From assembly GCA_028622995.1 (NCBI GenBank), contig JAJQJQ010000024.1:806001-870000 (forward strand): 64,000 nt of DNA, in the 5' to 3' direction. Shown here one piece after another: positions 1 to 64,000 of the stretch; within the stretch, counting starts at the first letter, position 1; every line of letters begins with the position of its first letter. Origin of the DNA: Panagrolaimus kolymaensis (taxonomy: Eukaryota > Nematoda > Chromadorea > Rhabditida > Panagrolaimidae). The notes under the pieces are model-generated. The model made no database searches, was not told where the DNA came from, and saw only the letters and a program-made list of their open reading frames with translations. The position numbers and the translations under genes are program-made.

Positions 1-815
1 TTGCGCTTCTAATTACCATTATTTCTTTAACATATTCGAAAAGCAAAGGGTTTGACGCGGCTCATAAAGTTGAAAATCGATTAATGTTTCAAACGGTTTT
101 GGGTTCAACAATGATTATTCTTTTTGCGGCTTCTCAATGGCTCGCAGTGGATTTTTATCGAAGAAAAAATAGTTTACAGTTTGTTCAATTCAGTGGAATT
201 TCACAGTTTTTAAGCGCATTTTATTATTATCCAATTATTTTTGTACTCTTTTTTGCGAGGTTTGTACTTTTTTTTTTTGGGGGAAATTAAAGATTATAAA
301 AAAAATCAACTTCAACATTTCATCCAGTTTTATTTCCCAAAAAATTGTTTTTTTCGACAATTTAAAATATGTTATGCAGTTTTAAAGATATAAATTTTCC
401 TGTCTTTCCAGCAACAACGAATCCAACAGTTTTAAAGCTTTTTTTAATCGCGATTCAGTTTAACTTTTGAAAGCTATTGTTTTTCCTTTTTACGAACTAC
501 AGTGTTTTTATAAAACTCTATAATTATTTCATTTACGACAGTTTTCTTTTCAAAAAAAAATCTTTTTACTTCCGATTAAAATTCAAATCAGTTATTGATT
601 CTAAAAATTTCTTATCCAATATAAAATTATTTTCATTTTTAACAGTTTTCAAAATTATCGCCTCCGTTGTTAAATAAAATTATCAGTTTTATTTTTTTAG
701 CCCAATATTTCGAAACAACTTTATTCGATTTTATCATCTCAATTATTTCTTTGGTCCACGTCCAGTTAGAGTCAGCCAAAATTCATTTGGAAACAAAATA
801 ACTATAATGCCATAA
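1..815 (+). CDS. Srg-superfamily serpentine chemoreceptor, 3' part only (cut by window start)
   Basis: Two exons are visible: reading frame open from base 3 to 259 and 701-815, joined by a phase-2 intron (donor GTTTGT at 260, acceptor TTTTTTAG ending at 700), stop TAA 813-815. The frame is open to the window edge, so the start and the first five or so membrane helices lie outside. What remains is an ILF-rich helix, the last helix ending in YYYPIIFVLFFAR, and a basic 38-codon tail beginning PIFRN. The tail and intron position match the two complete receptors downstream, which places it in the same family. Such receptors act as G-protein-coupled chemosensors in sensory neurons. CAGTT motifs lie in both exon and intron. 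Family placement rests on comparison with its neighbours. Confidence 0.75.
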
Positions 816-2027
816 AATTAAATTATAAGTATCAGTTTTATGTTTAAAAAATAATGTGAATAAATGGACTTTGAAGTCTTGGTTTTTGTTTGAAATGTAC
901 ATTTACATATGTTGTTTTACAAATTGAAAAAATGTTAATATGTAAAATATTAAGATGCGCGTTATTGAAATTGAACCCAGTTTTAAAAAAATACACCATT
1001 TTAAATTATGCCCTAATTGTTTTTTTCACCTCGTTTATAAAAATATGAAGCAGTTTTATAAAAATTTAAATGATAAATAAAATATCAAAAAAACATAGAT
1101 AAACAGTTTTATACGTTTTTCTATTCAAAATTTTTTTACATCTCATTATTCCATCCAAGTTTCTTGTAAAAATAAAAATATTATTTTTTGTGCTTGAATT
1201 GTTTTAGCGGATTAAAATGGATGAGAGAATTAAAAAAGTTCTAAAAATTTTAACTTTTTTAAAACCCTCCAATTACGACGAACATGGGCAGTTTTATTCC
1301 TAATTTTTTTTTATTAAAAGTGTTTTTTGAAGAAAGAAAAATAATTCTGAGAACATGAATTAAATTAAATCTAAGCAAAAATTCTTTCTGCCAGTTAACT
1401 GAAAAAATAAAGATCATGTAAAAAATAAATTTGATTTATAAAATTTGATTATTATCACCAAAGAAACCAGGAGACCGTTTATTTCCTTTTTCTTCTTCTA
1501 AATACGTGGTCTTACGCTTTAACTAAACGAAGGAAGAAAGTTAATAAATTATTGATACACAAATTGACAGTTTTTAAACCACAAAAATCAAAAAAAGATT
1601 TCAGTTTAATAAAAAATAAAAAAAAATGAAAAATCATTAAGAAATCCAAATATTCCAAAGTGTGTTTTATTCTATATAAAAAATATTGGACAGTTATAAT
1701 TTTATTTAAATATTTTTTTGTTGTACATTTGAACTTAAAATTTTTTGTTGATCAAAATGGAATAATCAAATTTAAAAAAAAACTCCATAATAATAATGAA
1801 AACTCAGTTATCTTAAAAATTTAATGTGGCTTCGATGGCAGTTATTATTTGTCACTCATTTCACAAAGTAATTTATTCAATTTTATTAAATAACAATTTT
1901 TTAACCATTTTTTTCTATGAAAATAAAATTGTCATACTTTTTTTCTTCACTTCTGTGTGGCACTGGGCTAACAAAAAAGACCAGAACTCTTGTTATTCAG
2001 TTTTTTTAATTTTTTTAATAAAAAGTA
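816..2027 (+). other. Intergenic stretch, CAGTT array
   Basis: No gene seen. The sequence is A/T-rich and carries about a dozen CAGTT motifs, all on the + strand (for example near 832, 979, 1050, 1105, 1289, 1567, 1602, 1691, 1999). A short open frame at 1826-2074 looks like chance and overlaps the next gene. Confidence 0.7.
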
Positions 2028-3831
2028 ATGCACGATATTGCTTGCACGATTTGTGTTTTTTCTTCTGCGGATGATGATAATTACACAAAATTTCAAAATC
2101 GTAGCTACAATGGATCAGCGCCATCCTCCATAGGAGAAAATAGTCCAATAACAGATTTAATTGCTGGAGCTTTAGTAAATATAAGTTTCATTTATATGAT
2201 TTTTATAACAATTTTTTTATTTGCTGAATTATTTATTCGAGGTGGAAAAAATAATAAACTTCGAACAAGTTATTATATTTTAATTTTTGTTGGAACAATA
2301 ACATATTTAATTATGATAATTATGTGGAATTTATCTTTTATTACTTTTATTGCAAGTTGGACTATGAAGAGACAATTAATGATTAATTTAATTTTGAGTA
2401 CCATGGCAAGATGGTATTATTCATTTGAAATGGGAATATGGAATTTATTTTTATCTCTTAATCGAGCATCGGCACTTATATTCCCAGTTAACTATGATCG
2501 ATTTTGGAGGAAAAAACTTTTGATTCTTTATATTGGAATTATTTTATTTTATCCTTTTATCGTGGATGGTTGGACTCTTTTTGATGATTGCCGATGGAAA
2601 GTATATAGTCGAAGTTGTAAAGATTTTCGACTCAGAGATCAATGGTTTGCAGCTTCATTGACTTCCATCAAAGCCATTCTTTCTTTGGGTATAACAATTT
2701 TTGCGCTTTGGCGTGCACGAAAACGTGGCTCATTAGCTTCGAGCAAAATTGAAACGCGACTCACAATTCAAACTTTAAGCGCCTCCATTTTATTGATCGC
2801 ATTTTCCATTTCTGAATTAATTGCAGTTTCATATTATTATTCGGATGAAATGGAATTGTATTATTTGTTCAACAGTTTATCAGATTTATTTTATTCAATT
2901 TATTATTATCCCGTGATTGTTATTTTATTTCTTGTTTGGTAAGTTTTTTTTCTTCTCGAAAATACAAAGTCAAATGTTTCCTCATTTTTTAATCAAAACA
3001 AAAAATATGCTTTGATAGAGATTTAAATTAAAAATCAACAAACATTATATCGCATCGACACAGTTTTTTTTTAATAAAATTTTTTAAAAATGTAAATAAT
3101 TTTTTTTTCATTGGAAAAGCAGATAAAATTTTTCTTAATTAATTTTAAAGTATTCATAAAAATCAGTTTTGTTTTCCCTAAATTTTGAACCTTTGCAAAT
3201 TTTTTTTGAAATGCAATAATATTGCTTGGTCTCATAATTCCTTACTGTAGAAGGCTAAACAAATTGATCCCAGTTAAAATAATTAAAAATTAAAAATAAA
3301 TTGGAAATAACTATTTTTTTTCATTTAATGTTTAACATTGCCAAAAACAAATTAAGTTAATCTTTAGTTTTATTTTGTTCTTTTAAATCATAAATTTAAT
3401 TAATAAAGTTCAATAAGTCCAACTTTTCAATGTTGTGCAAATCAAAAGCTCCAGTTTTTTTCTCCTAATTTCGCCAAAATCAAATAATGTAAAAGCATGA
3501 ATCAGTTTTTTTTTGGTTCTTGAGTCATAAAACCATTTAGCAAAGTTAAAAAAAAACCATTTATTCAACCGCCTATGACTAAAGCCTACAGTTTTTTATC
3601 TTCCAAAATTTGAACTTTTACTTTTACTCATCTGCCCCAAAAAAAGAAATGGGAAACACTACCTATAAATTACTGATTTAATAAAATTTCAGCCCAACAT
3701 TTCGTTCAAAATTATTTGAATTTTATATTCCCAAATGCTTCCGACGTACATCAAAAAATACACATCGATCAACCAAAGTCATTCATACCCAAACTATTAC
3801 CGCAGTTCTTGCCCCGACTAAAATTTCTTAA
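2028..3831 (+). CDS. Srg-superfamily serpentine chemoreceptor (7TM)
   Basis: Exons 2028-2938 and 3693-3831 join in phase 2 (donor GTAAGT, acceptor TTTCAG) to give 349 residues, usual for this superfamily. The N-terminus has two N-glycosylation sequons (NRS, NGS) and no clear signal peptide, then seven hydrophobic segments. The LNR-x-SALIFP-x-x-Y-x-x-FW stretch after helix 3 corresponds to the DRY-like region of Srg/Srv/Srx receptors, and GSLASSKIETRL precedes helix 6. The protein ends in a basic cytoplasmic tail. Role inferred: G-protein-coupled chemosensation. It is the second of three tandem paralogues in one orientation, consistent with local duplication. The start could lie a little downstream; I used the first in-frame ATG. 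Assigning it to Srg rather than Srv is uncertain. Confidence 0.85.
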
Positions 3832-4764
3832 ATTTGTTTTTATTTAATTATTTTTTTCTTTTTATTTTAATCATGCATTTAACTTACATAATTTAGATTC
3901 TTAGGAAATGAAATATTAGTTTATAAATATTATTAAATCATGTCGCATGTCAGTTAAAATTAAATTATGATTATAAAATTAAAATTAAATTATGATTATA
4001 AAATTAAAATTAATTGATTTTATTAAAATCTAGCCACTTTTACGTAATTCAGTTTAAAATTTTCTTGAAAATACAAAAAAGAATGCCGAAAATGGAAATA
4101 TTCGTCAAACAGTTTTAAGAATAAGAATTATTAATTTATGATGTTTCTTTTCAGTTAAAACTTAAATTTATAGTCGTCTGCCATTGAAATTATGTCAAAA
4201 AAATTTTTGATTTCAAAAGATTTAATAAAATTTTGAAGAATGAATTTTTTTTATTCAGTTTATTTTTTAATTGAACATAAACAGGACTATGACATGTTCA
4301 CTCAGTTTTTATCTATGAAAAAAATTGAATAGTTTTAATTTAAATTAAAAAGTTAGAAAAACTTAAAGAACTTCAAAACAGTTTTAAATTTTTTTATTAG
4401 CAAAAAAGAAAAGCTTAAAATATTTCTTTAATATCTTAAATTGTGCATCGAAAATTCAGTTTTTCTAACTTTCATTTTTCAAATCAGTTTTCAACGGAAT
4501 CCAGTTTTTCTTCAATATTAAAAGCTTTTTTCAGTCGCAATCTTCAGTTTTGTATCTTTTTTTTTGTTTTTCTAAAAAAACACATTTGCATGAAATATAT
4601 TTACTTATTTTTTCTTTAAAAAATATACCTCCTATCCCAGTTTATTTCATAGTTTTTAAAACAAAATTTTACCCAACAGCAAAGTTTGAAAACGTTTTGC
4701 ACATAATTATAAACAACATTGAATCAGATTCAAACACCTAAAAACAATAATTTTGACATTTTTT
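3832..4764 (+). other. Intergenic stretch with short tandem repeat and CAGTT motifs
   Basis: No gene seen. A two-copy A/T-rich direct repeat of about 29 bp lies near 3953-4015. CAGTT motifs on the + strand continue through the stretch, the last near 4638. Confidence 0.6.
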
Positions 4765-6243
4765 ATTTAATACCTTGACAAGAACATTGGGGCCTTACCT
4801 GCGGTAAGTCCCTCAAACTAAACAAATAATCACACAAAGAAAATTTACGAAACCGTTACATTTTTACAATCACAACGTGGACATTGGGTTCTTTTAGGTA
4901 GTTTTTTAGTACCCTAAAGAGTGCACAATGTACCTGTTTTTAGGAATTAAAATTAAAAAATAAAGAGAGGAGTACATTGTTTTTCAAATAAAAAATGCAG
5001 TGCTTAAATACCCATGTGTGTCTACAACAATACAATACAATTAAATTAAACAACAGGTTCCTCACGTTCACATTATATTTTCATGTTAAATTTTGGAGCC
5101 CTGCCTAACGGCAGACCTCCTAAATTTACAAAACAAATCATCTCCAATAATTAATGGGTTTTTCGGTCCATGCATTTCCATATCTCTCATATTCAGCTAC
5201 ATCTTAACCCCTTCGAGGTCCATTACATACGCCAAATTACATATGGGCCCTTCGAGCCGCAAAACCCAATTCGACCCAAAAACCGCCAAATAACAACCCA
5301 AACACCATCAAATATTAACTCAAAGACAACAAAAAACCATTAAATATCCACCAAACTATCCACCCAAACATCATCAAGCATCCACATAGTATATATTTTG
5401 TTACAATAACAATAAACAACAGGGCCCTTTGGTTAAACATTCCATTTTCATGGTTAATTTTGGGGCCCTGCCTTCGGCAGACCCTCAAAATTTACGATAT
5501 AAATCGTCTCAAATTATCAACGGTTTCTTCGGGCCCCGCATTCCATACATCATTAAATATCAACCCGAAAACAACATCAAACATCCCACCAAAAACCATC
5601 TTACATCTCACCAAAAACAACTAAATCTTCACTCGAAAACCATCTTACATCTCACCAAAAACAACTAAATCTCCACCCGAAAACCATCTTACATCTCACC
5701 AAAAATAACTAAACATACACCCAAAAACCATCTTACATCTCACCAAAAATAACTAAATCTCCACCTAAACATCCCACCTAAAATAACTAAACATTCACCC
5801 AAAAACCATCTTACATCTCACCAAAAATAACTAAATCTCCACCTAAACATCCCACCTAAAATAACTAAACATTCACCCAAAAACCATCTTACATCTCACC
5901 AAAAATAACTAAATCTCCACCCAAAAAAACTAAATATTAACCCAAACACAATCAAATATCCTACCAAAAACAACTATGCAGACAATCAGAGAAAAACAAA
6001 TTTTTCACTTCCAAAAATGCAACAGAAAAAACACAAAGGGAAACTTTCGTGTCAAGAAAATTTCAAAAAATGCAAATTTAAATTGGTCAAAACATGGACA
6101 TATTTGACTCTCCGAAGCGTGAGACTAACATATTCGGAATCAGCGTAAAAAACTGATCTAGACTATCGGGACAAAATAAAAACAAAGCAGAACCGACATA
6201 CAAACAAACAGACACGACACTCCAAATTAATTTAATACCTTGA
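4765..6243. mobile_element. Repeat-rich insertion flanked by 14-bp direct repeats
   Basis: The 14-mer ATTTAATACCTTGA occurs at 4765-4778 and again at 6230-6243, as expected of a target-site duplication around a 1.45-kb insert. Unlike the DNA on both sides, the insert has no CAGTT motif and a different, C-rich composition. It contains a two-copy repeat (about 5030-5200 and 5400-5560) with a GC-rich TGCC/GGCA mini-hairpin, a related hairpin near 4790, and the 44/78-bp minisatellite. No transposase frame is seen, so any element would be non-autonomous. Direct repeats of 14 bp are longer than those of most common families, so the class is open and the repeats could be coincidental. Confidence 0.5.
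5596..5960 (+). repeat. Minisatellite with 44-bp and 78-bp periods
   Basis: The core CCATCTTACATCTCACC starts at 5596, 5640, 5684, 5728, 5806 and 5884, so the period is exactly 44 bp three times and then 78 bp twice. The longer unit contains an additional A/C-rich block ending in CATTCACCC. Copies differ by few bases, which suggests recent expansion and unit fusion. Confidence 0.85.
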
Positions 6244-6811
6244 TAAACACCTTACGACAGTTTTATGTTTTTTCTCCCATATCCCTCACTTTCTGGTGCC
6301 ACCAGTTATAAAATTTCAAATGAAATAACATTTCAACCTTTTCAATTGTACAGTTTTTAATATATTAACAAATTTTTTATAGCACCCATCATAAAAAATA
6401 ATACATATATCCCTTTAACAGCAATAGCTATAAATCTTTCTGTTTTACATTTATCCAGTTTTGAATATTATAAAATAAACTAAAGCCAACCAAAGCAGTT
6501 TTCCATATACATATTGTAAAAAAAAAAAGTTTTTATAACCACAAAAGGCCGGCAGTGTTATGTTGTTGTAATTTACAATCATCTATGTCGTCCTTGTTTT
6601 ACACAGTTTTATTTTTAAAAAAACCAAGTAAAATAATGGAATAATTTTCACTTAAAAATTCTTTTCCAAAACAATATTTCTGTTTTATTTAAAAAAGGTA
6701 TTTGTAAATTATTAATTAAATAAAATTTAAGTTTTAAAAAAATTACCACTTAGAAAACAGTTTAATAATCTCCGAAAAAGTTTCTGTTTATTTTGTTTCA
6801 GTTTTAAAAAA

Positions 6812-8148
6812 ATGAACTTCAGCGAATCAACATTTTTTCCAAGAATTTGTTATTATCATTCTTTGCCCGTCGTCCATATTCTAACTCGAATTTTACTTGA
6901 TTCATGCTTTTTTTCAATGTTACTAATGACGATATTTTTATTTTTTGAATTTTTCTCTTCAAAAAGCCAACTTCGAACAAGTTATTTTGTTATTGTTTTT
7001 TATGCTTCAGCTTTGTATGTTTTAACTTTGATTTCATGGAAACTTTTTTCTAAATTTGGTCCAAATGAAAAACAAGCTGAAGTTCAAAGCATTCGACAAT
7101 GGTATTATTCATTTGAAATAGGATGTTGGAATAGTTTTGTTGCATTTAATCGAATGTCAATGTTAATATTTCCACAAAAATATGAAATAATTTGGAGTAA
7201 AAAATTAACTTTTTTATATTTAATTTTCATTAGTTTATATCCATTTATAATTGATTTTTCTTCGTTGAATGAAACGCTAAACACAAACTTTCGGCGACCC
7301 GCGGGAATTCCTTTCATTTTACTTTCTCAACGAAAAGCCGCGTTTTCTACCGTAATCCATACCTTCCTTTCATTGGTTATGATTATTACTGCAATTTTTA
7401 TTACTCGAAAACGTGGCTCTCTTGCAGCCAGCAAAGTTGAAATTCGTTTAATGTCACAAACAATTTTTGGTTCAACAATATTAATTTTATTTTCCATCGC
7501 TCAAATTATTTCATTGTATTTTGATGGAGATGCCAAAACGCTATATTTTATTTTAAATGGTTCATCCGATTTATTTTTTGCTTTTTATTATTATCCAATC
7601 ATTTGTGTTTTATTGATTGCAAGGTTTGTAAAAAGGCGAAAAAACAGCCACAAAATTGTTCACAGTTTAAAATTAATATTTAATTTTTTCTTTTTCTTAT
7701 ATTTTTGATTTTTTGGGAAATTTTTTTTGTTAATTTTCTTGGTAACAGTTTATAACTTTTTGTGCCATCATTCAAAAATCTAGACAGTTTTTATTTTTGA
7801 AAGGAAAGCTTAATTTTGGAGCTATAAAAAGCAAAGAAAAAAGGATTGTTTGCAGTTAAAAAACAAAAATTCAATCAAAGCATTCAGTTTGTCAACTTTA
7901 AAAAATAGCTCTTTCATTTATAATGCAGTTATAATTAATGTTGAGCCTATTATAACCTGTGTACCCAGTTTAATAAAAATATGATACAAAAGATCAAAAC
8001 AGTCATCAGTTTAAAAATGTTTTTATTTTTCAGCCCCGAATTTCGTAAACGATTTTGTTATTTTTATTTTTTACGATTCTTTCCTCAAAGAACAACTACA
8101 GTTACATATATTCATTCACAAGCTAATGGAACGACAGTTGCCAAGTAA
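6812..8148 (+). CDS. Srg-superfamily serpentine chemoreceptor (7TM)
   Basis: Exons 6812-7623 and 8034-8148 join in phase 2 (donor GTTTGT, acceptor TTTCAG) to give 308 residues. The first ATG follows a TTTCAG 11 bp upstream, which could be a trans-splice acceptor. Seven hydrophobic segments are visible. FNRMSMLIFPQKYEIIW follows helix 3 and GSLAASKVEIRL precedes helix 6; both match the other two receptors. The 38-codon tail starting PEFRKRF has the same length as in the partial gene at 1-815, so the 3' exon is conserved in size and phase. It is shorter at the N-terminus than the gene at 2028. Inferred role: chemosensory GPCR. Confidence 0.85.
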
Positions 8149-10672
8149 TTCGTTTACATCAGTTAATACATAATTTTCAGTTTTTTTTATGTTTCAGTCA
8201 AATATTATTTTGTTCTCGCCAAAAAAGGCATAATAATGGTCGAATATTTAATCGAACTTAAATTATGGATAAACTCTTCCAAAATGGATGAAAAGAACGC
8301 AAACGCAGTTTATAATGAAAAATTTAAAAAATGATTGCAGTAATTTTTTAAAATTAAAATTTAAAGTTAATATGATTCAGTGAAAAAAAACTCCGTTATT
8401 ATTGTTCAACAGTTTTAATAGGCCATGGCTCAATATTCCGATTTGTTCATTATATTGCAGTTTTTTATTAAAAAAAAATTCCCAAAACCCATTCACGTTA
8501 TAATTTTTTTTTATTTCAAAAATAAACACGTTTACCCAACTTTACTGAATCACACACATGCTAAGTTTTTTTTAATGAAAACAAACAAGAATGAAATGAA
8601 ATTTACCCAACATTTTTTTTGCGTAAAAAAATTTAATCCTTTTTTTGGGTTCATTTTTTTTCAACTTTTTATTTTTTTAGTTGATGCATGCACACATGCG
8701 TGTGTTTTTCTTTTAACATTAAAAATTCAACAAGTCCTGACTTCTTTTTTTTTGTTTCCTGAAGAAAAAGGGAAGGAGAAAAAAATAAAATGAAATGAAT
8801 CGATTCAAACAAAAAAAATTGTGATTCAAGAGCTTTTTATATTATTTTTTACGCTATTGTTTTTTTTTCTTTTGCTTTTTAAAAACAATCATAAAAAGTT
8901 TTTGGAATCGTTTTGTAAAACTTTTTATTTTTCAAACGTGCTAAACATCAGTTATTTTTCATTAAAAGCTTTTTTCTTATATTTTCTAGTATTTTGTGGG
9001 TGGATGGTTATTGAAAAACGAAAACACTTCACACAGTTTTTTCTCTTTTCTAATGGAATATTTTTTGCAATTTAAAAATATAATTGAACTAAAGATTGCA
9101 AACTATTTTTTGTAATCAACAGTTTATTTTAAAAATTAGTTTCAACCTTAAAGAACAATAGTCTTAAGTTTCCCTCCTTATGTTTCCTTTAATTACGACC
9201 TACACCAGTTTTTTATTAACATAAAATAAAGGAAATTATTTTTTTTGAATTTTAACATTATCAGATTCAAATTCAGTTTTATATATCATAAAAAAATAAT
9301 ATTTAAAATATCTGTTCATTTTTTGTTAACTTCTTTCGTAGAAAAAACACAAAATTACCGAAAATTTCAAAGTTTTAAAATAAAATCTTTTTGAATAAAA
9401 TTTTTCAAAAATTCTGTACATTTTTTCTTTTTGTGTTTTATTCCGATGCAGTTTTTTTTAAATTTTACTCTTTATAATTTTACAGAAGATGACAGTTTTT
9501 TTATACTAAAACCTTTCTTTTTTTACTAAACATATTGGATTCCTTGCTTGCCCGCCAACATCATCTTTTTATTTTTTTTATTAACAGCTGTTTGTTCGGA
9601 AATAAGAAAAAAGAAAAGAAAAATAGTTGCTCATTTTTTTGTTGCTGCTGCTGCATCGCTATCGCCGTTGGTTGGAGAAGTGATTGCTGCAATCAAAAAA
9701 GCCAATGCAAAAAGCAAGAAAAAGAAAAAGCAGATTTAAAGTTTAAACCTTTGTAAAGCCAACCGCCGCCTGTTTTCTTTATGCTGCCTATTTTTTTTTA
9801 TGTTGTTGGGGGATAAAAGAAAAGAAGACAACAAAAATAAAAAAGAAGCTTTTAAGTCGTCAGTTGAATGAAAAGCGAGAGCTAAGATAAAGAAAAAAAA
9901 AGAAAAAAAAAAGCTATTTTTGAGTGGGTGGTCGCCGTAGTTGTTGATTGCCATTGTTTTGTTATTTGTCTTTTAATTCCTGTGGATTTGTTGATTAAAT
10001 TTTAGTTTTTTACCTTCGTATATATTATTATACAGTTTAATTTTTTTTTTATTATAAAATTCTTGAGTTTAATCTTTTTTGATTAAAAGGTTAACCTTTA
10101 CTAAAACAGTATTTTTTATTTGGTAATATGATTTTTTTAATCCCACCCTTACTAAAAAACAGTTTTAACCAAAATGATAAAAAAAAGGTTTTTTAAAGAT
10201 TGGAAAAAGTTGTAACATAGCTTTAAGAATCCAGTTATCTTTGAAGAAATTGTATCATCATTCAATTGTATTTTTAATGGACAGTTTTTATCCAAATAAT
10301 CATAAAGCACCCGATCGCCAGTTTTATTTATATTAAAAATTTCCACTAGTTGTATCTTGACTCAGTTTTTTATAACTTTCTTTTTATGGTATGCTTTGTG
10401 AAGGAGTGTTGAAATGAATTTCGCTCCATTATTTTTCTGACAATCTTTTTTTTAAATTTATACTATTTCTAATATATAAAAAATACCACAGTTAAATGTT
10501 TTTTACAGTTTTTTTAAAATAAATTTTTTAGCTTTCCAACGAACTTTTTATCTCTTTATTTTACGAATCATTTTCGTTCCGTTACTCGAGATCAACGTTA
10601 CTTTTTTTCCGCGACGTTTTCATCATGATCAGTTTAAATAATTTAATTTTATAGCTTTTTTGTTTATTCATC
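8149..10672 (+). other. Intergenic stretch, CAGTT array in two parts
   Basis: No supported gene. CAGTT motifs run to about 9500 and resume near 10030. Between them, 9540-9960 is purine-rich and motif-free. Open frames at 8425-9075 and 9535-9954 are low-complexity, rich in Phe/Lys codons, and lack splice or family support. Confidence 0.6.
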
Positions 10673-11780
10673 ATGGCTCAATATGTTCCATGGTATTTTA
10701 AACGATCTTGCCCTATTTTTTGTTGGCCCTGCGTTCCCATATATACTGGAATTTGGCCGGGTCGAAAATTCCTATTAATTTTAGGAGCAGTTTTATTTGC
10801 AATTGGTGTCATGATGCTTTTGGGACTTTTGTTGATTTGTATTGCCGTGGAATGTTCCGCAGTTGCAAGTCCTCTCTTGATTTTTGCTTTCCTCCTTATC
10901 GTTCTTGGGATTTTATTCTTCCATTGTGGTTGGGCTGCGCATTTATTGGATTATGGCGGAAAAATTCCTGAAGAGTAGGTTTTTACCTCTTTTGAGAAAT
11001 AAAAGATTCAATTCAGTTAAAAAATTTATAAAAATGAAAAGTTATTAAGTTAAAAACAAAAAAATATTTTTCGACAGTTTAAAAAAATTAAAAAAAGATT
11101 GCATCGACCGGGAATCGAACCCGGGCCGCCCGCGTGGCAGGCGAGCATTCTACCACTGAACCACCGATGCTTGGAAAAATACGCGCTAAATTTTAAAAGA
11201 CTCTCATAATTCATCCGCCTCGCATTCAGTTAAAAATAATTCAACAAAAAAAAACACGTAAAAAGATGGATGGGAAAAATGAACACAAAAGAAAAATTTA
11301 TCTCAGTTTTATAAAGGCCAGATCGTGATCCCAGTTTAAAAATATTATATTTAGAAAAAGGAATTTTAATTTAAAAAAATACTCAATCTTTTAAAAATGG
11401 TCACAAAAAATAATAATCAAAATGGCCAACACATTTTTTGAACTTCAACCCCATCGTTCTCAGTTAATTTTTTTCCTAAATTATTTTTTTAGTGAAACCA
11501 CAATTGGTAAAAGCAAAAAAGTTACCCGCTTTGAAGACAATAACGATGCTCCAAAAGAAGAAGAGCCAGTGTTTGAAGAAATTCACGATCAAGAGCAACC
11601 TCCAATTAAATATGGTTTCTGGCAGTTTAATGAACGAGAATCATGGCAAGCTGTAGCTAATCCATATCCAATTCAGTAAGCCCAATTTTTAAAGCATTCA
11701 GTTAAATTAAAATAAATAAATATATATATTTTTTTAGACATTCATTGAAACCCTTCGTCGAGCGTGAACCTTATGTTTAA
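10673..11780 (+). CDS. Small two-pass membrane protein of unknown function
   Basis: Three exons, 10673-10974, 11493-11675 and 11738-11780, join cleanly (both introns phase 2, GTAGGT and GTAAGC donors) to give 175 residues. Residues 1-30 are Cys/Trp/Pro-rich (KRSCPIFCWPCVPIYTG). Two long hydrophobic helices follow at about 33-57 and 63-85, with HCGW just after the second. The rest is a charged, acidic, soluble tail ending ...KPFVEREPYV. I recognise no family. The N-terminal cysteine cluster could be a palmitoylation or metal site (inference). Intron 1 holds a tRNA-Gly gene on the opposite strand. A poly(A) signal AATAAA lies at 11927-11932. Confidence 0.75.
11100..11170 (-). tRNA. tRNA-Gly (GCC)
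   Basis: Read on the - strand, a 71-nt cloverleaf starts GCATCGG and ends in discriminator A. The anticodon loop is CTGCCAC, anticodon GCC, with stem CTCGC/GCGGG. The T arm is CCGGG-TTCGATT-CCCGG. It is followed by an oligo-T Pol III terminator. It lies antisense inside intron 1 of the membrane-protein gene at 10673. Its mature sequence and immediate flanks closely match those of the tRNA at 53473. Confidence 0.97.
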
Positions 11781-14700
11781 ATGTGAAATTTAACCGACTT
11801 CCAAGTCGTCGCCGCAGTTTAAAGCTTTAAAAAGAATTAATAATGAATTTTGTTAAAAATTATTTTATCTGAATTACTTACTGCCATAATTTTTTATTAT
11901 TAATAATTACAACATTTTATGATTTAAATAAAGACTTTTAAAAATATCGCAGTTTTATTTTGTTTTTTTCTATTACTTTATATTCTATTATCAGCAGTTT
12001 TATTTTCTTCTTATTTATGATAAAAATTTAACCTACATCAAAACGCTTATGCAGTTTTTAAACTTTGTTCCCAAACCGTCAGAACAGTTTTTCTAAAATT
12101 TACCCCAAATATTTCGCAAATTTTCTAAGGATGATGCAGTTTTTTTGAAATGCAAATAAAAAAGTAAGTAAGTCAAAAAAAAAATCAATCAATATTACAA
12201 AAAGTACTAACAATAATAATAATGTCAATAAAAAAATTGCAAACAAAAAAAAGAAGTAAAGTATTGAATGATTTTTTTCATTTTCTTTCACAATGGTTAT
12301 TTTCGTTGTTGAAAAAAAGTAAAAGTAAAAAATTTTTTAGTTTAGTCAGAGTGAAAAACGCTTCTTCCTCAATGACTTTTTGTGGTATGAATAAAAAAGT
12401 TTTGGAAAGAGTTTAACTTATTTTTTTGTATGATTTCAAAGCCTTAGAACGATTCATCACTCAGTTTAATACTTTTTTTATGATTTGCTGATTATTTTGA
12501 CTCCAGTTTATATTTCCTTAAAATGTTTTTTACTTTGTTTAAAAAAAGGTATAGGTTAAAATACAGTTTTAATTCGTTTTTCCATTTTTTGTCAGTTTCT
12601 AATTGCTATTTTTTCTGAGCAAGAACCGTTTCAGTTTTTAAAGTTTTCTTCTTCGCAACTACGCGGCTAATTCCTCCAAATTATTATTGTCAAAAAAGAT
12701 TACAGTTTTAATTCAAAGAATGAAACATTATCTAAAATCTTGGGTTAACAAAGAAGTGAAAAAAACTTTAAATTTTTTAATAAATTATGTTGCTCTCCGC
12801 CAAATCAGATGGCAGTTTTAAACTCCTTTAAAAATGAGAAACAATAAATTTCAGTCAATATTTGTTTTTTTAAACAAATTCAAAATCAATTTTTAATTTT
12901 TAATAAAGAGCCATAAAAATTAAACCCTCTCGCTTCCGATCGTTCCAGTAAATATTATTGCTAAAAATTTCTCCATTAAGCCATATTCATCAGTTTTAAA
13001 TTAAGCTTCCACAACTCTCTCACTTTCTCTAATGTTTCAAGAATGTATGTAAGCATAAATAAAAATCACGCGCATCATCCTTCTTTCCTTTTTTTATTTG
13101 TTTTAGTTGTTTTTAAATATAATTTTGTTGACACAAAAATAAGAGAAAGACAAATCACATTTTTATTTAATTTACGTCCGAGCGCAGCAGGTAAATCAAC
13201 AAAAAAAATTTTAAAGGGATTCTTTTCTCACAAACAAAAAGAGAAATCATCAGCAGCGTCTAAATGCTCAAGTTTTTAAGTTTTCAAGTTTAAAAAAATG
13301 TATAATGTTTCCCTTTTTTTTTTAATTGTTGCATTTTTTCAAAGCAATTTTTTGACAGTTTTTCTTTCTTTTTTTTAAGCATGAAAAAAGCCTTGTAAAA
13401 AGAAAGAAGAAAAGAAAAATGCGATTTATGAACAGAAGCTTCCAGAGAGCTCTCTTTTTCCGTCTTGTTTTTTTTGTTGCAAAAAAAATAAATAAAAATA
13501 AATTATGTGTGTTATGAGTGAGCAATTATGCCTTCGCCTACTTACTTACTTATTTAGTACTTAGTACCTTTTCTAGAAAAAATTTTGGGCAATGAAATAA
13601 GTGAGTTAAAACAAAAAAAGCATAGAAAGTTCCATTTGAGTCTTTTTTTATTTATTAATAAATAATTGGTGTTTTTTTGTTGTTTTTTTATGAGTTGGGA
13701 AAAACAAAATCTGACTGTCGTTTTTTTTTTGCTGAGTTCTCTTATCAGTTTTTTTTAAAACATTTTTTAGTGTCGAAAAAAATTAGCGGAAATGGAGTCA
13801 TGAATGATGGCGTAATTATTTAATAAATTTTTTAAAATATAATCGCTAAGTTTGCTTCGCCACAGTTATTTTTAGTTTATGATCTACTCAACATCCAGTT
13901 TGATAATATAGTTAATTTTAAAAAAACCGCGACGTGACAATTTTTTCTCAAACGCAGTTTTTTTAAGTAATTTTTTTCCTTTTTTGAATAGTTTTAAAAT
14001 TTCTTCCTTTACCAATTTTCAAGTAAAAAGTTTATGTGTTATTCGAATAGTCTCTAAAAAGCAGAATAAAATGAATGTTAACAGTTTTAGAAATTTTTCA
14101 ACGAGAAATTTTCGTTTTCTTCAGTTTTATTATTTCCAAAAAAAATTTTTTTTTGTAGAATGTAACAATTGGTTCTTCAGTTTTAAATATGAGTGAAATT
14201 TATGAAAATGTTTTAACTTTAAAAAAATTAGTAGCTTTTTTTTTCATTCTTCTGTGGACTTGAAACAGTTATCAGTTTTTAACAAATTACAATATGGCAT
14301 TTTATTTTATTGAACTTTTCTGTATCAACAAGTCCAGTTTAAAAAAATATATATATAAAAAATAAAGTATTTTAAATTTAATTGCAATAATTTAAATCAA
14401 ACCTTTATTGATGGGTAAAAACATAGACTTTTGAATGAATTCTATTTTTACAGTTTACAGTTTAATTTTTTTAATGATGGACTCAGTTTTAAAAATTTAT
14501 TACTTGAAAAAGAAAAAAAACAGTTAATATTTTGAGTTTATTTTGTTATAAATAATCTCCTCACAGTTTCTCATTCCCCCATTATTTATGATTTCAGGTT
14601 GGACTAAAAAAAGACCAGCTTGCAGTTATTTTTCCAAACATTTTTTCCAAAGGTTTTTCTTCGAACTAGCTTTGTTCGCTTTTTTTCTCTCTCTCACCCC

Positions 14701-17616
14701 AGTCTAGACCTAACTAATTCAGACAACAACAAAATTAATTAAATTTTCCACTTTTTTTTGTTTGGTTTCTTTCACTTTTTTTTCTTTCATTGATTTCGTT
14801 TCAAATCAATGACGTTTTTTTTTGCTTTGCTACTATTTTCTCTTATTTACGATTAAATCATCAATCATTGATTTCATTTTTATTTTTCGTCAGAACATTA
14901 TTGAATCAGATGGGAGAAACCTAAAAAAAAGGATGGAAGTTAATTTATGAAAAATAAAGAAATATACATATTTAGACTGAATTGTTTTTGTAAAAGGTGG
15001 AAGTTGTCGTTGGTTAGCGTGCAAATGATGTTTTGATATTTTGTCTTTCATCTTTCCCTCTCATTTTTTTTCTTCACTTTTTCAAATTTGTTTTGCAAAT
15101 AATTTTTTTGTTGATTTCTGGGGAACAAAAGTGCATTGCACTTTTATTCGCAACACATCACCCTCATCGCCTGCATTTTTTCCCTATTATTTATAATTTT
15201 TGTTTGCTTTAGCAAAATTTTTGTCTCGCCTCCCTTCCATTATTTTTTTCCATATCGTCTCGTCATTCAGTTTTGTAAAAAGACACGAGCAAGCTTGATC
15301 TCGGTTGAAAACTTTTTAGGTTTTCTAACAAACGTCAGTTTATTTTTCTGGTAATATTTTTTTGATGACAAAATATTTGGAAGCCCTTATTAAAAATATA
15401 AAATCTGTTGCAGAGTTTTGTAAAAGTTACTGTAAGTTAAGATTTTTTTAAGTTTAGCTTTATTTATTTTTGTCGTTGAAATGGTTTCTTCCACAGTTTT
15501 AATTTTTTCCATTAGATTTTTTATGGGCCGACGTTGCACGTTAAAATATTTTTTCTTTTGATTTTGATCTTGCAGCGCTGCGCCTTGTAATTCTGCTGCA
15601 TTAAACAGTTTTAAACTTGTGTCTTTTAAAGTTAATCGCCATTACACAGTTAATAAAAAAATATACATAAAAAGTTTCTAAATTTTAACTATGCTTGACA
15701 TTATCCATTTTTTACGTTTAATCATCCTTTAATTTACCTTTGTTTCTCTTATAAAAATTAAAAGATATTCTATCATTGACAGTTTCTTTAAGTTGGTATT
15801 CTATATTATAATAGCAGACGACGTTTCTATCCAGTTTAAAAAGATATTTTATTAGCATGACTAAAGCAGTTTTCAATTTTTCAACCAATGTTTTCGAATA
15901 TTTTAAACCCCAACATGTCCAGACAGTTTTTTTTGATAATTATTGAAATAAAATAAAAAAAGATGTTGATAGCACTCAGTTTAAAAGAAGTTTAACCCAT
16001 TCTTTCTTCCTTTTTCATTCATTTAATTCAGCGTTCGCAGCTGGCATTGCGCATAAAAAAATGCAATGTAATATTTTTGTGTTTTCTCGATTGTTCCAAA
16101 AACTTCTCGGGCGCATCACGCAAAAAGAAAAAAAAAATAAACCATAAAACCGAAGAACCTCAGAACGAAGAAAAAAAAACGACGTCATGTAATATCTTTT
16201 TTCATTTTTAATCGAAACAACAACTCGATTTTTGATTCTTTTTGTTCCCACTACATCGACTGTCACCGCCACCACCTGCCCATATTTTCTTTTTTCTTTT
16301 TTAGTAAATTCCAGAAAACCCGGTATTTTTTAATCTTTATTTTATTTATTTTTTTATGACAGCTTTATGCAATCTTTTTTTCCTGATGAAATATGAATTT
16401 TTTTAATGTTAAAGGTTCATGTCATAAAGTTCACTTTCCTTTGATTTGATCACTTTTGTTCTCCCAGTTTTTTTAGATGTGTTATTGCTTAATAAATGTG
16501 CAATATTTTATTTCAATCGCTTATTTCATTTTTTTATTGCGTGAAAACAATATATTTCAACAATGTAGTTTCGCGGTTTTCTGACTCAAAAATGGTTTTG
16601 AAAATGAATGAATGACGGAACTTGTTTTATTTCTTATTTTCTTGAGGACTTATTTATATTAAAACCACTGATACTACAGTTTTAAAATCTCTCGTGAAAT
16701 TAATATTCGCGAAATTTCATTGTTAAAATCTTTTAAAACGCGGGAGTCCAGTCACTCTTCTAATATTTATTTTTTTAAATTTGTTTCTTGAATTTTTACA
16801 AGATTTTTTTTTTCTATCCTGTTAATTTTCTTTTTTTAATTTGGTTTTGAAATTCTGCTTAACTCGAAATCCCAAAATTCCAGTTTTCCAACCCTATAGA
16901 ACGTCCCATACACCATCTCAGTTTATTTTGTACTGCGTTGGAAAAAAGCTAGTTTCTCGAATTTTTGCAAAAAGGACAACTTTCAATTCAGTTAACTTTA
17001 TTTTTAATTTTAGTTGTGTGATGTTTAATGAAATCATTTTTTTTCAAAATTAAAGTTTTCAAGCCCTTTAAAATCACTACAAAACCCAGTTTATTTTCAA
17101 ATATTTTCAAAATTTTTATAGATTTGATTCTCGTATTTTTTCCATTTGATCCTTATTATTACCACCGCAGTTAAAATATCTAAATTTTTTTTCCCCGACA
17201 TTGTTGCCGCTAGTTTAATTTATTTTTTCTTTGTATTTAAAATACACTTTTTTTAAAATTAGGAATTCAGCAAAAATTAAATTTTCTTAATGAATTCATG
17301 ATTAAAAATCAACTCCAGTTTTTTTCAATGAATTAAATTTTTTAAATTTTGTTTCAAATTTGTTACAAATTTGTTTCATATTTTATTTTAATGCTTCTAT
17401 CTAATATCTTTCCTTTACCAACGCCAGAAAAAAGAAATTCAGTTTTATTTTATTATCCTTTTTAAAACCTTCAGTATCGAGATGATTTTACTAATTCGCG
17501 CAATATTACTTTTTTGAGTTTTCCTCGTTTTTCCCCAGCGAATTTAATTAATTTTTTCTGATTCCATGATTATGACAGTTAATTTTATTTTTTTATAGCT
17601 TTTTTGCTCATAAGGA
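11781..17616 (+). other. Long intergenic stretch with mosaic CAGTT array
   Basis: No supported protein gene in 5.8 kb. Motif-dense islands (about 11810-12140, 12460-12990, 13740-14640, 15260-15990, 16460-17580) alternate with motif-poor A- or T-run DNA. Short frames at 12100-12416, 13043-13525, 15136-15354 and 16015-16275 are low-complexity and unsupported. Confidence 0.6.
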
Positions 17617-18529
17617 ATGTCAAATAGCAATCCACCAATTGATAATTCATCCCCTCAACCATCTGGAAGTAGTTCGCCTGAAACATATCAAACTAAACGA
17701 GTACGAAATAATTTAGCAGTTAAAAAATGTCGAGAAGCTAAAAGGCTTCAAGAAAAAGAAATGCTGGATGCTGTTAATAAACAAAAAGCATTAAATAAAC
17801 AATTGGAAGAGTAAGTTTTTGTATTTTTATTATGCAGTTTAATTTAAATATTTTTGGAGCCGACTGACTTTTACTAACTCAGTTTTCAAAATTTAAAAAT
17901 AAAAATATTTTTTTTATTCAGTTTTTATAACCAAAATTGTTTTATCAGGGTTCGCAACAAACCGACAACTTTGTCGGTTTCAAACCGACAACAAGGGTTA
18001 CTCTCGTCGTCTGACCGGTTAGACGACGAGAGAATCCCATGTTGTCGGTTTGAAACCGACAAAGTTGTCGGTTTGTTGCGAACCCTGTGTTTTATAAATA
18101 TTTTTTCCCGCCAAAAAAGACTATTTTTTTAAATTAAATTTTCTTTCAGAAATTTTTTTTCTTTTTGATCTAATTCAGTTTTTTACTTTCACAAAAACTT
18201 TATTTCAGTTTAAAATTATTCTAAAAAAAATCTCTAAATTCATTTTTAGTGAATACGAAAAAGCTCGAATGGAAGAACAAATGCTTCGGGCGATGTTACC
18301 ATTTTGTACTCAAACTAGGTCGTCGACATCCTCCACCTCGACGACGAGAATTAGTAATAATATTTCCCAAAGCCAAGAAACAAATAATACTAACTCAGAT
18401 TTAAATTTAGATTTGCCGCCGCCCCCGTCGTCGTCTTCACAAAGAAATAATTTGCATGTGACTCTTCCAGGAAATTCTAATAGCCCAAATCATAGTTCTG
18501 CATTTCATCGGCCCAATTTACAAAAATAA
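17617..18529 (+). CDS. bZIP transcription factor, C/EBP-like
   Basis: Exons 17617-17810 and 18250-18529 join in phase 2 (GTAAGT / TTTTTAG) to give 157 residues. Residues 1-26 are Ser/Pro-rich. A basic region follows with the RNNLAVKKCREAKR signature (N-x-x-A-x-x-C/S-R), then a leucine-zipper-like coiled coil that crosses the splice junction. The rest is low-complexity Ser/Thr/Asn with a PPPP run. The NN-x-AV-x-K-x-R pattern fits C/EBP-type basic regions better than AP-1 or CREB. Expected role: dimeric DNA-binding regulator in the nucleus. Intron 1 carries CAGTT motifs and a foldback element, and one motif lies in exon 1 near 17716. Which C/EBP paralogue it is cannot be told from this. Confidence 0.8.
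17946..18087. repeat. 142-bp near-perfect foldback in bZIP intron
   Basis: The element begins CAGGGTTCGC and ends with the reverse complement GCGAACCCTG. The arms are about 67 nt each with three mismatches that I can see, around a short centre (GACCGGTT). It is far more GC-rich than the surrounding intron. Nested inside each arm is a smaller inverted repeat built on CGACAA/TTGTCGG. It is probably a MITE-like or other foldback insertion. The transcript would form a long hairpin. Confidence 0.9.
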
Positions 18530-20934
18530 AAGAACCGAAATTATTTAAAAAAATTTAGTTTAAAAAAATAAGAATAAAATGATCTCAGGAAATTTCTTTT
18601 TTTTTGTTTCTTGTATTTTAAATTTATTGTTTTTGTTATTAATTTTATTTTGAATAAATTTTTTTTCAATGCGAATCGGTATTAATGATAAACAGTTTAA
18701 AAAATTATTTGAGTTAAAAGCCTCTTTAAAAACTTGAGTTTTGTAATTTTATCAATGGATGTGGAATCACAGTTTCAAATTCACAAACAAAAAATATCTC
18801 ACTGTTAAGCAGTTTTTTATGAATTTGGTGTCAATAAAAATTATTGTGCAAATAAATTTTCTTTTTTTCTCTCTTTTCATATCACAACAGAGAAGTATGG
18901 GATTCAGACAGTTTTAAAATCAAATTCTTCTTTATTGAAAAAAATTTAAAAACGTTTATTCTCTCAACAGTTTGTTATTTAAAATATCAATGTTTGTTAA
19001 AATTAGGTAGTTAAAAAAAAATCTATTAAAAAATTTACGATTGATTTGAAAGATATATATAAAATAGAAATACAGTTTTGCAAGATAATTCATATTTTTA
19101 ACGAAATATTTCTTCAGTTTTTTAAAGCTATTAATGCTCTGCTTCCGCACACAGTTATGTGACACTTGATTCTGGAAAATAACATCACTATTTTAAAAAA
19201 ATTCTTACCAGCAAAAAAACATAAACAATTAAATTTCTTTTTAATAAATTTCCACTAAAAAATTTTTTGGACGGTTGTTAGCAGTTTACTTAAATCGAAA
19301 AAATAATTCCCACACAATTCTACAAAAATTACACAATCCCTCCTTTATAACAGTCTTCCAAACGAGGAGTGTACATTTACTGCAGTTTAAAAATTACTTG
19401 ATAAACTAATCAAAACAGAATTAATTTTTTCAAATGAAATAATAAAATTGTTGAAAAAAAAATTCAATGCTTTTCGATAGGGTGAAATATATAATGGTCT
19501 ATCTGTTTCATATTAATGAAGGGCTTGAATGGCCATCGCGAAATCACTAAGAAGGGAAAGATGCCAGTTAAAATATTGTAAAATTAAATTAAAAAACATG
19601 GCTAAAAATCAGACAGTTTAAAATTTTACTTTGTTAATTGAATTTAAATGTATTTGGCCAACAGTTTTTAAAATCCTTCAAAATTAACATACTCCAGTTT
19701 TTTAGTTTTTAATAATTGCAAAATAATTTTAAGTTGAATTTTATCAATAAAAATCCCTAACAAAGTCATGCAGTTTTAATTTAAAAAAAAAATAGCTTTG
19801 AAAATTCTTATCAAAGCATTGGATTTTTGCAATGTATTCAGTTTAAACTTCCTTCATGAATAAATAAAAATGATTTTCATGTATTTTTTTTTAGATTTTG
19901 TAAAATTTCCATCTCGAAGAAAAAAAATGTTACAGTTACTTTTTAAAACTTGGTCGTTAATAAAAATGCAGTTCAGCTTTCCAAGCCTTCTCTCTCTGAC
20001 TTACCAATCACTTTTTTAGTTTTAAATAATACCGCAATCAATAAATAAATAAACAATAATAATAGGAATAACAATAAATAAAAAAGGAATTTGTGTTTGG
20101 TAAAGATAATGCACAAAAAAAAGTTGAGAATTCTAATACACAACTCTTTTGATCCAAGAAATACAGTTTATAATTTGATAAAAGAAAATTAAGGGCTTAT
20201 TTGAATAAAGCTTGAAACAATAATTTGTAAATTAAGTTTTTTTTTAAAGTTTTTTCAAATCGTCTTAGTTAGCTGCAGTTTTTTAAATAATAAATCTTAT
20301 TTAAAGCCTCATCAAGCTTATTTTCTCAATGGCAGTTTTATAATTATAATAAAATAACCACGCTTCTGCTTTCTTTCCATAAAAACAAACCATGCTGATA
20401 TCATGCCATAATTACACATACTAACACCATAATTAAAATATGAATTATGGCATAATTTTTGCAACCGAGAATAAACATGCAATTATTGGCTTAAGTTTAA
20501 TCTTTAAAAACTTTCTTTGTCGTCAGTTTTGTATGGTGGTGACAATAGAAAACTCATATTATTAGATACATATGCATATGCGAGTTAAAAGATGCTATTA
20601 TAACGAATCAAAGTTAACAGCAGAAAAACATTTGGCATCTAAAAATTCTTAGCGGCAATCATGTCATCTTGTTTAATCCACCTGTTTTCGTACATGTGCT
20701 TGAGTTAATGGTTAATCCAAATGATATGTAGCAAAAACCAAGAAACGCAGTTTTTTGTGTAATAAGAAAATAACCCTAGTGTACTTCCAAAGTCTTTGCA
20801 TCATGTGGTCACTTCAGAATTATCATTAAAGAAAGTCATCGAATTCAACAAAAACGTATTTCATAATTACATACTTATTTATTATTACAAAAAGATTAAA
20901 TATAAAACAATTAGATTACAAAATTATTTGAGCA
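18530..20934 (+). other. Intergenic stretch at the right edge of CAGTT block 1
   Basis: No gene seen. Motifs continue to about 20750 and then become rare. A short inverted repeat has arms ATGCCATAATT at 20403-20413 and AATTATGGCAT at 20443-20453. Confidence 0.6.
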
Positions 20935-22312
20935 TCATCTTGTTTGATCATAGAGATCATTGCTGTCGTCGTCGACATGAGAGATTTCAGTTGATGAAGG
21001 CGTTTCAATTGTGGATATTTCCGATGATTTTGTTTCATTTGATGAAGCTGGATTAAATGGATTTGGTGATGTTAAATCATGTTCACATTCGATTTTTTCG
21101 CTATCATTACAAAGTTCAGCGAACCATGGCCATCCTTTCTCAATCGTTGTTATTTTTTGACTACATTGAATTGCAGTAACGCTAAAAAAAGAAGATATAT
21201 AATCAATATGCATACCTTAGAATCACTGAGATATGAGCTTCACAAAATTAATCAATCACAAACTATTATTAAACAAACTTACTTTTGAGGTGATTGAACG
21301 AGATTGCATTGTGGACATTTGATAAAGATTTCTCCAGCATGGAATATTTTACCTTCATGTTTTTGTAATTCAGCCTTGCTTAAAATAGTTACCATGCGAG
21401 CTCCATTGTAATGCTCAAATTTAGCTTCATTCAAACCAGGACATTTTAGTGGAAATGGTGATGGCAATACCGATGTATTCTGATTTCTATCTTCATGACA
21501 ATAAATTTGTTCATTCAAATCCAAGCACGTTGTGTCTTTATTTCCATCAACAAGAGTATGATAACGATATGCAAAAGCCACCTTTCCCATTCGATTGTTA
21601 CAGAATTGCTAAAAAAGAATAAAGTTTAGATTTAGTAATAGGTGCTTAAAGTACAGATGATAGAATTAGTAACACTCAAAGCTAACCGTGATGATAACCT
21701 TGCAAACAAAAAACATAAACAAAATTTTGAAAAGGCTAAATGGTGGTTTTGTAAAACAGATGAAAAGTTATGCAGTTAAAAAGATACGCACTATCATCAC
21801 GTAAAAAAGATAACACTCACATCAGCATAATGATGCTATTTTACTTTCACAATGTCTCATTTTCTAAGAAACTTTGGCCCGAGCAACAAACAAAAAAGTA
21901 CAAAACATAACTTTCTAAAGCAACATCACCGCCTTGTGTTTCACTATAGCAACAACGACAACAAAAAAGGTTTATAAAAAAGCTTACAGTATTGAAAGGA
22001 ATATTCTTGTTTTCATCATCTTCTCGTTGAACATAGTTACAATGATTGAATGTAATAGTACCATTTGGATATGCATCAATTATTGCATCTTCTTTATTGA
22101 TTCTTTCAAGTTCACTAACAAATGATTGCCACCAAAAATATAATCCAATTCCAAGACCAGCAAGAACGATCATAAGAATAATTTCAACGATGGTTATAAT
22201 ACTACATTGTTTTCTTCGCAATATGTAACGAAAGAATCGAATTTTTTTATTTTGATTTGGCTGAAAAAAAGAAAGTAAAAAAGTAACAATAAAAAAAACT
22301 TACTTTTGCCAT
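20935..22312 (-). CDS. Single-pass, Cys-containing membrane protein of unknown family
   Basis: Four exons on the - strand: 22312-22304 (a 9-nt first coding exon), 22260-21988, 21608-21283 and 21181-20935. All junctions fit GT-AG and keep frame, giving 284 residues. A basic N-terminus (RRKQ) precedes one hydrophobic helix at about residues 23-45, ending FWW, so a type II topology is likely. The outer part has many cysteines (NHCNY, QFCNNRMG, TTCLDL, IYCHED, KCPGL, IKCPQC) that could pair. The last 60 residues are Ser/Thr/Asp-rich and look disordered. I recognise no family. The first exon is short and less certain than the rest. Confidence 0.7.
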
Positions 22313-23035
22313 TGTTGCTTAGATTGAATGAACGATGTTGTTGAAAGAAAAAGAAGATTGATAACTTTGAGATGAGTTCGAAAAAAATGCAAACATCGAA
22401 GACAAAAAAATGGGAGGAGGAAATTCACATTACCTTAAATCTATGCAAATTTTTTTTTTGCAGTGACAAAGGCTTTCGCGGTAAAAAATGAAATTTTTTG
22501 GGATGATCATGAAAAAAGCATCCATTTTTGGATTCAAAATAAATAAAAAGCACGTAGTCAAAAGATAATGCTCTGATTGCAGAATAAAAAAATTTTCATA
22601 GGATATTTATTTATCGAAGATTCAACTCTTGCTATTCAAATGGATGTCCTCATTCTTCATTGATATTTTCCCAAGTTTACAACTACAAAGTTTTCTTTTT
22701 ATCAAGATACCTATTCTCCAAACATTTCTAAAACGGCATTTTATTAATATTCCTAGCTTATAATTTTTCTTGGCTATTAAAAAATACATAAATAAACGAG
22801 AAGAATAATATCCTTATCAAACTTCTTAGAAAATAAAACCATCATCATTGGCGGCGGTCAAAGTACTGCATCGTCGTTTTCTTTAACAAAAACAATAAAA
22901 TGCAAAGATTGTTGCAGAAACTTTTTTATTGCTCATAATATTTTTTAATGTGTTTTTTTCTTTATTATTATTGATCGCAATTTTGTTTAAGTTTCCATTG
23001 AGACTTTAAAATTTGTTTTAAACTACGAAGAAAAA
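22313..23035. other. Intergenic stretch between divergent genes
   Basis: No gene or repeat seen. It separates two genes transcribed away from each other, so both promoters should lie here. CAGTT motifs are essentially absent from this point to about 37 kb. Confidence 0.5.
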
Positions 23036-24238
23036 ATGTTTGATGTAATAATAATTGGAGCTGGAATAATGGGAAGTTGCGCGGCTTATCAACTTTCAAA
23101 ACATGGAACGAAAAAAGTTTTATTATTGGAACAATTTACTTTGAGTCATAATCAAGGTTCGTCTCATGGAGCTTCAAGGATTATTCGTTTGGCTCATACA
23201 GATGAATTTTATATTCCTCTTGCAAAACGAGCTTTTGAAGAATGGGATGATCTTTCTCGAATTGCTGATGATAAACTTCATAAATCTTGTGGACTCATAT
23301 GGCTGGGAAATCCTGAATCCATTAAACATAAATCTAAAATTCTGACAGATTTCAAAATCGAACACAAAGTTTTGAAAGGTAAAGAAATAAACGAAAAATT
23401 CCCACATTTATCGTATGATGAAAATTGGTATGGGCTTTATGATCCAAAAGCTGGATTTATTTATGCTGATCGAGCGCTCAAAGCTGCTCAAAGTCAATTC
23501 CTTGCTAATGGCGGAGTTGTTAAAGAAAATGAAGAGGTCTTAAAAATTCAAGAAACTTCAAATGGAATCATCTAAATTTTTACACAAAATTCAAAATTTA
23601 TTTGTAAAAAATTGATTGTAACCGCGGGAGCTTGGTTGAATTCAATTTTCACCGATCTTCAAATCCAAACTCGCCCTGAAGTTATTGGATTAACATTTTG
23701 GAAAATAAAAAATAATCATCAATATTTTCTTCCATCAAATGGAAGTCCAATGATAATGATTTCGGATAAATGCCATGATTTTTATATGATTCCCGAAATA
23801 GATTATACTGGAGAAATAAAAGTTGGAGTTCATGGTGGCACTCCATTTAATACAATAGACAAAGTTCGAGTTGAGCCACCATCTTGGATCGTTGCCATAG
23901 CCTCGAAGCATCTTAAAGAACATTTTAAAGATGTTGAATGGAAGCAACCAACAAGGAAGATTAGTTGTTTGCAAACTGTAAGCAAAGCCTTTAAATCTAA
24001 GAATCTCTTAAAAAAAGCGTTGTTTTTTTAGCTAACAAATGATCAAAATTTCATAATCGATTATCATCCCAAAAATCAAAACGTTATTATTGGTGGCGGG
24101 TTTTCTGGAAGTGGATTTAAATTTGGTGCAATCATTGGCTTAATTTTAGCTAAAATAGCAATGAATGAAGCCATCGATATTGATTTAACAGCTTTTAAAC
24201 TAAATCGTTATATAAAAAAAGATAAAGCTAAATTATAA
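23036..24238 (+). CDS. Peroxisomal FAD-dependent sarcosine/L-pipecolate oxidase-like, interrupted by an in-frame TAA
   Basis: Exons 23036-23977 and 24032-24238 (phase-0 intron, GTAAGC/TTTTAG) span 383 codons, close to the roughly 390-residue PIPOX family. An N-terminal Rossmann GAGIMGS FAD site is followed by the HGASRIIR segment typical of monomeric sarcosine oxidases. KLIVTAGAW lies mid-protein, SCLQT supplies the Cys position used for covalent flavin in this family, and GGGFSGSGFKF lies near the C-terminus. The last three residues, AKL, fit a PTS1 peroxisomal signal. The expected reaction is oxidation of N-methyl or cyclic secondary amino acids, releasing H2O2. A TAA at 23573-23575 breaks the frame, yet the same frame continues on both sides and no GT-AG intron removes the stop. 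It is a recent pseudogene, a segregating null or a base error. Confidence 0.8.
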
Positions 24239-24554
24239 TTTGACTCAAAAATTTATAATAAAAAGATTTATGTAGTTGCTTTTATTTTAAAGTAAGACAT
24301 TGCAGCCATAAAAGATGGAAGAATCATGATTCATGAAGCTTGACATTATTGTATTAGAGTCCCATACAAAATTTTAAATGAACGAATGCCAAAGTTGAAA
24401 ATTGTTTTGTTTGTTTCTTTGCAAAAACTTTTATCTTTGCAATGCTTCAATTTTTTATTCAAGTCTAAAAAAATGCAAATTTATGATTCAAGAAGAAAAA
24501 TATGCACAGAAGAATATGCAAATATTTCGACGAAGAAAATGTCATCAAAAACAG

Positions 24555-24560
24555 TATAAA
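24555..24560 (+). promoter_or_regulatory. TATA box of secreted repeat protein gene A
   Basis: TATAAA lies 109 bp before the ATG and is conserved at the same distance (30681-30676, - strand) in the inverted copy. The start site has not been measured. Confidence 0.5.
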
Positions 24561-24668
24561 TACTTTGCCATGTCAAATCAAACCTTTCAAAAGCTGTATC
24601 AAATTTATTCTTGTGCTGCTGTTCGTCGTCGGTCGCTCGCTTCTGCTGTTGGTTATTATCGCTCAAAA

Positions 24669-25743
24669 ATGAAGCTCCTCTTTCTTGGTGTCTTAATGGC
24701 CATTCCGGCTCTTCTCAATGCTTATCCTGATCCTCGAAGTGGTCCATCTGTTGCAACTGGTCGTGGTAATATCTATCGTCCAAGTAGTTATGAATTTGGT
24801 TATGTTAATGGTGATGGATATCAAGTCTATGATGATGATAAAGAATTTAAGTAAGTTTTTTCGTCATCTGTGGTATAAAAAAACTGACATTGCTTGTTTC
24901 AGCCGTCCTCATCGTGATCCTGATCCATCCATTGCTACTGGTCGCGGAAACATTACTCGTCCAATCAGCTATGAATTTGGTTATGATAATGGTGTTGAAT
25001 CCAATCAATATGATAAGTAAGTTTTTTGATTTTTTCCATCCGTTTAACCTTTCTCATATGCGTTCAATTTTCAGGGAAGTCAATTCTGTTCCAACTGAAG
25101 CTGTTTATGGTCGTGATCCCTCAGCTGGTATTCGCAATTCTGTTCCAACTGAAGCTGGTTATGGTCGTGATCCCTCAGCTGGTATTCGCAATCCTGTTCC
25201 AACTGAAGCTGGTTATGGTCGTGATCACTCAGCTGGTATTCGCAAAACATTCCCAATCATGCCTCATCGACGTATGACTCTTCTTGAAGCTTTCTTCATT
25301 TTTGAACAAGTCCTCAATGGTCAACAACGCTTCGAAGGTCAACGTAGAAGTTTCGAAGATTTAATGAAGTTGAAGGCTGAAATTGCTGATCTAGTTCTCC
25401 GTGGTTTAATGTATCAAGAAATGGTCCTCGCTGATCCTCAACGTCAACAAGAACTCGTTGAATACTTCTTTGGCTCTTTGGAAGCCGTTAAGCTTGATAA
25501 CAAAGTCAAGGAATTCTTTACTCAATATAATGTTGAAATTTTCTTCTTTGCTCAATATGATTTTGATAATATCTTTGAAGGGTCAGTTACTTTCCATTTT
25601 CTTCTTCCACAACTTTTAAAAACCTTTTTTTTAGACTAAATCTACGCGATTCAATTCCTAAACGACGTCGTAATGGTCCCATTATCACCGGTCCACTTCC
25701 ATTTCCATATCGTACACGTCAAGAAGCACGTTCCGACAAATAA
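24669..25743 (+). CDS. Secreted repeat protein A (inverted paralogue pair)
   Basis: Four exons, 24669-24850, 24903-25016, 25075-25581 and 25635-25743, with all three introns in phase 2, give 303 residues. The start chosen is MKLLFLGVLM, a clear signal peptide cleaved near LNAYP; earlier in-frame ATGs would bury it. Exons 1 and 2 each encode one ATGRGNI-x-RP-x-SYEFGY unit. Exon 3 encodes three 18-residue units of the form NSVPTEAGYGRDPSAGIR, then a helical domain of about 100 residues (LLEAFFIFEQVLNG through KVKEFF). A KRRR motif lies near the C-terminus. Compared with copy B it has a 10-residue insertion (FFFAQYDFDN) and one fewer repeat. Inferred as an extracellular or cuticle/secretory product; I recognise no family. 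Poly(A) signal at 25819-25824. Confidence 0.85.
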
Positions 25744-26890
25744 ATATGAAACATGAATATGGAATTCAAGCTTTTTTATTTGTTTTTTATTTAATAATTG
25801 TATTGTAATAATTTTAATAATAAAGATTAATGTTTATTTTGTGTGTTGTCGAAATTTTCAAGAATTTTTTTTGTGATTTTCTGGGATTTGGGAAAGTAAG
25901 AAAATGTAAAAACTTTTCTATCTGCTAGCATAGCTAAATAACATAAACAAAAGTTTGTTTTGATTGCTCTCGTATAGCCATTATTTTGTTATTACAAAAT
26001 CGCCATCCATAAAGTCGTTGCTTAAACCATCTCTGAATGCATGAATATTTTCTGAATCCTATCTTAAACAAAGTTTCTTTTTCGATAACAAACATTCAGC
26101 ATTTATTTGCTTTTATTTATGCTATAATGTCAAAGCTCCAACATTCCACTTTTGAATGATAAAAGTGAACATGCAAGTTTCGAAGAATTTAATTAATCGT
26201 ATGAAACTCCTAAAAGTAGTCACCACAGAAATAAACAAACCAAGTGAATTTGGAAAAAGCTGTCATTTTTATGTTGAGCGAAGTTATTATTATATGAAAG
26301 GAATGAAGAAACGATAAAGAAGGCACAACATGAAAACAAAAATGTGTGTTTGTATTTTCTATAGCTTGGAAAATATTTGTCTTAATAAATCCATGTTTTG
26401 TTAGTTAGTTTTCATTATTTTAACAATTATGATTCATGAATGCATTAAACAATGTGCATATTTTTTCTCTTTATAATTTTTATAATTATTCTGATAGCTT
26501 TCACATTCAAAAACCAACCAACCTTCTGACACATAAAATACTTATATCAACCACTAAAATCTTATAAAAACAAAAATCTTTGAAGTTGGGTAAACACAAA
26601 AGTGGAATATCAAAGTGGATTAACATTTATCACGGCTAACATATTCAAAAAGAAACATGTTCCACCACGGCCAAATTAGAAATTTTCACAAACTATGTTT
26701 TCTTTCACATTTGCCAATCTAAATTTGCATTATTTACTATTGCAACTTTTTCATTCATTCGTTTTCATGCATTCTCGTTCGTCACTTTCATTTTTTTATT
26801 ATTCACCCATCATTTTTTGATTGAAGCGGTGGTTGTGGTCGTCGACGTCATTGGTGGATTGAACAAACAACAAATTTAGAAAAGAAAATA
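25744..26890. other. Intergenic stretch
   Basis: It holds the 3' end of the inverted-duplication arm and the upstream region of the phosphatase gene. No further gene, repeat or CAGTT cluster seen. Confidence 0.5.
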
Positions 26891-28571
26891 ATGCCTGAAG
26901 ATTTGAACAATAACAAGCCTGGCGCTGTTGATGGAGGAAAAGCTTCAAAAGAAAAAGAAGAAACTAAAAGTATTAAAGCTAAAGTTCCTGGATCAAAAGA
27001 AATATCAAAGAAAGAAGTTGCTGCACACAAAGTAAGGCTTCATTTTTTATATTTCTCCTGTGCCTATGTATGAATTTTTAGGTTGATGCTTCAAAGAAAG
27101 AGATAAAAGCTTCATCTGGTCCTGCTGCTATTGCTACATCAACACCACCTCCAAAAGCTACTCCTGTTGCAAATTTAACAACACCACCTCCAAAAGCTAC
27201 TCCTGCTGCAAATTTAACAACACCACCACCTCCGAAAGCTTCTGCTGATACTTATGCTCGTGATACATATGCTCGTGATACACCTAAAAGTTCAAACTCT
27301 AAAACAGAAGGCAAAACAAAGAGTGAATTAACAAGCAAGATGGAAGAGCCAAAAAAGGTTATTATTATCTTTGATATTTTCATTTTACATATCTCATGTA
27401 TGTATGATATTTTAGTTACAACTCAAAGAACTCATTCGAAAACATTTACTTGCTGGTTCAATTCGAATGGATTATGAATTATGGGAACTTCATCAATTAT
27501 TGGATATAGCAAAAATATCAATGCAAAAGAAGGATAGTCTCATCGAAGTTCGAGCACCAATAAATATTTGTGGAGATATTCAGTATGTTTGTTTCATTTA
27601 CCTTCATTAACTGTAACTGTATCTTGTATTTTTTCAGTGGTCAATATTCTGATTTGATGCGGATCTTCAATGTTAGTTTTGTTTATGGATGTTTTTGTGT
27701 GATACATAACTTGTTAGATTTTTAGTCATGTGGAATGCCATTCAAATCTCGTTATTTGTTTCTTGGAGATTATGTGGATCGTGGTCGACATTCTTTAGAA
27801 GTCATCGTATTACTCCTTGCTTGTCAAATTCAATTCCCAAATAACGTCTTTTTACTTCGAGGAAATCATGAATTACCTAACATCAATCGGTAGCTTACTT
27901 TTCTTTCGTTCTTCAATGATCATTTTTCACGTTAATACTTTTTCAGCGTTTATGGTTTTTACGCAGAAATTCGAACACGTTATCGATCAATTCTCGATTC
28001 CAAACATCTTTATGAACACTTCAATGAAATTTTCTCAGAAATGCCGTTAGCAGCTATCGTAGAAGGAAAGATTTTATGTATGCATGGTGGATTATCTCCT
28101 GATCTCAATCATCTTGATGATATTCGAAAAATCAAACGTCCAATCATGATTGTTCCTCGTGGTCTTGCCCAAGATTTACTATGGTCTGATCCTGAATCAG
28201 GTGTCAAAGGATTTCAACCAAATAAAATTCGAGCTGTTTCTCATGTATTTGGTGAAGACGCAGTTCAAGCAAAAATAAAACAACTTGGAATTGATATGGT
28301 TATTCGGGCTCATCAAGTGGTGGAATTTGGTTATGCTTTCTTTGCAAATCGTCGATTGGTCACTGTATTCTCTGCTGCAAGATATCATGAAGATATGTGC
28401 AATTATGCTGCCGTGGTACAAATTGATGCTCGTCTTGAACTTAATTTTATGCAACTTAAACCATGTGAATACGATCAAAAAAAGAAAGAGAAGATCGATG
28501 CTACTGCTGATTGTGATGAAGAAAATGATGAAAATGACAATAATCCAGCTCCAGCTCCAAATACTCAATAA
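26891..28571 (+). CDS. PP1-type serine/threonine phosphatase, divergent, with long N-terminal extension
   Basis: Six exons (26891-27031, 27082-27357, 27416-27582, 27638-27671, 27726-27889, 27947-28571) give 468 residues. Residues 1-139 are Lys/Glu-rich then Thr/Pro/Ala-rich, with repeats of TTPPPKATP and YARDT. The catalytic domain has all metal and active-site motifs: [34 protein letters not shown] and RAHQVVE. It dephosphorylates Ser/Thr using two bound metals. Divergence shows in the C-terminal loop: [12 protein letters not shown] replaces the near-invariant FSAPNYCGEFDN, so the Tyr is kept while the Asn, Cys and Gly are lost. That Cys is the microcystin-reactive residue in canonical PP1. 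An acidic tail follows. It resembles nematode-expanded PP1-like genes often expressed in sperm (inference). Poly(A) signal 28677-28682. Confidence 0.93.
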
Positions 28572-29389
28572 AAAGAAATGAAGCTAGTGGTTGGTGTTAT
28601 CACAGATTCTGATGGTACTAACTTAATGTGAAATGTATTGTATATTTATGTATTTTATTTACTAACAACTAAATTGAATAAAGACATTTTTTGACATTTT
28701 TAACCTGTATTAGCGAACCATGTACATAACAAATATGGAAACATTTTATTTTGAGATCAAAAATTTCTGTATGTTGGGATTGGAAGTTTCATGTTTGAAG
28801 ATACAACCAACTAAGCAACTATAGATTTGAGTTAATGTAATCACACATGAAATGAAAAAACTAGTCTATTGGCCAACAACGAATAAGCTTGCTTAAAAGG
28901 GAAAAATTGGTTAGAGTTGAAAAGAAAAATGGCTCCAAAATCTGAAAGCTTTTTTCAAAGTTTCAAATATTGCTCTTCATTCTTTTTTCTTGCTCTTATA
29001 TGATTTGATCTCTTTCTTTCCCGTTACTTTTTTTGCGTTTGTTTTTTATTTTAACCCTTTTTTCGTTATGCATACATATTCGTTATTTTAGTTTTCATCA
29101 AACTAAATCTAATTATCTAACTATGAAAAAAGTTATTTTCTCGTTATGCAAGAAATTATAACTACTCACCGCTGCTGAACAACCACCCAATGTTCTCAAT
29201 CAAACGTCAATGACGTTAACTTCTTTCTTCTGAATCTCAAGTAGGGTTATAGTCATGTAACAATTATTATCCCAGAAAATCTAATTTTTGGTTTTTACAA
29301 TAAGCTAATGTTGTTAATTATAAAACCTTAAAAGCTCTTTACTTTTCATTCACAAAAATCTCAAACAAACAATGTAAATAAAATTTAAT
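28572..29389. other. Intergenic stretch between convergent genes
   Basis: Holds the phosphatase poly(A) site; nothing else recognised. Confidence 0.5.
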
Positions 29390-30955
29390 CTTTATTAATA
29401 TATTATAATACAATTATTAAATAAAAAACAAATAAAAGAGCTTGAATTCCATATTTCTTTTTTATTTGTCGGAACGAGCAGGTTGACGTGGAGCATAAGG
29501 ATATGGAAGAGGACCAGTAATTATTGGACCATTACGACGTCTTTTGGGAATGATTTTACGTTGCTTTGGTCTAAAAAAAGGTTTCATAAGTTATGGAAGA
29601 AGAAAATGGAAAGAAACTGACTCTTCAAAGATAATTTCAACATCATATTGAGCAAAGAATTCCTTGACTTTCTTTTCAAGCTTAACGGATTCCAAAGAGC
29701 CAAAGAAGTATTCAGCGAGTTCTTCTTGACGTTGAGGATCAGCGAGGACCATTTCTTGATACATTAAGCCACGGAGAACGAGATCAGCAACTTCAGCCTT
29801 CAACTTCATTAAATGTTCGAAACTTCTACGTTGACCTTCGAAGCGTTGTTGACCATTGAGGACTTGTTCAAAAATGAAGATAGCTTCAAGAAGAGTCATA
29901 CGTCGATGAGGCATGATTGGAAATGGTTTGCGAATACCAGCTGAGGGATCACGACCATCATCAGTTGGAACAGAATTGCGAATACCAGCTGAGGGATCAC
30001 GACCATAACCAGCTTCAGTTGGAACAGAATTGCGAATACCAGCTGAGGGATCACGAACATAACCAGCTTCAGTTGGAACAGAATTGCGAATACCAGCTGA
30101 GGGATCACGACCATAAACAGCTTCAGTTGGAACAGAATTGACTTCCCTGAAAATTGAACGCATATGAGAAAGGTTAAACGGATGGGAAAAATCAATCAAA
30201 GAATATCCAAAAAACTTACTTATCATGTTCATTGGATTCAACACCATTATCATAACCAAATTCATAGCTGCTTGGACGAGTAATGTTTCCGCGACCAGTA
30301 GCAATGGATGGATCAGGATCACGACGAGGACGGCTGAAACAAGCAATGTCAGTTTTTTTATACCACAGATGAAGAAAAAACTTACTTAAATTCTTTATCA
30401 TCATCATAGACTTGATATCCATCACCATTAACATAACCAAATTCATAACTACTTGGACGATAGATATTACCACGACCAGTTGCAACAGATGGACCACTTC
30501 GAGGATCAGGATAAGCATTGAGAAGAGCCGGAATGGCCATCAAGGCACCAAGAAAGAGGAGCTTCATTTTTGAGCGATATTAACCAACAGCAGAAGCGAG
30601 CGAACGACGATGAACAGCAGCACAAGAATAAATTTGATACAGCTTTTGAAAGGTTTGATTTGACATTGCAAAGTATTTATACTGTTTTTGATGACTTTTT
30701 TTTCGTCGAAATATTTGCATATTCTTCTGTGCATATTTTTCTTCTTGAATTATAAATTTGCATTTTTTAGACTTTGAAAAAATAATTGAAGAATGCAAAG
30801 ATAAAAGTTTTTTGTAAAGAAGCAAACAAAATAATTTTCAACTTTGGCATTCGTTCATATAAAATTTTGTATGGGACTCTAATACAATAATGTCAAGCTT
30901 CATGAATCATGATTCTTCCATCTTTTATGGCTTCAATGTCCTCTTTTAAAATAAA
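29390..30955 (-). repeat. Inverted duplication, right arm
   Basis: Reverse-complement partner of 24280-25840. The 3.5-kb spacer between arms contains the whole phosphatase gene. Similarity covers upstream DNA, TATA box, coding exons, introns and 3' end. Confidence 0.9.
29462..30567 (-). CDS. Secreted repeat protein B (inverted paralogue pair)
   Basis: Exons 30567-30386, 30333-30220, 30146-29622 and 29570-29462 mirror copy A in number, phase and nearly in length, giving 309 residues. The signal peptide is MKLLFLGALM..., followed by two ATGRGNI units. Four PSAGIR repeat units are present, the last shortened to 16 residues (NSVPTDDGRD...). The helical domain is nearly identical to A but lacks A's 10-residue insertion. 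The C-terminus differs more (PYPYAPRQPARSDK). Both copies are intact, with no stops or frame breaks, so both are probably used. Function unknown; secretion is inferred from the signal peptide. Confidence 0.85.
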
Positions 30956-31813
30956 AGTGTTTTTCTAATTCCTCATTTTTAGTCTTGTTTCTTTAGCTAT
31001 TCTATAAATGCTCCCTAACTTTTGAAATTTTTGATAGCCTAAAGAGAGAAGTAAATTTTTGGGTACATTCATAATCATTAAAAAAGCTAAGAAAACTTGA
31101 ATTCACAAATCCAAATATTTTTCAAACGATGCTAAAACAATCTCGCGATTTTTTATTTTAATTATAAATAGGATTTTCATAGAGTAGTTTAATTAGTTAC
31201 AGATTCCATTTTTAGAAGATATATGAGATATGCTTACTTTTGTCTTTCAATAAAAGAGCATTTAAGTTTAAATATGTGAATGCGGAGTGAGTGTTGATTT
31301 CTTCATACAAATACTTTTTTATTCAAATCAATAACAATTATTATAAAAAGAAAATCACCGATATACATATTCAAAAAATCCAAAAATTATACATACTTTT
31401 TTGACAGAAAAAAATACCCATAGCGAAGTAGTAGTATAAAACAATGAAAAAATTATGTACAAAAAAAATAAAAGTTAGATGATGAAAAAAGAGAATGGAA
31501 AGCAACAACGTGATAGAATTTTATGTACATACATATATTTACAAAAAAAAAAGGATGGTAAAGAAGAAGTTAAAAAAAGAGATGAGTATCATCATTTCTG
31601 TCAAATTTAAAATAACAGAGACAAAAAGCAAAGATGAAGAAAAAAAAGACATATGTATATATACAAATCATTAAAATGGTTATTTATTTATTTTTTTGGT
31701 TGGGTATTATTATTATTGGATTATGTACAACAACAAAAAAAATTAATATTATAAAAAAATAAAAGCATCAAGAAAAGAATTTACAAAATATATACAGTTT
31801 TTTTAGTGTTTTT
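30956..31813. other. Intergenic stretch
   Basis: A/T-rich, with runs of A on the + strand toward the end of the F-box-like gene. No gene or repeat seen. Confidence 0.5.
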
Positions 31814-32926
31814 TCAAGCTCCAGCACACGAAGTTGCAGCAGCTAAATTTTGTCGATTAAAATCAAAATGATGTAAATTAGGAAATTGTCTTGAAAGATA
31901 ATCACATTCTAAATCCATATCTCCAACAAATTCAAGGGCATTCAAAGAAGCAAGAATTACCCGATCCGAATGTGGAATGGGATTACCCTTTTGCATGGTA
32001 AGTCGCAAACTTTTAACTTCGCTATTACGTAAAAATTGAAGAGTGGGTTGTCGAGCTATTTCAAATCCTGAATATGTTGTATAACTTAAATGTTCAAAGG
32101 TAGCACCAGTATCAGAAATTTTTCTCATATAAAATCGAGTTTTTTCCATTAACATTGGTGATTCCATGCAGCCATCATCGATTAAATCAAAATTCATTAG
32201 CGATAATCTTTCAAGATGGAGTTTTTGAGTAAAACCTTCGACGGCTTCAGTTAACCCAATCCTTCCAACAATTTTTAAAGTTGATGCATGTTCATAAATT
32301 AAGTCCGAAATAATTGGAAACGATTCACCAACATATCGTCGACGAATTTTGAGGACTTCGAGTTGAACATTATCGCGATTCATAAATTTTTCTAATATTT
32401 TATTTAAATATTTTCCTGCATTCGAGACTTCAATATTGATTGATAATTGTGAAATCATTCGAGCATGAGAAAATATAAATTCTATGCATTCTTCTGCTTT
32501 TTCTAATGACCGAATTGAACTACCTTGAATGATAATTTGTGGATCGGGATTTGAAAGGCGATCATCATGCCATTTTAATTCCATTGAAATGGTTGTAGTT
32601 TTAAATAAAGCATAATTTATTGCACGACAAATTTGCCAATTTGCGGACTAAAAAAATAAAAGTGAAATTAGATCCAAGAAACAGATTAACTTGGAGATAG
32701 ATGCCTTGGTATAGCAAGTCTATGGTCCAACCTTTCAAAATCGATAAAAAAAACTTACTCTCAAAGCTACAGCATTATGAATAGGAGCCATTTGGACTAA
32801 TTGATCAAAAACTTCGTATAATGAATCGATATCAAGTCGAACAGGGTTTTGTTGTTGTTGGCAGGATGATGAGGATTCTTTGGTTAAATTTTTACTTGCG
32901 TAAAATGGATCTTCGACAAGGGGCAT
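31814..32926 (-). CDS. F-box-like protein with degenerate leucine-rich region
   Basis: Two exons, 32926-32759 and 32647-31814 (phase-0 intron, GTAAGT/TTTAG), give 333 residues. After a Ser/Gln-rich start, LDIDSLYEVFDQLVQ... ALRVSANWQICRAIN has the hydrophobic spacing and late Trp of an F-box, though it lacks the usual Pro. The remainder alternates strands and helices with recurring Leu (LEVLKIRRRYVG, LHLERLSLMNFDLI, VKSLRLTM, LNALEFVGDMDL), as in the irregular LRR-like domains of nematode F-box proteins. Expected role: substrate receptor of an SCF ubiquitin ligase. Assignment rests on pattern only; a non-F-box LRR protein is possible. Confidence 0.55.
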
Positions 32927-35900
32927 CCGATGATTAGTTTCTTTCTTTTTATATTATCAAATTTAAATCCTAATTAAAAAATAATAATAAATAGGATTTC
33001 AAAAATAAAGGAAGTTTATTAAAAAATAAGGAAGTTGTTGATAGAAATCTGAAATAAATAAAAAATATATAATCAATTTCAATAGAACCCAGATTTTTAA
33101 CGCGCACGCAATTTTGTTTTTTTGCACGAAGAAAATAAAGAACACAAACGAACACGAGACTTCTCTTCTCTCTTTTTTTTTTGTTTACATGTTTTTATTA
33201 TTATTTTTATTTTTATCCAAAAAAGGAAAACGGGAAAGAAAGAAAAAATGGGAAGGGGAGAAGATGGAGAAGGTTATAAAGAAAATCTCTCATCATCATT
33301 GGTTGTCGATACTGGCCTTATAACATTCATAATAATCGGTTTCAATGAAAGAAAGAAAATGAAGGAAAGGAAGAGATATATAAAAACCGGTTATTTCGTA
33401 ATAACAATAATAATAATAACTAATCTAATAACAAAAAATAAATGATTGTTGCAGGTTTTTTTAAAACAAAAAAGGGAAGAATGAAGGAAGAAATATAATC
33501 AAAACACGTGTACTAAAGAAAAATATAAAAAAGGAAAGAGAAAATCAAAAAAAGCTTGTTCCATTAAAGGTAGCTAAATTTATGCGATTTAGAAATGTCC
33601 TTGATTCATTCTTTTTTGTTGTTAAACAAGTTTTTGACCATTGGTCTATCTATCTATTTGCCGTTTGTCTTATCATTCATTTCCTTTTCTCTTTTTTTAT
33701 TATTATGTTTGACTCATTGGGACAAAAAAAAGAGAAAGAGAAGAAACAGCTGGTTTAAAGCTGATATGATTGATTTATATCGAAATTGAAGAAAGGGGCT
33801 AAATAAAAAGGTTGGCTGTCAAAAAAGATGGAGGAGAAAAGCAGCAAAAATAGAAAGATGGGGGAAAGCAAAGTCGATGGTCGGCCATGTGAAAAAAATA
33901 AAGAAGAAGAAGGATTCCCATCTTTTCTCTTTTGTTTAGTGTGTGCGTGTTTTTGTGAAGAAAAAGCAGCGGGACAGCAAATTTTTTTGGGGGAAGATGT
34001 TAGTACCAGCTACAGATGGTTGTTGTTTAGTGTTGGCTATTTTAAGAAATTTACAGCATATGAAAAGAAAAAGTGAAGTTTTTTTTGTAAAAAAGCTGTA
34101 AAATTTTAAAAGCTCGAGCTCTAAACTAAGAATCACTTTTGATTATAAAAACAACTTTTTGCTTAATAGCAAGAAAATTTGATCGTTTGAGACATGAAAA
34201 TTTTCAAGTCTATGCTCAATAATGTTTTTCATCTATGATTTTTTTTCTTCGACCGTCTGCCATTACAGATTGCTAGACATTGAGGCAATTATATTCTTTA
34301 TTCTCCCTCCACTTTTCAAATATACTTACGAAAAACGTATGCTGTTTTTTTTCTCATTTTTAAATAATTCTATTTTTGGGTTAATAATGCTATTTGACAC
34401 ACACGAAGTTAAAAAAAACATATATTTTTGTTGGTGAAATGACTAAAAAAGGAACAAAGATATTTTTCTCGGAAAAAAATAAATAAACAAAAAATAGGAT
34501 ATTTCATAAAACATCAAAGACGAAATTTTTACAACAGATATTTATTTTGCAAGAAAAACAACAGCAACAAGCTAGAAAGGGAGAAAAGCTATCCGATGCT
34601 TTTTAAAAAGGATAGACAGTTGCAACTACATATGTACTATTGCATGCCACTTTTTTTGTTTATGCAGAAGCAGCAAAATCGATCGGCGAAGAACGAAATT
34701 TTCAAGCGAAAGGGAGAAAGAACTAAAACAAATGTTTTTGGCGCTTTTAAAAATCGAACAAAGGAAGAAAACTAAAAAAATAATAATACGTTAGCCATTG
34801 GTCATTGGTCATTTCTTTCGTCCCTTTTTCCTTGTGTTTGTTGTTTGTCCGTCGTTGGTTATAAAAAAAAAACGGATGAGTCAATATGCCGAGAATGTTT
34901 TTTGCAAGAAAAAATTATGTGGAAATATCAATAATTCTTTCCAAACTTATTTATGTTAAACAACAAACAAAAAACTTGAGCCTTTTTTGGGAGATCCAAA
35001 AATAAAATAAATTGGTTCCATTTTTAAAAGAAAGTTTCATAAGAAACAAAAACAAGAAAAAACTTTTGTTTAGACACAAAAAAACTTTAAAGGGCAAAGG
35101 TTTTCCCAAAAAAGATGAAAAAAAATGAAACGCATGCGTCAAATCAAATGGAAACAAGTTTCAATTATTTAATTTTTTTGATTACTCAATTAACTAGGAG
35201 GAGTTATTTTTGAAAAAAGTTTAACGTTTTGTAACAATTTTGGTTTTAAAGAAATGATGTGGCTTTTTTAAAACATATTTGGTTAATAACCAAAGGTCAA
35301 AAAAAATATTAAAAAGGAAATTAATTGAGGGGGCAACAACTAATTAAATTAGTGTTTATTGGATTTTCATGGAATAAAAAATGGAATTTTTTCGGGGTGG
35401 AAGTTATTAAAGTTTTATAACAAAAATACCTAAAATGGATACTTTTGGAAAAATCTCTTTACTTCATTTTAACCAAAACCCATACTTCCGCTCTATTATT
35501 CACCGTTCAATTTTTTTCTTTAAACCTAAACAAAAGTATCAAAAAGAGCAACGGGCGACAAAGCTTTTAAAGCATTTTTTTCTTTCCCACTTTTCTTTAC
35601 ATTTCTAACTTCCGCCACGTGCTTTCACTTTTTTTCCATTCGACATTCCATTCAAAAAACGCACGAATACACAAACAATTTTAAACAAGCAAGCGTCAGA
35701 CTATTTTTCTTTTTCTTAAGTTTAAAAAATGAGTTTTTTGAGGTAGGAAAAATCTGTTTGACGTAAAACAAGGACAAAGTTTAAAATCCACTAAAGCAGC
35801 TGATGCTTTATTTAAATAACAATGCAATGCACAAATGAATGATTAGCGATTGAGAGAAAAAAAATCAGAAAAACAAAGAAAAAAAAATACGCACACATTT

Positions 35901-37079
35901 TTTTTCTTCAAAGTGTGTGTTTTTTATTTTTGCTTCCTCTGATTTTTGAGGTTAAAAAAATAAAAAAATTGTTTGTTGTCATCGTTGGTTGGTTATTAGC
36001 TTGTTAGCGTAAAAATAAAAATAAAAAAGCCAATCAACAGCTGACTCAAAAAAGAAGGACAAAAAACAAAAAACATAAAAATATATAAAATAAGATTAAA
36101 GTCAGTGAGAGAGGTCTTTTTTATATATACACACTCAAACATGGGCCTTAGTACTTTTTCTTATCAATAAAAATAATAAGAAAATTAAGAAACAACAACG
36201 TGGCTTTTTGGCTTCTTTTTTTTTGTGTTGACGAAAATTAATGAGAGCGAAAAAAAAAACTAATGTAAATGTTTTTTTCTTTGCTTTCTTTTGGGGAGAA
36301 AGAGATAGACGAGAAAAAAAAATGAGAAAGGCAAGGCAGACGACGACGGACGACCTTCACAGCCACATTGCCTCGCTCCTTTTATTTTTTTTTTGTTTTG
36401 TTATTCCTCACATTTTTTTAATAGCAAAAGCATCTTCCTTCATTTTAGCTGATTTCCCTTTAACATTTGCTTCTCGTGCTTGCTTGCTTATAAACAGATG
36501 AGGAGGAATGATGATGCAGAGCAGAGGAGGAGGACAAAGTATAAACCTCAATGATGGCTTTTTCTTTTCTTTCTTCAAAAGCAACAAATTTTCTATAAAA
36601 AAAATTAAACGTTCTCTTCAATTTCAGTTTTATTTGATCGACTGCTTTTTTTCATTCTCGTCAAGGTCGTAAATGATCATTAAGCTTTTTGGCTGCCGAT
36701 GCTGCTGCTGTTGCTTTACACTCAAATTTTTTTTTGACACGCCGCACTTTATTTTTCCTTTTTTTCAAAGCATCGATGAATGAATGGAAAAAAAAGATGA
36801 AAACAAACAATTATTTGCGAGAGAGAGAAATATAGGCAGCAAGAGAGATGGGAAAATGTGGAAGGATTGTTTACAAAAGAAAGTTATCACCAACAAAAAA
36901 AAACTAAACGTTTATTTTTTCTCTGCAGCTGCAAAAAAAAAATAAATAATGCTAAGAAAGCAAAAAAGTTGTTTTGATGGCTGCTGTTGCTCCACTACTA
37001 CCACGTGGTTTGATTGATACAAAACAGCAAAAAAATAAATAAAATACAAAAATAGATTTTTCTTCGGGTCTTCTTTTCA
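32927..37079. other. Gene-poor purine/pyrimidine-run DNA, nearly free of CAGTT
   Basis: Four kilobases with no supported gene. Long runs of A, GA and T dominate, and short frames (33114-33445, 33595-34076, 36241-36501) are low-complexity. It may contain the promoter of the - strand gene ending at 32926. It separates the two CAGTT domains. Confidence 0.55.
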
Positions 37080-40000
37080 CAGTTTAAAAAAATAAGAAAG
37101 TTTCAATTCAAAGAAGAAGAAAACAACAAAAATAAAATCAAGATGTGATCAAAGATTCAGTTTCAAAGTGTCAATGTTTCTCTTTTTATACTCCTTATTT
37201 TTTGCTTGTCCAGTTTCGATCGAATAGAGGTGTGGAAAATGGAAAGGGAAAGATCCCAAAAAAAAGTAAATACTATAATAAATATCATCAGCTGACTCTG
37301 ACCAGCCGGTTATTTAATGTTTTTTACAAAAATAATAAATAAAAAAATAATCAAATGTTGCGATTTATTTGTGACTGACTGTCTCATGTGAGAGATAGAG
37401 AAAAAAAGGATGATGGAAAATCAGATAAAAAAATGAAAAAAGAAACAGTTTTTTTTATTAATTTATGTATTTTTTTAATGATCGAAAAAATAAAAATTGG
37501 AGTTAAAAAATAGAAACTTTTGGTTAAAACTTTAAACTCTGATTTGAAAATTCTTATGGCAGTTTAACTTTAAAAAAATATTGAATGTTTGCTAATTACC
37601 AAAGAGGATGAAAATCATTATGCGCAGTTTAAAAATTACACCACATTTTCCATCATATACCAGTTTTTTTAAAGGTTAAAACTCAAAATAATAGTTTTTT
37701 GAAGAAACACAGTTTGTTAATTTTTTTGATGATCCGAAAAAATTAGGTTAGAAATAGAAATTTTTGATTGATTTTTAACCAATCAAAATGTAAAACAGTT
37801 TAATTACTATTTAAAAAAGCTTAATGCCTCTAATATCTAAATTGAAAGAGATGATGGAAGAACTCAGTTTAAAACTTATATATAAAATCCTAACATACGG
37901 AATTTTTTTTACTTATTGTTTCATGATGCAAAATTTGTGTTGAAAAATACACTTTTTTGGGTAATATTTCCTTTATGTAACAACTACTGCAGTTTAACTA
38001 AATTTAAAACGAGAAAGAGAAAGTTGATTCCAATTTTGATGTAAAGTTAAATATCAAATATCTCAGCAATTAACAGTTTTATTAATCACAAAAAAATGTA
38101 AAATATATGGTTTTATTTCGAAATTGTAATTGCCAAATCAGTTAAACCTCATTAAAAAAATAGAAATGTTTTGGAGAAAAAAATTCAGTTTAAAATGTCT
38201 CATGATATATTTTAATTAAAACATTATTACGAAATTCGCACCAATACACAGTTATACTTTTAAACTATTATTATTACTCTCTGAGTCCAATCAAATTAGA
38301 TCAAAGAACGCGCGCTGCCAGCGCACTATCAGTTTTGAAACAAAAAAATATACAAACAATGTCATAAGCTTTTCTATTTGTTTGTTTGGCCCTCAATAAT
38401 TGATACAACGTGATATTTTCCAGTTTACAGCGTTCATTTTTCTATATTTATATGATTTTTTTACTTGATAATAATATCTTGTAAAAAATTGATAAATAAT
38501 TATGTACAGTTTTTTTCTCAAGGCTTGATTAAAAATTGAAGTTACCTTTACAGTTTTTAAAGACGTCTTATGATGACTCAGTTTATTTGCTCCCACAAAA
38601 TATTTAAAAAAATCCCCAACTGTAATAGCTTGGTTCAGTTTTTTTCCCAATCACAAAAATATTTCTTCTCCCCAAAATAGGCCACATTTAAAAAACTTTT
38701 CACTTCCTTATTTTTTTTTGTTATTTATTTTTGTCGAAGTTTTTTTTTTAATTTTTGACCGGGAAAAAATGAGAAAAATAAAAAACATTATCTTCGTCAA
38801 CGCGTGCCCTAATCAATCCAATTTTGGGAGGAGTATGTGTTATTATTGTTTGCCACCACGAGGTAGACGACAACCCTTCCCTTTTTTGAAACATAAAATA
38901 TTATTTTTTTAATGATAAAATTTATTTTTGTTATGTACACATCAAAAATCAATGTACTTTGTCCGATGAAAATGACACATGGAGCAATGAAAAGAAAAAA
39001 ATAAATGAGAAAAGACTTTGATCGAGAAAAGATAGGAAAAGAAAAACTAAAAATAAAAGTTTCAAAGTGTCTTTTTTCTTTTGCAAAAAAGCGATGAAAA
39101 AAAATGAATTTTTCCGAAAATGTTTGTTAGGAAAAAAATATTTGCCTTTATTGTGGAGAAGGTTAATTTAGAACGAAAAAATAAATAAATGAAAGAATTT
39201 TTTTAATTCTATTTAAAATCGAACATTTTTAAAGTTTTTCTTAACTTTAAAAGACAAAAAAAGCCGCAGTTAATAAAAAAAAACCAGATCTCTGGTTTAT
39301 TCAACTACAGTTAAAAAAACCTATTACCGAACATTTTTTTGTCCTGTCTGCCACAAAAAAGAATTATTTAATTATAAATGGGTTTTAAATCAACGATTTG
39401 TTTTTGTTGATTACAGTTTTAAGTAATTTATTTTAAAAAAGGCCCCAAGAATTTAATTTATTTAAATTTTTCTAATAACTCGCCAATAAACAAAGATTGT
39501 TTTTCTTGCTAACTTTCTACAAACTGGCACAGTTTAATTAATCCTCCAAATAAAGTTCCCGACAGTTAAAAAAAATATAAACGAATACGCGTAGTCAGTT
39601 TGACTTAACTAAACCAAAGATTCACACATTATTAATAATGCGTGTTATTTTTAGTAATTTGACAAGAAGCGACAGTTTTTAAAAAAAATTAGGCGATTTT
39701 TTTTATATGGAGCAGTTTAATTTTATTAAATAATTAAAAAGAGAAATTTGTTAATAAGACTATCCTTATTATCATTATTCAAAAATATCTCACAGTTTAG
39801 TTTTAATGAGAATAATTCAAATAGTGTTCGGGAGAGAAAAACTCGTTTATGATTTCTTAAATGAAAAAGCCGAAAATAAAAAAATTAAAGTGGTTTGCAG
39901 TTTAATTTACCTTAAAAAAATTTAATCAAACAAATCCAAAAAATAGTTTATCACAGAAAAAAATTTAAATAATTTTACTGGTGCTAGTTTCACCAAAAAC

Positions 40001-42869
40001 TTTGCACCAGTTTGAATGGATCTTATCACACCGTATTGAGAAGGAAAACAGTGACTAAAAAAAGATCAAAATAATAAAATACCAAAGCCGATGAGGTCTC
40101 CTCTTTTATATTGATATAATAAGGAATCGATGGCCAAAACATTTCAAAAGACAGTAAAGCGTAAATCTTCACAAAAAAATAGATTACTAATGTTTTTTTT
40201 TGTTATTGCTTATTGATTATTAAAAATTTTAGATTTCAAAAATAAACAAATACAAAGCCACAACAGACAACAGTTTTTTGATGATGGCGTTTGATTTATT
40301 GCTGACCATCTTTTTTAAAGAAAAAACAAAAAAATAAAAAGGCAGATGGGCTGATTTTTAGAAAAAAAGCTTAATCTTAAGCTCAAGATTAACAACCAGT
40401 TTTTTAAAAAATAATAGAAAAAACAAGAACCGTGAATTCAGAAAAAAGACCATCCATCAATGCCAGTTTTAAATTAATAATAAAAATGTAAGAAACTCTG
40501 AAAAACTTTTATTTCTGCACCTTCGCCAGAATTTGCAGTTTATTTATATACCTCTCTATTTTTTCCATATCCGCATCATCATCATCATCACCACTTAGAT
40601 TATAAAAAAGTATTGTTTTAGAAGAAAAACACGGATTCGAATCACCCCATCTAGGCAGTCATATACTTTAATTTTGAAATCCTTTTTTTGTTGCTTATCT
40701 TCATTTTTCAGACATAAGATTCATCACAAAGTTTACAAAAAGAAAAGTTATTACAAAAAAAAAAGCCGCGGCAAAAAATATAAATAATATTGAGAAATAA
40801 ATAGCTTTTTTTTGTTTTTGATGCGTCAATATTTTTTTCTTATTATTGTAAAAAAATAATAATAAATCGAAGGAGAAAAATCAGAAAGCAGTTTAAAAAA
40901 GGCTTAAAGGTCAGTCAGTCAGTTAATAGTGATGAGAAAGTCCATCGAAAGAAGATGAAACAATGATACCATAAAAAATAAAATTTTGTGCTAAAAATGA
41001 AAAATATTTTTTCTCAAGAAAAAATAAAATAAAAAACAAAGCCTTAAGCAAAAAACTTTTACGAAGAAAAAGAAAAAAATATGAAGAAACTTTTTTTAGT
41101 TGTAAAAAAACAACTTTGAAGTAAGCGTTGTATGTCGAAATGCAGTTTTGAAAAGTTTCCCTTTTTAGTCAACAACGCTGCCGCCGCCGCTTTTGCCGTA
41201 ATTGTTGTTGTCGTATTTTTGAATGCCTTCCCTCCTTTTTTCTCGTGATGACGATGATGCTCTAAAAGGACATGGGGCATTAAAATGGCACACAAATTCA
41301 TACATGCAAAATAAATTTTTTGTTTTCAAAAAAGTTAAAAGAAGGAGGGAGGGAATGCATCAAAGCTCTCTTTTTTTACTTCTAGAAGTGTACACATTCT
41401 GAAACTCAGTTTTTTTTTCTTTAGAGCTTTATAGCATAACACAGTTTTAAAAGCTTTCAAAATTCCAAAAAAGTCAGCTATAAAATTAATTATTATCAAA
41501 ACAGTTTATTATTAAAAATTGATTTAGAAAAATATTTTAAATTATTTAGAATTTAAAATTTTGATAAATAAAGTGATCCACAGTTTATAGCTTAGCAAAA
41601 ATTGTTCCATTTTTTAAACATGTCGAACTCATTTTTTTTTTACCAAAAAAATATTCCCATAAAATATCCCACAGTTTTTTCGATCTTATTCTATTGAAAT
41701 GTTAACAAATAAGTTGATAACATGTTTTTTACAGTTATAACTTAAACATGTATTACCTTAATAATCACATTATGCAGTTTTATATTGACCAAGAAAAAAT
41801 TCGTGGCAGCGATATTGTTCCATTTTTTAATATTATGTTTTCTTAGTTATCAGTTTTTGAAATAGTTAAAAGCTTATTATTATCAAGCATGGTGGTAGCC
41901 ATTGCTATTATCAATGCAGTTTTATAATTATATAAATATAAAAATATCTGGAATTGCGATATCCCGAGAATCCATGGTATAACAGTTTTGAATGAATCTC
42001 TTTAAGATTTTTTTCTAAAGAAAAAGCGTAAAGACGAATATTTGGGTTTCATCCGCAGTTTTACGAATCTTAAATATATATTTTTTTTGACTTTAACCAT
42101 AAAAGCTTTTTTTGACCACAAAAAACAAGTCATTACAATAACACAGTTTTATGACATATAAAAAACAAAATTATTCTCCTGATAAAATGTCTTAGCTCAG
42201 TTCAAAAATTAATAGTAAAAATTTTCCTTAGATAATTAAGTTTTCATACTTGTACATTAAAAGTCAGTTATCGAAATATAAATAAAGCAAAAGGGTTTAT
42301 TTGTAATAAAAATATTAAAAATGTTAATAAATTGTTTGTATGTGTTGTTACAATTATGTTTTTAAAAAAATGTCCTCCGAACAAAAGCTGTGCAGTTTTT
42401 AATTATATAAAATTAGGCTAAAGTGTAATGTTTGCAGTTAAGTTAATTCTTCACAAGCATGATTTTGAGTTTTGAAATTTTCACATGATAATAATTTCAA
42501 ATCAAAGACGAGGCATTATATCGCAGTTTTTTTTTAACAAAAATAATTTTTTGATTGGTTATATCTCGAATTACCAAAATAATATATAAAATAAACAGTT
42601 TTGAATGAATCTTGGAGGGTTTCTTATTGAAAAACAAAAAACAGTTAAAATCAATTTGTGAAAAAAAACCCTGCCTTCTTCGGGATTCCATCCAGTTTAT
42701 AGACAAATTACAAGAAAATTAAAAGGTAAAATTGGATGTTTTTCAAAGGCCTTTAAGATCACAATTGTTCAGTTTTTTACAACCTTGAAGCCAATATGAC
42801 TGCACTAAAAATCAATATTTAAAAAATTTATCTCCCAGCGGAACGTGCGTTCAGTTTAAAAAAAAAGAT

Positions 42870-43230
42870 TATTGAAGTATGATAAGAGCATAAATTTCAT
42901 GATTATGATGTAATTCAGCAGCCAACAAAGGCATGCCTAATGACAGTTTATTTTACTTTTTTATTTATTTTTACGGATATAATGAAATAATTTTAAAAAT
43001 TCATTGGTTTGTTGTAACTTGCAATTCAGTTTACTTTCAATTTTACAACTTTTGAAGAAATTTGTTCTACAGTTTTGAAATAAATTGCATAAAATGGAAA
43101 TCTTAATCAACACAGTTTTTATTCATCTAACTTTTTAATACCTTATATTCTTTATTTAATCACATATTGATTTCTTGGTGCAGTTTTTTGAATTAGTCTT
43201 ACAAAAATTATGAAATTTTGCAGTGCTTTA
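42870..43230 (+). repeat. Diverged duplicate segment (partner 44860-45200)
   Basis: Both segments show, in order, AAGTATGATAA, GACAGTTTAT, CAATTCAGTTTACTTT, a CAGTTTT, CAGTTTTTATTCATC and GCAGTTTTT. The sequence between them has drifted considerably while the CAGTT positions align. Confidence 0.6.
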
Positions 43231-44569
43231 AAAATAATTTAATTTTGATTATGTAGATTTACAGTTTTTGAATGAAACAAAAAAATTATTAGAAAGTTTT
43301 TTTTGTTGTGAAAAATCAATAATCTTTTCTATTTGCCGCTAACCAACATAGATGACAGTTAATTTTGTTTTTAAAAAATTAGATATTGAACAGTTTAAAT
43401 TAAACATTTAACATAATTTTCATGTTTTCAAAAGAGTTATTTCACACTCAATTTTAAATGGTACTCCGCAGTTTTCTAAACTCATAACTAATATTCCAAG
43501 AAAGATTAAAACGATGTTCAAAGTTGCAAGTTTGGTAGAAACAAAAAGTTTCATAAACATTTGTTTCTAGCGCGGAATTATTGTTTAATGAAAAAATCTG
43601 GTACCAAAATTTATAGTTAAAGTTGATGAGACTCTTTATTCAGTTTTTTATAATTATCCAAAAAATTACACAGTTTATTTTAATTCTTGGATTCAAGACA
43701 AAAAAATCAAATCAGTTTTTGTTTAAAGAATTTTTTTGTCATTATTACACTTTTTTGAAGCAAGCAGGAATTCGACGGACTCAGTTTTTTTGTTGAGTCA
43801 GCATTGACTCTCTCATGTTCACAAAAGCTTTTTGGCTTGTGTCAAAAACTAGCAAAAATAAATGTCTATTTCACATACTTACCACCACCTCAGTTTTATA
43901 GCTTGTGATTATTTTTTCTTGTCAGTTAATTTAAATTTAAAAAAATTTAAATCGAAGTTCAGTAAAATTAATTAATTAAATAATAACGATAATTAGCAGT
44001 TTAAACTTTCTTATTACATGGTATGATTTAAAAACAGTTACAACTCATAGTTAATTTTTTGTCTTTCTTCGTGTTAAACAGTTTTAATCTTTTTTGTTTT
44101 TGTAAAAATATAATTAAAAAATTGCTAATAAATTTAAATAACTTTTGTTTTTTGGATAATAATAAACGTCTTCAGTTTTTTTTTGTAAAATCTTTTTTAC
44201 GTTTCAAACTCAATTTTTGTTTGACCTCCGCCACCTTCTCATATTCAGTTTTAATCCGTCTTTCCATAAAAATAAATAGTGGCTACAAACCGTGAAATAA
44301 ATTTAAAATTCGAAACTTTGTTCCGACACATATTTAAGCTATCATTCAGTTTAAAATTCCAATAAAAGAATGAAATACGTGGATATTTAAACATCTCAGT
44401 TTTTTTTTGCCTCAAAAATATTCATATCTATTAGAACACTATCCAGATAAAATTTTGTATATTTTTGTTTTGTTTGGTTAAAAAAGATTCGTTTTCAAGA
44501 TGGGTCAGTTTCAAACTTTTTTTTAGCTTCGTCAAAGCGATTGAACAATCAAATACTTTTGTTCATTGC

Positions 44570-45720
44570 CGCCAGTTAAAAATCCTTTTTTAATAAAACA
44601 GATTTCGTTCTTTGAGAAAGTAATTTGTCGTTTAAAAATTCTGGAATGGCTTAACTTTCAAACCAAAATTTTTTATTTATCTATCCAACTTTTCTTCAGT
44701 TAAAAAAGAAAATAATTAAAAAACAACTTATAAATTAATTTTATTTTGAATGTTTGCAAATATAAAAAAGAAAATCCTTAATTCATATTTAGTAATCGTG
44801 TTATTATATTATTATTGTAACAAAAAATTTTGAAAGCAATCGTGACAGTTTATAAAAAATTCATCATTAAAGTATGATAATAAGAAAGCGCAGACAAAGA
44901 TGAGAATGTAAATTCAGAAGATGAGACATTCGTATTATTATTCGACAGTTTATCTTATTTTTTCTTTATCGTCACAATAGAATCCACAAAGCTCCTCACA
45001 ATTCAGTTTACTTTTCATTTAATCCTTCCAAATTTAAATTCTTTTTACAGTTTTAAATATACTCTCGCAAAATTTAATCGATACAGTTTTTATTCATCAT
45101 AATTTTTAATAACTTTTATCTTCTTCATTTAATACAGAAATGCATGGCGCAGTTTTTCTCTCATTAATCTTGCTAAATAAAATCGTTAATCGACAGTGTT
45201 CTAAAAATCGTTTAATTTTTTTATGAGGCTTTTAAAATTTTTGAATCAAAAAATATGAAAAAAATTTTATGTAAAATATTAATATAATTTTTTCGATTAG
45301 CACGGAAACAATCACGGAAACAGTTTTTATTTTATTTTTAAAACTAAATTTTTGGTAATTAAAATCCAGAATTTTTTTATTTTATTTAAAGAGCAATTTT
45401 ACAAATTTAAGGTCCAAAGACAGTTTTTCTAAAATTATATCTTGGAAAGATACTACCGAAAAAAGTAAAGAAAAATGGGTACGCTGCAGTTTTGTAGGAA
45501 TGAATATTTCCTTTAAGGTTTTTTTGAAGCAGCTTTTTGCACTAAAAAAACTCGTGACGTTATTTGCAGTTAATTTTGAATAAACATTTTTTTTCTTCTG
45601 CTGTCTTGATTTGATAAAATTATTTTAACAGTTTTTACATTAATTCCTCAATACAAAATGTGAGTATCAATACAGTTTTTTCAAAAAATATTTTTAAACA
45701 AGCTCAGTTTTGCTGACTTA
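44570..45720 (+). repeat. Diverged duplicate segment (partner about 50400-51060)
   Basis: Shared landmarks include GGCTTAACTT, AGAAAATAAT, TTATTTTGAAT, then GAGCAATTTTACAAAT/ATAATTTTACAAAT followed by aligned CAGTTTT, TATCT-GGAAA and ATATTTCCTT. The partner appears to lack about 500 bp from the middle. The later retrotransposon insertion at 45853 lies between the two copies. Confidence 0.65.
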
Positions 45721-45847
45721 GTTTTTTTAAAGTCAAGGTTCGTTAACTCAAGTTTACAAAAAAACTTTTTTTTCGCAAAAATGAACAAAAATAGATTTTT
45801 TTTAACAATCAAATCAATAATGTCAGTTATAAACACATCATAACTTT

Positions 45848-45852
45848 CCTAC
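45848..45852. repeat. Target-site duplication, left (CCTAC)
   Basis: CCTAC immediately precedes the TGTG terminus of the left LTR and recurs at 49903-49907 just after the right LTR. Confidence 0.85.
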
Positions 45853-46024
45853 TGTGCTGCACAGCCTTCTAGTGTACAGCGGCGGTTAATATAGCAGTTT
45901 ATTAGACACTTGCTAACTCTGACCGAGCTTCGCATATACATTACAATAACAATACATTACAGATATAATACGACAAGTTAACGTGGTGAGACTAGAGCAG
46001 AGACAATCACAGAAATGTCTCACA
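45853..46024 (-). repeat. LTR, left copy (3' LTR in element orientation)
   Basis: 172 bp, TG...CA. It differs from the other two LTRs by a cluster of substitutions within about 15 bp near 45880-45895. The other two read the same there. Confidence 0.9.
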
Positions 46025-46036
46025 TTCTCCACCACT
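46025..46036 (-). other. Polypurine tract candidate
   Basis: On the - strand AGTGGTGGAGAA sits directly against the TGTGAG start of the 3' LTR, the position expected for plus-strand priming. The equivalent for the second unit is at 47964-47975. Confidence 0.6.
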
Positions 46037-46060
46037 TATAAAGGACATACAAAGCTACAA

Positions 46061-47584
46061 TTAATTACAGTTATTCTTAACAGCTTTGCGTTGACGTTCA
46101 TTGACCTTTGATAAGAGCTTCTGGACCAGTTCGAGCATTTGATCAACTTCCACTTGAGCCATATCCATGATCATATCATCCAGTGTTTCACTGACATCAC
46201 CGAGCATTTCCAGAGCTTCTGTTGTTGTCATCCACTCATCCATAGGTGGAACATCAGCGGCATGTTTGCCTTGAACAACATCAGACCATGTCAGGTCCTT
46301 CTTAGCTTCACTTGAAGACTTTGCAGGAGATACCACTGTCTTCTTTTCCTTCTTCCATGGAGATGCCACTATCTTCTTTTCCTTCTTCGATGGAGATACA
46401 CGAGCTTTCTTTTCCTTTTGACCAGCTTTGAATCCATTTCTCCATTCTTCCAGGATCTTCTCCTTCTTTCCTTCCCCATGTGCATTTGCAGGATCAGAAG
46501 TACCATCGACGACAGTACCAACACCATATGAAGCCATTCCATAATCAGCAGGATAAACAGAGCCAATAAAATGTTCACTTACATGGTTAACACGAGCAGA
46601 ATATTTGCTTTCTTTGCCATTCGGTTTACCAGATTTGCATTCAACCGCTAAGTGACCATACTTTCCACAGTTGTGACACCTTGTTTGAGCTTTGAAACAT
46701 TTATTGCACATCTTGAACTTCCTACTTGACTTGGGCTTTCCACATTTCGTACAGTAGCCAGATGACGATCCATTTGAGTTTCCAGAGCTTCTTGATCCAT
46801 TCGAGTTGCATGAATTGCGTCGATTTTTCTGATGTCCAGTTCCTTCTTTACCATGACCATTTCTTGCATTGCCACCTCTTCCTCCTCCATGGGAAGTTCG
46901 TTCTGCAGCTCCATCACCAAGGCGTTCTTGTTGAGCATGAGCATAGTTGATCGAGGTTCGTTCAGGCAGCTTCTGTTCACGTTGAGTTTGCAAAGTTGTT
47001 GAAATGAGCTTTTCACAATCAGCAAACGATGTATTCGGGTCAGCCGTCAGGAGCTCCAAGATTTTGATACGCAGAGGTTCAAGAGCTTCAGTTTTCATTG
47101 ACATCAGCAAAGTCATCGTATTGAGCTCGTTCTCTTTGAATTTACCAAATTCGAAGTCCATTGTGTTCTGTTTGATACGAGCGCAGAACTCCATAATTGA
47201 TTCTTGTTCTGGACCATTCCATTCCATTTGGAAGCGACCATATCTCTTTGCAAACACGGATTCAGTTCTATCAAACAGCTTGACCATAACATCTTTGATT
47301 CCGTTGACATCAGCAGCTGGAGTAAGCTGGAGAGCCGCGGCCACCTTTTCGTAGCATTCATCATTCATCGACGTTAGAACAAGGGCCATCTTTTGACGTT
47401 GTGTGAGACCAGGGTGTAGTTCAAAAATCAGCTCCAAACGTTGAAACCACATTGAAGCACCATTTGGACGAGCAAGATCACATCTGAAGTGAGGCAAAGA
47501 TGGAAGACTTCTACCAGAAATAGTTGTTGTTGGAGTTTCACCACTTGCAGCAGGAGGTTTCTCAGCATTTCCAGCCATTAGCAA
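46061..47584 (-). CDS. Retrotransposon Gag, copy 1
   Basis: A single uninterrupted 507-residue frame. Residues about 30-200 form a helical capsid-like region (MWFQRLELIFELHPG ... Ty3/Gypsy-style). A basic Gly/Asn/Ser-rich nucleocapsid-like stretch follows at 215-275. A CX2C pair (CTKC, CNKC) spans about 278-296, and a classical CCHC knuckle CHNCGKYGHLAVEC lies at about 303-316. The C-terminal third has three Lys-rich VSP-KKEKK repeats and ends in a coiled-coil-like helix. Gag assembles the particle and binds element RNA. No pol frame follows, and the stop is about 36 bp from the LTR, so nothing is missing through truncation of a longer reading frame here. Confidence 0.93.
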   Translation of the reverse strand: MLMAGNAEKPPAASGETPTTTISGRSLPSLPHFRCDLARPNGASMWFQRLELIFELHPGLTQRQKMALVLTSMNDECYEKVAAALQLTPAADVNGIKDVMVKLFDRTESVFAKRYGRFQMEWNGPEQESIMEFCARIKQNTMDFEFGKFKENELNTMTLLMSMKTEALEPLRIKILELLTADPNTSFADCEKLISTTLQTQREQKLPERTSINYAHAQQERLGDGAAERTSHGGGRGGNARNGHGKEGTGHQKNRRNSCNSNGSRSSGNSNGSSSGYCTKCGKPKSSRKFKMCNKCFKAQTRCHNCGKYGHLAVECKSGKPNGKESKYSARVNHVSEHFIGSVYPADYGMASYGVGTVVDGTSDPANAHGEGKKEKILEEWRNGFKAGQKEKKARVSPSKKEKKIVASPWKKEKKTVVSPAKSSSEAKKDLTWSDVVQGKHAADVPPMDEWMTTTEALEMLGDVSETLDDMIMDMAQVEVDQMLELVQKLLSKVNERQRKAVKNNCN

Positions 47585-47791
47585 GAGTTTACCAAGAGAG
47601 CGATGTTGTAGCTTACCAAGCTATTTGCAGCAGATTTTTAACCAAAAATCAGGAAAAAGCAGACCAGCAGATTTTTAACCAAAAATCAGGAAAAAGCACG
47701 AGCAGCTGATTTTTAAACAAAAAATCAGGAAAAACAGCAGTTGATTTCTCTTCTTCGGAGGCGTGCAGATGAGAATCCTTCGTTACCAATT
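47585..47791 (-). repeat. Gag leader with short tandem repeats, copy 1
   Basis: The untranslated leader between LTR and gag start holds three imperfect units of about 35 bp built around GATTTTTAACCAAAAATCAGG (degenerate in the third), each with a small ATTTTT/AAAAAT inverted repeat. It may be a packaging or translation signal (inference). The same lies at 49524-49730. Confidence 0.75.
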
Positions 47792-47963
47792 TGTGCTGCA
47801 CAGCCTTCTAGTGTACAGCGACGATTATTAGAGCAGTTTATTAGACACTTGCTAACTCTGACCGAGCTTCGCATATACATTACAATAACAATACATTACA
47901 GATATAATACGACAAGTTAACGTGGTGAGACTAGAGCAGAGACAATCACAGAAATGTCTCACA
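47792..47963 (-). repeat. LTR, central copy shared by both units
   Basis: Serves as the 3' LTR of the right unit and the 5' LTR of the left unit. It is exactly 1939 bp from each neighbouring LTR. Confidence 0.9.
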
Positions 47964-47999
47964 TTCTCCACCACTTATAAAGGACATACAAAGCTACAA

Positions 48000-49523
48000 T
48001 TAATTACAGTTATTCTTAACAGCTTTGCGTTGACGTTCATTGACCTTTGATAAGAGCTTCTGGACCAGTTCGAGCATTTGATCAACTTCCACTTGAGCCA
48101 TATCCATGATCATATCATCCAGTGTTTCACTGACATCACCGAGCATTTCCAGAGCTTCTGTTGTTGTCATCCACTCATCCATAGGTGGAACATCAGCGGC
48201 ATGTTTGCCTTGAACAACATCAGACCATGTCAGGTCCTTCTTAGCTTCACTTGAAGACTTTGCAGGAGATACCACTGTCTTCTTTTCCTTCTTCCATGGA
48301 GATGCCACTATCTTCTTTTCCTTCTTCGATGGAGATACACGAGCTTTCTTTTCCTTTTGACCAGCTTTGAATCCATTTCTCCATTCTTCCAGGATCTTCT
48401 CCTTCTTTCCTTCCCCATGTGCATTTGCAGGATCAGAAGTACCATCGACGACAGTACCAACACCATATGAAGCCATTCCATAATCAGCAGGATAAACAGA
48501 GCCAATAAAATGTTCACTTACATGGTTAACACGAGCAGAATATTTGCTTTCTTTGCCATTCGGTTTACCAGATTTGCATTCAACCGCTAAGTGACCATAC
48601 TTTCCACAGTTGTGACACCTTGTTTGAGCTTTGAAACATTTATTGCACATCTTGAACTTCCTACTTGACTTGGGCTTTCCACATTTCGTACAGTAGCCAG
48701 ATGACGATCCATTTGAGTTTCCAGAGCTTCTTGATCCATTCGAGTTGCATGAATTGCGTCGATTTTTCTGATGTCCAGTTCCTTCTTTACCATGACCATT
48801 TCTTGCATTGCCACCTCTTCCTCCTCCATGGGAAGTTCGTTCTGCAGCTCCATCACCAAGGCGTTCTTGTTGAGCATGAGCATAGTTGATCGAGGTTCGT
48901 TCAGGCAGCTTCTGTTCACGTTGAGTTTGCAAAGTTGTTGAAATGAGCTTTTCACAATCAGCAAACGATGTATTCGGGTCAGCCGTCAGGAGCTCCAAGA
49001 TTTTGATACGCAGAGGTTCAAGAGCTTCAGTTTTCATTGACATCAGCAAAGTCATCGTATTGAGCTCGTTCTCTTTGAATTTACCAAATTCGAAGTCCAT
49101 TGTGTTCTGTTTGATACGAGCGCAGAACTCCATAATTGATTCTTGTTCTGGACCATTCCATTCCATTTGGAAGCGACCATATCTCTTTGCAAACACGGAT
49201 TCAGTTCTATCAAACAGCTTGACCATAACATCTTTGATTCCGTTGACATCAGCAGCTGGAGTAAGCTGGAGAGCCGCGGCCACCTTTTCGTAGCATTCAT
49301 CATTCATCGACGTTAGAACAAGGGCCATCTTTTGACGTTGTGTGAGACCAGGGTGTAGTTCAAAAATCAGCTCCAAACGTTGAAACCACATTGAAGCACC
49401 ATTTGGACGAGCAAGATCACATCTGAAGTGAGGCAAAGATGGAAGACTTCTACCAGAAATAGTTGTTGTTGGAGTTTCACCACTTGCAGCAGGAGGTTTC
49501 TCAGCATTTCCAGCCATTAGCAA
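48000..49523 (-). CDS. Retrotransposon Gag, copy 2
   Basis: Its translation is identical to copy 1 across all 507 residues, including the CX2C pair and the CCHC knuckle. Identity over a full unit implies either very recent duplication by LTR-LTR recombination, or an assembly that duplicated one copy. Its upstream LTR (49731-49902) would drive transcription of the whole array. Confidence 0.93.
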   Translation of the reverse strand: MLMAGNAEKPPAASGETPTTTISGRSLPSLPHFRCDLARPNGASMWFQRLELIFELHPGLTQRQKMALVLTSMNDECYEKVAAALQLTPAADVNGIKDVMVKLFDRTESVFAKRYGRFQMEWNGPEQESIMEFCARIKQNTMDFEFGKFKENELNTMTLLMSMKTEALEPLRIKILELLTADPNTSFADCEKLISTTLQTQREQKLPERTSINYAHAQQERLGDGAAERTSHGGGRGGNARNGHGKEGTGHQKNRRNSCNSNGSRSSGNSNGSSSGYCTKCGKPKSSRKFKMCNKCFKAQTRCHNCGKYGHLAVECKSGKPNGKESKYSARVNHVSEHFIGSVYPADYGMASYGVGTVVDGTSDPANAHGEGKKEKILEEWRNGFKAGQKEKKARVSPSKKEKKIVASPWKKEKKTVVSPAKSSSEAKKDLTWSDVVQGKHAADVPPMDEWMTTTEALEMLGDVSETLDDMIMDMAQVEVDQMLELVQKLLSKVNERQRKAVKNNCN

Positions 49524-49710
49524 GAGTTTACCAAGAGAGCGATGTTGTAGCTTACCAAGCTATTTGCAGCAGATTTTTAACCAAAAATCAGGAAAAAGCA
49601 GACCAGCAGATTTTTAACCAAAAATCAGGAAAAAGCACGAGCAGCTGATTTTTAAACAAAAAATCAGGAAAAACAGCAGTTGATTTCTCTTCTTCGGAGG
49701 CGTGCAGATG

Positions 49711-49728
49711 AGAATCCTTCGTTACCAA
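49711..49728 (-). other. Primer-binding-site candidate
   Basis: Three bases inside the 5' LTR, the - strand reads TGGTAACGAAGGATTC, matching the TGG start expected for pairing with a tRNA 3' CCA end. I could not identify the tRNA by eye. Confidence 0.4.
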
Positions 49729-49730
49729 TT

Positions 49731-49902
49731 TGTGCTGCACAGCCTTCTAGTGTACAGCGACGATTATTAGAGCAGTTTATTAGACACTTGCTAACTCTGA
49801 CCGAGCTTCGCATATACATTACAATAACAATACATTACAGATATAATACGACAAGTTAACGTGGTGAGACTAGAGCAGAGACAATCACAGAAATGTCTCA
49901 CA
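49731..49902 (-). repeat. LTR, right copy (5' LTR in element orientation)
   Basis: 172 bp, TG...CA, followed by the CCTAC duplication at 49903-49907. Confidence 0.9.
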
Positions 49903-49907
49903 CCTAC
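49903..49907. repeat. Target-site duplication, right (CCTAC)
   Basis: Pairs with 45848-45852. Removing the element restores ordinary CAGTT-array DNA, with motifs at 45822 and 49912 falling at normal spacing. Confidence 0.85.
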
Positions 49908-50399
49908 CTATCAGTTAAATCCATATTTAAATTAAAAAAAACTTGTGAAGTCCGAAATCACAAAAAAAATTAAGTTCAAAACATTTTTTTACAGAAGAAA
50001 ATGAATTGTGGCAGTTAAAAAAATATTTTTGTAGCTTTTTTTTATTACGACTCGATGTAAATTTTTTCCATTTATCTTGTCAACAGTTTTGTTTCAAAAA
50101 CGTAAAAATAAATAGCGTAAAAACAAATTAGAAATATATTTTTGTTTTGTATTCTTGCTTTTTGGAAGAAAAAAAAGAAAACTTGTTTAAATTTACAAGT
50201 TTAAAATTCCCATTACAAAATGAAAAACTCGATTCCCAACATCCAGTTTTTTTTATTTCAAAAATAATTAAAAAGCTTCTAACAAATTATGCAGTTAAAA
50301 TTTTGTTTTTTGGTGTTTCGTTGAAAATCCTGAAGTGGACTCAGTTTGTTAATTTTTAATTTGGTTAAAGAGATCAAACGATTAAAAAAAATGTTTCTT

Positions 50400-51060
50400 C
50401 ACACCTCTGTTTATCCTTTTTTAATAAATAAAAACGTTGTCCCCTGAAAAACTAAGTATATAAATATGACAGTTTAAAATTTCACAAACTGGCTTAACTT
50501 ATAAGTCAACAGCATTTACTTTTTTCTCCTCCTAATTAATTCACTTCAGTTTAAATCTTTCTTGAATTAAAAAAAAGAAAATAATGAAAAAATAAATTAA
50601 AAACTAAACTTATTTTGAATATTTGCTAATTTGTAAAAGAAAAAAGAAAATTTTTATTTCTCATTTTATATTCAGCTTCAACTATCAACAGTTTGTAATT
50701 TACTTAACATCGTCAAAGCTATTTAGAATTCAATATTAATCATTATTTTTCTGAATTCGAAAGAATAATTTTACAAATGGGAATTCTAAATTACAGTTTT
50801 TTAAAACCATATCTGGGAAAATTACCGATAAAAGGTGAAGAAATGAAAAAAAGAAGTTGCAGTTTGATAAAAATAAATATTTCCTTAATCATTTTTTTAT
50901 TTGCGGAACAACAACTTTGTGTAATAAAAAATCATGACATCTTTAGTTTTCTCAGTTAATTTTTATAAACATTTTCGACAGTTTTTTAAATATATTATTT
51001 TACAGTTATTGCATATATTTCTCAAAACAAATATATAACCATCAAAACAGTTTTATTGAA
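50400..51060 (+). repeat. Diverged duplicate segment (partner 44570-45720)
   Basis: Aligns in order with the partner upstream of the retrotransposon; CAGTT positions are kept while intervening bases differ. Open frames here (50147-50359, 50777-50959, 51425-51861) are A/T-rich and unsupported. Confidence 0.65.
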
Positions 51061-52040
51061 TTAAACATTTTTACGCTTTTTTTATAGCTAGCACAATTTT
51101 ACTGGCACAAGTTTTTTTTGAATCATCTCATTTCAGTTTATATAAAAAAAATTTGAATGTGGCAAAAAAAGAAGAATAAAAATGAATGTTGATATATCGA
51201 TCATGTATATTCAAAATGACAGTTTTTACCAGCAAGATATCTTGCTAATCAGTTTATCCTTATTTTAGTTAGACACGAAACCCAAGAAGAAAAAAAATTA
51301 AAATTCAAAGCGTTTGTTTCAACAAAAATTATTGCAGTTAAAATTTTTTTATAACATTTTTTAATTTAGACCCAACTTATTTTTATCTTTTATCATTTCG
51401 ACAGTTTTAATCTTAACATCGTCAATGAATTTAAACAATTTATACTATCCCCTTTCTTTGCCGATCAGTTTAGGGACTTTTGTTTATAATAATTTTTTTT
51501 GTGATGCAAGATCGGTCATAAATATTGAAAATCAAAATTTTTGCTTGATGAAAAACAAATCAGTCGAATTGATTATAATTTTTTTTATCTTGTACTCAGT
51601 GTCAAATTGTTTTTGTTATTGAGCTTTTTTTATTTCATTCAGCCAGTTTTAATGTTTTTGCGTAAAAAAGTAAATGATTCTATGTTTAAAAACAAAAATA
51701 TTTGTTTTTTAATTAAAGAACACTACTCGTCAGTTTATTTTTCCATAACCATTATTTTTGAATTAAAAATTCTTTTATCCAGTTACTCAGTTTTTTTGTC
51801 GTCTTTATGTAATACAAAAATAATAGTTTGTGCTTTGATTATCCTGACAAAGTTCAGTTAAAAAATTAGTTTGTTTTTTTGTTTTTGTTTTGGTTAAATA
51901 ACCTTCATTGCCTCAATTGCTCTCAGTTTATATTCTTTTCCTTGAAATGATAGACAATTTAAAAACTTTCTTTCTTTTTTTCTTTCAATTTTTTTTTGAA
52001 CAATTTAATTTTCTCTTTATTTTAATTTTATTTTCATGAA

Positions 52041-52202
52041 GTAGGATCTAAGTGTCCTACGCACTTATTTCAATAATTATTGAAATAGTCCATCTGTAGC
52101 ACAAGTTCGGTGCTTAAAAACTTTTTTTTTTTTCAAATTAAATGTAGGACCTCATAATGTAGCACTAAACTATATATAAATATTTAGAGCTACATTATGA
52201 GG
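52041..52202. repeat. Cluster of three hairpins at the edge of CAGTT block 2
   Basis: GTAGGA/TCCTAC lies near 52041-52060. A perfect 18-bp palindrome TTTCAATAATTATTGAAA is at 52068-52085. A 14-bp perfect stem CCTCATAATGTAGC (52150-52163) pairs with 52189-52202 and extends inward with one mismatch. It could be a small foldback element or a structured boundary. It lies about 100 bp after the last array motif. Confidence 0.7.
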
Positions 52203-53472
52203 GAAATGTCAAAATAATGTGATTCTTCTGTTTCACCTTCGCTTTAATTAAGAGGCTTTAAAGCCATCCAAAAAAGATTTCAACAAAAAAATTAAAAAAA
52301 TATATTTATAAAATTTAAATATTCAAAAAATAGGGATTAATAAATTTAAAAAAAGCAAAAACCTCGCTGCTGCTCTGTCTGTTTTTTTCTTATTCTTCTT
52401 TTTCCTCAGACCACACACATAGCTTGGCAACAACAACCACCTGTTGTTGTTCTTCTCGAAAAAGGTTGGTTTTTTTTAAAGGTTTTAGATTGGATCGAAA
52501 AAAACCAGAGAGAGTTGTTACCCATTATTTTTTATTAGTTTAGTTTAGTTTAGTTTTCCTTATATATAAGAAGTAGCGGGAAAAAAAGAAGAAAAGTTGT
52601 TGTTGGCTTGTCGGAAAAGAAGAAAAAGAAAAGAAGAAGAAAAAAAACTATCGATTAATGGGGCAGCCAGCAACAAACAACAAAAAAAAAGAAAGAATGG
52701 AAAGAGAAAAAACACCACAAACACATGACAACACCGAGAAACGAGAAAAAAGAAATGTCACCATAAAAAAAAGGCTTGTTTTTCTTTTCCCTCCCATTTT
52801 TTTATTTATTCTGGTTTGTTTAAAAAAATAATTTTTTGCCCATTAAAAAAAGGAAAAATCAATAGTTTTTATTTTCTAATTTTATGGATGATTTTATGGA
52901 GAAAAAAATAACAGAGAGAAGCAACGGAGATTTTTTAAGGTGTAAATATTTTAAAGAAAATAAAAGATACGAATTTTTTATTTTCCAAGAAAAAAATATG
53001 TATTTAAAAAAAAGTATTTCGAAATTTGGTGTGTGCGTTTATATGCGTGGCATAAGGAAGAAAAAGAAAAAGAAAAATAGACTGAGCAACTAACTAACTG
53101 CAAAAAATGCATCAGCCACGCCAGCCCAACTAAAAAATTTTCTGAAGAAAAAAAAGGGACAACGACACTTGAGCCATATTTTCGCTACTAAAAAAGCAAC
53201 CTTCGGAGAAGAGAGGTCATTGAGGAAGGAAGGAAAAATAAAAAGCAAACAGAAAAAGATTCGATGGATAAATAAAAATTGAAGTCACTTTTTTGTATTT
53301 TTAATCTCTCCGGTTTAAAACCATATTGACCAAAGATTAAAGCAATATTCTATCGATTAATGTGACCTTGGGATTATTTATTGTTCATTTTTATAACCAT
53401 AAAATACAAATCCAAAAAAATAGACGCATTCAGTTTTGGGTGTCTTCTAAAAATTTATCTACTATTTTGCAA
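52203..53472. other. Intergenic stretch
   Basis: A- and GA-run DNA with no supported gene; CAGTT is rare. Frames at 52884-53093 are low-complexity. Confidence 0.5.
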
Positions 53473-53543
53473 GCATCGGTGGTTCAGTGGTAGAATGCTC
53501 GCCTGCCACGCGGGCGGCCCGGGTTCGATTCCCGGTCGATGCA
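53473..53543 (+). tRNA. tRNA-Gly (GCC)
   Basis: 71 nt from GCATCGG to discriminator A. Anticodon loop CTGCCAC (GCC), T arm CCGGG-TTCGATT-CCCGG, and an oligo-T terminator just downstream. It is nearly identical to the antisense tRNA at 11100-11170, including the short AATCTTTTTTT 3' flank, which points to duplication. Confidence 0.97.
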
Positions 53544-53992
53544 ATCTTTTTTTAATTTTTGAAAGCTATTTTCATTCACCCATCTGTAAGCTTTCTGATT
53601 CCGTTCTTTAATTCCAACAAAACAAATCTCGAAAAAAATTTGTCGAAAGAAAGCAAAAGCAATTTCAGTTTAGTAAAGTGGAGAAATATTTATGCTTTAC
53701 ATTATTATTGGTTTTTATGTATTTTGTTGTTTGATATATACAAAATAAAAATCCCATATTGCTTTTATTATTTATTTTCATAATTTTAAAATAGCGGCAT
53801 TTAAAAATTTATTAGTCAATTTCTTTTTCGACAAAATGCTTCTTTTGCTTTTGGAATTTTTGTCCTTCTAAAGGTGTCTGTAATTTTTCAGTGATTTCCC
53901 ACAGATAATGGCTATTTTTCTATCTTTTGATGAGCTAGTTCCACCACAATTTTGAAGATAAATAGCTCCAAAATCCTCGGGGATTTATCAAC

Positions 53993-54063
53993 GCATCGGT
54001 GGTCTAATGGTAGGATGTTCGCCTCCCACGCGAGTGCTCCGGGTTCGATTCCCGGTCGATGCG
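53993..54063 (+). tRNA. tRNA-Gly (CCC)
   Basis: The cloverleaf matches the GCC gene 450 bp upstream in acceptor and T arms. The anticodon loop is CTCCCAC, anticodon CCC, with stem TTCGC/GCGAG. The position after the acceptor stem is G rather than the A of the other two genes. The D arm is GGTCTAATGGTAGGA. A T run follows. Probably functional; the G discriminator is unusual for eukaryotic tRNA-Gly. Confidence 0.9.
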
Positions 54064-57000
54064 ACATATTTTTATTTTTTTTCAACTTTCAGAAGTTTAT
54101 TTTTAACTTTTTTTAATGCTAGAAACAAAATTTCCATTTAACCATCAAAAACGGGGCAGCCAAAAATATGAAAGTAAAAAGAACAAAAAAATACAATTTA
54201 AACTCAACTAATTCTAACCCAACTTGAAATTTGTGTTTGCAATTATTATTTTTATTTTTTGTGGTTAATTAATTAAAAAAGCTATTTGACAAAGCGGCCA
54301 GTAAAAAAGAGATGAAAATAAAAAAATCTGCCGTCCTGTTGATGGTGATGTGGATCAAGGATAAAAAGCTAATAATTATTTTTAAAATTATTACGATCGC
54401 TATTGAATAAAACTCTTCTTATATGGTCATGTTTAGTAAGCAGCAATTCGATTAACTAACATCCGATACAATAAAGATGAGAAGAAAAAAATCTGAGACA
54501 AGTCTTGATTAATCACAACACAGCAGCAGCGGATTGATTCGATCAGTATTTTACGAATATCTAAAATGGTTGACTTAAAAATAATAGAATGTTAATTTTA
54601 TTTGGCGTCATAAAGTATAAATTGCGATTACTATTTTTTTAGTTATTTCTAAGACTAATTTTCCTTTCACTTTGCTATGATTTTTGACATCTTTTTTCTA
54701 GAACTCTTCATTAATGTAAAACAGTTAATATTTCTCCCTCATAAATGCATTTCTTTGTTTTAAATAATAAAAAACTTTAAAAACTTTATTTATGTTTACC
54801 CTTAACTTTTTTTTTCATATCTGAAAAGTCAAGTGATTTGCAGAAGAAAAAAAACCTTTAAACCTTTAATCTTTTTTATTTTCTTTGATTTTTATGTTCG
54901 ACCTTTTTGCTTTAATGATTCTCATTTTTTTTTTGCAAGCTAGCGAAAATCGTCAACATCATTAATTTGAGCATTTAAGCATATATAAAACTTGGCTGTG
55001 CACAGCCAAAAAAAGGAATTTATCCTTATCATTCATTCAATCGATATCAAAAAGGGGTAATTGGTGATTGCTGTTGTTGATAAGACTAACATCTTAAAAG
55101 CAAGAAGATTAAAGCCCATAAAAAAAATATAATTTTGACATCAAAATAGAGTATTGCTTTTTCTTTTTTTTGATGTTCATTTTCTGTTTTTCATGGACAC
55201 TAATGGGCTTTTGTTTGATAAAAACGATCATGATGTCCCTCAAAAACCGGAACGTTTTTTTTGTTGGTTTCATGTGTGACTGACATTTTGTGTTGTTCAA
55301 TTTAATTTTTTCAATGAGGGAAAAAAGAGAACTAAAAAAAGAAAAAGAAAAGCGTTGAAATTGATTGATTTTGAAGTTTTCGTTCGCTTCTTTTTTTTCC
55401 TTTGATTTTTGTATTTTCTCCGAAAATAAAAAAATGAAAAAAAGTTTTCTTTTTCAAGTATTCTTTCTTTCTCGCAGCAGCCAGTAAATCATTAAAATAA
55501 TGGAAAAAAGAAAGAAGATTTACTTTTTTACTTTATACCAAAATGTTTGTCGTCCAAAGTCTTCGTCGTTTTTCGAGATGGAGATAGAGAAAAAAAGGTA
55601 TATTTGTTATTTGCTAAAAAGTTTTTTAGTTGGTTGGCGATGATGTTGTATGAATTGAGGAATGTTTTGTTTGGGTTGTCAATATCTCAAAAATGCTCTG
55701 AGTTTTTCTATTATTTTTACGCATTTTTTGTTGAGATTTTTTCACAAAGTTTTTGGAATGCTGTCATTATGGCAAACTTAATAGGTTCCATAATTTGAAG
55801 TACCTATGAATCAAGATATTGTAAATCGTGTGTCAAAAAGAATGCACTTGTATTTTTTTCTTCTTTGGTATGGCATTTTTTGATTGATACTTGTGAAGAT
55901 GAATTCTTTCATTTTTTGAATTCCAAAACAAAATGAGATTTAAAGGCTAACAAACTTCGGAAACAAAAGCTTGAATGTAGTGATTTATTGTTTTTTTTTT
56001 AAATTGAAAATATCCGCTTTATTTATTGTAACCGCAGAAACTTAAAAATGTTGGCGCCATTTTCTTTATTTTTTTTCACCAATGAAGAAACAAAGGCTTT
56101 CTTTGCTTTTAAAATTTGAATTTAAATTTTTGGGGGTTTTCCAAATTTTTCGTGTCTCTGGTTTTTTAATTTATAGCCACGATTATTCATCAAGTGCTAC
56201 TGCGAACGAACAAGACAAACAACCAACACGGATGTAAATATATTTTTTTCTATCCGTTTTATAATCTCAAAAAAAAACGATACAACACGACCGACTTTTC
56301 AAAAACATTTTTTTTCTTTAAAAAAATAATACAGCAATTTTCATTGATTTTTTTCGACGTAAATATATTTTTCATCTTTTTTTCTTTTCTTTCTACAAAA
56401 CTCAATTTTATTGTTCCTTGAGTAAATATTTTTTCCCTATTTCATTACTGTAAGGATTTATTCTTTCTGCTCTTCCTAAAAATAACGTGAACTCTTAAAT
56501 TTCTTTTCTTACCTCTGACAAATAAAAAAAAAGTAAACGAAAGCAAGCCTCTTTAAAAAAGAGGTGATTTAATTTAATCTTTTATTTAACCTATCTTTTT
56601 TTTCAAGCATCCAACAAAAAGTTTTAATTTTATATTTATATTATTTTTTACCTAAGACACTTTAGTAAATGAAACAGTCAGCAGCAAAGAAAAAATTTGC
56701 TATTTTGAGTCGAAAAAATAAAAGTGTCCACTTTCTTCGATCCAGAAATTTTATAAAATTTGAGTCTTTTATTTGTTGCTTTTTTTCACAAAAGACTTGA
56801 AACACATTGAAAAAAATTCAGCAGAAGAAAAAGTGGCCTAAAAATTTATGGGTTTTCACGTGTATTTTTTTTTACCAGTCATAAATTTTTTTGAGCTTTT
56901 TGTAACAAAACTGTATCCTCACTTTTGTATAACGTTCTTTTTTGAATAAAAGGCTGCTGGTTGAAGCAAACAAGCACCAGAAAGAAAGTCCAATCTTTAG

Positions 57001-57860
57001 ACTTCTGTATTTACGTATTTAAGAGAAAAGCTTTTTCAAATTGAAAAAAATATATATCACCGTCTTCGATTGCTTGGTTTGCTTACTTTTATTTTTACAG
57101 CGTCGCTTTTCTCTTATGTTAGTTAGTCATCACCGATTTGTTGTTGATGGTTCTTTCGTTCTTCTCAAATCAAAAAATAAATAAAAAATATATTTTATGA
57201 TTCAATACTTTTTTCTTTTCCCTAAAAAAATAAATATATCAAGCAAGCATAGATGATGATAGGGAGTGATAGTGCTCATATTGCTATCGTGGGATGTATG
57301 TTTGCTGTGCTTATTTATGATGGGTTTTTTAAAGCTAGTTTTTTTTGGGTGCATCAAGAAAACTGTTCCAATCTTTCCATTTTTGACGCAATTTTGATTT
57401 ATTTGGACGTTTTCTTCCATTTTTTAATTTGTAAATTTGAGTTTGAACGTGAATGATAATAAAAGTGGAAGATGATAACTTACGAGGCTTATGAATTTTC
57501 AAAATAGGTTTTTTAAAAAAAATGACGTCAACCATTTCAAAATAAGGTTGCGATAAAAAATGATAAGGTTCGAGAACCGAGCTAATAAAACACCCCTGCT
57601 TTATTCTAATCGATTTCATATCCATTTTTTCTGAAATCATAAATTTCAATAACCCAAAAAAACAAAACAAAAAATTTTGCGCGTTCATCGAGTTAATTTA
57701 TCGAGTGCCCAAATTTTTTTTGAATAAAAGTAAAAATTGATATTTTTTTTCAGAGATGTTTTGGTTTCAATAATCCTTCAAGCTCTTTGAGTGTAATAAA
57801 TTTAATTCAAAAATTTATAAAAAAATTAGTTATTTAAATAATTTTTTTATCTTCATAAAT
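54064..57860. other. Long intergenic stretch upstream of the FERM gene
   Basis: 3.8 kb without a supported gene. Short frames (55109-55300, 55547-55798, 56194-56421, 57202-57688) lack splice, codon or family support. CAGTT is rare (for example near 54722). Confidence 0.5.
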
Positions 57861-60800
57861 ATGATTTCTTCAACTCAACCCCTTCTTGATGTAAGTTTCC
57901 TCCCTCAATTTTTTTTTTCAATTCCATTTGCGTCAATGTTTAAAGCTTTTATCCATTTTTTTGAATTTCCATTATTTACAAAAATTAAATTTGTAATATT
58001 TTTTTAGGAAATAAAAGATTCGAGCGATGATGAATTATCTTCTCAACGGCGTCGTCGACAACAATGTTTGTCAGATGTTTCACGTCGACGAACGTGTGAA
58101 GGATCGAATGTTGCAGCGGTGGCAAAGCTTTTAGAAGTTGAACAAGCTGTTGATAATAAAACTAAAAATGGATCCGATTCAAATTTGCATCGATTAAAAG
58201 GTAAGTGTGCAAACTAACTTTTCAAATTTTATAAATTTTTAGAAGTTTTTGTTAAGCAAAAAAATATATAAAAAAATTCTTTTCTAAGATTTTCTTAAAA
58301 TTCTTCTAAAGAATTGAAACCCCAAAGTAATGACTCAAAAGTATCCAAAGCATTATCTTGTCGCACTCCAGCTCTATTCGCAAGCAGAGTTAAAAAGTTG
58401 AGGCAAGGAAGGTGGAAGATTTGTTTCCCTTTCATTGATCAATGATCGCTTTTAAATGAAAGAAAAGAAAAAAGAGAGAAAATCAATAACATGAGATTTG
58501 AGAAAAAAGCGCTTTCCTAGAGCTTTCGCAAATATCTTTTAAAATTGAAATGAAAGAATAAGAAAAGAAAAAACTTTCAAAGCATTTGTTATTTTTTCTA
58601 TTTAACTCGAGAAAACAAAATGCTTCCAATTTTTTGTTTGAATAAATTCTTTATATTTGTTGTTTTGATTTTCTAATTTGCTTCAAGAAAATGATTGCCA
58701 TCTTTCTTTCCTTTTGCTCCTTTAAACATTAGCAAACCTTGAGGAAAAAAAAACCACACAAAAAATATTTTTTTCTCTTTTCATCATTGATTGATTTTTT
58801 TTCTTGCTCCTTAGAAGGAAAAAAAGAGCCAGCCATCATTCGAGTTTTCTTCTTCTTTCCCTTGCCTTTTTTCTTATTTTAACTATTAAAATGTTTGCTG
58901 CTGGTTGCTTCGATTCTCCAACAACACCAAATGTGTGCGCTATATCTAAAAGGTTTATTGCGCAGTCGTGTCGTCGACCATCTTCGTGATCACGGACATT
59001 TTTATTTCTTTCCTTTTTTGGCGAGGCAAGCAACTATAGATACGCCAAAAGAAAAATGGAGGAAGTTGTGTGTATGCATGTGTGCAAATCAAATCAAATC
59101 ATGCCTTGTGTGTTTTCTTATTTTTACGCCCGCGCGTTTATTTCTTTTTATATTTAAGGAAAATCAAAAACAACGTAAAAAAACTTATTTTTTAGCTTAT
59201 CTTCAAACTCAAAAGCTTTGTTTTGAAAATAACAAAAAACACACATTGAGAAAGAATCCCGCGCGATTTTTTAAAAACAAGCTAATCTAAGATTTCTTGA
59301 TTTTTCCTTTCTTCCACCTTTCTTTACTCTTTACTTTATTTTTCTTCACGTGTTTACAATAAATATATTTTTGAAGCCTTGTTGCCTCGTTTTTTATCGC
59401 CGTCATGTGATTTTTTCTCTTTTTCTTTGGGTGTTTGATTTTTGTGGTTGAGGCTAAAAAAACAATTGTTGTTGATGTTATTTAAAGGAATGAAAAAAAT
59501 GACCTTTTTCGAAGTAAAAACACTCTGTCATTTCGATGTTGGATAGAGAAAAAAAATAATTGGCTGAATTCTAGTTTTTCTTTTTTCAAAAAAAATTCAA
59601 AAATTGCTAATTTTTTATTTAAAAAAAGTCATCTATTTTCCATTTAATTCTTAGAGACAGATGAATGTCGAAAAAAAAGCAAGTAAAAAAAAATCACAAT
59701 GGGTTGTTTTTGGTTGATGAGTCATCGTCGTTACTTTTGTTATATTTCTTTCTTCGTTTTTAATTTCTTATGTTAAAATGGAAATACATACTTTTTATTT
59801 TAATATTGAAATTTTCTCAAATTTTGGTGTTGTATTATATTTCTAATAAAAATAGTTACGTGGCAATCTATCTATTTTTTTCTTCATAGGATTCTGAATA
59901 TATGTATAATATTGAAACATTTTTTTTATTGCATTGCTTGTTTTGAAAGGTGATGGATGCATCACGAGTGTTTTTCCTTTATTTCTTGGTTTTTGATCTT
60001 TTGGCAATAAATAATTATTGCGCAACAAATATGTCTGAGAAAGCATTATTTTTTCCTGAAACACACATACATATTTTTATTTTTACTTTGCTTTCTTGCT
60101 TTTTGAGTTTCTCGAGTATCAGCGTTTTTTCTTGCATTTTTTTTCTTCTTTAAATCAAACCTTTTCAATTATTTTTTGTGATCTACGAAAATTAAAGAAA
60201 AAGAGACTATAGTTTTGGTTTTTTTAATTCTCTATGATTCAGCTTCTAAGACATAATCCTCCAAAGAAATATCATCGATTATTTGTTTTCCCATTTTTTT
60301 TATCATTCATTAAACCTCTAATTTTTTTTCTTCTTCTCAAAATGACATCATTTCGGGTGATGACAAAACAAAACACCAAAAATATTTCTTTTGCTTATTT
60401 TTAGCCTTTTTTACAGTTACTAAGATTTGTACAAAAGAGAGATGTTTATGTTTTCATTATAACAGATTTTTTTTCTTGTTTATGTTTACTTCAAAAAAAC
60501 CATACATGGGGCTTTTTTTATTAGAGAAAATTCTAGTCCTTTTCCTCTCTTTTTTTGCTTGCTTTGAGAACCCTTTTCAAGCTTTTTTCTCTTGCGATAG
60601 TATCTGTTTATCGTCAAATAAATTTTTTTTTCATGAAAGGAAAATTATTCTTGCTCGTTTTCACCAACACCAATGCATGATCTCATACATGAAAGATAGC
60701 TGCTGCTTTTCACCGGAAGCGCTTGCTTCATTTCTATAACATATTTTATTCGCAAGGTTTTATTGCCTATTTTTACTGATAAGAAGAAGATGGAAAAAAG

Positions 60801-63430
60801 GCCCTTAACATCCTACATATATATTTAAGGCTTTGCTTTGGTTTTTTTCCTCTTGATTCATTCACTCTCTCCCTTCTTCCGCCAAATTTTTTTTTATACT
60901 GTAAAAAATAAATACTCAATGGACTCTATTTTTTAAAAACACGATTCGATTTATTTAATTTTTTTGTTTTGTTTTTTGACAAACTTTCGAACTGCGATTT
61001 TTTTATGTATAAAAAACTTTAGTCTATGTTGTGGGGAAAAAAATATACGGTAGCAGCCTATAAGCCTAAAGTGCATCTTTTTTGTTGTTGATTCACGCGC
61101 ATCTTAATTTTTTTTTCTGGTTTTTTTCTTTTTCTTCGAATGTTTTTTGTGGTTTTTATTTGGATTATTTACATATGTATGTAATTTGGGGATTAAACAC
61201 AAAATAACAAAATGTTAATGTTTTTCGCGGTTTTTAAAAGAATTAATTTTTACTGTAAAGAACCCTGAAATTTTCTCGAGTTTTTAAAGGTTTTAACAAT
61301 TCTGTGATTTTTTAATAGATTCCATTATTTTTTTCAGTAATGAATCATTCAACTTTTCGTAAATTATCCGAATCCCGTGGAATTAATTTGCCTATAATTG
61401 AAATGAAGAGAACCCAATCAGCTCAACCAAATTTTCCTCCAACTTTTATATCAGATGATGAATATTCACCCATTACACAAGTAATGAAATTTTCTGATTC
61501 GATATCCATTAATGATCGATCCACGAATTCTCAATCTCAATCATTTATTCAAAAATCCACTTCCACAACAGAATTATTAAATATAAGAATATTTTTTTGT
61601 GATGGAAAATGCATTCAATTTACTGTGGAAGATGGAAGTAAAGCTCAATCATCGGATTTACTTCATTTAATTGCTGAACATTTGGATATTCCCGAAGAAG
61701 TCGTTAATAGTGTCTTCGCGCTATGGTTAGTTTCGCCTTTATTAGAAGTTCAACTTAAGCCCCATCATGTTGCGAATGAAGTAAGAAATAAATGGGCATC
61801 ATTTTTAAAAAAATATACTAATGCAAGTGAAATGGATATTGCTATTGATGAACCATTATTAATTTTAAGAAGAAATGTTAATTTAACTATTGAAACTGAG
61901 AGAATGGTAAGTTTTTATATATAACATAACTTTTTTCTTTGATCCTAATTTTTTTAACTTTGGGAAAAATAAATTACTAAACGTTCTTATTTTTTCAGTT
62001 TGAACAAGACTATGAAAAAATAGTCGATATTCTCTATCTTGATGCTAAAGATGAATATTTAACTGGAAGATATTTAGTTTCGGAAATTGATGTAGCTTTA
62101 GAACTTGCTGCTTTACAACTTTTAATTGAATATGGGCCATATGATGATACAAAAGATAAAGAAGCTGAGGCCACGTTGGATTTAGTTCAGTAAGTTTATA
62201 TCTAAGAAAAAAAAATATGGCTTTGGAAGATATAAATAAATATTTTTTTAGTGATAAATTATCCGAATTTGCTCCATCTCAATATTTATCTCGAATTCGA
62301 TCATTTCAATTATTTGGTTTATCCGTTATGGAATGCAAGCAAGGCCTTGAAAAATATGTGGTTCAACATTATAAAGATTTTTCCAATGCTTTACAAAATC
62401 AATTTGAACGAAAAAGGGAATATTTAAATATTTTACGTAAAACTCCTTTTTATGGTGCAGCATTTTTTAATGGTAAAACCGATCGTCGCTCTTCAACTTT
62501 ACCATTGTTTGTTGAACTTGGAAAAAGATTTTTTACTGGCTCAACTCCCACTGCCAGAATGAGTGTTCGAATTGGAATTCAATCAAAATATATTACAATT
62601 GTGGATCCAGTGAAATCTGAAATATTACTAACCCAAAAAATAGAAGATTGTAATTGGTTGAAATCCCCCAATTCTAATGATCCCGAATTTTTCCTTCATT
62701 TTCCTGATCCAGATTTTGTGACTCCACGATCATCAAATGAAACGTTAGAAAATAATATCCAACAACAAAATGATAATGAAACTCCAGCAAGCAAAATACT
62801 TCAAATATTTACCAAACAAGCATATATGATGGTGGCTTTATTGGATTCATTGGATCAAATAGCTGTAAGCGAATTAGGTTCAGCTCATGATTTATCTCAT
62901 ACTATTATATCGGCATCAGCTTCGGATGGAGAAAATGTGTTATCTTCTTCAGATGAAAATGATTCACAATATTCTCATTTTAATCATCAAAATTCAACAT
63001 CAAAGGTAATTTTTTTGAAAATTTATTAAAGTGACACCGGTCTCGAGAAATTCAAAACTTTTTGTTTAAGTTTCCGATGCCCTTTAAAATGCGCAATATT
63101 ATTATTAAATATTTAATTTTTTTGTTTTTTTAGGAATTTCTTAAATCATCTAAAGCATCTTCAAAAGCTTCATCAAAATCATATAAAACCACTGCAACCA
63201 CATCATCCTCAGTCCCATCAAATGTTTCTTCTTCAATTTCAAATAATCAACCTCGACGACAATCAAGAGCTTCAAGTTTAACCATGAATAATTATGGAGG
63301 CGGCTGCCTTGAAACAACTTCATGTCGAAATAAACTTTCTAAGCTTTGCCTTGCAACTCTTGATCCTAAAGGATGTTGTGTTGAAGCTCAAGGATCTCTT
63401 AAAAAGCTTTTTGTTTCACCAGTTCATTGA
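57861..63430 (+). CDS. FERM-domain protein, FRMD8 (iTAP/Bili)-like
   Basis: Six exons: 57861-57890, 58008-58200, 61338-61906, 61999-62189, 62252-63005, 63134-63430, giving 677 residues with every phase matching. The first 75 residues are Arg/Ser/Asp-rich. The FERM N-lobe starts near residue 150 (ELLNIRIFF) and contains VFALWLVSPLLEVQLKPHH, which I recognise as characteristic of FRMD8. F2 and F3 follow to about residue 490. The tail is Ser/Gln/Asn-rich and ends with a Cys-containing segment. Animal FRMD8 binds iRhoms and stabilises them with ADAM17 at the cell surface; fly Bili modulates Wnt signalling. A 3.1-kb intron separates exons 2 and 3, so exons 1-2 are less certain and a start at 61340 is possible. 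Confidence 0.88.
58201..61337 (+). other. 3.1-kb intron of the FRMD8-like gene
   Basis: GTAAGTG donor and TTTTTTTCAG acceptor in an otherwise short-intron genome. It contains A/T runs and no recognised gene or array motif cluster. It could hold enhancers or an alternative promoter. Confidence 0.55.
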
Positions 63431-64000
63431 ATTCTTATTTATAAAACATAGCTTTTTTTAAACCTATTACGTACCTTGAAACGAATATTTAATTATAAGT
63501 AGCAGCCGATATGAAATATAAAACCAACCAGAAGCAGCTTAATTTTAATTTTATTTTACTTTATTTTTATTTTGCATTTAAACTTTATAAATTCGGGTAG
63601 CAAAAGCAGAAGAAGAAAAATTCAAAATAGGTACAACAATAATATACATACTACTTTAACTTTATAGGTAATTGTCAGTCACTCTTTTTATTTACTTTTG
63701 AAATTTTGTCTCTGTTTGAATTTTTTAATTTTTTTTATGTGTGTATGAATACAATTTTGTGTAAGAAAAATGATTTGTCTTGATGAATAAATAAATAAAT
63801 GTGAATAGCAAATGAGTATTATTTAAAATTTATTTATTAATTGATTACTGTAAACAAAGCATTCAAAAAATGGATTACAAATTTATAAAATAGATTTATA
63901 AAATATAAATTAAAATCTTTTTCATTTTATTTTTCTTTAATTAATACTATTTAATGTTAAATAAGCTTTATATTTTAATTTTAGACAATAAAAAATTTAT
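63431..64000. other. 3' flank of the FRMD8-like gene
   Basis: Poly(A)-signal-like AATAAA repeats near 63786. No further gene before the window end. Confidence 0.5.

Follow-up and report, generated by a model that had tools for sequence, protein, structure and literature searches.

Why does the hexamer CAGTTW recur along a single strand of the Panagrolaimus kolymaensis genome, and what are the sequences that adjoin it? The question is raised by a stretch of 64,000 nucleotides (contig JAJQJQ010000024.1, positions 806,001 to 870,000), called the window below, in which the motif was counted on both strands. Block 1 extends on the plus strand from 177 to 20753 and lies between and within genes, including Srg-type chemoreceptor genes (tblastn, Pfam). 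At window positions 1-20770, CAGTTW was found 170 times on the plus strand and twice on the minus strand, whereas base shuffles of the block led to an expectation of 14.3 (sd 3.5). When the sixth base was ignored, the counts were 175 and 2. The dense one-strand array that a preliminary description had claimed for this block is thus real, and the count given there for the first 2000 positions was right as well (22 CAGTT wholly inside, or 23 starts with the last at 1998, and one AACTG).

Block 1 stops near 20753, and the array restarts at 36625 and ends near 51930, again on the plus strand. This second block is split by an insertion, a stretch with two gag-like ORFs that is missing in the homeolog on contig C20. 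Its first part (36625..45850) accounts for 101 CAGTTW on the plus strand and one on the minus strand within 36001-46000 (6.1 expected from base shuffles), and its second part (49907..51929) for 27 and one within 49901-52200 (1.4 expected from base shuffles). In the whole window, both strands taken together, 328 CAGTTW contrast with 88.6 (sd 9.8) in dinucleotide shuffles, and none of 100 shuffles was as high.

Two regions of the window are poor in the motif. The gap at 20771..36000 contains other gene types, i.e., an FAD oxidoreductase and a calcineurin-like phosphoesterase, and has five CAGTTW on each strand (10.0 expected per strand). The flank at 52201..64000, with two tRNA-Gly genes and a FERM-type gene, also has five on each strand (9.3 expected). 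Because the motif stays below expectation in both regions, the array reflects neither base composition nor noncoding DNA in general. The case considered in the preliminary description, a motif that is even on both strands and present in all noncoding DNA, did not arise in the window, as equal counts were confined to gap and flank and the bias in the arrays was strong. Unlike in a satellite or tandem repeat, there is no repeated sequence between the motifs: among 276 bodies (the 18 nt preceding a motif) in the window, one pair shared 15 of 18 letters and none shared more, in line with the earlier statement that the intervening DNA is unique. A compositional or satellite artefact, for which the A/T-rich context and nothing more can be adduced, is refuted by the shuffles, the strand contrast, the unique bodies and the homeolog tests described below, and we give it virtually no weight.

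P. kolymaensis is a triploid clade IV nematode, and therefore homeologous copies of the arrays can be compared. The comparison showed that each array motif forms the constant 3' part of a cassette N18-CAGTTW, whose slot consists of the 18 nt immediately preceding CAGTTW. For 322 units from three array loci, the ratio of substitutions in body and flank was 1.90 (95% CI 1.72-2.08), and the edges of the fast-changing patch were sharp, at -18/-19 and -1/0 (513 site pairs). Of 278 aligned copies, 244 retained the motif, which placed it second among 154 five-letter words with equal GC, for which the mean was 64%. The unit at 7835..7858 on the plus strand (body 7835-7852, CAGTTA 7853-7858) has seven differences to its C20 homeolog in the body, but none in the 27 bp before it and none in the 20 bp that begin with the motif. 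The unit at 7948..7971 on the same strand (body 7948-7965, CAGTTT 7966-7971) has eight body differences and none in the motif or the next 14 bp; the 27 bp that precede its body contain three. On contig C3, the effect pointed the same way in 8 of 9 pairs from two further arrays; these pairs have sequences in common, and the ninth, at 99.8% identity, is uninformative.

The origin of the fast-changing patch was also analyzed. An intrinsic mutability of the motif was rejected, because CAGTT outside the arrays lacks the patch: 3 of 198 body bases differed, and 3 of 215 when seen from the other copy. All six substitution types were raised about twofold in the body, which argues against one mutational signature. 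Four-fold sites differed in 72 of 512 cases (14%), about the body rate, and thus the body may simply be unconstrained rather than under positive selection. In addition, the slot has a different composition, with fewer homopolymers and a higher GC content, and units are spaced by less than 24 nt in only 13 of 499 gaps, compared with about 76 expected. The sharp 18-bp patch adjoining the motif, the scarcity of close units and the clustering seemingly on one chromosome would also suit an element acting at the DNA level, i.e., an oriented binding protein (a pairing, condensin-type or chromatin factor) that covers CAGTTW plus 18 bp and raises mutation by blocking repair or replication. However, the unbiased substitution spectrum and the different slot composition do not fit this explanation, and the absence of a patch at CAGTT outside the arrays means that the protein would need to act only in arrays, so that we regard a DNA-level element as rather improbable.

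The orientation of the units is uniform over blocks of about 20 kb, which autonomous units would not need. It is compatible with a block being transcribed into one long RNA from which N18-CAG is cut out, with CAGUUW as the processing signal. Such a precursor would be similar to the unistrand piRNA clusters of flies and mice, which are also long source regions with one direction, but it would be processed in a sequence-directed manner. Clusters of flies and mice carry little or no sequence signal per unit, whereas every unit of the P. kolymaensis arrays carries one. A long precursor is also favored by the comparison with C. elegans, because its 21U loci are described in the available part of PMC3597512 as having no prominent strand bias and no long unidirectional runs, in contrast to the 170 to 2 and 101 to 1 found here. 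Of seven array genes, chosen by eye for conservation between homeologs or for mutual relationship, six run in the direction of the motif, but these are too few for gene orientation to serve as a clue to the strand. A tRNA-Gly gene and a gene judged by eye to be channel-like point the other way, which speaks against a long precursor. Moreover, wrong-strand motifs should be neutral within a long precursor, yet only 4 were seen in the three array stretches, compared with about 22 expected from base shuffles. This argument is weakened by a depletion of CAGTTW outside the arrays (20 versus about 39, both strands summed); with that depletion as the baseline, about 12 wrong-strand motifs are expected, and the avoidance within the arrays is only moderate. 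Taken together, we consider a long precursor unlikely.

Arrays of this type are not confined to the window. Genome-wide, a triple-motif pattern was found 2103/2058 times versus 174/142 times for the reversed control, and a stricter pattern 91/95 times versus 0/0. Among 100 listed of the 186 strict matches, 99 lie in C3 6.9-10.0 Mb, C5 0.6-2.7 Mb, C18 and C20, and among these listed matches the loci are thus clustered in multi-megabase regions, as in C. elegans-type species. The clusters seemingly represent two sides of one chromosome, as genes common to the contigs suggest. Of the clustering on one chromosome that the preliminary description had proposed to check by a genome-wide count, the multi-megabase regions were found among the listed matches, and the single chromosome is tentatively suggested by the shared genes.

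The proposal that CAGTTW is a Ruby-type motif with an RNA starting 35-60 bp downstream had to be abandoned. Neither composition nor divergence showed anything at +30 to +60, where the RNA of a motif located about 35-42 nt upstream on the same strand would lie, and the signal was instead found at -18 to -1. CAGTTW also looks unlikely as the SNAPc site of this genome. In 12 U2 genes, taken from 15 matches in this genome, the conserved promoter element contained CAGTT or AACTG in 0 of 12 cases, and one of the 12 has CAGTT at -13. The element ends in GTTTTG in 10 of 12 cases, which loosely resembles the GTTT of the motif, but position and neighbours are different. A 3' splice site (CAG|) was rejected because no pyrimidine tract precedes the motif, and hairpin precursors were rejected because the mean fold z was +0.13 and +0.12 for the two strands (150 sites). 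At the body edges, no initiator YR or 5'-U preference was visible, and a ten-bp A/T periodicity did not differ clearly between arrays and gaps.

Which effector could use such units? The genome has 143 Piwi-domain matches, and thus many Argonautes, and none of 12 matches inspected by eye was Piwi-like. A search of the genome with no mismatches allowed yielded 0 exact matches to codons for DGVGDGQ, which we take to be the Piwi signature. The evidence leans to an absence of Piwi (PRG-1) from this genome. The clade has been reported to be Piwi-less and without piRNAs (PMC4323106, PMC6436959, as far as their available text goes), and an absence of piRNAs was reported for the relative Panagrellus redivivus (PMC4323106). 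The reported Piwi loss and a cluster layout like that on C. elegans chromosome IV could also indicate decaying remains of an ancestral piRNA cluster that persist by slow decay. However, a relic should show neither a motif that beats all but one of 154 words in homeolog conservation nor a scarcity of wrong-strand copies, and we regard this explanation as very unlikely.

The type I piRNA (21U-RNA) clusters of C. elegans and clade V share several features with the arrays, i.e., thousands of tiny units located in introns and intergenic DNA rich in A/T, an A/T-rich stretch next to the unit, and two multi-megabase clusters (on what is seemingly a single chromosome in P. kolymaensis). Both also combine a conserved signal with a neighbouring sequence that changes rapidly, which for the arrays is seen at the DNA level. 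In contrast, their signal CTGTTTCA lies about 40 nt upstream, whereas CAGTTW abuts a slot on its 5' side, and the clade is reported, and this genome suspected, to be Piwi-less. Other features are shared with the 21-22U RNAs of Strongyloides ratti (PMC9203780). This species also belongs to clade IV with no Piwi reported, and its loci are gathered mainly in two clusters of 1 and 2.7 Mb on a single chromosome scaffold, with an A/T-rich context and same-strand runs. Yet, in the available part of that source, no upstream motif is reported, the loci overlap heavily and they derive partly from transposons, while those of P. kolymaensis are discrete units that are marked by a motif and rarely less than 24 nt apart. 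The earlier view of an array of piRNA-like genes survives with respect to the huge set of tiny, oriented units, clustered among the listed matches, in a clade reported to be piRNA-less, but not with respect to the Ruby-type geometry.

We moderately favor the explanation that the arrays consist of minimal guide-RNA cassettes, N18-CAGTTW, which number thousands in all, occur in clusters and serve a piRNA-like function in this clade IV nematode. Counting against it are the body-like rate of differences at four-fold sites, the missing initiator YR and 5'-U preference, the lack of clear complementarity to the LTR-type element of the window, the lack of an exact Piwi signature, and the absence of piRNAs reported for P. 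redivivus. The slot would be the variable part of an RNA of about 21 nt, and CAGTTW its fixed biogenesis signal. Transcription and its strand we infer from the sequence. Most likely, the strand that is read would be the other one, on which the motif appears as WAACTG and would act as an initiator-like core defining the 5' end of the RNA; transcription would proceed away from the motif, and the product would be a 21-mer 5'-UG-N18-N, bound by an Argonaute of the WAGO/AGO type without the use of Piwi. In a mirror reading that is nearly as good, N18-CAG would be the 21-mer on the plus strand, the start would lie two nt upstream, and the T/A run would serve as a pause or release site. More tentatively, we propose a Piwi-independent, genome-encoded guide-RNA system with roughly ten thousand cassettes or more in each haploid set. 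One end of the RNA would be fixed by the six-letter tag, the neighbouring 18-nt slot would be kept diverse, and the system would have evolved or been rebuilt in a clade believed to be piRNA-less.

The arrays thus have the appearance of piRNA-like guide-RNA genes, although these worms belong to a group believed to have lost the piRNA system. Nematodes of clades III and IV are regarded as piRNA-less, and thousands of motif-marked guide cassettes would, if true, bear on the policing of transposons. They would represent another way of solving the same problem, one that can be read from the genome by itself and is directly testable, and a rare case of small-RNA genes in which the variable part can be delimited to the nucleotide by homeolog comparison. 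Among the open-licence papers listed, no title or abstract opening described the motif or Panagrolaimus small RNAs, and the one promising CAGTTT match turned out to be a FISH probe in the available text of PMC13370393. The LTR-type element in the window was rejected as a target, because bodies had no clear excess of matches over control 18-mers: at least 14 of 18 letters matched for 18 of 519 bodies on one strand (controls 4 and 14 of 519) and for 5 of 519 on the other (controls 10 and 11). This result is tempered by the 21U RNAs of C. elegans, for which a prominent transposon role is likewise denied in the available part of PMC3597512.

The preference for the minus-strand initiator reading follows from the finding of no other strong oriented element than CAGTTW. 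When the ten most one-sided words of each length were listed for the arrays, the strongest all overlapped CAGTT. Among the weaker one-sided words, those without CAGTT were TTTTT (669 to 491) and ATCTC (26 to 5) for block 1, whereas block 2 had AAAAT (158 to 94).

The conserved element of the arrays is the motif CAGTT, and the 18 nt abutting its 5′ side (the body or slot of a unit N18-CAGTTW) change about twice as fast as the DNA on either side. Of 278 array copies of CAGTT that could be aligned between the window and its homeolog on contig C20, 244 were retained. This placed CAGTT second among 154 words of equal GC content with at least 20 copies (mean 64%), after CGATT with 19 of 21. The 18 nt 5′ of the motif contained more differences than either flank. 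Base-corrected ratios of observed to expected substitutions were calculated for 513 site pairs from seven sequence pairs, not all of them independent. With positions counted from CAGTT, the ratios were 1.69 at -18 to -14, 1.45 at -13 to -9, and 2.01 at -8 to -1, and outside the slot they were 1.05 on its 5′ side (-20 and -19) and 0.77 on the 3′ side of the motif (+5 to +9). When each locus contributed a single pair, the body/flank ratio over 322 units was 1.90 (95% CI 1.72–2.08). The body was more divergent than the flanks at 138 sites and less divergent at 77 (ties left out, p = 4e-5).

CAGTT was compared with 66 control words retained in 20 or more copies (mean ratio 0.92). Only AACAG had a higher ratio, and it shares letters with the motif in AACAGTT. 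The effect was repeated in 8 of 9 pairs from two additional arrays, at 7.21 and 9.83 Mb of contig C3, and their copies on C18, C40, C42, and C241; these pairs share sequences, and the ninth is uninformative at 99.8% identity. It depended on the sixth base: it was present for CAGTTT (416 pairs) and CAGTTA (125 pairs) and was not seen at CAGTTG, with only 7 pairs, while CAGTTC (4 pairs, 0.208 versus 0.102) was too rare to judge. Nine of the 15 one-mismatch words had a body/flank ratio below 1. The other six had ratios of 1.2 to 2.1, each from 5 to 17 pairs, and body rates of 0.05–0.11, below the 0.17 of CAGTTW. No slot effect was found at CAGTT outside the arrays, where 3 of 198 body bases differed (11 of 34 sites usable) or, seen from C20, 3 of 215 (12 of 19 usable, largely the same sites).

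Selection and relaxation were weighed against each other with the substitution rates. All six substitution types were raised about twofold in the body. At four-fold degenerate sites, 72 of 512 differed (seven ORFs; another two yielded no aligned sites), and the base-specific rates were similar to those of the body, except for G, which was higher. Therefore, the rate of change in the slot is close to that of synonymous sites and double that of the surrounding noncoding DNA. This evidence is proof of a delimited slot but not of positive selection. A hint of faster change in the body comes from 11 stretches with near-identical flanks, in which 28 of 720 body bases differed versus 22 of 2222, with the bodies unchanged in 5 of the 11.

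Spacing and composition were also analyzed. Only 13 of 499 inter-motif gaps were shorter than 24 nt, versus about 76 expected from a simple exponential; extrapolation of a fit to the long gaps gave a much larger number and was set aside. Gaps were common from 28 nt and peaked at 40–48 nt. Seven control words had no comparable deficit, the lowest being 6 versus 7.9 and 4 versus 5.4. The 24-nt limit equals the length of one unit (18 + 6), which suggests that neighboring units exclude one another. The GC content of the body was 0.29, versus 0.23 and 0.19 on either side, homopolymers were fewer than on either side, and at positions -20 and -19 C was raised and T lowered relative to the surroundings. 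The sum of 18 + 3 gives a 21-mer under either strand reading, a minus-strand WAACTG initiator or a plus-strand N18-CAG.

The striking one-strand array of the preliminary description turned out to be real. In block 1 (1–20770) CAGTTW occurred 170 times on the plus strand and twice on the minus strand, with 14.3 (sd 3.5) expected from base shuffles. The values for block 2 were 101 and 1 at 36001–46000 (expected 6.1) and 27 and 1 at 49901–52200 (expected 1.4). The gap at 20771–36000 and the right flank at 52201–64000 contained five copies on each strand (expected 10.0 per strand and 9.3, respectively). Among the top ten one-sided words of each length in the arrays, the strongest all overlapped the motif; TTTTT, ATCTC, and AAAAT were weaker and do not contain it. 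The motif was found 4 times on the wrong strand of the arrays, versus about 22 expected by shuffling. However, this argument is weakened because the motif is also scarce in the gap and right flank, with 20 copies on both strands versus about 39 expected from base shuffles; with this rarity as baseline, about 12 wrong-strand copies would be expected.

The genome searched comprised 265,843,910 bases in 807 contigs; the assembly is described as triploid, 266 Mb in 856 contigs including 49 mitochondrial ones, with an N50 of 3.82 Mb (PMC10374039). In agreement with triploidy, C20 holds close copies of the window (94% for the two stretches queried) and C5 partial copies (91–95%). Window positions 1–1800 are about 99% identical to C20, other aligned stretches 85–94%, and this mosaic divergence is perhaps due to gene conversion. 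A satellite-like repeat of about 78 bp lies at 5543–5976; in the C20 copy (stretches L020–L026, turned and joined) it is longer, inverted, and at a different place (40753–43282).

Three CAGTTT at gaps of 25–55 were found 2103 times forward and 2058 times reverse genome-wide; reading the pattern backward gave 174 and 142. Among the matches listed, one was on C1 (12.9 Mb), three were on C2, and all others were past 7.06 Mb on C3. With a stricter triple pattern, there were 91 and 95 matches versus 0 and 0 in the control. Of the first 100 of these 186 places, 99 lay in regions of C3 (6.90–10.04 Mb, 31), C5 (0.62–2.68 Mb, 19), C18 (33), and C20 (16). The remaining one, on C8, was judged by eye to be a short repeat; none of the 100 was on C1, C2, C4, C6, C7, C9–C17, or C19, and the other 86 fall further along C20 and on higher-numbered contigs. 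In the C3 and C18 clusters, the strict places form alternating plus and minus runs, so that adjacent blocks switch strand. Shared genes link C5 with C20 and the window's contig C23, C5 with C3 and C11, and C3 with C40 and C18. Therefore, judged from the coordinates, both clusters seem to lie on a single chromosome, one on each side of a motif-poor middle. Scaling the 19 triples per 271 motifs of the window arrays to 3845 net triples genome-wide gives a rough 55,000 units in three haplotypes, or some 18,000 per haploid set, with a counting error alone of about a quarter and an upward bias from dense arrays.

The preliminary description, in which a piRNA-like array was proposed, pointed to the right field. 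The layout supports putative piRNA-like cassette clusters, but the geometry differs and Piwi is probably lacking; therefore, the arrays should not be classified as a piRNA cluster. According to published work, neither Piwi nor piRNAs occur in clade IV nematodes (PMC4323106; PMC6436959). In the genome, 143 Piwi-domain matches were found (249 candidates, 130 scored); the 12 translated were of AGO and WAGO types by eye, and the Piwi signature pattern had no exact match. The main claim rests neither on this test nor on the wrong-strand argument. Ten of the 12 U2 genes (L060–L071) have GTTCATGGTGTGTCNGTTTTG in common at -60 to -40, an element in which CAGTT or AACTG occurred in none of the 12. The 3′ half of this element, GTTTTG, is reminiscent of the Ruby/SNAPc relation that has been reported. 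The nearest precedent found in the clade is the 21–22U RNAs of S. ratti (PMC9203780). The piRNAs of C. briggsae are likewise described as rapidly changing sequences in a conserved architecture (PMC9683057); the corresponding pattern in the arrays is at the DNA level.

Two Srg-type chemoreceptor genes and a related exon lie in block 1. The gap at 20771–36000 encodes a FAD oxidoreductase as well as a calcineurin-like phosphoesterase, and a FERM-type gene is located in the right flank; no gene was recognized in block 2. This alternation in gene content recalls C. elegans, in which regulated, piRNA-rich chromatin is reported to alternate with active, piRNA-free domains (PMC6436959). On the minus strand at 46061–49523, two identical gag-like ORFs of 507 aa with zinc knuckles lie head to tail in a stretch that has few array motifs and is missing in the C20 copy. 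An inverted pair of gene copies, about 88% identical, at 24279–25839 (plus) and 29376–30957 (minus) brackets a phosphatase-like gene and is also inverted on C5 and C20.
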